From: Ischnura elegans
Taxonomy: Eukaryota > Arthropoda > Insecta > Odonata > Coenagrionidae
Assembly: GCF_921293095.1 (NCBI RefSeq)
Contig: NC_060246.1
Span: 111,022,941 to 111,086,940, forward strand
Direction of reading: 5' to 3'
Length of the DNA: 64,000 nt
The notes beneath the pieces were generated by a model. That model had not been told where the DNA came from. It did no database searches and saw nothing but the letters and a program-made list of their open reading frames with translations. The translations under genes and the position numbers were made by a program. This document shows positions 1 through 64,000 of this stretch, piece by piece. Each line of letters starts with the position of its first letter. Position 1 is the stretch's first letter.

Positions 1-156
1 CCGAGAGAAGCGACGAAAATTTTTATCGTTTTCTGGTAATATATGCCTAAAATTCTATCTTAAATAATTTCAAATCTTTCCGTGATTCATAATAATTTTT
101 TATCAAATTGAATTGGTGCGTAAAATAAGATGTGTTTCAAGACGTAAAAGTAAATT

Positions 157-582
157 TCATTTAACTCTCCCATGGGAATATCGTTGGAAGCACAGTACCC
201 GTGTCTCGCTGTCTAAATAAAAGTGGGGAAGGTAGTGATCCGCGCTAGTGGCCGCGGCGATTCGTTCCCTGTGCAAAGGGGGGAGGTGCGCGAAGATCGA
301 CCGGAGGAGGACGGGGTCGGTGGGAGACTGCTGGGAGGGCAAGCCCGCCCTTGCTAACCGCAGGAGAAACTCACATACGCTGCGTGGTTCTCGCGTCGGA
401 GGGACCGCCTGTTGCTCCTGACGAAGAGTCGCGGAGACCGGAACGGCGGCGGTGGGTTCCCCGCGTGGGTTTGTCTTTCCGTCCCTCGCCTTGTGCTCTT
501 CGCCCTTCCGAGGATACTCTCTCATCTCCTTTCTACCTGGCTTGAGACTCCCATTAACACCAGAAGCCAGAATATCGGTCAT
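157..582 (-). CDS. possible GC-rich minus-strand exon, unknown protein
   Basis: An open frame of 141 codons lies on the minus strand inside the only strongly CpG-rich stretch at this end of the window (about 240-540). I recognise no domain. The predicted peptide is basic and rich in Arg and Pro in its first half and more hydrophobic in its second. A donor-like GTGAGT on the minus strand near 370-375 would let the first part be exon 1 of a gene running leftward out of the window. A long open frame can also arise by chance because GC-rich DNA has few stop codons, so this could simply be a promoter CpG island or 5' UTR. Confidence 0.2.
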   Translation of the reverse strand: MTDILASGVNGSLKPGRKEMREYPRKGEEHKARDGKTNPRGEPTAAVPVSATLRQEQQAVPPTREPRSVCEFLLRLARAGLPSQQSPTDPVLLRSIFAHLPPLHRERIAAATSADHYLPHFYLDSETRVLCFQRYSHGRVK

Positions 583-2198
583 TTTGACTCATACCAGTAT
601 TCAATCTTGAAGCTATTCTTTATCTAAATGTTCACTCGATTATTTAGAATTTTTTTCGACTCCATGCATTTTTATACTTATTATACTAACATTAAGAAAA
701 ACGTAATTGTCTAAGGGAATTTTAAAAATCGATTTTACTCTTACGAGGAGGCTATGGGTCATGTTCATTTAATTTTTTTTTAAATCTTCAAATAGCTAAT
801 TTTTCTCCACGCACCTCGAGTTTTTCCAGTATCGGGCGTCAAGAAAACTTTACATTTTTGCTCGCAGCAAACTAAGTCAATTTTTTACATGTTTTCTACT
901 AAAAATAAAAATTAATTAATGTTACTCAAATTTCCCTCCGCTTTAGGCAGTGCGAAGTTTCCGTGTTGCCGGTGTTAAGTTTTACTTTAGTTCCGTGGCG
1001 CGAAGAATTGCGATACTCCCTTTTCTTCATCCTCTTTAGCCGTGTGAATTCACTTAAAATAGTTTTCAGGGAAAATTAGCTACTAGTTCTGCCGGTCTTC
1101 GGGTCAAAATAAGTTGTGCCTATACGATCGCAGGTCTCTTTTTTACCGGAGCTCTTCACTGTCGTACTAAACATAATTTTCTATGCCATACTCTCTAATC
1201 GAACGATTTTTAACTAGCCTATGAGTTGATCATGCGTCTATGCAGTATTTTTTCTGACTTTGTTCATATTGCACCTTTGTTGAAGAAATTCCTTGCATGC
1301 TTAGAAGCATCGGTACTAGTAGTTAAATAAAATTGTTTCCAGTATTTTTAATGATGTAGGATATTTTGATAATGTAGGATATATTTAGGCGCTAAAGGGA
1401 TGCCAGTGGAAATTTTGATACCTTTAGATCTCATTAATCGATGCTATAAGTGACTTGTGTGAAAAAATGTTTTTCCCAATATTTCGATATGTGATATGTT
1501 GGTCATGTAGGGGACTGAGTTTATTTTTGAACTTACCATTTTTTATGTCTGCTCTGTTTTTGAAACTATTTTCTTTCTCATTTTTCACGGTTTTTTATTC
1601 TCTCCTATTCTTTTCTTGTGTCATTTTCTTTTCATCCCTTTTTTTTCTTTATCTAAATTCCTCAATTGTTTTTTATCGGTGTTATTTTCCCTTTCATCCA
1701 AGTTCTCAATTTAATTTTTTTTCATTCATAAGATAGCTTAACCTAGATGACGGTTTTATTACATTACTGGAATCAGTGTCAATTTTAAGTTTTGCTACCC
1801 TATTATTAAGCCTTCTTTAAGATATACCAATTACATTACCACCAAGATACATTACCACTTCTTTGATTTCTGGCGATATTGACGTACCTTTTCCGTTTCC
1901 GTAACGTTCCTCCAATTTTATTCTAAATCCAAAATTATGCCCTCACAGAGGTTGACACTAATTCTTCCAACTATTTATATGATTGAATTAATCACCCTGC
2001 TGTGTACCGCAGATTCTCAGCAACACTGCAAAGCGCTTTTACACTCAATGCGCGCTGCCTCATCTGCATCTCTCTCTCTCTATCTCTCTCTCTCTCTCTC
2101 TTGCCTCGACAGGAGGTGACGGCTGGCGAGTGGGAGTGCTTAATTAATCGGGGATCGCCGCTGCTTTCATTGCGCCTTTTGCGGGGGAATCCTTGGCG
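583..2198. other. upstream region of the receptor gene
   Basis: No gene is visible. The sequence is AT-rich with T-rich tracts (about 1550-1730) and ends in a short CT microsatellite and a GC-richer stretch (2105-2198) just before the receptor start codon. That last stretch is the likely 5' UTR or promoter-proximal region. I could not identify a core promoter motif with confidence. Confidence 0.4.
2068..2101. repeat. (TC)n microsatellite
   Basis: Nearly pure TC dinucleotides, interrupted once by TATC, about 100 bp upstream of the receptor ATG. It probably lies in the 5' UTR or promoter. CT/GA tracts in insect promoters can act as GAGA-factor sites, but that role is inference here. Confidence 0.8.
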
Positions 2199-2292
2199 AT
2201 GTCTTGGGGTATCTGCTGTGGAGTCGCCCTCGTGCTCATCGCTATCCTCGTCGCACTACTCACGCTTCTCCTGAACATCTTCTACGGCGCGA
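2199..2292 (+). CDS. receptor exon 1: start codon and hydrophobic N-terminus
   Basis: Encodes 31 residues with a strongly hydrophobic core (GVALVLIAILVALLTLLLN). This is either a signal peptide or a signal anchor, and no cleavage site is obvious before the exon ends. The GTGAGT donor is in phase 1 and matches the LDLa exon 9.5 kb downstream. The join over that intron is the least certain in the model. Confidence 0.75.
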
Positions 2293-5200
2293 GTGAGTGT
2301 CAGACGATTCATTTATTTGTTTGTCACTGTACTATTTTAAGGATATTTGAAATGACTACCCTTACCACTCGTAATTGGCCATCCGTTGGTGAGACTCGTA
2401 TTTAAAAAAAAAATATTTCGTGTGTTTAACTCCATTTGTGATTTAAATGCATGTGTTTACTTTTACGTTATATATTTGTGATAAATATCCGCAATGGTAC
2501 TGTACGTTATGCCCTATTTTCCTGCTAATAGTTGCTGGACTTAAGTTTCCTCTTGCATTTAATTGGTGCTTCTTTTATCGCGATCGTAGCAGCCAAGAAT
2601 TCTATCCACCTAGCGTGCATAGACGTAACGAAAGTAGGAAGAAATAAAACAACTGTAGAAAGTATGGTAACATATGGGGAATAAAATTACGAAAAGACAT
2701 GGGAAAATACGGAAAGAAAAAAACAAAAATATTTTATGGACGATTGAGAAAAATTACATGAGACGGAGTTGCAGAAAGACTTGTTAAAGATATAAGTTAT
2801 ACAATTTTGAAGATGATGGAATTGGAAAAAGTTGTACCCGACGAGAAAAAAAGGACGCAACTTGTCTGCTTTAGCCATGTTAATAGGATGGATGATACCA
2901 GATGGCCCAATCGAATATTGGAATGCTGACCTGCAGGAAAACTGAAAAGAGGAGAACAGCAGTGAATTAGAGACAGGTAATAAGGAGCAATGGAAACAAG
3001 AGGAATGAGAGAAGAGGAGTGCCATGATCGGGAAAAATGATAGCTGAGTACATTAAAACGAAGACAGTCGTAAACAGCCTGCTTTATGAATGGTCCCCAC
3101 ATTTCATATGTCCTCCGTTTTTACTTACTGAGAACTCGGAGAAACCGGCGACCTAATGGACGTGTATTATTTTATCTCCGCCATCAGCGCTGAGATGATG
3201 GTCGTTGTCATGGATCAGACCACTTCCAGAAGTCAGCATATCTCTTATTTTGTTTTGAATGGGAATAGACTTAATGTTTCACACTCTAGCCACAGTGTGT
3301 TAAAAATTCTTTTTTATCAGCAATAAGGGGAAGACATGTCAATGTGAAGCCATTCGACGAGTTTTCTGGCTGTCGCTCCGCAGTGCACACTGGGCGGGAG
3401 AATCAATTGTGGCAGAGTAGTTAATGAGATTGCTACTAACCTTAAACTAACAACTTACAGTAAGGAATGACTCGAGCGTGTGGTGTGGAGGACGCGCAGT
3501 TGCCCTATCCGCGCAGTGCTCGCCTGTCGCTTGTACGGTGTTTTTACTGAGTTTTTGGAGGTAGAAAAAATACCTCCCTCGTATTTAATGAGAAACCGTG
3601 TTTCTAAGACTCAAATATTTTAATGCTAACACCTGTGGCGTAGCCAGGAATTTCGTTCGGGGGGGTCCAAAATGAGGGGGGGAAATTTTTGAAAAATAGG
3701 GTACTAAGTTTTAAACTAATTTGAACACTTTTCACACTCGAAAAAAACTTTATTTGTTAAAAAATACTTCGTAAATTCATGATTTTTATATATTTCGTTC
3801 TCTTTTGTGAAGAAAAATAACTGTGATTTTACATTTCTAGGGGATTCGGAGACCGCCCCCCCCCCCTCGGCTACGCCACTGGATACCACCGACAAATTTA
3901 TCTCTTTTTAAACCCATTTTTGGCTCAATTTGTCGTCAATGGCTCATATAGCTCTTATGAAAGTTTTTTATTGTGAAAGCTTAACATTAACCCCATTTTA
4001 CAGCTGCCGCAAATTGAAAGTTACCTTTCAAATGTCTTCCTTATTTTTCATGTGTTAGCCCTTGTAACCACCATTAATTTAAAAAAAATTGAATCAGCTT
4101 TAGGATGCAATAAAAGATCGTTATATGATAAATTACTAATGCGAAAAGTATTTGTGATAATCTATATTTATCGCATATTCAATCAAAATGTGAATTTATT
4201 TTTAGTCACTGTGCCCTTCAATTTGTGTTTTCAGCATGGACCAAAAAGTCTAACAGTTTACTCAGGCCTTTTGAGAATCTTATGAGAGTTAGTGAAATTA
4301 CTTACGGAAATCAAAGGCCTGATATCTAAACATACTCAAGTCTTCCGTCTGATGCACTGGGCTGATAAATGCAGGATTATCTCATTTTGTAGTGAGGCAT
4401 TAGTAAGCAAACGCCTAATAGATGAAAAAAGGATTTACATATTGTGCTTATAGGTAATTTTTAAAAAAACTTAACAATTAAACACAAGTGTTACTAATTT
4501 GAAAAACACCTCTTTTTGTCTAAAATCCGTGGTTATTTTTGGTCGGGCAAAATCTTTCTAACTCTGAAGAACTTCTTATTAACCCTTTCCTCGAAACGGA
4601 TATCCGGTGTTTTTAGGGTACTTATACCAGATCTACATATTTGGTAGTTAATAAATATAGCTTTTATTAATAGCGAATAAATTTTAATGTAAATAAAAAT
4701 AATTAATTTAAAAAGTTGTTTAAACTCCTAAATAAAATGGATTAGTTCATGACCTAGTGACGATTTTCATTGACTTTGACGTCCATTGGTACTACCTGTG
4801 GCCATTCGCTGCATTTTGTGGACATTCATTGGGTTTTTTACGCAGATTTCCTTTCACCGCTGTACCTTTGATCATTATCCATTTACACCAAGAAAAGATG
4901 TGTTAATTTCACATTTGAGCCTTCAATATTAAGAAAAGTCTATATGGGGGCAGTTTGACGACATTTCATTCGTCTAAAATCAAAATTTGGAAGTTTACTT
5001 TTAAAGAGGACATTCACTGCTGCGATTACCCCCCAAGATCATATATCATGCTAAACAGTTGTAAGCCAACGTTTCAGTTTATTGAAAACCCTCATAAGGG
5101 CTTAGTTTTGCTCATGTTTAATGATTTCTCGGCCATCCCACACATATTGTTGGACTTAATGCATATTTTCCAATCTTAATAAAATAGTATTACGCAGTTT

Positions 5201-8200
5201 TGAGTAGGTTATTATGTAGGTATTATTGTTTTATTGTAGGTGTTGTTATTATGTAGGTTATTACCCGTGCAAAAATTACATTCTCTCATACTTTACATAT
5301 AAATGCATTCTCTAATTCTTAAAATAATCTCATAATAAACTGTCACACTTATGCATAAAAATTTTATACCATTCACCCAATTACAATCGCTATGTACATT
5401 TCGTAATATTCACAATTTTTATTGTCAATTACTGTTGATAATATTTCTGGAATACTTTCAACATGATATTTTTATTTATTCGTGATAAAAGTTATTTTTT
5501 AGGTTTCTTGCAGACGATGGTTCTTTTACAGAACGTTTAATATTCTTCATGCTTCTTAGATTTTATCTATGATATTTTTGCCTGCTTATGTTATGTTTCT
5601 TTGGTTTGGTTATGGATCTTACAGGGTTTTAAACCTTTTATGAAATTTAGAGTAAAAAATGCGTGGAGTCAATATACCTCGAGCGAGAAATCGACATGAA
5701 AAAACTGAAACATTTATGTCAAACTAATGGGTAAATAGTGAAATTGTGGGTAGAGATTGTATTTTTCATCTGAAGCCGATGATTCACCGTTTTGAATGAT
5801 ACCTCATATTTATCACTTTAGGTGCAGTATTAATGGAGCTTATACGGAATGTCAGAAAAAGACCTTTCCATTACAATATGTATATAATATCACACTGTTT
5901 TGAGTGGGTTATTTTGATTTTTATAAAAAAGTATACATTATTAGGTTAGATCTTTCACTTTTTTTCAGTGTTATCGCTATGCTATTCATCATCATTTATT
6001 CCATTAAATATTTTTTCTCTCTTTTTCTGTAAGTAAGCATTCATTTTTTGCATTAGTACAATTTTTTAACCCACATTAAAATTTTTATATTCTCTTCTGC
6101 ACTTTAGTGAAACAGCATAAGCAAATTCTATCAGTGACTTGTGCATTAAATGATTATGGTGACTTGAAAAATTATATTTTACTCCAAATTGAAGAATTAT
6201 TTTGAAAGAAACCAACATATTTCAAGTGATGCAAAATAGTTTTTTTCTTGTCTAATCTTTCCTTTTGAAAGTTTTTCTATTGTGAAAGCTTAAGATTAAC
6301 CTCATTTTACAGCTGCCGCAAATTGAAAGTTACCTTTCAAATGTCTTCCTTATTTTTCATGTGTTAGCCCTTGTAACCACCATTAATAAAAAAAATTGAA
6401 TCAGCATTAGGATACAATAAAAATGGTTATACGATAAATTACTAATGCGAAAAGTATTTGTGATAATCTCGTCGTATAATCTGTAATGTAGGGTTTTTTA
6501 AACGACGTTCTCGGGGCGATATTGAGACTATGAGGTCCCTTCTTCAATACAATCCCTTGTCATTGAATTAATATAAAATATTAACAAATATTTGGATGTT
6601 AAATTCAACTGATACGTGAATATTTTAAATTCAGTCTCAGAAAAAATGTTAAATTCCATTTAAAACAAGGGCATCCAGAGAATTACGAACAGACGAAAAA
6701 GACCGTCGACTGATCCAGCAAAAAATAGTTATATAATATGTGAAACTATGTGTACATTTGTAGGAAAAACCTATTGATTTTGATTGAAGTTTTCTTTTCG
6801 GAAAAGATTCACTGTAGGCAAGCACTCACACGAGAAGGAGGTAGAGAAAAACCTGCGAAAAGCTACCAAGAAAGAGATAATGTATTCGTGGACGCATACT
6901 GAAAAGAACAAATTCACACCCATTACTTGGTAAAAGAAAGAGCATAAGAAGGTACAGGTGTAAAGGCATCCTCGGCCGGATTTTTTGTACGTTTTTTGTC
7001 GCAAAAATTGATATATGTTACATGCCATCAAGGGATTTGATTTTTCCGGTGTAACGGATAGGGCCTTCTCCATTTATTCTTGAGAGCCGGTGGCTATTTA
7101 ATGTATTCCAAAAGAATTTTTGTTTGCAAGTGCGGATTAATTTATTTGTGGTGTTCGGTTTGAAAGCAAATCACAGAAAATTTCGAATTAAGATTATGTC
7201 AACCTGCAAGGCTACAAAATATCATGCAAGACAGCTAATTGCACTTCCTGAAAGAGTATTTCTCTCATTAGAAGCTTTATTCTATGGATAACTGATAAAA
7301 ATAATGGCTGTGAATAACAGTAATGACTAATTGTGACTCAGCGCAGAAAATATTTTGTGAAGTATGAGAATATTGTGGCTGAGGTGAGGTAAGAGGTTTT
7401 CAGAAATAATTTACAACCCTTTCAACTTTGCGAATGTCCTTGTGGCGTTAATGTTTCATCAAAGGTTGTTTTTGTGACTGATGGCCACAATGCTTCCCGT
7501 AGAAACCAGAAAAAAAACGTTTTCGCCCCTGTAAAGCGGGCAAATTTACGATAAAATTATTCTAAAATTTAAAAGCGCGATTCGGCGAGGTTAAATATTG
7601 TGTGATTAAGCTGAATTTTCTGTGGTTTTTTATCTTATGAAATTACTCCAAAAATATTCATCCGCAAATGCAACTTAATACAAAAATATATTTTTGACCA
7701 CCCTACCTAAGCTCGATATTCCAAGCAGAGTCGAATTGTTAACCATGATTCGAAATTCCATTTATGCATACTATGGTACGGTTTTTAGACGATTGTGTCC
7801 TCCTTACTTCTGAGCATCGTCACCTCAGCTTAGGCTATGACGGTAAAAATAAGAAGCTCAAAACGTGCCGATACGGAGCAAAAAAGATGTTTCTTTTCCC
7901 TCTCTAAAAGGTCTTTCCTCTGCATTGGACCTAATATATTTAACTTTTCAATATTGACTTTAAGGGATAATAATATTAATATTAAAATAATTTTTTTCAA
8001 TGGACATCAGAATGGCTAGAAACTCAGTCTGGTGTTGATCATTTATATAATATTATCGTGTGAAGTTCTTTTTTGTGTTTGTATTCCGCTTTTGTTCATT
8101 ATGAAAATGTTTTAAACATTTTATTTTAGTAATAATTATTACATTATGCTTATAAATATAAAAATAAGCTGCTACGCATTCTGTGATTGAAGCCTTATCA

Positions 8201-11200
8201 CCGATTTTTCTTGGAGGCCACCTAAAGTTTCCCATATTTTGTACGAAAACTAAATTTTTTGTGAATTTTTTTTATATTTTGGGAATTCATAAAACTCATT
8301 ATTTGAAAAAAAACTGAAGAATCTCGTTAAACGCTAGCCGACCGTTGATCCATCCGCAATGCGAATTATATACCAATTCTTTTCAAGGACTCAGTAGCAT
8401 AAGTTCTTTGAACTTCGAATAAAGGTGGTTAGAACTATACGTTTATTTTAACTAAACTATTTAAACTAAAAATTTTAAGCTAAGAATATTATAATGCATC
8501 TCAGCCGTCTTAAGGACTCTTTTAGCCTCTTCTCTCTTTACCATCCTGCATCCTTTTTCAATCGGGAGAAAATTTTCCTGAGCAAAGTCCATTTTATTGA
8601 CACCTCTCCGGTGCCTTGCGAAATTGAATAGAGACGAATACCACGCCGTAAAAATATTCATAACCATTTCCGAAAAATTTCCTGTTTTTCTGCCTTTTTC
8701 CGTTTTATAGCCTTGAACCTCAACTTGTACACTGCCATCTAAAGGGTTTATTCTCATTTTGTTTCTTTTACGAGCCATCTAAGTTATTCTGAAATGCCTC
8801 GCTGAAATGGCTCCTCGGATAACGCCATCTAGATGCGCAAAGAGAAGGAGCTGGGTGAATACGTGAAGAATTTTAATAACCAATACGACACTATCTCGTT
8901 CACGATGGAAATCAAAAAAATAAAATTTCATGGGTACCATTCTTGGACGCTCTGGTGAAAATAAAGAACAATGGTACTCCGGGCCACGAGGTATACAGTC
9001 AAATTACTCCCACTGAACGGTACTCGCAGGCATCATCGCACCACCATCCACCCCAGAAATACCCTGTAATTAGGACGACGTTTAACCGTGACCAAGCAAA
9101 GGGTGACAAATTTTCATTGAAATAAGGAAAAACGGCATCTGAGGAAAAAAATTGAGAGTCAATTTGGCATCAATCAGATGGATGGAAGGGAAACAGGAAA
9201 GGCTCTTTAAAGGACGGGCACCGGAGGAGAGACCAACGCTTTCCGCGGTCGCCTTGATCCCCTGTGTCGCGGGAATCGCAGGGAGGATTTCGTTCGTTCT
9301 CAGAGAACGCAATGTAGATACTAGATTAAATTGCATCTCCGAGAGTGAAATGGAATGTCCAAGGAATGTCGAATACGAGTGAAATATCGAGTGCCTATGC
9401 TGTTGAAGAGAGGAGTGCGTTAAACGTAAAAGGTTTGAGCATTGCTAAGAGTTAATAATGTTTTTTCGCATCTGTGTCTGTCAGGCACATTACGCCTTTA
9501 CTCAGCAATTCCAATATTGAGCCTAACGAAATGTTTATGGAGAATCAAAGGGCAACAAGGAGTAGACCATTAAAACTCCCTCCTACAGCAGAGAACGCAT
9601 GGACGGGCCCCTCATCGAATTCAAAGCCAAGCCAATAACTGAAGAACCAAGGTATTCACCGGGAGTTATACGTGAAGCCATAGGGCAGAGTGCCTCAAAA
9701 ATGAAGACGATTTCATTGGGCCATTCCGTTGCCAATTCGTGAAAATTTGTTTTGAAGGAAACGGCAAACACCAATCGCGAATCGTGAGTGACCTGAAGCG
9801 ACAGATGTGGTATACAAGGTTACGTCAGTATTTCGGTGATCTGAAGAAGCCGCCTGCAATTCCGAAAGAGAAAAGAAAAAGATGATGGACCGACGTGGAG
9901 TTAAGCGCGGAGGACCTATATCTTCAGGCAAAATGTCTTCTCTCTTCTCAGTTGAGTGTTATTACAACCGTATTTAATTATAGAAATTTTGAGTGCAGAT
10001 ATAATAAAAGAAAAGATTTCTAATGGTGCTAGACAAGAATGTAGTCCATCCTCAGTAGGTACTCTTTAATTTGTACATGGATATGGGATTCATAATTTGC
10101 CGATACAAAAAAGAATGTATTTTAATTTAATATTGACCTTCTCAGAATTCTGAGAATTATCAATGGAGATAAAGTACTTTTATTACGTAGCGAGTAACAA
10201 TGAACAAAGGACTCGGTTGAAAACAGCCGTTTGAGAGCATTTAAAGTAGTTTTTACGGCTCGCAAAGAATATTTTCCCCAAAAATCAATGTTTTAATGGA
10301 AAAATAGAATTATTTTCTTTTATGTATCCACTTTTTTACGGTAAGAGAGGATTTTTTTACTTATAAATCTTTCCTCTATTTCAATATTATGAAAGTAAAG
10401 TTACAGCGTGTTTCAACAGTTTTCTCTCGCTAATTTTCATTGGTAATTTTCTTCACATCGATTCCTACACATTTTCATACGTGAGCTTCATTAATGATCG
10501 AATTGCCAACAGATGAGTTGGGGGTGGGATGGAGAATAGGTCGTTGGGACTAATTGAGGTTATGACCGACAGAAATCAGGTTTGAGGGAAGGGAATAGTG
10601 GCTATGACAATTGGGTTTACTGATGCGATATCGATTCAGGAGTGGTCCGAAAATTGCAGTTAAGGGATTTGAATACCGGCAGGTGGTATTTTCTGGACCC
10701 CTGGAGTCGGTAATTAGAGGAGGGGTGGTGATGAGAGGGATCTCGTGCGGCTAACTCTCAGATCACTCGACTACTTGTTTGTTACGTGCTGCCATGGTAA
10801 CCCGAAACACCCGCCGTCTCCCATTTTACACACACGTGTACCATGCATTCGATCGCCGAGTAGTGAAATCTCACGGGATCTCCGGAGACGAAAATAGGAT
10901 TGGATTATCGCAGAGAACAAACCCCCACCCTATCCTGCATCCGAAGTCGTGATTGCGTTCTATTACATCTCGATGTACGACATATTTCATATCATCTATA
11001 AAAAATCTAGTGCTTTCTGGATTTCACAAATCTCCTTCTAACTTTCACCAATAAATTTCCCAATACTTTTCTATCGGTTTTCCTTTTATACTTCTTTTTT
11101 TGCTCAACCACACTATTTATTTTAGCTTTATCATATGATAGCAAAAGGTTGCTACCGTAATTTCGAGATTGACGGTATCAATCGGTAATAGTAATCGTGC

Positions 11201-13415
11201 AACTATATTTAGACTACTCGTTGATTTTAAAAGCGAGGATGAAAGATAATAATGGCATGCGTGATAGCCGCTTATATTCACAATAGCTTCAGATTTCCTC
11301 GGTGATTATTCTGCATCCAAAGTAGCAGTACATTTCCCCTTTTCGTCAGATTCGTCCGTTAGTGTACCGTCAAAAAAAGGCATTTTTCGTATACTCCTAG
11401 TCATGGATTTCAGTCCATTACAGAGTCTAGAAACAAACACCATGAAACCGCTTGGAATTCGTTTGGCTAAGTATTTTTGGTCCATCTCTACTTTCTCTTC
11501 TTCGTAAATAACGCCTAAAGCTTTCAAAAACATTACTTTCGATTACTAAAGACCTTCCTTTTTAATAACTGTGAAACTGTAAAATTATGGGAAGGAATTT
11601 GTACAGAACGTTCAAAGTAATTCTTGGAGCTCTACAGACACTTAAAGGAATTCTGTAAAAATTCCTTTAAAAAGAGTATTTAAATATTTTAAGGAACTTC
11701 TATGCTAAATTTTGGGGAATTTGTGTGGAAAAAATTTTATGTAATTTCTACAGAGTTGTCTGGCGGGGTAACTTTCTTTGATTCGCGAAACTGTTTTTCT
11801 TGAAGGTTTTACTTGTGAAGAGGCGAGCTTTCCGTGTGACCTGTACTCCACTCCGGTCGAATTGGTCATCAACTCTACCAACTCCGTCGAGGGCTTCCGG
11901 TTGCAGAATGAGACTAGCGAGTTTCCTGCAGCGAGGCGAACCGTTTCCAACATCTGCCTGGCTCAGCGGTTTTTCTGCGACGGCACCCCTCACTGCCCGA
12001 ACGGCGAGGACGAGAGCTTGCTGGCTTGCGGTGAGTTGCGATTTATGGCCGCGTAAAGTGAGGGAAGGAAGGAAGACGACTAGGAGAAAAGAAATCGACT
12101 CGAATCCACACAAAGACCGGAAATGTCAGTGCGGAATTCAATTTTTTTATACGGGGGAAATACCTAAAATCCAACAGATAGAACATGTATGCATGCTTTC
12201 AAATTTTGCGATTTTTGCAGAAATCGACCCCACCTTACAATTCCTCGTATCAGTATGTAATAATCGGAATTTTTTATTTATTCTTGGAGATTTTCGCAGC
12301 TTCTTTCGTCAATTATTTGCGTTCCTTTCGGCAAATGCTGCTTCTGAGTCATTTTCGCTGGAAGTTTCGCTTCCTAATAAATTCCTTCTTTTTGAAAAGA
12401 AATATGAGCCATCTTTTTAATACTTCCTTTTTGTTACTTATTATTAATCAACGTTTAACTTTCTCCAGATATGTGAAAAAGTTTCTATTTAAAGATCGCA
12501 CCAAAAATAAAAGAGTGATTTCATTGCCGAGGTCGCATCTTATTCGCGTGAGGTAAGCTGCTCAATTTTAACACTTTCCCTCAAGTTAGCGTTCATAATA
12601 TTAATTCGTTATAGAATAGCAATTTACAAGCAGTTATAACGCATGGAAAAATAGCACAATAATTAAATGCGTGTGGCAACACAAATACAATGAACAACGT
12701 TCCCGAAATAATAAATAAAAATATAATTCAAGTTCGAAAGGTTGAAATTCATTGTAGTAAATAGTTTTCAACATTCAATTAGACTTAACAGAGGTCTAAA
12801 ATGTTCGAAACGAACAATTTTCAAAGTTTTTGATTGCCACCTGAGCAAAGCATCGTGCGTTAAGGACTCAGACGCAGCTTTCCATAAAGTAAAACAAATA
12901 ATTTATTGGAGATACATTAATATTAATAGTTCATTGAAGTAATTTATCATATTAATATATTTCAATGTAAAATATTATTAAATTTATAATTAATCAAAAA
13001 ATAATTAATTAAAATGCTTTCATACTTAATCCTTAAAAAGATTTGAATTATTTGTAGGCTAACATTTTAGTAGATTGGAAAGAAATTCCGGAGAAAGTCG
13101 AGTTCAAGATGTCATCATCTTACCGGTTTCGATTCTAATTACACGTCAGCATGAGTTATTGGTTTCTTGCTTTCATAATTTCCCTTGATAGATAGCAGGT
13201 ATCCTCGTTTCCCATGAGGATCTGATTGTCTTTTTACGTGGACTTTGTCGATATTTCTTTTCTCCTAAGTATTGGATTTGACCTATTCGTATCAACTGTG
13301 CAGTATTCCACTTGGGTCATACTTCCCTCGAGTATCCGTCTAGCGCAGTCTTCTCAATTTAATATCTGTATCCAGCTGCAGAAATTTTATTCTCTGTCTC
13401 TCTCTTAGCTCTATT

Positions 13416-13482
<67 letters not shown>

Positions 13483-16400
13483 CTGAATGATGGGAAAGAC
13501 CTTTTATTTTTTCAGATTCTACAGAAGTGAAATATGTAAGATATGTAAGCTCTCATTTTCATCCCTCTGAGTGAGCAGCCACCGCTGTTGTCATTCTAAC
13601 TGACAAATAATATGGAATTAAAGCAAAGGAATGTAGTTATTAGATTTAGTCCTGAATTAGAAGGTGTAGCGCTGATCAGTGGCGGATCTATGGGGGGACT
13701 AAGGTGGCTAAGGACCCCACCCCCTTGGATATCCAATTTACACAGATAGAATGGTAATTTTATTCGAACCCCCACTACTGCTGGGAGTTTACCTCATACT
13801 TCGCCCACCCCCTTTTCCCTTTCCTAGATCCGCTACTGGCGTCGATAGTATCACAACTTTAATATCAAGAAGTAATAGCAAGAAGTAATATCAAGATCAA
13901 GACTGATACATATAGTGAGTGGTATGTGTGTTTAAGAATCCATCTACATTATATACACTGTATCTATAAAACTGCGCTTATTGTTAGTACTATATTCAAT
14001 GAAAGTGAATCAAGATCTTCATCAAGAATTATTTTCGGAAAGAACTTCATTTTTATTGGTACTTTACTTTTATGTAGTTTTTTATACCCTTTTGATATAA
14101 TACATCAGATCAAAAAGAAAAATTGTGTGTGGTGGCGTAAATTATGTCCTTGACTCGTTCTTCAGAAACATTCAGGCATATAATTAATATTATATGCATT
14201 GCGGTTCTTGTGAATACCTGTTTTAGACCAAAGAATTCAATAATTTTGTTCGAATAATTCGGCCTTTTTATTAATAAATTCATATTCTAAAGGCTATATA
14301 TCTTGTCTATATAATCACCCTGTTATAGCTTTTAGATTCGATTCACTGTGATATTTTTATTAGAGCTATATTATTTATTATACTCCCTTATTGATTAATG
14401 ATTTTTAAACTAAAACCGCCTTTCTAAGGGGTGTATTTCTTTTCCTAATTCCAGCCGACTTGCACGGGAGCATGATGTTGAATTCGATCATGTCCTCCAA
14501 AAGGAATCTGTCGGAGAATTCGACGTGTCGTAAGTATTCGTCAAGAAATTTCTGATTAGGTTGCATGTATTTAGTTTATTGTTCTCAGGTATTTATAAAT
14601 CTGTTCGCGTTTGGAATTGGATATTTTTAAATAAGCAGTCTCCCTGTATGTTTAAAATCAATTCTGAGAAGCAATTTCTCGCTCTGAAATCGCTGTTTTT
14701 TTTCTAAGAGACGAAAATAATCTCAATGTGACCTCATATTTTTTCTTCCTCCTTCAATAGAGGCCTAATAAATTTTCACCATGTATTCCGTCCAGTGTCC
14801 ATCCCCGAAGATAATAATTTTCTTTAATATTCCTCTCCTATCATATGCTGATTTTCGGAAATTGGAGACGGACCTCTATTAACGACTGCCAAGCGCTTTT
14901 CTTACCTCCATTTCGTGAGTTTTTGTCGAAATCCGAAAAACGTACTTTCATTTCGAAGTTCTCGTGGTTCTCTATCAGGAAGTAAGGACACGGTAGGTGC
15001 TGAATGATAGCTAATTTTATCCCCATATCAGAAAGGAGAAATCTACGGGAGGATAATTTTGTCTAGGAAGTGGAAAAATTTCAGCGATTTTAAATGGAAA
15101 ATTTTTTACCATGAGTGATTTTTACATCAAACAAGGAGACCTTTTGCAATGAATAGGTGGTATTTTATCCATAGGATTGTCTCATTAATGCATGCGAATC
15201 CTCACCACTTACCTTTCGCGCCTATTTTTGTGCTAAATATAATTATCTGACATTGTGAGTTAAAATCCTGTGTTATTGTGAGTTAAAATCCTGCATTGTC
15301 TCTCGGGGTTGCCACTCCTTACAAGTCGAAAGCATTTTTTCGTCATTGCAGCGTAATTAAACTTTCCAGGGTACTAATAATTACATTAAAAATTAAAAAG
15401 TAAGCTTTTACGATTCGTCGAGATTTTTGACCCAATGGATTCCAAAAGGCCCCATTCAGATCAAAATTAACTAAAGCCAGATGGCCCGTAACGGTGTATC
15501 TCTTATTTTTTTAACGGATTCCTTAAATAAAATCTAGTTTTAATCGTCATTCCTCTGAGGTCGTTCATTAACGGAGACTAAAATCACTCAATTTTTTGTG
15601 TTTAAAACCCCTATATTTAACGCTCAATAGCGTTTTTTTTATTTGAATTGTGAAAGCGAATTCTTAAACGCGGTTGAAGAGGTCGTGGAACTACGTGTCT
15701 CTCCTGGGACCTTAATTACGTGGTGTCTGGGACCTTAACTTTCCGGGAGAGGGCTCCCCTCCTTACTTTTGCAACCAAGAACAATAAATTTTGACAGATG
15801 TTTCGTACTCCAGGTCTGTCTGGACTCCCTCGCAAAAAATCATGCGTAGGACTAATAGAGAGAAATTTTTTGTTTAAATCGGTAGGAATTAGGGCTGAAG
15901 TTTTTTCCTTCCCAAGAGCATATTTTTCATGATAACGAAAGTACACGAAAAACATTTTGTCATATACTCCGAACATGTTTGAACTCATTTCCTTAAAATA
16001 ACGGCAGGGGTTGTGAAAATTTAAAATTCGTCGTGACTGACCCACATTGCTGGATATTTTTCCAAGATGGTCGCATCTTCTTCATCATTTTATCTGAGTT
16101 TTTGTTGGATTTTTAACTTTAGGTTTTTCATTTTGGAAAACAGCCGATTTTCAACGCACAATTTGGTAAAGTTTAAAAAATCAACAATTAAGCAATTTTT
16201 CTTGCAATTTTTTTCTCATATAACGGATTATTATGCGGTGTTTCGAATTTAGTCCCCCTTTTCATTTTCACTTACAGAGATAAGTGACTATCCAGAGGAA
16301 TGCTTCTGTGAGTACGCCACGCATCTCATCTGTGAAGGCATGGATAGAATTCCCGATCAAGTCACACCAACTGTTACCAGAATGTGAGTCTTTTTGACTG

Positions 16401-19400
16401 ATCATGTCTGCAGGTGGAGGGGTTAATTTGGCATTCATAATATTAAATGTATTCATTTAGTTGAATACCATGCTTCAGCATTAACCAGAGCTTTTAGTTT
16501 GAAATTTTGACTTATACTCTTTCGTACTAACACGCATAAATTGTTCATTCTTAAATACAACATCCGATGATATTCGTTCATGTATTCCAGGATCCTATCA
16601 AACAACTCCATCAGACAGATAAACCCTGAAGCATTTTCGCAGTATCGTCTGGAGCTTATGTAAGTATGCTGAATGTTTCTAGTCTCCGTACAAGGGATGT
16701 TGGAATCTTTAATCGTAATAAGGTCATTGCGAGATGACTACCGGGATAAAAGGATATAGCGAGAACTTTCTGTGCAGGGATGGTCTGGAGTGATTGGGGG
16801 CCCTCGGCTGGGGCCCATGATGGGCCCCCCCTTACCGGGGTATTCTGGCGTCCTCCCCCGGAAAATTGTGGAAAATTGCCACCCTGGAAATGGATTTTGA
16901 CGCTATATTCTGGCTCTTAAAAACCAGATAAAAGTTAATAAAACTAGCTATTTCTAAAGAAAAATTACTACAAAAAGGTGATAATTTCACAGCTTATACA
17001 ATTAGATGTTGTATTAAGGTTTTATTTTATTTATTACATATTGAATTTGTCCCTTGAAACTGCGCCGAAATCTAATAATAATCCTCTAAAAACCCCTTTT
17101 CGAATAACCTTTCCAAAAAAGCATCAGCTTCTCTTTTATCTTCAAATACCTGCATTTTTTATTTTTGTCTAATCTTTTTACACTGAGTATGTTGTAAATA
17201 AAGCAACTCATGATAACGTATATGGTATTATAATCACAAAAATTTTGGTTAAAGTGTTCGGAGCCTTTTTTTATGACACCTTTCATATATGCTTCACGAT
17301 AGACGCGAGTGTTGTGGGGCTCCCTAAGCTCAGGGCCCTTGGCGATTGCCGACAGACCGTCAGTTACGTGAAAATAAAGAATTTTTTTCAATAAAAATGG
17401 CAACTCATGTGTATTTGAAAGGCGAATATTTTCATACGTCTATAATCATCATTGTCGATTTGATATTTGTGAAAGCTTGTGTTATAATACTTCGTTATAG
17501 AGACCGGTGCAATTATCGAATCCTTTGATTAGACTACAAGTAGGTGCCTTCATATAGCTCGAATCGACTCCCCTGCCCTCCTTTTGATACAAGGCCATAA
17601 CCAGAAAATTGAGCGAGGGTTATTTGGAGAGCGCATGTTTTATAATACTTCGTTATCGCCGCTGCAATTTTCGAATCCTCTGATTAGACTTAGAACCCTT
17701 GAAAAACTAGTAGGTGCCATCATATGGCTCTCATAAACTCCCATGCCCTCAATTTTATAGAACAATTTGACGAACGATTCGCATTCTAAATTTAATTGGT
17801 TTTTAGCTAAATCGATCGACCTTTTAGGTCCATATGAGGAATGTGGTTCTAAAATTAATGAAATGGCCACTCACTTTCTCGGTTTATACGTTCGAGGACC
17901 TTACAAATATCTGCATCCCAATAGGATAGGAGGTTTTTAGGTATTCATTTCGCTACATCAATTATATTGAAGGAGCTAGAATCACTTTACATCATTGTTT
18001 ATGCTTTCACTTTTTCATTTTCGGTTTTCGGAAATTATATGGGGCCATGGGGCGATACGATTTCCAGCATTCAGGCGTAAAGACTAGGGTGCCTCGTTTA
18101 GCCACTTTTTTAATCGTAATAACCGGCAAAAGTTTCGTACCCGGGTGGGTATTATAGATATGATTTTTTTCAAAATCGGTTAATATCTTCTGTTCGCCAT
18201 TTTGTCTTGAAATTTCGAAATTTTTAACGAAAAGCGTTAAAAATGTAAATAATTTAAATTTGGTTTTATTAAGCACTCATTTTTTTCCAATCGAGTATAA
18301 CATTGGTCTTTGCTTGATATTTTAGACCAAATACGTCAGCTCTATTGCGTTTAATTATCGAGAAAATGACCTTTTACCGTGTCCCCGAAAGCAGTTTTGT
18401 GTGGTAGGCAACCCGCAGCACCCCGCCTCATTGTACGACATGCATGCGATAAATAACGCGAAATAGAGATGCTTTTAAGTCAAAAACCACAGCTAACAGA
18501 GTTTTTAGGTTGCAAATTTCGACTGAGAAACCTAACAAGAAATTCATCGAAATAGTGACATTTATATTAAAAGTCTATGTAGTGATGCAGTACAGGATCA
18601 GGACTCAATATTCAATCGCCGATGGTGATCGTCACGTCTGTGTGACCATTCATAGGTATAGATACTTGCCAAGGAAGCACCAAGCACCCTAGTAAAGACA
18701 TCTGGAAGGGACGGGAGCATTTGTGTTGAGATGAAAGGAGGAGGATTGAGAAGAGCACCTCATGCTGTAACAATAATCCGGTCGTTGTTCTAATTTTTCC
18801 GTGATGCAAATGATCATTTTTGTCCGATCGCAAAATGGAAAATGCTATGTTTGATTTAACATTTTCCCGGCGAACAGAATGAATAAAATTTTCTCGGGTT
18901 TCCGCGCGGTAAGAAAATCTTAGAGTATTTATATGTTTCGGGTTCCAGGGCCGGCCCTAGCAGGTGCGGGGCTAGGGGCGAATTTTCAGTGCGGGGCCCT
19001 TCACTTAAAATATTAAACTCTACACGCCATCCACAAACTCGAGCATTTTGAATCCCTACCACTCTCTGGCTAAGTATGTGTTCCCCTCCCAAATTCAGAC
19101 TTCGTAATTACAGCGTTATGATACCTTGATTCAAAACTATCGTATATTTTAATTTTTTTTCACGAACGCGGGGCCCGGGGCTGCCGCCCTAAGGCCGGCC
19201 CTGTCCGGTTCCGTCTCGTCACCCATTCTCAAGGCTACTGAATAAATATTTTGACTTCCGGATAGGCGGGAAAATGCTGCCGTTTTCTAAATCGAACGGC
19301 ACTCTTCAAGACGTGTTGCTATCAAATGTTTTATGGAACATGTAATAGCGACGATTTATTAGAAAATTGCTTGGAAATAGAAGATTCATAATTCCCCGCC

Positions 19401-22400
19401 CACCTCGAAGATTTCTATTGAGCCATAAAATTGCGACGTGACCTATTCATGTTCTCAGATTTGTGAAACATCCTCTAATAATCTTAAAATGGCTCTCAGA
19501 CGGATCTCAAGCCCAATTTTCTGACCAAATTCATATTTCGACGCAACATGGTACCAAACACCTCGTCAAAATAACGTTATACCACCATTTTGAATTTGAC
19601 CCTTTTTGGGCCTTTTGAGTAACATAGCGTATTGTTTCTGATAGATGCATAGCATTATTTTTTTGATATCTAGATTTGGGGCCTTATGACTCGAAACCCG
19701 GCTTGGCAGCAAGCAAAATCGGATTCAGCTGGGTCAATTTACCCTGAAAGCAGTGTTTGGCTAACTTTATCAATGAATAGCATTGGGATTTTTCGATTTT
19801 ATTCTGGAATATTTCTAGAGGAAGCGGTAATCACGTTACGAATGAAGTAGGTTGATGAATGAATGGGCTAATCAGCCAAGGCAGACTCTTAATAACTAAT
19901 TAGTGAGGGAGTAGGGTTAAGTATGGTTTAGTAAACTGGGCTTAAGCACCTCCAAATTGTCGTCAGATTTCCCCATAAATATTGCGTACGCATGAATTTT
20001 TTACCGCTTAAACATTCATTAACAAATAAACATTTAGATAAAAACTTTTGCGTGGATAAGTTAATGTTTTTACAACCGTAGTGAATCGTAGCATTATTAG
20101 TCGTTATTGAAACAGCAAAAGTTCAGGAAACTTAAAGTCACACTCGGATGGATAATTGCTTTGTTTTTTTTTTTTTTTTTGTTTTTGATCTCAATTTTAT
20201 TTTAAACCATTCTCTATCATCAATGGCGGGAGGATGCTATACCCAGACTCAAGCCTGGAACTAGGGCGGGGCAGTAGGGGCACGTGCCCCGGGCAGCAAA
20301 ATTTGAAAAGTTAAAAAAAATAAGTTATTTAATTTTTCTTATTAAATTATTTAGTGATAATTAATTTATAAATTATTAAACAATTATAGTGTCAATAAAA
20401 CTTCTAAATAGCAAACATACGGTGTGTAATTTCAACTACCTCATCTAAAAAATTAGCTTGTGGATGAATTATATTTTAGTAGGGAGGGAGAGCACGGGGA
20501 TGAGGGGAGGGGTGGCAAACTGATCTTTGCCCACCCTGACGAAACTCCTAGTTACGGCCCAGGCTACTCAGGTTTTCGCCTGTTTTTAAGTAATTTATTT
20601 TGCAGTTTATAGCCGCCCATATGTTCAATTTCAATCAATTACCGATATGTTTCAATTTATAAAAAATGTTGGACATATGCTTTAAATATACCATATGAAT
20701 GTTCATATCCCGGCTCCTCCTTATTTATATTTTTGTGATACAGTATCACGAAAATATAAATAAGGAGGAGCCGGTATAAGATCCAGATATTCCCGATAGC
20801 ACGTAAGCTTTAGTTTTAAATTGTTACTCTAAAATTGTCCAAATTATAACACTTCTTACGTACACTCGAGAGCTACTTCATTAACCTTTTAACTTCAAAA
20901 TATATAGAATCATTAAATTAGTTTCTGCATTGCTATATATTTTTGTAGTTATTATTATATCCCTTTAACGTCAGGTGTGCCGAATTCGGCACATACCTTC
21001 AGAATCATTTTGCCTCAGTAGTCAAGTAAGTTATTTCACTATTTCCTGTTTTGATGTTTTCGGCACGTTCTTATCTGCCGACAGTGATAAGTTTTGATGT
21101 CAAGCGAGGAAAGCTAGAACTCCGGAAAAAGTCAAAGCAAACCACATTGAAGATTGTCTACTTGCTGTGTTTTCCTTTTAGTTTTTGGCTTCCCTAGGTA
21201 ATTTTATATGTATCTAAAATTTTATCTGTATTCCTCTTAGAGTACTGAAATGTTACATGTAATCATGACGTATTAAACTTTGAGATTATTTTAAATTGAA
21301 GGGAGATAGGAGTGTGAAATTCTTCGCATTGGGATTCTACGGAATGACAGCAATGTAAGGCAATAAATCGCGATCGAAATCTGATGTCTAATATTTCATA
21401 AATACACTTCATTATGTCATCATAGTTATGTAATTGAGAGTAAGTTGTAGTTATTTGGCTAAGTTCTAACATTTATACATGGCATTATTATGTAGATGTT
21501 TTTTACTCTGCTGGCATTTCAAAAATGAATCCCATTTATTTTTATGCGAAAAGGAGGAGGGATGTTGTTCTAAGTGTGATTTGGACTGACAGTGAACCAT
21601 TACAAAATACAGCCTTAAGAAAACGTACCTTACTTATAAAGGTTTTAAATAAGTGACAATGTAATGATAACCTCATTATTGATGGTTTTACATTGTATGA
21701 GATTCTTTAAAGTGCTTGAAAATAAATGTATGTTGTTTATACAGAATGCAAATTGGTTGCTATGGTATGAATGGCAAATTCTTGTCAATTATACCTTAAC
21801 CTGATATTTTAATTTCATTTTAGACATTTGGATGGCAATGGAATCACTCATCTTGAACCGGGAGTGTTCAACTCTCAAACGAGCTTGGAAAAATTGTAAG
21901 TACAGCATGTTGGCAACACTGAGGGAATATTTTAAATTTTTTATCCTCCCCTTTTTTATGAAAGCATTCTTACTCACTCATTTTACCCAATAGTTATTAA
22001 TATTTTCCTGTCGTAGTCTCTAATCAGTTCACATCAGTGTAAACACCAGTAATAAAACTGTTACACGATGATAAGAAACGACAAAGACTGAATTTTTTTA
22101 TCGTGGCCAACAAACATAAATGCAAAGGTCCATATGATCTTACTTAAACTACCTTCCTTAATTATAAAATTCCAAATCATCCTGTTAACTCCAGAGTAAA
22201 AATTTTAAATTGCATTGAAAATATATGAGATTTCTCTTTGTCTATATTATGTGCTGTGTGTTATCATTCACAGGTTTTTGAGATGGAACCAACTGACAGT
22301 GCTTCCTCTTGGAGTTTTCTCTGGATTAATTAATCTGAAGTGGCTACTTTTAAGCAATAATCGTCTCAAAAAGTTATCTCTCAGTTCGTGGGGTGATCTG

Positions 22401-25400
22401 CATTCTCTTCAATGGCTGTGAGTGTCAAAGTTATGTGTACATCAGTTTGTGTGTGGATTACCTTAGGCCAGAAATTTAATTCACCATTTAATTTGACATC
22501 CACCAAATATCCCATCAAATTTTACCTAAATTTTCGAGACTATTCTTATCCTTTTTGTTTTCAAATGCTTCAAAGGCACAAGCATAATGATATATACAGT
22601 AGAATCCTGATTTAAGGTTTTTCAGGGGGGACAAAATAAAAAACACTAAATGCGGAAAAACACTAAATGAGGACCTGCCATTTTTTTCAGGTTTTAGGGT
22701 CTGTAATGATTGAAATGGCTTTTTATGAATAAAAAATATTATTTTAAGTAACTAAAAGGTGCTGAATGCAGCAAAAAATTCTTTAATGAAATGTTCTCTG
22801 CCCTATGAAGGTTGGATAATACTTTTCAGGAATCAGCTAAAAAAAATGGGTAGTAAAAATAAGTAATGAGAAGATGACAATTGTTTTAATGAAATATTGT
22901 AAGAAAATTCTAATAAACATCAACTTAAAAGCATTCCCACACAGATTATTATTATGGACATTAGTGATTCCATTTTTATGCATATTTCAGTGGTCTCGAT
23001 GAAATTTAGAATTTTTTCTGTAAAAGTGACATGTAGGTGACAATAGCATTTCTAATATAATAAGAAAAGGTGTAAGTAGGTACTCGTAAAATCATGAGGA
23101 ATGAGTGAAATAAAGGGACAGCAGAAGATCGCTAACCCCGAATTCTCAACTACCGAATATCTAGTAAAAGGGAGGTTTTCTGGAATTTTGCCAACTTAAC
23201 GTTTTCTGTTGCCTCGGCGAAACAAGGGATTTATGAGCTTTTAAAAAGCCTCCTATGCACACATTTTGGATTTCGAGGTCATCCAAAAAAGTAGAATCTT
23301 ATTTCTAGTATGCGTACAAGTCGATGGTGATTTAACACGATGATAACACCAGATTCGTTGTCATATATCCGCGGCCTTATGCAGGTCGAATGGAGCCGCG
23401 AGAAGTTGCTTACGCGGCGCGCTGATCACCTTGACTCCGACTCGCCTTGTTTCTCGGCAGCTTTTAATAAAATTTGGTTGGACCTTGAATGACGATTAGC
23501 TAAACTCTGTTAAGTGAAAAGGTTTAATCTTCAACAGAACTGGATTTCATCCGAAAAATTGTCAGTGCCTCTGGAGTTTGGCAATTTCGTCAGGGTTATG
23601 ATGTCGAAGTCAACCGCCAAGGGATACCTGCCGGATTTTCGTATTTTTCCGCGCTCGTCTATTCTACCGTGAGTATGCGGTGATTTTTTTTCCAGCATGA
23701 GCGATCTATTTAGAGTCATGGACCGTGATAGTTCGTCAAAACTCCGATTGTCATTCTCTTTTGACATTAATTAGCACTCGATAAATATTTTTGAATCGAC
23801 AGCGATATCAACCAGCCTCATGTCGATAAATTTGCTCCGGGATATCTAAACTACGATGTAAAATACTGTTGTTCCGTAGGGAAAGAATGCTCTCACTCAC
23901 GGTCATGACAGGGGAAACACTTCCTCTGTTCTTTCGCTGTTCCTCCGTGGAAACTGACCTTCGAATGGATTGTAGAAAGAATCTTCTAGTGAACTGCGCA
24001 ATTGATATTGGGTCTCCTCTTTTGAAAAGAGAAAGTAGCCGACTGGAAAAATATTGGGCTAATAATCGATTGCCCGTTGGGAGTAGAGTTGAAAGGAGCA
24101 TAAGCCATCAATTGAAAACATAACGAGAAAACCATTATTGTAGCGGCCCTAGCGGAGGATAACTCGTGTCATCAGTCGTCACGTATCATCGAAGTCAAGT
24201 TCAAGAAGTGAAGGATAAGGTAGTTCGAGGTTATTAAGGGATGACTTTGCTCCATTAGATCGGATCTGATACAAAAAGTGCCCGGTGTTTGGATCAGAAG
24301 GGGAGCGAAACGTTACGAGAAGACTAATCACCCTACTTGCGAGTTGAAGGTCGCAGCGCTGCGCTCGCGGAAGAAAGCAGTTGAAGAAGCGTTCCCCGAT
24401 AGATTCTATCGACTCTTGGTAAACTTTCATCAGACTGTTCTTGTTGATGAGCATAAATTCGAAGATTTGGATGAACCGTCATGAAAAAACGTTAAATCGG
24501 GCAAAAAATTCTTGAGCGGGACAAATTTTTACGGCCATAAATGCGGAAAAACGCAAAATGCGGAAACACTAAATACGGATAATTTTTACATTGTCCTAAT
24601 AGGAAATGAATCGGGACCGCAAAAAATAAACGCTAAATGCGGAAAAACGTTAAATGCGAAGACGTTAAATCCGGATTCGACTGTATTTCGTCTCTTCTAA
24701 GTAAAAGTGTATTTCATTTATTTCTGTTCTTTACAGCTTTCTTTCCTCAAATGAGTTGACTTTAGAGGAGGAAACTTTCCCATCCATACATGATCAGTTA
24801 GAAGTGTAAGTTTGTTGACATTTCTCGTGTCTTTGAGAAATTTGGAGATATTAGATGGATTTATTTTTTTATTAATTACATTATATTTATGAATTCCAGG
24901 TTCCTTCGTGACAATAAAATTGAGAGTATCAAAGAAGATACTTTCAAAAAATTAAGTGGACTAATTTTGTTGTGAGTATGCTCCCCTTCATAGGCAGATT
25001 AAAGGGGGGGGTTCAGGGGCACATGTATGTAGTGAAAAGGTGTGGCATAGCCCTCAATTGATTTCTATCATCCTGGAAATAATTTAAGATGATGCAGTTT
25101 CTCGCTTCTTATGCCTAAATTTATTTTTATCTACCCTTTTATCATCGCCTCAAATCAAATTCTTTGTAGTTATGTAAATGTATTTCAGATTTACTGCGAT
25201 GAATATTATCACATTTTTACTGTGCAAGCTCCTTCAGTACTGAATTGGAAATTTTTATTTCTTTAGGGACCTCAGAAGTAACAAAATTAAATTCATTCAT
25301 GAGAAGGCATTTTCCGGTAATAGTCTCCTGACTGAGCTGTAAGTATTTTGAGTGCTTTGGAAAAAGATTATCTCTTTGAAATTTCGGTTTTATTTTGTCA

Positions 25401-28400
25401 CATTTTGGAGACCATACATGTTGTATACATGCTTTGGAGACCATACATACTGTATGTTAGGCATGTGTCCAGTAAATACATTCACATGCCTCATTTTTTA
25501 GGGATCTGAGTCACAATCAACTTTCAACTCTATCCACTGATACCTTCAATGGACTACGCAATCTCTCCAAACTGTAAGAACTTGATTTTAAGTAGTTATA
25601 GACACATTTTTTGTGTATTTTGCCTCAAAATTTTTCCTTAAGTGAGTTATTTTTTGCAATGTCCTAATTCCCATGTTTACTTTTGAAATTTGTGCTGCTT
25701 TATACTGAACTGCTGAATGAGTAAAATAAAATAGTTCTGCAGAAGTGTATTTATCAATATCCTCAGTATTTTAGAGCCTTTTATTACAGCATGCCATTTT
25801 TATGAAATACTCCTCATGCATGTTGATATAGGGCCATTCCTGCATGTAAGCACACAACTGTCTTTATAAATATTAAGGACAGGCCTATATAGATTTATTT
25901 GATTCATGATTAATAGAATTTTCTTTTCAAAGCATTTCATTTATTTTCTTACAGCTCTTTGGGATATAATGAAAATCTCGAAATAAGTGCTAATATTTTG
26001 GATGGCCTTTGGAGTTTATCATCACTGTGAGTATACACATAAGCTCAATTTGTCTGTCTGGATAAATATTTTTATTGTATCCTGACAAAATGTCAAATTA
26101 AAATCACTTCTCTCTCATCCAAAATGGATGTACTCGTATTGACACATGTTGACGTAAGTTTATCTCTTGCAGTATTACTTAATTGGTTAAGTCTAATTGA
26201 GAATTAGGATAACATGCTCAAAAATAGTTATATCTCCAATCAAATTTTCATAGTCTAATAACCATATAGGCATACACACTACATTATCAAGTCATGGCCT
26301 TTTGAGGAGGAAACTAGTTTCAAAATTTACATAGGCTCTTTTTAAAATTATGTGGAAAACTTCTCTTCCCTCCAATGGAAAAATCCTTCTTATCAGTGAA
26401 GTAATCGGTAGAGTAGTATGTTCATTTTCCTGTCGATTATGATGGTTTAAACTTTTTATTTATGTGTAATGTTAATGAAGTGGGCATTCACAAACTATGT
26501 TCTTGTGAACTAGAGATTTGAGTTACTGGTGCTCTTGTTGAAAATAATCATAGAATTATTATCCTGCTTCACAGATCACTAGTATCAAAATATTTTACTG
26601 TCAGTAAATTGAGAATTAAATATATCTAATGTCAAAAATTGTGTATAATATTAAATTTAATTTGCATTAGTAGCCACACATTCAGTTTAAATTAAAGTTC
26701 TTGGATGGATAATCATAGAATTATTATCCTGGTGATAAAAATTAATTCTTTAAATCACTAATATCAAAATATTTTACTGTCAGTAAGTTGAGAATTAAAT
26801 ATATCGAATGTCAAAAATTGTGTATAATTTTAAATTTAATTTGCATTAGTAGCCACACATTCAGTTTAAATTCAAGTTCTTGGATGGATAAATAGCGTAC
26901 ACTTACGGGCTTATGGAGAATTCATCAATTGCTATTTCAATTCCATTTAGTAAATACTTGTAAAGTCAAATGTTATGCACCAACAGGGATATGCAGTCAG
27001 CTGAACTGAAAGATATGGATTCTGAAATTTTTTCAAAGCTGAAGAAGTTAGAGTTTGTGTGAGTACCTTCATGTGGATTGAAATTGAGGTTATGATGCAT
27101 TTGTGAAATAATTTTATGATGGATTTTATTTTTTTAATGCATTCTTATTTTAATGTACAGTTACTCAAAAGTAGAAATTAGCGTTAATGCATGAACATAA
27201 ATTAAATAATGCCATTCTTAGACATAGTTTCTTTTTTCCTATTTGAAGATACTTCAAGAGCTTCTATTTCTGCACTTTTACTCCTCATGTTCCTAAGTGC
27301 AAGCCAAATACGGATGGTAAGTCGTATCACCAATTCATTTACTTTATGAAAAATAGGTAACTGTAAAAAGTAAATATTGATACTTTTTCCTCTTATATTT
27401 AATTATTCCTGTTCCATCTATAGAAATTTACCTTAAAACAGTTCTATTTCTAGTTCTCGTTAATACATGAGTTTTCACATTCGATTATTTTGGGCAAGCA
27501 TATTCTTTTGTTGTTTATTAAAATTGATTCATTTTGTTGAAATTAATATATATTAGCCAACCTCAAGACATGAAATCTGTAGTTTTTTATGAGGGTGAAA
27601 CTTTTGAAGGTCTAAATAATATCCTCATTGCATTTCTATGGCCTACAATGAGGAACTTCTGTCATAGCCTCAATAAAAAGCTTTTTGTGGTATTAATCAT
27701 TTTGCACCATTCATATGATGTCTTCACTTTGCATTTATTGGCAAAAATACATGAATATCCTTGAGTGAATACTTGACATGGACACCAACGTCATATTATT
27801 TGAATTAGTCATTAATAACAGAGAATGTTTTCTCATATATTATATAATTTTGTAAGAAATCCTTAATTATCATGAAATTATTTTTGGTAATATCTTCAAT
27901 CAAACTAATATCTTTTAATTCTTCTTTTTGAGAAATCTAATTCTTAAAAAAATTTTAGTTTCAAAATTAACAGAATGAGGTACAATATTGTATTCTTATT
28001 TGTAATTGCATTTATTGACTAATCTATCCTTTTTTGTGTTTTGTTTTATTGCTTTTTGATCGAAGTAATTAAGTAAGATATAAAATATAACTATTTAAAA
28101 TCTTCTTAAATTATAGTTTACTGGCCAAAATTCCGAAAAAAGGCTTCGACGCCAAATAAAAATAATTTGTCATTTGCTCTAAAACTGGAGAGTTTTGACT
28201 ACTTCTGTTAAGTAATCTGATTAATTTCTTTAAGTCTACTCCAGTGCATAAACACTATTAATTTGAGTGTATCAAAATTAATTAAAAATATTATTTGGTT
28301 AATGTAATTTTTAATTTTTTCATTTATTTTTCCTTCATTGTTTTCTTCCTATTGATTTTCAAACAGCATCCATCTCGATTTATTCTTTTAATGTTCTGAT

Positions 28401-31400
28401 ATTGGCTTTGAATAGATTTGGCTCGTGGTTTTTATCCTGGAAAGTTTTATTCAAAAGCTGCCCCCTGCTGCCCACTTTGAGCACCTAAGCTACCAATTCC
28501 ACCAATAGGTGTATCTTCAGGGGAGCATCTTCTGGTCCGGCCAATTCTTCAAATCTCTCTCTGGCTGGTAGCATCACTTACATGTTTTGGAAACATAATT
28601 GTCTTGTTTGGCCGCCAGTATCTTCTATTCATCTCTACCAGTAGGCCCTTGAGCCAGTTTTCCAATTCTTTTCCATCAATCCATGCACTTGCCAGGCATT
28701 CATATCCTGATGAGAATCAAAATCATACACCAAGCCTTTTCATTCGAAATTTGGCAGGTAAGTGCTAAGATAATTTTAAGTTATGCATATAAATGTTGTT
28801 ACTAGTGGATACATATCAATCAAATTTTATCTGTTTACAGCTTCAGATCTTCTTATGGGATTTTATCTTATTGTTATTGGTATAAAGGACATCTCATTTA
28901 GAGGTGTTTTCTATGAAAAAGCAAGGGAATGGATGGCATCCAAAACTTGTTCTTTGATTGGAATTTTAGCCATGACATCATCAGAGGTTAGCAAACACAT
29001 TTCTTGCAGTAATTGAATTTGTTTTATATATAGAAGGTAAACTAAGACTTAGTAAGTTAACTGAGTTTTTTTTTATATCTTTAGGTTTCTGTCCTAATAC
29101 TCACCTGCATGTCTTTGGAGAGATTTTTTGTGATTGCATCTGTCTTCTCAAACCCTTGGAGACCGGCAAAGAGAACTGCTAATACTACACTTGCAGCCAT
29201 TTGGGTCATTGGTTTTTCTCTTTCAATTATTCCAGGTTAGTCCATTCTTGATATTTAGAAGCATTCCGGTAATTTTTTTATAAATATATGCTAAAAGTAT
29301 TACTTGCTTGCACTATTGAAAATTTGGCAAAAAATTGAATTAATATTTTAATACCCATAGCCAAGCAAATTTAAGTACAGAAATATTGGCCCTTTCTACA
29401 ACTTTGTGGCACTCGATATCAAGAATATGTCTTAAGCATATGTAGTTACATTATTTAAATTATAGGATGATTTGAAATAGTAATCCTATATCATAAAAAG
29501 TTTTGCTTTATGCTTAGGAATTCCAGAAACAATTAATTTTTACTCGCTCCGGATATGTGTTGTGATAAGCTTTCCCATTTTATAGCGAATACTTTAAATG
29601 ATGCTTAGCATAGTGTGTTAAGAAAATTAGTACTCACAAATACTACTCAAATGAGTGAAACTATTAAACTACGATCTTTTCATAAAATGGTTTCTGGGGC
29701 TGCTTTTGAAGGAGGAATGGCACTTTAAATATATACAATGCATCAGAATAGATTAAATGTAGTCCATTGTAGACTTTAATATACAGGAAACAAAGTCTAC
29801 TATAGCTTTGCAATGTTGGGTTTCTTTTTTTGCATATCATCTTCTTCAAAGATGAGACATGCATTATCACATAAATTAGAAGTCCTAGGAAGCTGATTAA
29901 TAAACATGGTGGTCTGAAATACAAGCAAAGCAGAAACTTAGGTTATAATGGATCGATTTTAGGATGTGCCGTCTAAATCGTCATATAATGTTGAACTTCT
30001 TGCTATTCACAGAAATTAATATTTCCATAGCTTTTTATTTTTATTAAATATATGTTTTATTGATTCTTATCTATGAACTAAAAAACTCAAATCATACATT
30101 TATTTATCTAGTTAAGCAACTATTTTCTAACCTGATAAAAGCAAATAAAACATGCATTCATTCATTTGCACTCTTTTAATGACATCCATCATAACGGGGA
30201 AGTTGATGGAGGTTTTAACTTGTTCTCAGGCTCGAGAATATAACTCATCCTTAAGGTTATGTGACAGAAATGACGTATACGTATTGCGTGATGTCTAATA
30301 AACAGGATACTAGTGCTAAGTATTTCTTGAACCAATGGTTGAGAGAACATAATTTACTATAGAGCGTTCCACATTTAGTTGACAGTACGGGCCTTATGGA
30401 TAACAGTGTTGCCAAGCTTCCGCTCCGCCGGCAGGCATCCTAACAGCGTATGCAACCACACACAATAGAGCGCCAAAATGGTTTAGTTCAAAAAGGAGTT
30501 AGGGATCGCACGAAAGACGGCGTAAATTGAGGAATTTTTTAGCGTAAATTACAATACCTTTGCTGCAATATATAAGGAAAAGTCTTTTGCTATTTTATTA
30601 TGCACTTATTCCATGCACAAGCTGAATAATGAATTATCTGTAATGTAAAAAATAACAATAAATTGAAGGATAATAAAAATTATCACCACTCCTGAATGAG
30701 ACAAAATTTCTATTCCTTTATGCATTATTGTTTTGGCTCTGGCTAGTACTACATGAGAGGCGATGTTGTATAAGACATCATCAATCTTTAATTTTTCAAA
30801 AATTTCCCGTACTTGGTTTATTGTAAATTAAAGATCTCTTTTCAAGCTGACATCTTCGAAGCTAATTTCCTTAATGTTCTCTTTCCTCCACCTTGTAGTA
30901 GGCAAGGATTCCAATTTCCTTGAGTAATAAGAGGCATTATATACCACTATAATTGATCCTTCGGGTAAGTTTGCAAGAAGTGATTGCTCAAACCATCTCT
31001 CGTAACACTCGCCACCCACTTCTTCATGCTCATCCATTGAATTCTTTTTGTACAGAAACACATGCGATGCTTCTTTTATGAACCCATTCACCGTTCCTAC
31101 ATGTATAATAGCAAATCGTCCTCCTCGGGAAGTGGAGGCCAAGCCCAGTGCTTACAATTAGTCCAGCAAGGAAAGCTTGACGCGGATTTTCTAATTGTTT
31201 GTTTCGCATACTAATGTTCACTATTTGTCCAACATTAATCCAACTTTCGCCTGTGAATATACTCGTCCTGTGTTCGCGACGATATTTTTTTAGCTGCCTT
31301 AAATTATTAATTGTGCCACCAACGAATAATATCATCCCTTTCGATAAGGATGCTTCTTTTCCGCCTGCGTTCGTACACGAAGCCTATGTCCAAAAGAAGA

Positions 31401-34400
31401 CGATATAGTGTTGTCCTTTTGTAATCTGGGAGAATACTATCCATATTTACCGAGTTTAAGATGGATTTTAAAGTCGGAGGAATATTTTTCACGAAGGATT
31501 CATGTACCTTCCTTCTAATTCCCGATCTCACAAAATCGTAGAAAATCACTGCTCTCGAATTTTTGTAAGGCTGTCTAATTTCTTTAGTTTTTGAAGGAGT
31601 TACCAATGGACCACGGGAGCTTTCCTTTCTCACTTTGTAAACAGTGGACTCCGAGCACCCAGTAGCCTTTGAAGCTTCTCGGCAGGCCTCACTAATGCTG
31701 AGAGATTTCCTTAAATACTAGAAGACTTTGAGCACCTACTGTCTTTCGCGGCTTATGAGCTTCTCACCTTTTCTCCTCTTCTTTGTATCAGACATATTGA
31801 TTGGGCGTGTTACAGCAGAGATAAGTGTAAAACACACTTCACAATTCTCAAATTCAGCAGACTACACAACACTTGTTCACTCCAAAAAAAAATGCAATGA
31901 CAAACTGAACGCCTTCGTAAATTCTTCCCCTGGCCCCTTCGGCTAGGGTCGATTTTGGTACAGGTTTTCTGGTACCCTATGAAAGGAACTCAGAAAAAAA
32001 AACCCAAGCCCCCTTTTGTAAAAGGCGTGCACTGGATGAGAAAAAACCCAAGCCCCCTTTTGTAAAAGGCATGCACTGGAAGGCGTAGTGTTTCGCACAG
32101 ATTATGAGATATTTTCTTTCTTGGCTTATGCAGTGGGACCGAAACACCCAAGGCGAAGCCGTCTTATTTCCAAGCCGCTTGCTTACTTTCGTGTATCAAT
32201 GTATTCAGATAAAAACACTGCTGTTACGATGTATGAGTATTCTCTGTTTAGGATATCAAACGAATAGATAAATACATTTCATAATATACATTAACAAAAC
32301 ACTCCTTTTCCGCCCGAGAATTTTCCCTCTGCGCGCAAGAAAAAGCAAGAAGCCCAGCCCAGCGGCGCCGTAATATTTTTTCTTAAGATCAAAACCTTGT
32401 AACTCGCTTCAGAATTGATGTAGGTTAATGATTTTTTCACCGAAAATAACTTTGTAGTTTTCTTTACATTTGATACAAAGCATATAGGGACCTACGACGT
32501 AAGAAACATAAGTTAGTAAGAAACTACTTTTTACCTTGCAAAAATCAAAATTTTCTTGTCCTAAAGGGTGTTACGTCGGCATAACAACATTTTAACTCAT
32601 AATTTGTACAATTAGTGAAGACCCTCAAAGAGAAAATAGTGTGAAGAATTTTGTGCAGAAGATTCAATTCAATACAGACAACGGTCAGGCAGAAATTGCG
32701 AGAAGAAGATAAAGTAAAAAAATACATGTTCCTGACGGAAATTTAAGGAAATGTTTTTTATAGCTTTTGTTATAATTTTTATCGAAAAACTATTGGCCCC
32801 AATGAATGCAGCATCTCTTTCTACATTAGAATGCAATTTTTAATCAGTGCATAACGCAACATTAATTTTCGTGCTGTTATTGACAACACCGCGCCCCTGG
32901 CCTTATGGAAATTAACATGGGAAACAATTCTCCATAAGAGCCCATACTGTCAACTAAATGTGGAACGCTCTATAGGCTTTTTGATGTTTAAATAGTTTTG
33001 ATGTTTGGCGTGATGATTGATTGATGTATTGGTTTCCGTGGCAGGCATCGATGACTTTTTACTCGTCGGCGATAACCTATCAGTGATCCCTTGTTCTAGA
33101 TTATTTAATTGCCTATTGGCAGCTACCATTTGTACCATGAACTTAAATGTTCTATTTGTGTTGGCCTTTGCCCTATTCTGATCCTAAGAGTTGACCTGAG
33201 TATTTGACCTTGCTATACATAAACAGGAAACTCAGGCCGGCATTGAAATTATGTGACTCAAGCGAAATCAAGACATCATAAGGGAAACTGGAAAAATCCT
33301 AGAAAGGATTTCCAATTCAATCCCTGATACCTATTCTTTCTGAATTTTAATAGAGGTGACATCTTCTCTGTAGAAACTCATCTGCTCAATCTCAAATCAT
33401 GACATCTTAAGAATCATTGAATCAACTGTTTTTCATATCCAAGAGTATGAGATATCAGGGATAGGCAACATAAAGTATTTTTAATGAAATGTGCTTCCAT
33501 CGAAGGCAATGAGTAGGTGCTCTGTCTTTATATGCATCAATCAATGGCCTACCTTAATTATCACTTCATTGTAAAGTCACATGAATTATGTATCATTCTA
33601 TAATTGCTATTTTTGCATTACTCATTGCCTTTTTTCCTATAGTGTCCTAATATTCTTTTAATTTCAATAGCTTTGTGCTGGAATCAGGCTGCATCCCAGT
33701 TTTATGGATCTAATGGCCTCTGTTTGCCCCTACATCTTCATGACAACCTATTCCATCCTGGCTGGCAGTACTCAACATTCATTTTTGTGGGAGTCAATGT
33801 CGCAGCGTGAGTTTGATATCTGTTTTAAATATGTTGAAATTTTCATGTGGAAATTATGAATCCATAAGTTAATTTTTTATGAAAGTGTGACAACAATTTC
33901 CTTTTACTCTGCATAGGATGATCATGATTGCATTATCTTATGGAGGTATGCTGATCAGCATCATGCGCACCCGACATCTTGTCTCTGCTTCTGATCCATT
34001 TAACCAAAAATCTCATGCTGACCTACATTTGGCATTACGCTTTCTACTGATTGTGTTAACTGATTCATTATGTTGGGCTCCAGTAGCTGCACTGAAGGTG
34101 TTTTCTCTTCTAGGAGGACAAATATCTGGTGAGAGTCCAATTATATTTTGACAAAACTACTGATAATGTTATTGATTAAAGAATGAAATTGGGTTCAAGG
34201 ACTGTTTCTTTGGATGAGGTTCTCTCTGGATGAGAGTATCCATGTTGACCAACTTTTTGAGGTCTGTCATGTTCCTTGTCTTCAGATAATTACAAGACTG
34301 ATCAGCCTCATGTGTAGCCCAAATATATTTTTTCACTGCCTCGGATGGACCTAAACATTTTGGACAAGATGGATATTCACCTGACTGGAAACCAAGATAA

Positions 34401-37400
34401 CCTTATCCTGTTAATTTGCCAGGAAAGCAGCAGCTGTCGAACCCACCCATTCAAAGCACCAAATCCTTATTAGTGTTTCTTTCTGTTAAATGTTATTATT
34501 ACTATTAACAGTGGGCTAAAAGTTGAGTACTGATAAATTTACCAAAATGAGAATGTAACTCTCATTTTCATTTTTCTAGTGACTCAAATTGCATACTTTG
34601 AATATTTATCCTTTTCCTGTGAACAATCTGTGTGCTTTGTGCTTGTGCTTTTGTATCCATAATTGTACTTAAGGTTAATGTCTTCTTTACGTGAATTCAT
34701 TTTTGGGTGTTCATGTATAGGTGAGAAACCAGGCCAAAGACTGACTGGAAGGGAAGCTTCTTGTTTTCCTTTTATAAATTACTCTTTGTTTTGTCGATTT
34801 TATCATTTCCTTTATTATCAATGGCCAGTTTGATGTTCAAAGAGAAAGATATTGAACGATTTCATGTGTATTATGTATGTGAATTTTGCCATGTTTCTCT
34901 GCATTAAATATTCTGTCGAACTCAGAATGTAATGAGTCAGAACTCTATGTTGTAAGCTCTCGTTTTTTCATGTATGCCAATCATCACAGTGAGCCTCCCC
35001 ACATAATAATTCCCCTTTCCCCTCTTTTCCCCCTCTCTTCTCCCTGTTCCACACATAGGTGCCTCGGATCACCCGATATCCCCTCACCTGTCCCTCGTCT
35101 GCCTGGAGCACCTCGGGAACCTTCCAACCCCCCATCGTCCTACGCTCACCATCCCAACCAATGCCCCCTCCCCCCCACATCACAATAGAGAATATTGATA
35201 TGAAGAAAAACATAACTTTATGGTGGAGTTCACTGTCAAGTCATTGGCCCCAATGAATCTGTGACCAAATAATTTAATACGAATAGGCTTAAATTAAAGC
35301 TGTGACCTCTTCGTATTAAAGAACATCATCTCTGCATTCCTTGTTGTTATCATAAAGGTAAAACTAATTTTTCTTTTTAATATTTCAGCTGATGTTTATG
35401 GGTGGCTAGTGGTATTTGTATTGCCAATCAACTCAGCCTTCAACCCTTTGATTTACACATTTACAACTCCATCATTTCACTTGAGGTCTTTCAAGCGGCT
35501 GGCTCTCTTTTCTCTAAGGAGAATCATCATGATAAACCAAAATAGATCAAGAAGAGAGAAGTCACGTAGGATTAAATTTCATCTTAAGCCATTTGCTGTT
35601 GGGAATTTTCCTGAAAATTCCTTAGGTCGTGTTGGAATTAATATTTGTAAGTATCCTATTTCTCATGCATATGTTTTCTGGAATAACCGTATGATAGTTA
35701 TTGTAGGCTACTTGAAATTGTATCATCTATGAAAAAAAGAACACCAAGACGGTTTGAGGCCATTAACATTATAATAAAAATCTGTGATATAGCATTACTG
35801 CATTAATATGGTTAATTAATCATTCTCATAGTGAGTATGTTCATCTCCAGTTTTTTCAGGCTTATTTCTTTCTCATGGTTGATTTTAACAACATTCTAAA
35901 AAAAAACTGTATCAAAGAATATACATAATAATCAAGTTACAAACGCTTCATGTTCATAACTCTGGGAAAACTCTAGCAAGGTAGAATCACAGTCAGTGAT
36001 CCAAATGTTTTGAGATGTTTATTTATCTTCAATCAGAATCAGTTCAATTGAATGAGTGTTTTAAAATAGGATTAAGAGAGGAGTAAGTGTCATTCCAGTT
36101 GGAATTACAAGTAGAGCAGATGCAGTTTTCCTTATTCAAAAGAATGAAAGCCAACTGTGGGCTACTATAGGTTTTTAATGTGCAAAAGAATTAATGCTGG
36201 TTAAGACTGAAATAGATGATGAGAAGATATTGAAATGAGAGCTAGTTGCAGTTTTCCACAAGACTGTATCAGATGATGGCTCTGTTAGCTGAAACACATC
36301 ATACACATTAAATTATTTTGGAAAAGTGCCACTACCTTTCATTTCAATACGTCGAATTTCCACTATATCACACATGAATCAGTTAAACTTCTATTGAGAA
36401 GAGGCCGCCCTCATCAATAAAATCAGAAATGCAGTTACCAAAAGACCCAGCTTAACTCGTTCCTTTTTAGGTCTTCTCTGAGAATTAGGCCAGACTCTCC
36501 GACTCAAGTTTAATAATTCAAATGGCGAGTTAAATTGAATGAAAATTAAACTATGTTTTTCCACATGAAATATTTATTGGATCACTACGATGGTTTCAAC
36601 GCTCTGCATCATCCTCAGGCGGGTTAAATGGCCACCCCCTTCCTCTTACCTCCCCCACCACATTCTTCCTTCTGATATTTTACCCCCCTCACTATTTTTG
36701 AAGATACATACACATATCTGTAGGAAATCGATTTTTTTAGTTTCTGTTAGTACCTGGTGATGAATTTATAACAATTGAAACATGTGTAGCACTCTGTTAA
36801 TTAAATTGTGGATGATGCGATATCTTCATTGATCATTAGGTTATGTTGTTCCACGACATCATTCCACAAAAAGTTGACTTTATTAGTTCCTCAATCCTCC
36901 TCTGAACAAAAGTGTGAATGCCAGACATACTGTTGACATTATTGTAGCCTTAACTATGACACATCTGAATATCGAGTGTGCAATGTATCTTTTGTTACCT
37001 CACTTGCATCTTTTTTTCCAATGGAGGAAATAATGCAAAAAAGACTCGTGCACTTCAACTTTGCCTGATTCAACATGGAGGTATCTTATTATTTCACACA
37101 TTTGATCTACGTGAGATATGTCAGGAGTACTATCTAACAAGATACCAAAATATTTTGTCTCATTAACATTATGCACTGGCCATTTTTTCTTTCACTGCTT
37201 TACCTTTTAGAGAGCAATATGTATGCTGGTTTTGTAACTGTGGAGAGAAATAAGTCCTCATGATTCTTTCAGATGAGGCTGTCTTTATTAAATACTATTT
37301 TAAAACAGGGTCGTAGTATGATAGAAATTTAATGAAATCCGAAACAACTGCCTCTCTTTGATATGATGCCTGGGATGAACCACCCCTCACCCTACACTAT

Positions 37401-38795
37401 GCCACTGCAGCTGTGTGACAATATTTCTCTGTTTATGCTGTGATAAGGACTGCTAACCAATTGAAAGGATAGATGATAGTAATGCCAGCCTGTTTGTGTC
37501 TTGTTTCTCCCTTGCCACTACATGAATTTCTAACTCAGACCTAGCCATTATAATAATAATAATACGTCTTTATTGGGCGAGATTGGGACTAGAAAGTCCC
37601 ATCTTCCATCTAACCCCAACCCATTATAGGATTTCCTTAACTATGGCACACACTGGAATCCACTTACCAGCCAACTAAGGTGTTATTCTCTATTTCCTGA
37701 TGACAATGGCTGCATTCAAAGAGCAGTTGGATGTGTAGATTTCTTGGGTTTCATACTATGTAAGACCCTCCATATTTCCATCCGTCGTTTGGATGTGCAA
37801 CTTGCCTATTGTCCTTGGGGATCCAGGAATCCAATGCCATTCCATTCATGCCTCGGGGTTTATGTGCCAATTGCCGTGGTTAAGAGTGGTTGTCCTCTCT
37901 GCATCTCCTGATTGTCGTCTCAGCTTTTCAGGAGGTGGTCCCATGTATAGATGCTGTTGTAGCTGCAGTCTCTGTTAATCATGTTTTCATGCTGTCCGAT
38001 CTGAATAGATTCTTTCACTGAACAATCCCAGAATCCATTGGTTCGACACAGGACCTTCATTTCTTCCCATTGAATCATATGTTTTTAATTTATGCTATGC
38101 GTAGCAAATGCTGATTTTTCAGATAGTTGAGATTAGGATTGTTGACCAGTGATGATGATGAAAATTAGAACTGAATCTCCATTTTCTCTGCATCTCATGC
38201 ATCAATTTGATTTCCAAGACAGTTCAAATAAATTATTGTGTAAATAATTTTCTGTGATTTGCATCCAAACATATTTGCTTTTACTGTTCCAAAATCAACT
38301 ATCTTGTTGCTATTCACCCCAAGGGCGTACCCAGAATCATAACGAGGGGGGGCAAGCCATGGTCTAGGGGAGGGGCAAGCCATGGTCTAAGGGGGGGGGG
38401 CAAGCCAAGTTGTGACATTAGTTTATGAGATTATTTCCTTGAAAAAATAGTTTTATTTTAGCTGCATATCTTGTGCTAACACATTTTTTTTGTGGGTTTA
38501 AAAAAAATTGTTGAATGCTTTCGTTTCAATTCAGTACTGATTTTGCTTAGTGACTTCTGCGATTTTTGCTTCTATGGGGGAGGGGGGGACAGTTGCCCCT
38601 CGCTGGGTACGCCCATGATTCACCTCCTAGAGTATTGATCGCTCTCCATTTATGCTTTCCTGCCAGTAATTAGTTTGTGAATACTGTTTCTTTTCAGCTA
38701 CTGATTGTTCTGGAATATCAACTCCTTCAGCCAAGAGATCCTTGGAAGCCAATGAGCCTATTGCTATGGCTAAATTTATAAATGAAGGGCATTAG
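2199..38795 (+). CDS. relaxin-receptor-like LGR (type C leucine-rich repeat GPCR), 21 exons
   Basis: A membrane receptor of the RXFP1/RXFP2 and insect Lgr3/Lgr4 group, expected to bind a relaxin- or insulin-like peptide (Dilp8 in the case of fly Lgr3) and signal through G proteins. I joined 21 exons by hand. Every junction has an AG acceptor and a GT donor, the phases agree throughout, and the total is 2532 nt (843 aa plus stop). Domain order: hydrophobic N-terminus (1-31), LDLa (about 32-106), linker, LRRNT (about 132-166), ten LRRs (167-404), LRRCT (405-430), seven-helix domain (about 435-770), cytoplasmic tail (to 843). Diagnostic matches are FKSFYFC and CKPNTDG after the LRRs, SLERF at the end of TM3, and NPLIY in TM7. 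One LDLa module and ten LRRs are the usual RXFP numbers. Oddities are a 39-residue insertion in the LDLa and a long first intracellular loop. Lgr3 versus Lgr4 orthology is not settled by reading. Confidence 0.93.
3633..3881. mobile_element. hAT-type MITE, GTGGCGTAGCC family, copy 1
   Basis: A 249 bp element with inverted ends reading GTGGCGTAGCC and GGCTACGCCAC, a G-rich left side and a C-rich right side. The flanking octamers gctaacac and gataccac agree at 6 of 8 bases, as expected of an aged 8-bp hAT target duplication. Related copies lie at 40276, 43021, 55837 and 61033. Non-coding. Confidence 0.75.
3959..4163. repeat. dispersed direct repeat, copy A
   Basis: About 205 bp shared, with few differences, with 6267-6470 in the same orientation. 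Includes the stretch ACAGCTGCCGCAAATTGAAA. No terminal inverted repeats were seen, so it may be a local segmental duplication or a repeat fragment. Confidence 0.8.
6267..6470. repeat. dispersed direct repeat, copy B
   Basis: Second copy of the repeat at 3959-4163, about 2.3 kb downstream in the same intron. The copies differ by scattered substitutions and small indels in the A-runs. Confidence 0.8.
8832..9382 (+). pseudogene. Penelope-like retroelement relic (reverse transcriptase C-terminal part)
   Basis: Three consecutive frame-shifted segments resemble the end of a Penelope-like reverse transcriptase. First comes a segment with ISFTMEI (from about 8833). Next is one with GHEVY and SSHHHPPQKY (from about 8943). 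The last contains CVAGIAGRISFVLRERNVDT (about 9152-9382), which matches the thumb/connection region before the GIY-YIG nuclease. At least two frameshifts and a stop show it is dead. Weak similarity to the nuclease end (VIREAIG near 9665) may extend the relic to about 9800. It sits in receptor intron 1 in the sense orientation. Family assignment is from motif memory. Confidence 0.65.
9383..11805. other. receptor intron 1, last part
   Basis: Apart from possible Penelope-like 3' remnants up to about 9800, nothing recognisable. Short open frames on both strands show no family motifs. Confidence 0.5.
11806..12030 (+). CDS. receptor exon 2: LDL-receptor class A module
   Basis: Phase 1 at both ends, 75 codons. 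It has the six cysteines of an LDLa module ending in the calcium-site signature CDGTPHCPNGEDES. In RXFP receptors this module is needed for signalling. The gap between cysteines 2 and 3 is 39 residues, where RXFP1 has about five. It is polar and carries two N-glycosylation sequons (NST, NET). Confidence 0.9.
13414..13478. repeat. (AT)n microsatellite
   Basis: About 65 bp of almost pure AT dinucleotides with one phase slip, within receptor intron 2. Confidence 0.95.
13677..13838. mobile_element. hAT-type MITE with GTGGCGGATCTA ends
   Basis: A 162 bp element starting CAGTGGCGGATCTA and ending TAGATCCGCTACTG. The flanking octamers gcgctgat and gcgtcgat agree at 6 of 8 bases, consistent with an 8-bp hAT target duplication. 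Non-coding. Confidence 0.75.
14455..14529 (+). CDS. receptor exon 3: linker between LDLa and LRR domain
   Basis: A 25-codon exon, phase 1 at both ends, with TTCCAG acceptor and GTAAGT donor. Its hydrophilic, serine/asparagine-rich peptide corresponds to the LDLa-LRR linker of RXFP receptors, a region that contributes to ligand contact and activation. Contains one NST sequon. Confidence 0.8.
14530..16277. other. receptor intron 3
   Basis: Nothing recognisable. Small unsupported open frames on both strands only. Confidence 0.5.
16278..16383 (+). CDS. receptor exon 4: LRR N-terminal cysteine cap
   Basis: Encodes CFCEYATHLICEG followed by a short segment into the first repeat. This is the cysteine pattern of an LRRNT cap. 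Phase 1 in, phase 2 out; from here the LRR exons all use phase 2. Confidence 0.9.
16591..16659 (+). CDS. receptor exon 5: LRR 1
   Basis: One repeat of 23 codons (LSNNSIRQINPEAFSQY), phase 2 at both ends. It follows exon 4 after a 207 bp intron. Confidence 0.88.
16776..17360. mobile_element. possible MITE with GGGCCC-rich ends
   Basis: The left end (CAGGGATGGTCTGG, then GGGGGCCCTCGGC) and the right end, read in reverse (CTGACGGTCTG, then CCAAGGGCCCTGAG), look like diverged inverted repeats around an AT-rich core. No clear target duplication was found, so the boundaries are approximate. Confidence 0.4.
17471..17760. repeat. diverged tandem duplication, about 158 bp period
   Basis: Two adjacent copies share TATAATACTTCGTTAT, TCGAATCCTYTGATTAGACT and GTAGGTGCCWTCATATRGCTC at an offset of about 158 bp, with a small insertion in the second copy. 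Confidence 0.75.
18946..19203. mobile_element. hAT-type MITE with CAGGGCCGGCC ends
   Basis: A 258 bp element with inverted ends CAGGGCCGGCC and GGCCGGCCCTG. The flanking octamers tcgggttc and tccggttc agree at 7 of 8 bases, a good 8-bp hAT target duplication. Non-coding. Confidence 0.85.
20255..20562. mobile_element. MITE with CCTGG...ACTAGG ends
   Basis: Left end CCTGGAACTAGGGCGG pairs with right end CCTAGTTACGGCCCAGG. The layout, with a G-rich left side and an AT-rich core, resembles the other hAT-type MITEs here. The target duplication is not clear. Confidence 0.6.
20710..20774. repeat. 65-nt near-perfect hairpin
   Basis: Two 31-nt arms beginning CCGGCTCCTCCTTATTTATA are inverted around a three-base loop (CAG), with a single mismatch. 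Either a miRNA-like precursor or, more likely, a collapsed inverted-repeat element. No transcription evidence is visible. Confidence 0.9.
21824..21895 (+). CDS. receptor exon 6: LRR 2
   Basis: One 24-codon repeat (HLDGNGITHLEPGVFNS), 72 nt, phase 2 at both ends. Confidence 0.93.
22274..22417 (+). CDS. receptor exon 7: LRRs 3 and 4
   Basis: A 144-nt exon holding exactly two repeats (LRWNQLTVLPLGVFSGL and LLLSNNRLKKLSLSSWGDL). It is the only double-repeat exon in the gene, as if an intron between two 72-nt exons was lost. Confidence 0.93.
22597..24683. mobile_element. pogo/Tigger-like TIR element, 2.1 kb, apparently non-autonomous
   Basis: Inverted ends CAGTAGAATCCTGATTTAA and (reverse) CAGTCGAATCCGGATTTAA are flanked by TA on both sides, as in Tc1/mariner and pogo elements. 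Both subterminal regions repeat a short unit (AAACACTAAATGCGG and variants). The interior (about 23360-24480) is more GC-rich and has several overlapping open frames (for example 23869-24123 plus, 24278-24484 plus, 24179-24454 minus), but none shows transposase motifs. The core may be captured host DNA. It fills most of receptor intron 7. Confidence 0.8.
24737..24805 (+). CDS. receptor exon 8: LRR 5
   Basis: A 69-nt repeat exon (FLSSNELTLEEETFPSIHD), phase 2 at both ends, one codon shorter than its neighbours. Confidence 0.88.
24900..24971 (+). CDS. receptor exon 9: LRR 6
   Basis: One 24-codon repeat (FLRDNKIESIKEDTFKKL), 72 nt, phase 2 at both ends, after a 94-bp intron. Confidence 0.93.
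25267..25338 (+). CDS. receptor exon 10: LRR 7
   Basis: One 24-codon repeat (LDLRSNKIKFIHEKAFSGN), 72 nt, phase 2 at both ends. Confidence 0.93.
25502..25573 (+). CDS. receptor exon 11: LRR 8
   Basis: One 24-codon repeat with a textbook LRR consensus (LDLSHNQLSTLSTDTFNGL), 72 nt, phase 2 at both ends. Confidence 0.95.
25955..26026 (+). CDS. receptor exon 12: LRR 9
   Basis: One 24-codon repeat (LSLGYNENLEISANILDGL), 72 nt, phase 2 at both ends. Confidence 0.92.
26544..26893. repeat. tandem duplication in receptor intron 12, 165-179 bp unit
   Basis: Two head-to-tail copies share TCATAGAATTATTATCCTG, ATCAAAATATTTTACTGTCA and GCATTAGTAGCCACACATTC with only a few differences. The second copy has a short extra segment, so the offset grows from about 165 to 179 bp. 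It looks recent. Confidence 0.9.
26987..27058 (+). CDS. receptor exon 13: LRR 10
   Basis: The last full repeat (LDMQSAELKDMDSEIFSKL), 72 nt, phase 2 at both ends. Two overlapping donors (GTGTGAGT) are possible; the second keeps phase and repeat length. Confidence 0.9.
27249..27316 (+). CDS. receptor exon 14: LRR C-terminal cap
   Basis: Encodes VYFKSFYFCTFTPHVPKC followed by KPNTD, closely matching the juxtamembrane cysteine region of RXFP1/2. Enters in phase 2 and leaves in phase 1 into the transmembrane exons. Confidence 0.96.
27317..28508. other. receptor intron 14
   Basis: 1.2 kb of AT-rich intron. A 76-codon open frame at 27534-27764 has no recognisable domain. Nothing else seen. Confidence 0.5.
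28509..28757 (+). CDS. receptor exon 15: TM1 and extended first intracellular loop
   Basis: Continues GVSSGEHLL (as after the RXFP cap) into TM1 (ISLWLVASLTCFGNIIVLF). It then runs through a loop of about 40 residues, rich in Ser, Pro and His, to SLFIRNLA at the start of TM2. The loop is about 29 residues longer than in human RXFP1. Phase 1 at both ends. Confidence 0.9.
28841..28986 (+). CDS. receptor exon 16: TM2, first extracellular loop, start of TM3
   Basis: Encodes ASDLLMGFYLIVIGIKDISF (RXFP-type TM2 with the conserved Asp), then FRGVFYEKAREWM, the TM3 cysteine and the first part of TM3. The donor is a weak GTTAGC, but both the phase (0) and the protein match support it. Confidence 0.93.
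29085..29235 (+). CDS. receptor exon 17: rest of TM3 and TM4
   Basis: Encodes VSVLILTCMSLERFFVIASV, where LERF replaces the DRY motif just as LEKY does in human RXFP1. The second intracellular loop and TM4 (LAAIWVIGFSLSIIP) follow. Leaves in phase 1 into a 4.4 kb intron. Confidence 0.94.
30828..31795 (-). pseudogene. broken DDE transposase of the Tc1/mariner superfamily
   Basis: Starting from an ATG at 31795 (minus strand), a basic N-terminus leads into a helix-turn-helix-like segment (SISEACREASKATGCSEST), then linker and DDE-core fragments (ESWINVGQIV; GGRFAIIHVGTVNGF; FEQSLLANLPEGSIIVVYNA). Damage: two in-frame stops near the start, and frameshifts near 31320 and 31130. Glycine and tyrosine sit where the first two catalytic aspartates are expected, and a stop comes at 30828. 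The usual third acidic block with a PPYHPELNP-type motif is not present. Cannot be active. Confidence 0.75.
31997..32080. repeat. 44-bp tandem duplication inside the transposon
   Basis: Two adjacent copies of a unit containing CCCAAGCCCCCTTTTGTAAA and GTGCACTGGA, differing at one or two positions. Confidence 0.9.
33671..33806 (+). CDS. receptor exon 18: second extracellular loop and TM5 start
   Basis: Encodes QFYGSNGLCLPLHLHD (compare FYGTNGVCFPLHSED in RXFP1) and the beginning of TM5 (YSTFIFVGVNVAA). The loop cysteine that pairs with TM3 is present. Phase 1 in, phase 2 out. Confidence 0.95.
33917..34128 (+). CDS. receptor exon 19: TM5, third intracellular loop, TM6
   Basis: Encodes MIMIALSYGGMLISIMRTRH, a short third loop, and TM6 (LALRFLLIVLTDSLCWAPVA), a close match to the RXFP TM6 segment LTDALCWIP. 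Phase 2 in, phase 1 out. Confidence 0.95.
34129..35388. other. receptor intron 19
   Basis: No exon seen. A pyrimidine- and C-rich stretch (about 35000-35190) gives spurious proline-rich open frames on the plus strand. Confidence 0.5.
35389..35646 (+). CDS. receptor exon 20: TM7 and proximal tail
   Basis: Encodes WLVVFVLPINSAFNPLIYTF (NPxxY-type motif NPLIY), then helix 8 and a basic tail with RSRREKSRR. It leaves through a GTAAGT donor in phase 1 to the last exon. If that donor is skipped the frame stays open to a stop at 35730-35732, giving a different tail of about 28 residues. Confidence 0.93.
35647..38697. other. receptor intron 20
   Basis: 3 kb with one hAT-type MITE (38320-38617). A run of AAT trinucleotides before TACGTCTTTATTGGGCG (about 37552-37585) looks like the 3' tail of an inverted non-LTR element. 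No exon recognised. Confidence 0.5.
38320..38617. mobile_element. hAT-type MITE with GGGCGTACCCAG ends
   Basis: Left end CAAGGGCGTACCCAG and right end CTGGGTACGCCCATG are inverted. The flanking octamers attcaccc and attcacct agree at 7 of 8 bases, a clear 8-bp target duplication. G-rich left side, AT-rich core, non-coding. Confidence 0.85.
38698..38795 (+). CDS. receptor exon 21: C-terminal tail and stop
   Basis: Follows a good TTTTCAG acceptor and keeps frame for 31 residues (containing GISTPSAKRSLEANEP) to TAG. The serine/threonine-rich tail could be phosphorylated after activation. The join is supported by matching phase and by exact frame closure of the whole model, but not by family similarity. 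Confidence 0.7.
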
Positions 38796-39089
38796 CCGAA
38801 GAAAAATAATTATTTTTGTAATTGGGTTAAATGTAACATTTCATTCAATTATAAATTAGTTAAGAAAAATATTCCATAAATATATGATTTCTTGGTTTGT
38901 ATTTGAAGTGAGGCAAATATTCAGAAAATATTAAGATGTCGAAGATTAAATGTTGAACAATGTGGTGAAGTCCTGTGGTTGATGACCTTTTGTAGAGACA
39001 AGAGTGGCCTTTCATGCAGGTATGTCCTGAAATAGTTGGTCATGTCATGTTTTTTTACAATATTATATGAAAAATGTGTATGCCAACAA

Positions 39090-39095
39090 AATAAA
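39090..39095 (+). terminator. poly(A) signal of the receptor gene
   Basis: AATAAA about 295 bp after the stop codon in an AT-rich 3' UTR. It is the first canonical signal after the stop. Confidence 0.5.
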
Positions 39096-40275
39096 AGGTT
39101 AAAATATTTTTTTCCCTACTTCCAAGCTGAAAAATGATATCCTATTTCCAAATATGTATGTAAATATAAATGATTGAATTGTGCGCAGTTTTACTAACAT
39201 CTTGATTACAATCTGCTTTGTCTTACTATGTAGTTCTTTCAAACAACCATAACACTTCCCATATCATACGGATGTAAATGTGTGAGTAAAATTAAAGGCA
39301 ACAAATTTTCTTTTACCTGTAAGGTGTGTCTTCTTTACTGTGTCTATCCTACTTTACCTATCTTTACTGTGAAGTAAATTGCCAACATGAGCAATATATT
39401 TTTATGTATTTGTTAAAGTTAGGGATGACAGCTCCATCAACTCCACCTGTAAAACTGCAGTCTCACTCAAGTTCCTTGTGGTGAATATGCTGATTGAGGG
39501 TGTGTACAAGGTGTTGAAACTATGGCCTCAGTCACATAGATGAACAGATTCTGAATTTACAGTGTAGCACATTTTCTGAAAACAGCAGCATGATGTGGAA
39601 TTGCAGAGGTCTGCTTCTGAATATAATCGTTTCAGACGTTATCCCTCCTTGCCACCAAGCATATTCACTGCAGCATCGTCATTTCTACTACCTCTGTATT
39701 CTTTTTCTCAAGACCTTGTGATTAGCCTGGTCCCAGCTTTCATTGATCCTCTCATAACAATTATTTGAGATGTTCATAGCCTCTGATGTAGTCAAGTACT
39801 CTAGTTTTTAGTGATAGTTTTTGTCCCTCCAATTTACATTCCTTTCTCATCAAGCATTCCATTCCTCTTTCTCCAAGTATTCACCTTCTCCCAAATTGAC
39901 TTTCAATATATCATCTCCAAAAATCGTGCTCCTAACGGCCTTTCTCTTCACATACCTTACCAGCTCCTTGCCTGCAAGAACATCCATTAAATATAAAATG
40001 ACAAAAAGTTAATCCTTAATGTAATTTGACTAGACTTAGAAAATATTTTGCTTGGCCAACACAGCTCATCACTGTAATGTCTACCCTCTCATTCATCCCT
40101 TTACCAATTCATAGGTTTCCACTGCATACTACGTGACTTATATTGTGAGATTCAAGAAGAGAATTTATTTTAACTCACTGAGAAAGTTAGAGACCAGAAA
40201 ATTACTTTTCTACTGCTAAACCCTTTCACCCTCTTAGCAATTTCTGTTTTCACTCGTAAAAAGCTCAAGCCCGCT

Positions 40276-40535
40276 CTGTGGGGTAGCCAGGAATTTTGTT
40301 CAGGGGGGTCCAAAACCAGGGGAGAAAATTTTTGAAAAACAGGGTAGAAAGGAGGTTTTAAATTAGTTTTAACAGTTTTCATACTCGAAAAATTCTCATT
40401 TATTGAAGAAATCTTTTGTAAAATTCATGATTTTTCAATATTTTTTTTCTTTATGAAGGAAAATAATTGTGTTTTTATATTTCAGAGGGGGAGGTTTCCC
40501 GACCCCACAGACCTCCCTTCTACGCTACGCTACTG
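40276..40535. mobile_element. hAT-type MITE, GTGGCGTAGCC family, copy 2
   Basis: Same layout as the copy at 3633: start CTGTGGGGTAGCCAGG, the GGGGGGTCCAAAACC block, AT-rich core, end CTACGCTACTG. The ends are slightly decayed. Confidence 0.75.
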
Positions 40536-41374
40536 AGCCGATTCAAAAACACATGAGGCATTTGAAGGAAGAGACATGCCTTTGTGTAATGTAGAACACT
40601 TAACACTGTAGAAGAAATAATATTTCTTCAGGAGTGATAAACATTTATATTATCTCCAGTTTAAAATTTAAACAAAGTCAAAATTTAATGAACAAACATT
40701 TCTACATGGGATTAAAAACAGGCCAATGTATGGGCACATGGAGCTTTTTAAGCAAAAACTGTAAGCTAATACATCAGCACCTTGAGCACCTAAGGGTACT
40801 ATATAGTTTCACAAGCCATTTTTAGCTTTAATTTGAATTAAATGTAGCCAATCTGAATCTTTCTTTCAAATTCTTGTCATTTACATCCTAATCCTCTTTC
40901 TTCTGCATTTAGGCATTGACAATTATCAAGGTTAAACTCAAGATTGCATACAGTAATTTAAACTCTATGTATTATCTTCAGCATTTCCTTTTCCATCAAT
41001 TCTCCACCCAAGAGGAATGTTGGGGTGTTTGTTTGGAGAGGGGAACGTTTCCATTCGTGGAGTAAATTTAAGAGTATCTTGCATTAATGTAATTGTGGTT
41101 TAGACTCCTTGAACTCCCTTAGTTATTTACCTATGCATGCTAACTTTTTACAAAAGAAAAAAATTAAGTTTATTTTTAGGGTGAGTCGGTTCTTAAATTT
41201 TTTCGGTTCTCGGTACTCCTCCGGTTCTCCCCCATCAGTTTTTGATACTCGGTTCCAAGGATGAACTCTTATTATATGATTAAAGACAATTTTAAATGAA
41301 CAACCACAGGGAGTGAATGAAAATAATTTCAGTGAAGATGTTAACTAGCAGGAAAGCTCTATTTAAAAAAACAC

Positions 41375-41662
41375 TTAAAATTGTCTCCATAATTGTATTT
41401 GCCAACCAAAAAAGTTTAAATAACACGTTGTTAAAGAATGCATGATCGGCCAATGTATCACTTTCCATCTAGACAGCCACTGGTTCTTTCTCCAGGTTTT
41501 TAAAAAAATCAACATTTTTACCCTATCTGGGTCTAATCTATTATTTTTGGCAGAAATATTGCCTGCAGTACTGAACAGGCGTTCCCTTGAAACATTAGTG
41601 GTCAATGTTGATTTTGAAGGGCTGTGCGAAAATGTTGGTTTACATACCCGCAGCATGAACAT
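41375..41662 (-). pseudogene. hAT transposase C-terminal fragment
   Basis: The minus-strand peptide contains SRERLFSTAGNISAKNNR followed by LDPDRVKMLIFLK. This is the C-terminal dimerisation region typical of hAT transposases (pattern ERxFSxAGNI...KRNRLxPxxVxxLxFL). The catalytic regions are not seen nearby, so only the 3' end survives. It could be a source family for the many hAT-type MITEs here, but its terminal repeats were not identified. Confidence 0.75.
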
Positions 41663-42284
41663 ACATGTGTGTGTTCATGACCCGCAGGATCAATAGTGAA
41701 ACTCCCCCAACTTCTGATGACATCATCCGTTAATTTTTTGTGACTTGTGAGTCATTTCAAAATATAATCTGTATATTGCGATGTATCTTAAATTGTTGCA
41801 TTAATTGACAACTTATTCGCATGCTTGTATCATGCGTAAAATCTGTTAAATAAAGCGGGGAACCATGGTGGAACGCGGACCGGACCGGACCGAACAGAAA
41901 GAAAAGAAATACGATATTGCGAAGGACTCAAATTACCGTAATCACCGCTATGTACGAAGAACGCCCGAAAATTGAGAACTAGGTATTCTCCTTGATAAAC
42001 ATCACCTTAAGCGAAGGATTTTTCCTATCGGCGTGTAGGTAAATATCAATCACTTTAATTCGTCGGAATGGAATGTTACTAATTAAATGTTCGATTACGA
42101 AAGGCGATTGAAACGGCACAAGCTGCAGATGTTTACGATATTTCTTGATTTTATGATATATAAAATGCACTTTATTTCTGTAAGGCTACAGTGTATCATT
42201 TAAAGAATTTTTTTCCTAACTTTTCGTAATAAAAGTGTTTTCTTCCCCGAAGGAAGAGTAGGTGTGAATTAATTAGTATCAGTA

Positions 42285-42373
42285 ATGTCACGCAATAATC
42301 GTCCCTCATGCCAGGTGAGAGATTGTTTGTATCAAGATGAGAAAAAGTTTTTCTTCCCTTGGAGCCGTGAACG
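42285..42373 (+). CDS. THAP-ZAD gene exon 1: THAP domain N-terminus
   Basis: Encodes MSRNNRPSCQVRDC, carrying the first zinc ligands at C9 and C14, then KKFFFPW, the usual position of the THAP hydrophobic/proline block. 89 nt, leaving in phase 2 through GTAAGT. The second THAP gene at 62900 has an exon 1 of identical length, phase and cysteine spacing. Confidence 0.9.
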
Positions 42374-45300
42374 GTAAGTTCTGCGTAATTTAATTTGATA
42401 TCATACCTGGGTTTAGATTGGTGGCATAGTGGGTGGAGCTGTGGGCTGCTGATCGAATGGTCATGCTTCGAAACCTGGTTGCAGTCTTAAAACAGCCTCG
42501 TAATGAAGGCTGGCTCAGAGAAAGGAATAGGCCCCGCCCAATGTGAAAGTTTTGAGTGATATTCTAACACCTGTAGCTTATAATTTTGGGTGAGTTCTAC
42601 CCTCATCTATACTAACATTCGGTGCGCTTGAACTTGATTTACCACAATGTACTTCGAAATTTAGGAGAACGTAAATAGACATCCATACCCTGGATTATGC
42701 TTACCTAGGCAACATGGGGTCCCATGACCTTTCGATTAGCTGGCATGATTTGGATTGAACCCTGGTGCCAGTGAGGCAGGAAAAGTTGCACCATTTAGAA
42801 AAACTTTTGGGAAGGGTAAGCGAATGTTAATGTAGTGCAGTCAATCAGATTCCTGGATGGACAGAAAGCTACTCTCTTTATTCTGGATGTTTACATTACT
42901 TTAGTCATGGACAAGTGGCTTCAAAAGAGGGTGTTTAAGCATTATTGTTTTTTTGGAGAATATTCAATCATGGTTGTGGGGATGAACAAAAGTTGCATTA
43001 AACCATTTGTTAGAGTCTAGAAACTTAGTTTAAAACCCTCTACGTGGTACCCTATTTTTCAAAAATTTTCGTCCTGGTTTTGGACCCCCCCCCACCCAAA
43101 CAAAATCCCTGGCTACGCCACTGTTTATATGGTTTGACATCTCCTCATTTGCAGGCATTCTCTAGCAGAGGAATGTAATATCTCTGTGCAACTAATTTAG
43201 CTCTAGCTCTTGGTGATTGCCTTCTTGGAAAATCTCCAAGAAGACAATATACTCGCAGTATACACACTCTCACATAGGCGGCCATGGTGACGATGACTTG
43301 CTGGTGTCCGTTCTTCTTCGAGGATCTTTGTTTGGGGTGTCCAAATATTTAGCCAGGAATTTAAAACCGGGACCCTTCAATCAGTCACCCAACTACCTAC
43401 ATGGCTCCACACTCCCACATACAACCATAAAAGACATTATGAAAATGCAATTTTTCAAATATAGTTTCCAGCAAATGAAGCATAAAAAAGCCTCTTTTTG
43501 TGTGTCAGTCGAGAAAGTATGCTGTTGAGCATTACATATACATATTTTGGCATTTTCATGATGATAGCTCTTACTTTTTATTGATGCAACCTTATTAATC
43601 GACACACAAACAACCTTTCCACTGATTCTTAAATTGGTCCAGAGATGCTGTGCTCCTTATAAATAGTCCTTGGGATTGGAGTAGGTTGCAGACAGAAAAA
43701 AACTGGCATCCAATGTTTTGGGCTGGTATTTCAAGTATCCACTTTGAACCTGTTAAGAGAGTAGCATCAGCAGAGCCAGTCATAAGAGTACATACATATT
43801 TCGTGATTCTATGTTATTACTTGCAGATAATATTCCTGTTAATTTACATCCATAATTCTTGAGAACTTTGTGGAAGTAACATTGAATATGTCTTCATTCT
43901 GTGTTATTATGGTAAAACTCTTTCTTTCCTTATTGATTTTTGGTTGGTCACTATAAAGGGCAGAAAAATGGAGGGAAGCTTGTGACAATCCATGCCTCAG
44001 CAATCTGCCATTTGAAGAAGTGTATGCTAAATTAGTTGTGTGTAAGAGGCACTTTTCTCAAGACATGTTTGCGGATCACAATGCTGAAAAGTTATGCCCT
44101 CATGCTGTGCCTAATATATTTCTACCTGTGAAAAATGCTGGACCTATCCGTAAAACAGGTAAGGTTGGTTTTGTTGCGATATATTCAGGAATCCAGTGTT
44201 TTTCATCTGATTATGAGACAGATGTTGTTGAATGCAATACAAGCTTTGAAATCCAATCCAAGTCATTTGAATGTTTTGATATCTGCAGCCCATGAAATGA
44301 TTGTAATTGAAATTGATCCCAGTTTTAATTTTAACTATTTCCCAGGTACAGAAAATAAAACATCTCAATTTGAGTCTGTGGCCCACCTTAAAAACCAAGA
44401 AATGAATGTTTTCTCTTCATTGGAAGCTTTCTGTGAAGAAGCAGCAAAGCCTGGAAGTTCTAATGCTGTCATTGACAGCTATTATAGGTACAATCTATGT
44501 CGGGTTTGTTATCATAACAAATGTGAAATGATCAATATATTTGAGAAGTCTTCCCAGTACGAGTTTGAAATAAGCAGTACTATTGAAGATGTACTTCAAT
44601 GCAAGGTGAGTAATGCCTACCCTATTTACAATTTATGATATACTAATGATTAGTTGATTTTATGCTAATAAATCCTCACAAATTACATTCTATATGCATT
44701 TTATAGCTTCATTCCTCAAAAAAAATATAGTTAGTTGATTTTTAGGGCCCCAGAGTTAATAATAATAATAAATTTATTATATGGGCATGAGCCCTATTTC
44801 AATGAAGTACAATATGTATCAGGTTAAACAAATGATTATAAAAGACAGTCGGTATATATGATCTATTTACTATTGTTTAATTAGTGCTAATGTATAGTTA
44901 CATACTCATTTATTACAAATCCCATTAAAATAGGTAAAAAGGGCTTACAAAACAAAATGAATTAAATGATCATTGCTCTATAAATGAACAGTAATTTAAA
45001 TTTATAATTTGTTATTACATAGCTATCACTCCTGTCTTTTTTTCACATGAATGATTATCATGATGGAGTGCTGAATCCTGGGGGTCTATTCTCTAACTTG
45101 AAGCTCCCGTCGTGGTAGCTTCGAACTAGCTACCAGAATTGGCTACCAACCTTATTCTCTAACAGGGAGTAGCTTTCTCAGACCGAGAATTTCTGGTAGC
45201 TTTCTCAGACCGGATATGGGGTATGAGAAATATTTCGTGCGAACTCAGATTTTACTCTTAGAACCAATGAAATCGCTCGTTTCATTACGTAACCTGCGGG

Positions 45301-48300
45301 AAAATCATAATGTAGTCGTTCTCGGCTGACTTTTTCTTCTAGTTGAAATTAATGTGCTTTGTAAATTACGAAATGCTGAGTGCCTTCAGCTTTCATAATA
45401 ATAGAAATACGTAGAAATAATTATATTTGGCTAAGCGGCTTTTATATCAATTCAATAGTTTCGATCGATGCAGCAGTTTATGTCACGATTGATAATCATG
45501 TTGGCCATGTTAATATAATGAAGAGAAAATGTTAATAAACTACCAACACATTAAACCAATGCTATCACATTGTCGTTCTAATTCCCGAGAACTTTACACT
45601 CAGCGCTCCTTATGCTTTTGCCTGTTTGATGCAAAAATTTTGATGACCAACTGTTTCTGTGCAGAGATTGTTACTTCTTCCACTGCGAGAGAATATCGCA
45701 ATAACATGTGCATACGATAAGTGTATATTATTTCGGGAATATCTTCAACAAAGTTAATGGGAAGGTGGAGAAAATTATGTTTGAAAGTTACGTCATTTCA
45801 CTCAGATTGGCCTAAGCAATCATTTTAGGCTCACAATATGCTTCAATCGATATTTTCACAAAACTCATACTGTCGTGCCGTTCTCACGACGGCTAAATTA
45901 ATATTTAAATGGTTTTATGAATAAGTATATTATATGCCAACCGCCAAGCTTGCACTATTGCAAGCGAGGGCGATTCATTAGAACTTGACCATCATTGTGA
46001 AAAAACAACCTATTAAACGTAGTTCCTTCTCCCAATATTAAAGTCATATTATATTATTGTTTTTGTGATGACTTCCTCCGTGGGCTTCTGGAATATCCAT
46101 GGCTACACTTTCTCAAAGTTCAAAACAAATACACCAACTTAACTACCGGCACTGAAATTAAATGCGTATATACGGCCAAAGACACACAAATGAAAGCAGA
46201 ATGATATCATGAACACATTTATTCATTGGAAGAGCAAAAAATTTATTAATAACTATCATGAAACACCTTACATTGCATTATAACACAATAATATATCCAC
46301 CTCTCTCCGGTCTGCATCTATGTAACACTAACCTCTCTTCACACAATCACTTCACAACAAAGATCGTTGCTAATAATGCACGGTAAAGTTAATCATAAAT
46401 GTATAAACACTTGCAAAAATAAGACATCCATCTCTGTGCAGTGGATACATTGGCATTGGTAATGATTTCAACGCATCAATTTGTACCGTCACTACAACAG
46501 TCTCTCGCAACATCAATAATAATCACTGTTTTCGGGGTTTTTCTTCTCACTAGTAATGACTTCATGCAAAATAAGATTTCACGTGATATAAAATGATTGA
46601 AAGTAACATTTTTCTTCTCCAAATAATGAAATCAGCTAGTTAACGCGATCGATAGTTCACTCCGAAACATATATGTTTAGTCACGAAATTTGTCACTCAT
46701 GCCCACTACTTTGTTAAGAATACAATAATTGAAGGCTTCAAATAATTTACGCAGCATTCCCGACCTCATTAAAGAAAATAATTACGCAAAACAACAAAAA
46801 TAGTCAACACTTTTCTTGTTTACCACTCAATCGCTAGCCGTGTCAAGAAAGACTGATGGGATAGAACAAAAGATTAGCGACACGCGCCACTTGGTTCACG
46901 GCGGTTCATAGGAATTCCCTATGTATTTTGATGGTAGCTAGCTGAAGCGCGGGGTTCGAGGGCGCGCCTCGCGAAGCTACCGTGGTAGCTAGTTTGAAGC
47001 TACGGAAGTACCGTCCCAACCCTTATTCTCTATGGGATTTGAAGCTACGGAAGTAGCTTCAAATCCCATAGAGAATAAGGGTTGGAGCCTAATAAGCTAC
47101 CGGTAGCTTCTGCAAGCTCCCTTCGCCGGAGCTTCAGCGTTAGAGAATACAAGTGGGAGCAAGTAGCTTAATTAAGCATCTTTCCACCAGAAAGCTACCG
47201 CGCTTCGAGTTAGAGAATAGACCCCCTGGAGATATTATTTTCTCATCTGTCCAAAATTGGAATTTTTCCATTTTTTACTCTCCAGATATGTATCACTTTT
47301 TGAGAAAAAATTGAATGGTGATGTGCCTTCTGTTTTATAAAGGCTGTTATTCGTTAGTGCTTTGTCTCACATTTCAGGTATCCAAGACTGACATTTACCC
47401 TATGTTTATTTGTCAAGAATGCCTCTGTGAGTTGTCAGTCATTAAAAAATTCAGGGATAACTATGTTGAAAGAAAGCTGTCATTTGAAGAAAAATTGAGA
47501 GCCCTGGGTTTGAGTGGTGCCAAAACAGACGTACAGCCAAAGCAGGAGAAGAATATTGATTCCTTGGCTGTTGAAGATGACTTGGAGGCAACCCAGGATG
47601 TTGGTTGTATGAAAGACACTGGCCCTGTACATACAACCAAGGTAAGGAATGATCATTTTATCAAAATAATATGCTATTAATAATGGATTATGTCATGCAT
47701 TTATTTATTCATACTGGTATGTATAGGGAAATGTTATCATAGCAGTTGTATATCACAGTGCAGTAAGCCATCATAACGATAGCTCTCAAGATTTCTATTT
47801 GAATTATTGGTTGGATCCTTGTGTAGGTGCTAATTATGTACTTTTATCTACCTATGTTGGCTCTTTACACATTGTTGTGTGCTATTTCCTGAAGTAAAAA
47901 TCATTGATTGCTTATTCTTCTCATAACCTATTGCTATTACAAGTGCCTTCCTTAAAGCTAAAGGTTTTTGCTAAGATTAATGCCTCACTCTCAATATAAT
48001 GTGGTATAACTATGAAGCATGAGAATTTGAGAAAAGCTCCAGCTAGTTCACATCAACTCAAAGTGCTTTGACTCAACCTTGTCTTGGCTTGGTCTTTCGT
48101 TGAGATAAGCTCAACTTTGTCTTGACTGTAGCCAGTGGCAAGGATGATTTCTGTGCAGATCTTTTGTCCTTACTGGCAATGCCTTCACTAATGACAGGTG
48201 GTCAGAGCTGTGATTGGTGGAATATTTGACGTATTGTAGCTGAAATAGTAACTTCTCTTTAGTTATTATTGATCAACAAACTCAAAGTTTTATTTTTCAG

Positions 48301-51300
48301 TTAACTGCATAGTTACTTAGATATCTACATATTATGGCTAAAAAAATGGCCAAATTCCTAGAAGTGTTCCGCCTCAGATAAGTTTTTTATTAAAAAACTT
48401 GGGGTAATCAAAATTGGTAGAATCATAATTTTACAGAATTCATACTGCAGCGAGGAAAATATTCTAAAAATTGCTTATGTTAAACATGAAATGTAATTTG
48501 AGGCCTGGAGGTAAGCGGAGGAGTGTAAAGCACAGAAAAAAATTAAAAGGCACGGTTGAACATGAGTATCAAATAATTTAATAACAAAAGAAACGGTTGC
48601 TTTTAAAAAAATCACCTTTCTGAACTGTGGTAGCCAGGAAACCAACTAAAAAACTTGGGGAAAGGCTAAGTTAGAAACAGGGATGGAGGATTGTTACCTT
48701 GGCTGTAGGAGGTAGCCGTGGTCGAAAAAGGTGCCTTTGGTCGCCACCCGGGAGCAGCTCTTCTCACGCCCAAGCACTTGACAAGAGCTTCAGCAAAACA
48801 ATGCACACCGCTCGCATACAAACATTCCCTTATATATGTTAGGGCCCATTTGCCACCACCAATGGCAATTAAGCAATGTTAGAAACAGCAGTTTTTTAAC
48901 AGAAGATCCCAGTATACCTGTTGAATAGCATTTCTATGCTGTCTTGCATGGGTTATAGCCCAGAGATGGACTTGGAAACACAGTTACACATTTATCCACA
49001 CATGCTCAAATTCAGCATCCTTAGGATCTCAAATCCAGACTTATAGATGCTTAATGATTGGGATTGTGCCTGCTAGTTGTGCTGCCAAGTCTTTCAGTGG
49101 GTCAAGCTGTGTTGTTCAGTGCCTGTAAAACATGGTACTTTTTATCCTTTTTGTATGTTTAGGCGCACGTGATTGAGAAGGAACCTGATGAGATGAATTC
49201 AACTCATGAAGATGATGAGGAAATGTCCTCAAGTGATTTCTCAAAAGATTCAGCTGATGAAAAAGATGAGGTCAGTACAGGAATATTATAATACAGTAAG
49301 TGATTGTGAGACTGAAATGATTCCTGATAATATTTATTGGCTCTTTAATTAGTGCTGTTAATACTTACGATTTTTTGTTTGTTTTGGAGATTACAAATAC
49401 CAGTTGAAAAAAATTGGGTTCTTATTGAAAATTACATACATTATTACAGCCATACATATTTATCAGCAATTGATGCAATGTGCTCCATTTAGAAACATCT
49501 TCATTTTCTATGGAGAAGTAGTACTTGACAGGATGAGTTTGCTGAAAATAATTTCAGTTACTCCAGAAATTTTTATTATAATTACTAATTTTAATTTTTA
49601 ATACATATTTTCAAAATCCAATCTAAAGATTGCTAAGATGGATAGCAAAAATGCAAAGTATTAAATGATAATATGGGTGAGTGTGTGTTAGGTGTAGATC
49701 AGGTAAACAATAGGATTCTGGTGGTAGAAATTGAGGTGCAATCCACTAACCTTGTTTTGGTTCAAGTTTACATGCCCACTAGTAATCATGGGGAGGAAGA
49801 AATAGATGAGGTGCATGAACAGCTCGAGGAAATAATTAGAAGGACCTCGGGAAAGAAAAATCTAGTAGTGATGGGGTGCTGGAATGCTTCAGTGGGGGAA
49901 GGGAAGGATGGAAACAAAGTAGGAGAATTTGGATTAGGAATGAGAAAAAATGGAGAGAGAAAGCAGCAGGATTTTGTAGGAGAAACAAATTATTCATCAC
50001 AAACACGTGGTTCAATCATCATAAAGGGCGAAGGTAAACATGGAAAAGTCCAGGGGATGTGGCAAGATATCAGATAGACTACATCATGGTTAGACAGAGG
50101 TTTAGGAATAGTGTGAAAAACTAGAGCGGTGCAGTGCAGATTCAGATCACAACCTAGTACTTATGAAATGCAATGTAAGATTCAAATGTTTAATGAAAGT
50201 TAGAAAGGCGAGGAAATAGGATTTAGAAGCTCTGAAGGGAGAATATCAGGAATTTGTGGAAAATAGTATCCGGGAGATTGAAAGTACACAGACTGTAGAA
50301 GATGGGTGGGATATTATTAAAATGGGAATACGTATTCGAAGTGACAGAGAAGTCAATTAGGTATGTTGAAAGTAGAGGGATAAAGAAGCCATGGATCACA
50401 GAGAGAATGGTAAAACAAATGGACAAGAGGAGGAAGTGGAAGAAGTTGGACACAGAGCAGGGTAATAGAATGTGTAGGGAAATAATTAATCGATTACTGC
50501 ATGAAACTATGAGGGCAAGGGAGGCTTGGTGGAAAAGACAGTGCGAGGGAAAGTTTCAGCAGTAGAGTAAAAAAGGGACAGAAGACAAATGGAGGTGAAG
50601 ACAAACAAGTATTTGGGCAAAGGTCAGTTTGGTTTTTGAAAAGGAAAGTCAACTCATGATGCAGTAGTGATGATCAGGACCCTCGTGGAGAGGAATCTAG
50701 AATATGACCAGGACGTGTATGCCTGCTTTGTGGATTTTGAAAAAGCATTTGATAGAGTGAACTGGGTAAAGTCAGTGGATTTTCACGGGAGGATAGGTGT
50801 AGATTGCAGGGATAGGCGACTCATTCATAATCTTTATATGGCCCAGATGGCACAAGTAAGGGTAGCGGAAGGAGAATCTGGGTGGACAAGCATTGCTGAG
50901 GTGTGAGGCAAGACTATCCTCTATCGCTGCTGCTTTTTAATGTACACGCAGAGGAGATGGTAAGGGAAGCATAGGGCAAGTTGGAAGCTAGAGTAAAAGT
51001 GGGAGGAATGATGTTAAAATCAGTGAGGTTTGAGGATGATCTTGATTAGTCAGTCAGCGAGGGGGATTCAGACCCAAGTGGACGTGTTAAACAAGTGTTG
51101 CGTTAGAATTGGATGAGGATTAATCACAAGAAGACCAAGGTTATGAGATTTTTTAAAGCATTGAAGGCGAGGAATGTGAGGCTAAAAATAAAGGTGGCAG
51201 GGGAAAAACATGATCAGGTAGACCTATTCAACTATTTAGGCAGCACTTTAGTGTAAAACGGATAAAGTAGTAAGGACGTCAGGGAGAGAATAGCATTAGC

Positions 51301-54300
51301 AAAGGAGGCATTCATGAACAGGAAAGAGCGTATGGGAGGATCGTTACATAAGAGTTTACAGAAAAGGTTAGTGAAGAGTCTGATATGGAGTGTAGCTCTT
51401 TACGGTGGGGAAATGTGAACACTTAGGAAGGAGGACAAAGAGAAGACTGGAGGCATTCGAGATGTAAGTGTGGCCAAGAAAGGAGAAGGTAAAGTGGACA
51501 GAGAGGAGGAGGAACGAGGAAGTGGTGGATATGGTGGCGGAGGAGAGGCAGATTTAAATAAGATACAGAGGAGACAGAAGGTATGGATGGAGCAAGTACT
51601 TAGTGGGGAGGAGACGATGTAAACAGTGTTAGAGGTTAGAATATTAGGTGAACGAGGGAGAGGAAGGAAAAGAATAGGATTTTTAGGTGGAATGAAAGGG
51701 AGTAGGCCTTGAAAAGGGAAGTGCTAGAAGGAAGGGAAGGCTCCCAGAATATGTACTTCTAAAGTACTCCATGGAGACCTATCTTAATTGGTATAATACT
51801 ATATCAATAATAATAATAGTTTTTCATTCATGAAGTTCAGATATTTTCAGTTACAAGCCACTCATTGTAGCGATGAGGTCATCTTTCTGCTGGGGCAGGT
51901 TTGAGGTGTAAGCTTCCATTCAAATAATGTTGAAGTCATGGTCAAACTTGGAATGGCTTTACAGATTTGAATAAATATATTTAATAAAATGTGTTTGAAA
52001 TGGTATGAATTTACTGATTTGTACTCAATAATTTTAAACCTTCACTTCAAAACTCTAAAAATTTTAAATATTTAATATTCTTTTAGGATTTTCCAGACCT
52101 TCAAAGTGATGATTCGGAAGTTCCTGCAGTTGGTGAACCTCCTGAGGGTGCTACTAGGAAGAATACTGACATTGTTGTGGACGGAATACCTCTTCAGAGA
52201 GTATTCAAGTGTTTAGAATGTAATGAGGTATTTGAATTTAGAAATCTTCTTACAAAGCATATAGCGGAGCACAGGAAGACATGGCCACTTTCATGCCAGT
52301 TCTGTGAACGGAGGCAAGTTATTTTTGTGACTTAATGGTAAATTTTAGTTTGAATCATTTTAAGCCTGGAAATTTTGATTGCATGAGAAATTTTTTTCAG
52401 TATTATTTTTTACAAATTCAATGAATGACAAGAGGATGCCCAATCCCTTCTTGAGGAGGAATGTGCGAGCACTCGAAGATTCGAGTCAAGTCGTTTCGGT
52501 TACAGGACTGTTGAGGCCAATAGGTGTAGAAATCTGACGACAGGAGGCACTATCCTCAAACTCATTTAAGAATATCGTTTGTAAAGTTCATAAATCATTC
52601 TAATACCTTGGCATGAGAGTTTCAGCTTGCTGTATATGTAGCAGTAAACCACTATAGTAATCGACGTGGGTGATGAACACCTTCTCGTCAGCCATGGCAG
52701 CTGACCCACTTTCGACCCAGCTGCATAGTGGACCACTACATCCCTCATACTTTCTACTGCAATGCTTTTGTTCCCTACCCTACATTCTAGATGCAAATGC
52801 CGAGAGAATACGTAAAAATTGTTAAGGGATCTATGAAAGTATTACATATCTAACTTTTAGGTTTTAGTGGATGATGCTGGTTTTTCCCATGTTTGACGGC
52901 ACAATTGGTGCAATGGTTGAGCCTATTTGAGTACTGCATTCATCTGATGTTAATTGTTGTTTATTCCTTTGTCAATCTTTAGTTTCCTTCTTGAAATTAC
53001 AAAATAAGAGTCCCTAAGGTTGGTTAAATGAAGTGAGAAACCAAGAATGGTTTATTTTGGTCTACAAAGCTAAGTTTTATAGTTCGTTCGCTTTTTCCTC
53101 TGAAATTCCACCAAATTAAAGATTCATACAACTTGTTGATATGATTTTTTTATAAAAAGTCCCAAGGTTCCGAAATCTTACAGTTTTGGCAAGAAAGCTA
53201 ATCAGACAAGTGTGTAGCGAAAGACAATTTTCTGCAGGCAGCAATACTGGTGATACTATAATACTGTAGCATGAGACGTCAAAACCTTCTGCCTGAACAT
53301 ATTGAGCGATTAGTTTTTCTGCTTGAGGATTCAAAAGAATAAAGACTTACATGACTAATTTATGTATAAAATCTTTATTATAACTATGCAAATGACTTTA
53401 CTCTGGGTTCATCCCAGCAGTTTTGATACATATTTTAATTAAAGTGTCGATATGTTACTAGAGGTCATTTCATTTCAATTTTGTGTATGGAACTATTTTA
53501 TGCACTTTAATTTTCTTTTATTTCCTAGTTCTGACATAATTACCTCATCATCTTTCCTCGTACATTCTTATTTCTTTAATCAAATACATTCCTCATCATC
53601 TCCTCCTTTTTACAGCAGGCTATTCAGAAATACATTAAATTTAAATTATATCTTAATTTCTTCAAATTATTCCTTTCCCTTAGTTCTCATTTCTCTATAG
53701 TGGAGTCATTACGCCATTGTCACCAGTTTCTGAAATTGTGACCTGGTGAAACCAATTTAAAAAATCATCATGGTATTCCAGGGCCAAAAAGCATAAAATT
53801 CATAGTTAAGAAGAGGAAATTGACTTGGAGATTAGAAAAATGAGAATATGTAGGTGCTTGCATTATCATTTTGCCAGATCCAGAAATTGCCATACTCGAC
53901 TTGATACTAGCGAGTAGTTTACAACTCGACTCCAAAAGTACAGATCAAAAAGTACTACTCGCACATCCCTATACTTGAGTACTTAGTGGAGGGAATTACA
54001 AGTACAGCAGTCTTCCTTTCAGATTGGACGTCAAAACATGGTCTCTTTGGCTCTTTTTGTTATGATTCCGATGTTGGGTTTCTTTTCACCCTTCCTTCCC
54101 TACCTATTCCTATGGTGCGAATGGCCTTAGCTACTGCTTGTCTTCTCGAAATAGCATACCTTTAAAAAATCATTGAAAAAAGAAATTGAAAATGCACTGC
54201 AAAGCAAACTTAAAGATTAATTTAGTATCTTATGTTCATAGCTTGATGTTTCTAATCTCAGGCGTATGCTTCATAAGTTTGTTTAAATTTTCTCTCTCTT

Positions 54301-56729
54301 TCTGATGCAGTATGTTTTCTGTGTCAACAACAGTTTGGCTGGACTTGCTCTCGGCAGCTTAAGGTGCAATACGCCTGGCTGTCTTTATTCAAGATACCAT
54401 GCCTCTGAAGTCATTTTTGTTTGGCTCATTGCCTTAGACCTTTTTATTACCCATTTAATTATTTATTTTCATCTTCTCTGTTCCTTGTATTGAGATTTTG
54501 GGTCATTAAATTCCATTATTTAGTTTAAAAATTTCCTAGTTGGTGGAAACTTTTTTCCTCTCTCTTGTCCATCTTGTAGCTAAATAAGTAAACTCACGGT
54601 AAAAAATTATGGAACAATGTGTGCAATAAAATAGCAGAATAGGTATATATTGCCTCAAGAGTATTCTGATGAAATGCTGACTGCAATAGGCCTACAGGAG
54701 CTTCAAATACTTTGCCTATATTGGTCTGCAATTTTGAGCAAAGGCAGATCCCTGGTTAAGCATACCTTTCAAATGATACTTACAATTAGATATATTAGGA
54801 TACTGTGACTTGGTAACTGGAAGCCACCTACCTGTATATTTCCCATCTCCTGGAGAAGAGGGCAGCTGCTCTTCTTTCTTATGAGAGAAAGTATAGAGCA
54901 TTCCACATTTAATTGACAGTGTGGGCTCTTATGGAGAATCTTTTCCTGGGTTATTCTTCATAAGCTGTCAGATACATTTTTTGAATAATCATAGGAAAAG
55001 GAAATTGTTCCTTTCAATGCATAAACATAGGCTACATTATTGGAGGAAATATCTTTACCATTAAGTAAATGATAAAAGTTTTAATATATTTTCATTTTTT
55101 TTTCATCTACTAACGTTTACTGAGCGCCTCTGTTTTTGACTTAATCTACTTCACTTGATTTCTGGCAACTGTTTCCTTGCATTGTCTTGAAAATGTCTCA
55201 TAAAGTTTTTCGAACACCTTTTCCATGGCGAAGTACATCTAGGGCAGGCATTAGATGTCATGAGTTGTCCAGAGCATCTGGTGAAAGGGCAAACTTCCGG
55301 TCAATTGGACTGCTTGGCACAAAGTTTTTGTAGGTTAAAAATGGTCCATTTTCAGCCAAACGTCATTAGTAATTTTGGTTCCCACTGGCATCGGCTTTCC
55401 GGATTAAAATTTTGTGACATAATTTTTCAGCACCCTGTACTTATTAAGACTGTCAGTTATATACAAATCACTGTTTTTAGGCATATCATTCAGTAAAATG
55501 TAGCACTAAGTGATTTGTTTTTTTAGTTGACTGCCGCATCGGTGTACCATCCCTTTGGGATGTTCTTAAGCAAGTTCCAGTATGCTACTACATCCCCAAG
55601 ATGTACTCTAGTTAGGACATGGTATATTCTTAGTTGGTGTAAATGGTTTGGAATTTTACCTTGATATCTGTGTAATCCTACATATTTTCATTTTTCCTTG
55701 AAAATATGGTGATTTGTCATATTTATGGCTACAATTTATTAATGAATAAAGCAAATGAATTCCTTATTAATTTTTTGCTCCTCCTCCTCACACTTTTTTG
55801 GATTTTAGTGTGACTTGTTCTTACCTCCATATGTATCTGTGGTGTAGCCAGGGGAGGGGTATGGGGGTCCAGACCCCCCCACTAATATAAGAACACAATT
55901 ATTTTACTTCATAAAAGAAAAATAATGTTGAAAAATTATGAATTTACTAAATATTTCTTCAACAAATGAAGTTTTTTTCTATCGTGAAAAGTGTTAAAAT
56001 TAGTTTTAAAAACCCTCAACTCAGTACCCTGTTTTTATGAAATTTTCCTCCCTGGTTTTGGACCCCACTAAATGAAATTCCCTACTTTGCCAATGCTCCA
56101 TATGGACTAAAGAACAAGTTTACTCTAAGTAATTTATGTTTTAATTGAATTTGGAGTTTATTAGTTTCCTAGTTGGCATTTATCACAAATTTTAATTGAT
56201 TACTCTTTTCTGCTTCAGGTTCAAGACTTTAATCGATCTCAACAATCACATAATTATGCACTCAGATTATAAACCATATGAGTGTGAATATTGTGGTTTA
56301 CGAATCCGTACAAAGACAAGTCTGATTCGACATAAAGCAGTACATACTAATGAAAAACCTTACCTGTGTTCTACTTGTGGAATTAGTTTTCGGGATAGCA
56401 TTTTGCTTCGAAATCATATGAGAATGCACTTGGGTATTAAAGTGTATAAATGTGAGATTTGTGATGCTCAGTTTACTGCTAGTAATATACTTCATGCACA
56501 CCTTCGTCGCCATACTAAGGAGAAAACTCATGTGTGTGGGCAGTGTAAGAAATCTTTCATGTCCAAGCAAAGACTAGCCAGTCATATTTTGTGTGTTCAT
56601 GATAAGATAAAAGCTTTCCAGTGTGATATTTGTTCCAAGTTTTATAGTACTCGAAATAATTTGAACTCTCACCGGAAACTTCATTACAAAAACGCTATTC
56701 CTGTGAAATTGAATATTAGTCCAGTTTAG
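42285..56729 (+). CDS. THAP-ZAD-C2H2 zinc finger protein, 7 exons
   Basis: A predicted nuclear DNA-binding factor. Seven exons join in phase to 1659 nt (552 aa plus stop). Domains: THAP (about 1-85; C9, C14, C58, H61 fit C-x4-C-x43-C-x2-H; W34 and the AVPNIF box present), ZAD/zf-AD (about 145-215; C148/C151 and C195/C198), a low-complexity acidic linker (about 215-340), and seven C2H2 fingers (about 345-545) with TGEKP-like linkers such as TNEKPY. THAP and C2H2 modules bind DNA; ZAD mediates dimerisation in insect zinc finger proteins. Having all three in one chain is unusual. The introns hold a TIR element, a LINE relic and MITEs. Intron 6 appears to use a GC donor. Targets cannot be inferred. 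Confidence 0.92.
42419..42600 (+). mobile_element. probable tRNA-derived SINE head
   Basis: Starts with a box A-like TGGCATAGTGGG and has a box B-like GCTTCGAAACC about 45 bases downstream, the spacing of an internal RNA polymerase III promoter. It does not fold as an intact tRNA. The 3' boundary is approximate. Confidence 0.5.
43021..43123. mobile_element. truncated hAT-type MITE, GTGGCGTAGCC family, copy 3
   Basis: Inverted orientation; only the G-rich half is present, ending GGCTACGCCACTG. The other half is missing. Confidence 0.75.
43959..44158 (+). CDS. THAP-ZAD gene exon 2: rest of THAP domain
   Basis: Encodes KWREACDNPC, LVVCKRHFSQDMF with the second zinc pair (C58, H61), and HAVPNIFLP, the conserved THAP C-terminal box. 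Phase 2 in, phase 1 out. Confidence 0.95.
44346..44605 (+). CDS. THAP-ZAD gene exon 3: linker and first half of ZAD
   Basis: After an acidic linker it encodes YNLCRVCYHNKCEMINIFEK, the first CxxC pair and first strand of a ZAD domain, then a helix-forming segment. Phase 1 in, phase 0 out. The acceptor (TTTCCCAG) follows a 187-bp intron. Confidence 0.92.
45082..47224. mobile_element. 2.1 kb non-autonomous TIR element with subterminal GTAGCT repeats
   Basis: The inverted ends are GGGTCTATTCTCTAACT followed by T/CGAAGC, about 23 bp with one mismatch. They are flanked by CCTGG on both sides if the element is taken to start GGGTC, which would be a 5-bp target duplication. Because of the G/C runs, a 3-bp CTG duplication fits equally well. 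Both ends carry many short copies of GAAGCTAC and its complement, and the right end holds a 70-nt perfect hairpin. No transposase frame. Superfamily undecided: the GGG...CCC termini recall PIF/Harbinger. Confidence 0.8.
47016..47085. repeat. 70-nt perfect hairpin inside the TIR element
   Basis: Two identical 33-nt arms, starting CCAACCCTTATTCTCTATGG, are inverted around the loop GGAA with no mismatch. The arm contains a TATTCTCTA core also present in the element ends. Confidence 0.95.
47378..47641 (+). CDS. THAP-ZAD gene exon 4: second half of ZAD and linker
   Basis: Encodes YPMFICQECLCELSVIKKFR, the second ZAD cysteine pair and its C-terminal helix, then a charged region with a short basic-acidic stretch. 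88 codons, phase 0 at both ends. Confidence 0.93.
47642..49162. other. THAP-ZAD intron 4
   Basis: 1.5 kb with no recognisable gene or repeat structure. Confidence 0.45.
49163..49270 (+). CDS. THAP-ZAD gene exon 5: acidic linker
   Basis: A 36-codon exon made mostly of Asp, Glu and Ser (EDDEEMSSSDFSKDSADEK), phase 0 at both ends, with a GTCAGT donor. Such linkers are usual between ZAD and C2H2 arrays, but the exon has no domain of its own, so it could be alternatively used. Confidence 0.75.
49673..51790 (+). pseudogene. degraded non-LTR retrotransposon (endonuclease-reverse transcriptase)
   Basis: Fragments in several frames, in order: AP-endonuclease-like domain (VYMPTSNHGEEEID; NLVVMGCWNASVGEG, 49673-50090); reverse transcriptase palm (GKSTHDAVVMI; CFVDFEKAFDRVNW, about 50640-50906); a decayed catalytic box read as RFEDD instead of a FADD/YADD core (about 51030); the FNYLGSTL box; and a basic C-terminal part (about 51540-51720). 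The element ends near a short AAT run (51806-51817). Many stops and frameshifts. It lies sense in THAP-ZAD intron 5. Clade not determined. Confidence 0.85.
52087..52313 (+). CDS. THAP-ZAD gene exon 6: linker, finger 1 and half of finger 2
   Basis: Ends the acidic linker and encodes finger 1 (FKCLECNEVFEFRNLLTKHI then AEH) and the CQFCER knuckle of finger 2. The exon must end at AG followed by GCAAGT, a GC donor, to stay in phase 2 with exon 7 and complete finger 2 as CQFCER-RFKTLIDLNNH. Confidence 0.88.
52455..53972. mobile_element. possible 1.5 kb TIR element with GGRATGTGCGAG ends
   Basis: Left end GAGGAATGTGCGAGCACTCGA, right end (reverse) TAGGGATGTGCGAGTAGTAC, with GATTCGAGTC-like repeats inside both ends. 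This resembles hAT element termini beginning CAGGGATGTGCGAGTA. Neither the target duplication nor the transposase was found. Confidence 0.4.
54894..54970. mobile_element. solitary end of the 30360-32972 transposon family
   Basis: Begins TAGAGCATTCCACATTTAAT after a TA and continues like the inner side of the right end of the intact copy (TGGGCTCTTATGGAGAAT). No matching opposite end was found, so this is a remnant. Confidence 0.7.
55837..56095. mobile_element. hAT-type MITE, GTGGCGTAGCC family, copy 4
   Basis: Inverted relative to copy 1: begins CTGTGGTGTAGCCAGG, has an AT-rich core, then GGTTTTGGACCCC, and a decayed right end CTTTGCCAATG. Located about 120 bp upstream of the last coding exon. 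Confidence 0.7.
56219..56729 (+). CDS. THAP-ZAD gene exon 7: fingers 2-7 and stop
   Basis: Completes finger 2, then encodes five more C2H2 fingers (YECEYC..., YLCSTC..., YKCEIC..., HVCGQC..., FQCDIC...), giving seven in all. Linkers such as TNEKPY, LGIKVY and TKEKTH are near the TGEKP consensus. Each finger keeps both Cys and both His. The chain ends shortly after the last finger. Confidence 0.97.
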
Positions 56730-57341
56730 GTGCTGATTGACTTGTGCATCGTTGTTTTGTTGTGCTGTGAATATCCCAAAGTGAGATATAATTATGGACA
56801 TTTTTTAGATGCACGTCATGGGGTTACAGTGTGAAATCTGTTTCAAACAGTTAAACTTAGGACATTGTCTCCTTTCCATATTAATTAAAAAATTTTTCTT
56901 AGGACCTAGCAATGGTGGCTTATTTCTGCAACACTGTTGTTGTGTTTGTTGAAGTGTTTTTTTTCTTCACAGAATGTATCATTAAGTTGTGAATAGACCA
57001 GTTGAAATTGTACTATGTTTACACATTTTGTCACCTCCTGAAACAGTGAACTAACTCTTGAATTGCCAATTTTTCTGTGCTGCTTTTCATTTTCGTGCAA
57101 CCCATTGTGAGAATTTTATTGTGCAATATACAGCTCCTCCCCACACTTTGTTTTAGCATATTTACTGTCAAGTTGGACTCCATCATAAGACGGATCTTTT
57201 AACCTTCTAAGGATGCCGATGGCTTTCATTCTTCTAGCACAATTGCATGCTGTTCTTTTGTATCTTTTTGGCAAAGTACATACATACTTGTTTTGTCCAT
57301 ACAATGTGTACCTCATGCTTGCGTATTGTTTAATCCTTTGT

Positions 57342-57347
57342 AATAAA
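57342..57347 (+). terminator. poly(A) signal of the THAP-ZAD gene
   Basis: AATAAA about 610 bp after the stop codon, at the end of an AT-rich 3' UTR. Confidence 0.5.
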
Positions 57348-57719
57348 ATAATTTTGCATGCAATGCTATTCAATAAGGTAAACGTTTAATTGTTAGCATG
57401 CTGAAAAATATAGATACATCTTTCAGATTAGTCTTTTACCTTGATATGAAGAGGGGAAAATTGTCAAATATTTTCAACAGAAAGTTCTTCTTTATCCCAG
57501 CCATCCTTCTCTATAAAAATGACTCCATAACCTGGTTGGAAACCTTGGAGGTAGAAATACCCCTCCCCCCTTAGAGCTGTAATATTCTCAATTTGGGTCA
57601 CAATTGCTTGATTGCAAGCATGCAAATCATGCGACGTAGATAGTGTTATTTCAAGTGATCCACAATTCAGTCATGGAAAGCATTCATTATTAGGGGAAAT
57701 ATAAGTGGCATTACCAGAT

Positions 57720-59215
57720 CTGCAGTAATACAAACCATCTTCGCCGATATTTGCATCACTACCATTTTCACTATAATAAATAATAAGATTTAATCAATAA
57801 TTACTTATTACCTTTCCACCGTCATTGGAAACCTATGCATCATGGCGTCAACTTTTCGGCTGCTGCAGCCAGCCACTGCACAAGTTGTCTTTGGCTTTTC
57901 CACAAAAATCATACAGCAGGCAAAAGTGTGCAGGAGACCATGTGACCGCATATGACAACGTTCGCGTTCCTCTAAGTTAACGGAACTGATACCTGATACC
58001 CCTGCTACCTCCCCTCATACGCCTGTGAACCTCCCCTCCGGCGTCAGTATCGACACCTGTTAGTGAGGTGAAGGTTATTCGAGTTCTCCACCGGGTAATC
58101 TCCTTCATGGCTGCCGACATTTCGGGGCACGAGTAGTACTCCATCTTCAGGGCTGAGTGTCATTTCTCGGAAGGTGTTCGCGTTATATAGCGTGCCGGGA
58201 TGTCAAGTTCCCTCTGATTGTCCTTGGTATTAGCCAATTGAATTTTATTCAATACAGGTTTCTACACGTAACTGAGGGAGTAACCGCCATCTCTATTGAA
58301 GTTCTTGTCCGTTAGCCGGATCTCTATGGCCTCCTTCATAATCCTTTCCCAATAATTCTTTTCTCGAGAGATGATCTTCACATCTTTCCAATGAATGGCG
58401 TGGTTTTGCTTGATGTCGTGTTCGTGCAGATTTTTCCGGGTGACATAGCCTGAAATGCCTTTGATGTTCCTTTATTCTCGAGGGCCATTGTCCTGCCAGT
58501 TTCCCCCACGTAAACTTCTCCACATTCACAGGGAATCTGGTATATCCCGGGAGTTGCGAGGCCACAGGGATCCTTGGCTCTATCTAGTTGGTCCCTATAA
58601 GCTTAGTACAGGGCCGGAAGAAGGATTCAATTCCGTGTCTTTTCAAAATTCTGGAGATTTTGCCAGAAACCGTGGACACATATGGCATTCCGACTCTTGC
58701 CGCCGGTTCCTGCCGTTCTTCATCCCCACGGGTGCCTACTCGATCGCTGAAGGACCTTTTAAGGGCCGAAGATATCTCCCCCCTGTTGTACCCATGCAGG
58801 CGGAAGGTCTTTATTAATCTCCTGTGCTAGGTTGTCAGAGTCGGATATGACCCTTGCTCGGTGGAATAGCGTGGACAAAATCGATGTTCTTTGGGATGTA
58901 GGATGATGACTAAGTCCATTCAGGTAAAGGTCGGTATGCGTGTTTTTCTGCTAGACGCTGTGTCCCAGATCTTCCTGGCGGTATATCAGGATGTCCAACA
59001 AAGGTAGCCGACCATTTTTCTCTACTTCCATCGGTAAAATCATCCATCGGAATTTTCTTTATTGTACTAAAAAGTACTCAGGGTTAAATTAATCTTTGTG
59101 ATAGTTGACATTAACTGTGTAATGTCATTTTCCCTGATAAACAATTTCCCTTATGCTGGTTATTTCTCATCTACTTGATTGATTTTAGTTTCCTATTTAA
59201 TCACTGCCGTTATAC
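57720..59215 (-). repeat. left arm of a 4.7 kb imperfect palindrome
   Basis: Three blocks reappear inverted on the right. 57720-58191 matches 61980-62454; 58192-58258 matches 60180-60246; 59041-59215 matches 60009-60185. The piece at 58259-59040, Penelope-like coding sequence, is present only here. Outer-arm identity is high (few differences per 100 bp by eye). Confidence 0.9.
58193..59040 (-). pseudogene. Penelope-like retroelement 3' coding part with GIY-YIG nuclease
   Basis: On the minus strand, from 59040 downward: end of the reverse transcriptase (EVEKNGRLPLLDILIYRQ; HTDLYLNGLSHHPTSKN), the connection region (VGMPYVSTVSGKISRILKRH), and then the GIY-YIG nuclease start (PGIYQIPCECGEVYVGETGR), a KEHQRHFR block, and a tail reaching PVLNKI-like sequence. 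Stops and at least two frameshifts make it inactive. The element is 5' truncated at 59040, where unrelated sequence shared with the right arm begins. Confidence 0.85.
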
Positions 59216-59221
59216 ATGTAA

Positions 59222-59480
59222 AGGCCTGTTTACACGATACATCAACATGTACAAGTTAACGTCTGTTTGCGTGAATGATTTTTGTGGACCGGAATATGAG
59301 TGAATGCATGAACCAAATTAGGACAGGTTCTATTGTATAGTTTTTAATGTTTGGGTTCTATTTTCCGTTCATGCATTCCCACAAGCTGGGTGGTTACTCG
59401 GTACATTTTCGTGTTCATCCTCACGTTCACACATTTAGACATTAACTCGTACGGGTTAACGTACCATGTAAACAGGCCTA
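59222..59480. mobile_element. MITE with AGGCCTGTTTACA ends
   Basis: Inverted ends AGGCCTGTTTACACGATAC and (reverse) AGGCCTGTTTACATGGTAC enclose about 260 bp in the palindrome spacer. Non-coding. No clear target duplication. Confidence 0.75.
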
Positions 59481-60008
59481 AATGATTTTCCAATCTTCGT
59501 CCAATTTTCTTCATACAAGTATTCTCATGCATAGTGTAATGTAAGATGCCCAGTACCTAGCTGATTTTAGAATTGAGGTACATTTGGTATATGAAACATT
59601 GTACAACCCATCTGCAGATGACGATGCAGGCCGTTGCTATCCAGGTTGGAATGACAGAAGTCTGGAACCATATGCTGTGCATTTGGATGCAGCTCAGGAG
59701 TTTGACAATCAAAGCAGAGTGGAGGGTGGGCAGGTTCCTAATTAGGGGTCAATCGGATCGTTGGCTGGGAGCTCATGGATGGAGGGCATCAAGCTAAATA
59801 CCAAATTCAGGATAAAATTTCTTGAGTTTCTAAGGGTACTTGTCTGAGTGAAATTAGGTAGATGCCAAATCTGCAATGATGACCTTTGATTTGTCACTAG
59901 TTTAATGAAGGCACGGGTTCACGCCAGTCAACATCAGGTACCTATGTTAAGGTCACCAAGGAAAGCAGCACTAAGGCTGGAGCAAGTTCACATCATTTCA
60001 TCAACTGA
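59481..60008. other. palindrome spacer
   Basis: About 530 bp of sequence found in neither arm. A 74-codon open frame (59573-59797) has no recognised domain. Confidence 0.5.
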
Positions 60009-60299
60009 GGCACAATGGCAGTGATTAAATAGGAAACTAAAATCAATCAAGTAGATGAGAAATAACCAGCATAAGGGAAATTGTTTATCAGGGAAAATGA
60101 CATTACACAGTTAATGTCAACTATCACAAAGATTAATTTAACCCTGAGTACTTTTTAGTACAATAAAGAAAATTAGTAACCTGTATTGAATAAAATTCGA
60201 TTGGCTAATACCAAGGACAATCAGAGGGAACCTGACATCCCGGCACCCCTGATAAAAATAAACTCCTCCATTAAGGAGAGGTTTACCCTCCATTGAGGG

Positions 60300-60560
60300 T
60301 ACAGGAAGGATAGGTGTACCCTTCCTGTACCCTTCAGCAAGGGTACACGAAGGGTATTTTAGAACATCGGTGGGTACGCCCTCTCCCTCCTGGAGGGTAC
60401 GGGAAGGGTTTGGCCAGCCTCGATGAAGGGTACAGGAAGGATAAGTGTACCCTTCGGCAAGGGTACACGAAGGGTATTTTAGAACATTGGTGGGTACGCC
60501 CTCTCCTTCCTGGAGTGTACAGGAAGGGTTTGGCCAGCCTCAATGGAGGGTACAGGAAGG
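60300..60560. repeat. minisatellite, 120-bp unit, two copies
   Basis: Two units at a 120-bp offset, each with GGGTACACGAAGGGTATTTT and GGTGGGTACGCCCTCTCC. They contain many smaller inverted GGGTAC/GTACCC motifs. An open frame reads through both but is a by-product of the repeat. Confidence 0.95.
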
Positions 60561-61032
60561 GTAGGATTAATATAAAAACTAAAAATCCATAAATTAACAT
60601 AAAAATTTAAAAAATCGCTATTAAACTAAATTAAACGAATGGGGATGAGTTGCAACAGTGATTTCTAAAGTTATAGGGCAGAAAAAAAATTAGCCTGCAC
60701 GTGGTCTTGAACCCAGGACCTACTGATTAGAGGATTATGAACTAGTAATTTAACAACATCGGCTTTCGAGGTTCTTGACAGGGTTAGCTTCTCAACGGAA
60801 CTTATGCTACAAAATCTTAAGATGAGAATCGCACCCGGGCCTATGTGGAAGAAAGCTGTGACTTTTTTCTACGACACCTATTTCGTTTCAGAAAATAAGA
60901 TCGGCATTCAAATACTGAACATCACTATAGCAATGTCTCATTGTCAGCCACACAAATAGGTTACATCCTAAAACGTGAATGGAAGAACTTCAAAATGAGC
61001 TTTTTTCACACAATTATAGAAACTATTGTATA

Positions 61033-61300
61033 CAGTGGCGTAGTCAGGAATTTCGTTTGGGGAGGGGGGGTCCAAAACCAGGTGGGGAAAGTTTTGAAAA
61101 ACAGGATAGTAAGTATTGGGAAACAACTTATTCAAACACTTTTCATAATCGAAAAAACTTCAATAGTCAAAGAAATATTTTTTAAATTCATTATTTTTCA
61201 ATATTTTGATTTCTTTTATGAAGGAAAACGATTGTGTTTTTATACTTCGGGGGGGCGGAGGGTCCGAACCCTCCGGACCCCACCCCTGGCTACGCCACTG
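61033..61300. mobile_element. hAT-type MITE, GTGGCGTAGCC family, copy 5 (nested)
   Basis: The best-preserved copy: CAGTGGCGTAGTCAGG at the left, CTGGCTACGCCACTG at the right, with the GGGGGTCCAAAACC block and AT-rich core. It lies inside the 60247-61979 element, which itself lies in the palindrome arm. Confidence 0.9.
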
Positions 61301-61474
61301 AATATGTATAGTATTGTTTTCCTGAAGGAAATTTTAAAGATTAGTTGTGTAGCCCGTCTATCTTTGCTTTCAAAGACTGCTTACGTTCTTGTACGGAACT
61401 CAATACTCTTCAGCAGGTGAAAGTAGCTGAGGAGACACTCTCACGATATGTTTTCCTCAGTTATAAATGCTAAG

Positions 61475-61905
61475 TCCCAAGGAAGGGTAGACTAAGGATT
61501 TTTCTCTCCTTCCCTTACCCTTAATGGTGGGTAGAGGAAGGGTACACGGATGGTAAGCGAAGGAGTTCCAAGGAAGGGTACACGAAGGATTTTTCTCCCC
61601 TTACCCTTAATGGTGGGTAGAGGAAGGGTACACGGATGGTAAGGGAAGGAGTTCCAAGGAAGGGTACACGAAGGATTTTTCTCTCCTTCCCTTACCCTTA
61701 ATGGCGGGTAGAGGAAGGGTACACGGATGGTAAGCGAAGGAGTTCCAAGGAAGGGTACACGAAGGATTTTTCTCTCCTTCCCTTACCCTTAATGGTGGGT
61801 AGAGGAAGGGTACACGGATGGTAAGGGAAGGAGTTCCAAGGAAGGGTACACGAAGGATTTTTCTCTCCTTCCCTTACCCTTAATGGTGGGTAGGGCGTGG
61901 GTCGT
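61475..61905. repeat. minisatellite, about 91-bp unit, 4.7 copies
   Basis: CCAAGGAAGGGTA recurs at 61477, 61568, 61654, 61745 and 61836 (periods 91, 86, 91, 91). Units contain CTTACCCTTAATGGYGGGTA and GGTACACGGATGGTAAG. Copies are nearly identical, so the array is young or homogenised. Confidence 0.97.
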
Positions 61906-62899
61906 TCAAAGGTAACTACCCACCATGAAGGATGCTACCCTTCCTGTACCCACCATGGTGGAGTTTATTTTTATCAGGGACGCTATATCACGCGAACACC
62001 TTCCGAGAAATGACACTCAGCCCTGAAGATGGAGTACTACTCGTACCCCGAAATGTCGGCAGCCATGAAGGAGATTACCCGGTGGAGAACTCGAATAGCC
62101 TTCACTTTCACTAACAGGTGTCGATACTGACGCCGGAGGGGAGGTTCACAGGCGTATGAGGGGAGGTAGCAGGGGTATCAGGTATCAGTTCCGTTAACTT
62201 AGAGGAACGCGAACGTTGTCATATGAGGTCACATGGTCTCCTGCACGCTTATGCCTGCTGTATGATTTTTGTGGAAAATGCCGAAGACAACTTGTGCAGT
62301 GGCCGGCTGCAGCAGCCGAAAAGTTGACGCCATGATGCATAGGTTTCCAATGACGGTGGAAAGGTAATAAGTAATTATTGATTAAATCTTATTATTTATT
62401 ATAGTGAAAATGGTAGTGATGCAAATATCGGCGAAGATGGTTTGTAATATCGCAGATGAAACCCGAAGCACGATTGTTTATTTACTTATTTACTAAAGGG
62501 TTTGATGTATTAGGTCGACAATATTTTCTCATTATATTTTCATTTCGCCGCGGCATGATATTAATATTCGATGGTGTCATGACATGTCGATAAACATAGA
62601 GTTTGTAGGGTATTTATGTCGATAAATCTTATAAGAAGGCGAAGGGAACGGAACAAGTGAGGCTTATGATGCGTACTGATGCGTACAATCCGTACCGTGC
62701 AGCGGACCAAAACAATCGGAAAGGAAATATTCTTTGGACAGAAAGGTAGAAATAGAAACCATCGCAGAACAGTGTGATGAAACATTCGTTGGAAATTGCA
62801 GTGGCTATGCGAAAATATGTCTTAAGCTGTTATTCGTAAAAGAAAGTGTTGCGATAACCTTATGCTCGTCTAATTTGTCGATCATCGAAGAAAGTGAAA

Positions 62900-62988
62900 A
62901 TGCCCCAAATTCACATTCGCCCGTGCATGGTGCTTGGCTGTATTCCAGATGACATTAAAAGACACAGGTTCCCTCGGACCGCAGAAAT
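62900..62988 (+). CDS. second THAP-domain gene, exon 1 (gene runs off the window)
   Basis: Encodes MPQIHIRPCMVLGC followed by KRHRFPRTAEM: zinc ligands C9 and C14 and the HRFP block of a THAP domain. 89 nt ending in phase 2 at GTAAGT, exactly like exon 1 of the THAP-ZAD gene. No continuation with the C-x2-H half was found before the window ends, so exon 2 must lie beyond 64000. It could be a plain THAP protein, a THAP-derived transposase, or another THAP-ZAD factor. Confidence 0.8.
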
Positions 62989-64000
62989 GTAAGTGGATGA
63001 GGATTCTATTGTAATCTTATTTTGTGCGTTTTTGAATCAGTTTCTCATTAACGTAACTATAGTATATATGGACACTTGATAATGCTGCGGTATGTTCAGT
63101 TTTGGTCACGTTGAGGTAATAAATACTTTTTATCGTAACCCTCATAGTAATTTCCATTCTTGAACGTCAGTGCATGCATTCATTGGTGACAGAATTTGTG
63201 GTTATAAAAAAATCCTGTTTGTCATTTTGTCTCAAGAGTTTTGGATATTATAGCTGTTCTGATCTCACGTACCTACATAGCAACGAACCTCTCAGAGACG
63301 TCTCACTATGGTCTCGAATGACTCGAATATCACGTATGTCTCGGAGATGTAATCGTGAGACGTTCAGGAATTAAAAAAAAAACGTATTTAAACGCCATCA
63401 ATGCCTTCCATATATATTTTTCGGTTCAAATCTGCAGTTTTGATTATTAAAATCACTACATTTAATATGGGATTCTTATTTTCAAAAGGTGATCCATCGC
63501 AAAATTTGTCGCTAAAAATGATTGAGAAAAGTAGGCCATAACTGTATAATTTAAATTTAATTATTTTTTTTCCTAAATTTAAAGCATACCATAGTACAAA
63601 GTCTAATGAGACATCTCAGAGACTTATGTGAGACGTCTCAAGAGATGTCTCATAGACCATTTTTTTGGACATAGTGACATCTCAGAGAAGTCTCAGAGAT
63701 GTCTCTGAAGCTCTCAGAATGTCTCTGAGACGTAACATGTGATATTTGAGACGTCTCAGAGACGTAACCGAGACGTATCTCTGCTATGTGGGTAGGCTCT
63801 ATGAAGGTAACAGCCAATTACATCAAGCAGGAATTAAATGCTAATGTACTCGAACCCCACTATATGTGTCGCTCCCGCAGATCGGTCCATACTATTATGT
63901 AGCCTGTCAGTCAAATAACTTAAGCAAGGTGGGGTAAGTGCGACCCCTAAATAGTATTCAACAATTTTAGCTAGCTTAGGAAAATTTTCTAGGCTTGCTA
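62989..64000. other. intron 1 of the second THAP gene
   Basis: No further exon seen. Contains an element with repeated GAGACGTCTC motifs (63271-63795). Confidence 0.5.
63271..63795. mobile_element. MITE-like element with GAGACGTCTC subterminal repeats
   Basis: Outer ends CCTACATAGC and (reverse) CCTACCCACATAGC are inverted. Both subterminal regions are packed with AGAGACGTCTC/AGAGATGTCTC motifs in both orientations, densest at 63600-63775. The core is AT-rich and non-coding. Confidence 0.7.

Follow-up and report, generated by a model that had tools for sequence, protein, structure and literature searches.

Proteins that unite a THAP domain, a ZAD and an array of C2H2 zinc fingers in one chain (THAP-ZAD-ZNF proteins) are described from Drosophila, where the S2 Fig legend of PMC9810180 names two of them, CG6689 and CG10431. 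In the passages of that paper drawn on here, the THAP domain of CG6689 is located in the first two exons, the gene is placed in the Cucoid clade, in which the THAP domain is specific to CG6689 and its precursor, and CG10431 is only distantly related to it. CG6689 is given there as lethal and of uncharacterised function, and zinc coordination, dimerisation and nuclear localisation are stated for the ZAD. In a germline RNAi screen (PMC8022714, in part), both genes are entered under 'Eggs', and the evolution of the ZAD-ZNF family at large in Drosophila is treated in PMC7655104. Besides PMC9810180, no further paper had the combination of THAP and ZAD as its subject, judged by title among the literature matches listed. 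On the THAP side, PMC10027918 in the part cited treats THAP genes as transposon-derived factors, and PMC1562414 likewise describes Anopheles P transposases with a THAP, whose coding sequences mostly comprise three exons.

The locus analyzed here lies on chromosome 1 of Ischnura elegans, in a window of 64,000 nucleotides (C1:111022941-111086940). It very probably represents one gene encoding a nuclear, sequence-specific DNA-binding protein of 552 aa, which would act like other ZAD-ZNF proteins and belong to a duplicated THAP-ZAD-ZNF family. Seven exons between 42285 and 56729 were spliced in silico and gave an in-frame coding sequence of 1,659 bases (552 codons plus stop) without internal stop (Table 1). 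Intron phases after exons 1–6 are 2, 1, 0, 0, 0 and 2. The preliminary description had placed the exon borders between modules, which is true of introns 2, 4 and 5, located in linkers; introns 1, 3 and 6 instead interrupt the THAP domain, the ZAD and finger 2, respectively.

Table 1. Features of the window (positions counted from its first letter).
Feature	Position	Strand	Content
Exon 1	42285..42373	+	Start codon, first part of THAP (C9, C14); donor acg/gtaagt at the 99.7th percentile
Exon 2	43959..44158	+	Remaining THAP (W34, C58, H61, AVP 79-81); weak acceptor, 76.5th percentile
Intron 2	44159..44345	+	187 bases, separates THAP from ZAD
Exon 3	44346..44605	+	Linker, first half of ZAD (C148, C151)
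Exon 4	47378..47641	+	Second half of ZAD (C195, C198), then linker
Exon 5	49163..49270	+	Acidic linker
Exon 6	52087..52313	+	Linker, finger 1, start of finger 2; GC donor
Exon 7	56219..56729	+	Remainder of finger 2, fingers 3-7, stop
Tandem paralog, exon 1	62900..62988	+	Fits in frame, inside the window
Inverted arms	57718..62457 (57718-58196 and 61977-62457)	.	Carry first THAP exons from a family of P-element-like transposons

The THAP motif comprises C-x(2-4)-C-x(35-50)-C-x2-H plus a conserved P, W, F and AVP. In the predicted protein, the ligands C9-x4-C14-x43-C58-x2-H61 are all present, together with P25, W34, F62 and AVP at 79-81, and the Pfam THAP profile (PF05485) matches residues 9-84 with 31.0 bits in the whole protein and 36.5 bits in exons 1 and 2 alone (cut-off 23.9). 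The zf-AD profile (PF07776) matches residues 147-221 over profile positions 1-74 of 75 with 37.8 bits (cut-off 28), and the four invariant cysteines of the ZAD, C148, C151, C195 and C198, are retained. The C-terminal part contains seven fingers of the form C-x2-C-x12-H-x3,4-H, which start at residues 349, 377, 405, 433, 461, 489 and 518 and score 78.5 bits as zf-C2H2, above the curated cut-off. The domain search agrees with the preliminary reading of a single chain that unites THAP, ZAD and seven fingers, all with intact ligands. Transposase domains were sought in the same 552 aa, and no Tnp_P_element or RNase H-like match was obtained at E up to 0.01. Among solved structures, searched by sequence, the THAP part alone gave a weak match to human THAP1 (2ko0, E 0.15), and there was no meaningful match for the ZAD. 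A scan with residues 1-239 of the predicted protein gave 5 pattern matches in viral contigs and 23 in genome contigs, none of which was confirmed.

The two fly genes correct the statement, made in the preliminary description, that no well-described family is known to have THAP and ZAD in one chain, and they raise the question of whether the damselfly gene is an orthologue of CG6689 or CG10431, with THAP-ZAD being an old insect architecture instead of a separate odonate fusion. The modules are the same, and the distribution of THAP over the first two exons recurs in CG6689. The Cucoid placement of CG6689 with its gene-specific THAP domain, and the distant relationship of CG10431, as both are described in PMC9810180, argue against such an orthology, and we regard it as rather unlikely.

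Splice sites of the gene model were scored with a simple matrix of consensus values and ranked against the GT or AG sites of the window. Nine of the 12 sites reach at least the 95th percentile; acceptors 5 and 6 fall just short of it (94.9 and 94.5). The lowest is acceptor 2. Despite this weak acceptor, the beginning of exon 2, AEKWREAC, has a match in exon 2 of a tandem paralog. The donor of intron 6 is a GC (gcaagt), which was scored against GT sites; this junction, as originally proposed, is supported because the tandem paralog uses GT at the identical place in finger 2. An AATAAA is found at 44354, inside exon 3.

This paralog was identified by searching the genome (1,722,721,009 bases in 110 contigs) with exon 2. 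All 88 candidates were scored, yielding 85 matches at E up to 10 with exon 2 itself included. After the gene itself came a locus on the same strand, located 38 kb further downstream. The paralog spans 37 kb, and the exons beyond its first lie outside the window, at C1:111104825-111123033. Its exon 1 is the candidate with the higher donor score of two, the other being located in a transposon arm. One unbroken exon (C1:111104825-111105392) carries the second part of THAP, the linker and the first half of ZAD, all within one open frame of 208 aa (L023:7871-8497). The predicted product of 564 aa contains THAP (39.1 bits), zf-AD (51 bits) and seven C2H2 fingers above the Pfam cut-off. It aligns with the window protein over the full length from residue 1, with 41.7% identity over 527 codons (THAP 37.8%, ZAD 41.8%, C2H2 53.4%, THAP-ZAD linker 24.5%). 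A limited scan of the paralog showed no counterpart of exon 5. With the same module order and frames in this paralog, the predicted gene model is better than chance.

The contact positions of the fingers (-1, 2, 3 and 6) are the same in finger 1 of the two proteins, nearly so in finger 2, and different in fingers 3-7. Such differences are expected of a change in specificity and suggest that the two genes are working paralogs with altered target preference.

Two further loci combine THAP and ZAD. The third gene (C1:118255180-118262975) has a THAP part and a ZAD half in one 354-aa open frame, followed on the same strand by the second half of ZAD and seven fingers. The fourth locus (C13:16.718 Mb, minus strand) has a 237-aa open frame with a THAP part and a ZAD half, and the second half of ZAD 11 kb downstream. 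Their THAP parts, which are exon pieces only, score 23.6 and 21.6 bits, respectively, just below the Pfam cut-off of 23.9; the ZAD half of the fourth locus, which alone has no Pfam match, was placed by sequence match (49% identity, E 1.8e-7). A search of the 1.5 kb upstream of each of these two loci yielded no first THAP exon. Two additional candidates on C13, L060 and L061, lie in mirror orientation; in each, a THAP exon precedes a ZAD exon of the same strand, at a distance of about 12 and 5 kb, respectively (8697897/8709847 and 9400347/9394908). In total, 15 other matches among the 85 (self included) were examined: three have THAP and ZAD in a common frame (the tandem paralog, L034 and L038), two have a ZAD exon downstream (L060 and L061), two are transposase-like by Pfam (L035 and L036), five more look similar to these two by eye (L037, L039, L041, L042 and L043), and L040, L044 and L045 were placed in none of these groups. 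All modules in one chain are found in the predicted gene model, accompanied by relatives with THAP and ZAD in a common frame. In a ZAD tree of 10 hand-picked rows and 46 columns, from which the near-copies L058 and L062 were left out, the four THAP-ZAD loci and L056 and L057 fall on one side, at only 68/85. Judged by these sequences, the small THAP-ZAD-ZNF family of I. elegans comprises at least four loci with the combination and probably grew by duplication, the tandem copy included.

The common frames also bear on how the modules were joined. The preliminary description had named exon joining upstream of a ZAD gene as a possible origin. That whole exons were joined in this way is not favored, as the second part of THAP and the first half of ZAD share an open frame in the three other loci readable there (the tandem paralog, C1:118.255 Mb and C13:16.718 Mb). 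None of these three loci has an equivalent of intron 2, which may be a later gain of the window gene or may have been lost from the others. The same frames address the possibility of two genes, one that comprises exons 1 and 2, encodes THAP alone and terminates within intron 2 or at an early poly-A site, and a ZAD-ZNF gene that begins at or near exon 3. Past the exon 2 donor, the THAP frame does stay open until a stop codon at 44293-44295, which would give a THAP protein of 141 aa; the AATAAA within exon 3 makes an early-ending THAP-only product conceivable, and the frame of exon 3 extends upstream without a stop as far as 44132 and contains ATGs in frame. Against this, the donor of exon 2 ranks second among the 3,422 GT sites of the window and acceptor 3 lies at the 99.2th percentile of AG sites, no stop separates the second part of THAP from the first half of ZAD in the three related loci, and the alignment with the tandem paralog crosses the junction, with G-T-E-N common to both chains at the position of intron 2. 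The doubt is answered because the relatives keep THAP and ZAD in a common frame, and two separate genes are very improbable here.

The nearest THAP domains outside this family in the exon 2 search, those of L035 and L036, belong to P-element-like transposases. In both, THAP is followed in the open frame by a TNP-like RNase H domain that is above the Pfam cut-off, and Tnp_P_element matches with 21.6 and 21.1 bits, just below the cut-off of 23. L036, L037 and L039 each have a first THAP exon that ends in a phase-2 donor, and the next exon opens with RAEMW, with the intron directly before the R-A-E-x-W stretch; for L035, L042, L043 and L040, a first THAP exon was looked for and none was found. 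The window gene and the tandem paralog have their intron 1 at this place and in this phase, too. Moreover, the inverted arms of such a transposon sit between the window gene and its paralog, and the genome contains 11 matches to one of the arms, two of them in the window and others at the L036, L037 and L039 loci. THAP matches are very numerous in the genome, with many rows of identical score as in repeat families (150 of 2,278 candidates scored).

A THAP tree was built from 14 hand-picked rows and 57 columns, leaving out the near-copies L037, L039, L043 and L045. It does not distinguish between a single clade of the THAP-ZAD THAPs and a position of these among the transposases: none of its 11 inner branches is starred, the THAP-ZAD and transposase groups need two changes each, and each group is a single clade in 0% of 200 bootstrap trees. 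The best split separates 11 rows of the window THAP type from three others (93/86). The window THAP sits on a long terminal branch, and the row most identical to it in the tree is the transposase-like L041 (42%).

The shared position of intron 1 and the adjacent transposon arms fit the capture of a transposase THAP. We put forward only tentatively, and consider it unlikely on present sequence comparisons, that the family originated within the odonate lineage, separately from the fly cases, when a ZAD-ZNF gene took THAP exons from a P-element-like transposase into its first exon; a host ZAD-ZNF repressor equipped with such a THAP could then recognise the termini of the kind of transposon that lies next to it. 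The intron shared with P-element-like transposases could instead be old.

Constraint was examined by comparing the window gene with the tandem paralog. In the three modules, pS is 0.78-0.84 and saturated, and dN is 0.39-0.60; in the THAP-ZAD linker, pN is 0.56 vs a pS of 0.68. Because dS is saturated, constraint was judged from pS against pN rather than from a dN/dS ratio. By this comparison all three modules look constrained, with synonymous sites saturated and protein change moderate. A decaying pseudogene, or a functionless chance fusion between a transposon-borne THAP and a ZAD-ZNF gene, would suit the abundance of repeat-like THAP matches, the adjoining P-element-like arms, and the long branch of the window THAP with its resemblance to L041, but is highly improbable given 552 codons without stop or frameshift, the retention of the ligands in every module, and a pN well under pS in each of them. 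Judged by sequence, the gene is real, is predicted to encode one chain, and probably functions as a DNA-binding factor, in line with the earlier argument for function from the intact ligands.

In such a factor, the ZAD would pair two chains, and the array of seven fingers would read a long site. The THAP domain may add a second, independent DNA contact per chain, which would increase affinity or restrict the range of targets. According to PMC9810180, in the part cited, the fusion of THAP and ZAD arose separately in the two fly genes. The damselfly family, in whose other members THAP and ZAD lie within one exon and whose THAP intron is located as in P-element-like transposases, offers a concrete test case for whether DNA-binding domains of transposases have been recruited into insect transcription factors more than once and, second, for whether such factors act on the transposons from which these domains came.

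Compared with known systems, the predicted protein shares with insect ZAD-ZNF proteins a ZAD followed by a C2H2 array. Ordinary ZAD loci of I. elegans have the ZAD intron at apparently the same place, as judged by open frames, but in the four examined (L050, L051, L055 and L059) an ATG lies just 5' of the ZAD and the exon contains no THAP. The P-element-like transposases of the same genome have neither ZAD nor C2H2 fingers. CG10431, compared by its description in PMC9810180 only, is likewise a ZAD-ZNF member that also carries THAP. CG6689, also compared by the description given there, resembles the window gene in its THAP, ZAD and C2H2 modules and in the location of THAP in the first two exons, but its THAP is specific to that gene and its precursor within the Cucoid clade, whereas the damselfly combination occurs at no fewer than four loci. 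The window gene thus appears, by its predicted modules, to join the architecture known from CG6689 and CG10431 and is not a new type of protein; what is new at the sequence level is a putative THAP-ZAD-ZNF family in Odonata, whose THAP intron is located as in P-element-like transposases of the same genome.

To the left of the window, the minus strand carries a ZAD half-match and a C2H2 array, which point to a neighbouring ZAD-ZNF gene of the ordinary kind, in which a ZAD (zf-AD) domain would precede the fingers; no convincing THAP pattern was found on the minus strand of the stretch scanned there. Within the window, the LDL-receptor class A domain scored above the Pfam cut-off and the rhodopsin-type pieces (7tm_1) fell below it. 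We read these as parts of one receptor gene with long introns between them, which we take to be relaxin-receptor-like.

Features in and beside the window (window positions unless marked C1, chromosome 1)
Feature	Position	Strand
ZAD half-match and C2H2 array, left of window	C1:110993551-111008974	-
LDL-receptor class A domain and rhodopsin-type receptor pieces	11772-12053 and 33891-35729	+
Open frame, weak helix-turn-helix matches	31310-31717	-
Repeat-like stretch	42420-42600	
LINE-type element remains	49646-51418	
Open frame, by eye similar to the GIY-YIG portion of Penelope-like elements	58378-58602	-
Minisatellite, unit about 120 bases	60326-60560	
Minisatellite, unit about 91 bases	61473-61893	

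The open frame with helix-turn-helix matches is probably a transposase remnant. Between the inverted arms of the P-element-like family lie both minisatellites and the GIY-YIG-like frame, for which a Pfam search returned no match. In the THAP-ZAD-C2H2 gene, intron 5 contains the LINE-type remains, with a weak RVT_1 match in one piece and strong strand skew at 50-52 kb, and intron 1 contains the repeat-like stretch, which by eye looks tRNA-derived; tRNA calling across the 64-kb window yielded none.

Genome-wide, where 150 of 901 candidates were scored, ZAD matches are strongly clustered: by our own count, 134 of the 146 matches listed fall on contigs C13-C17, which together make up a few percent of the genome (C13, 21.3 Mb; C14, 18.8 Mb; C15, 11.9 Mb; C17, 10.3 Mb). 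Small chromosome 13, together with large unplaced scaffolds, looks like a stronghold of ZAD-ZNF genes.
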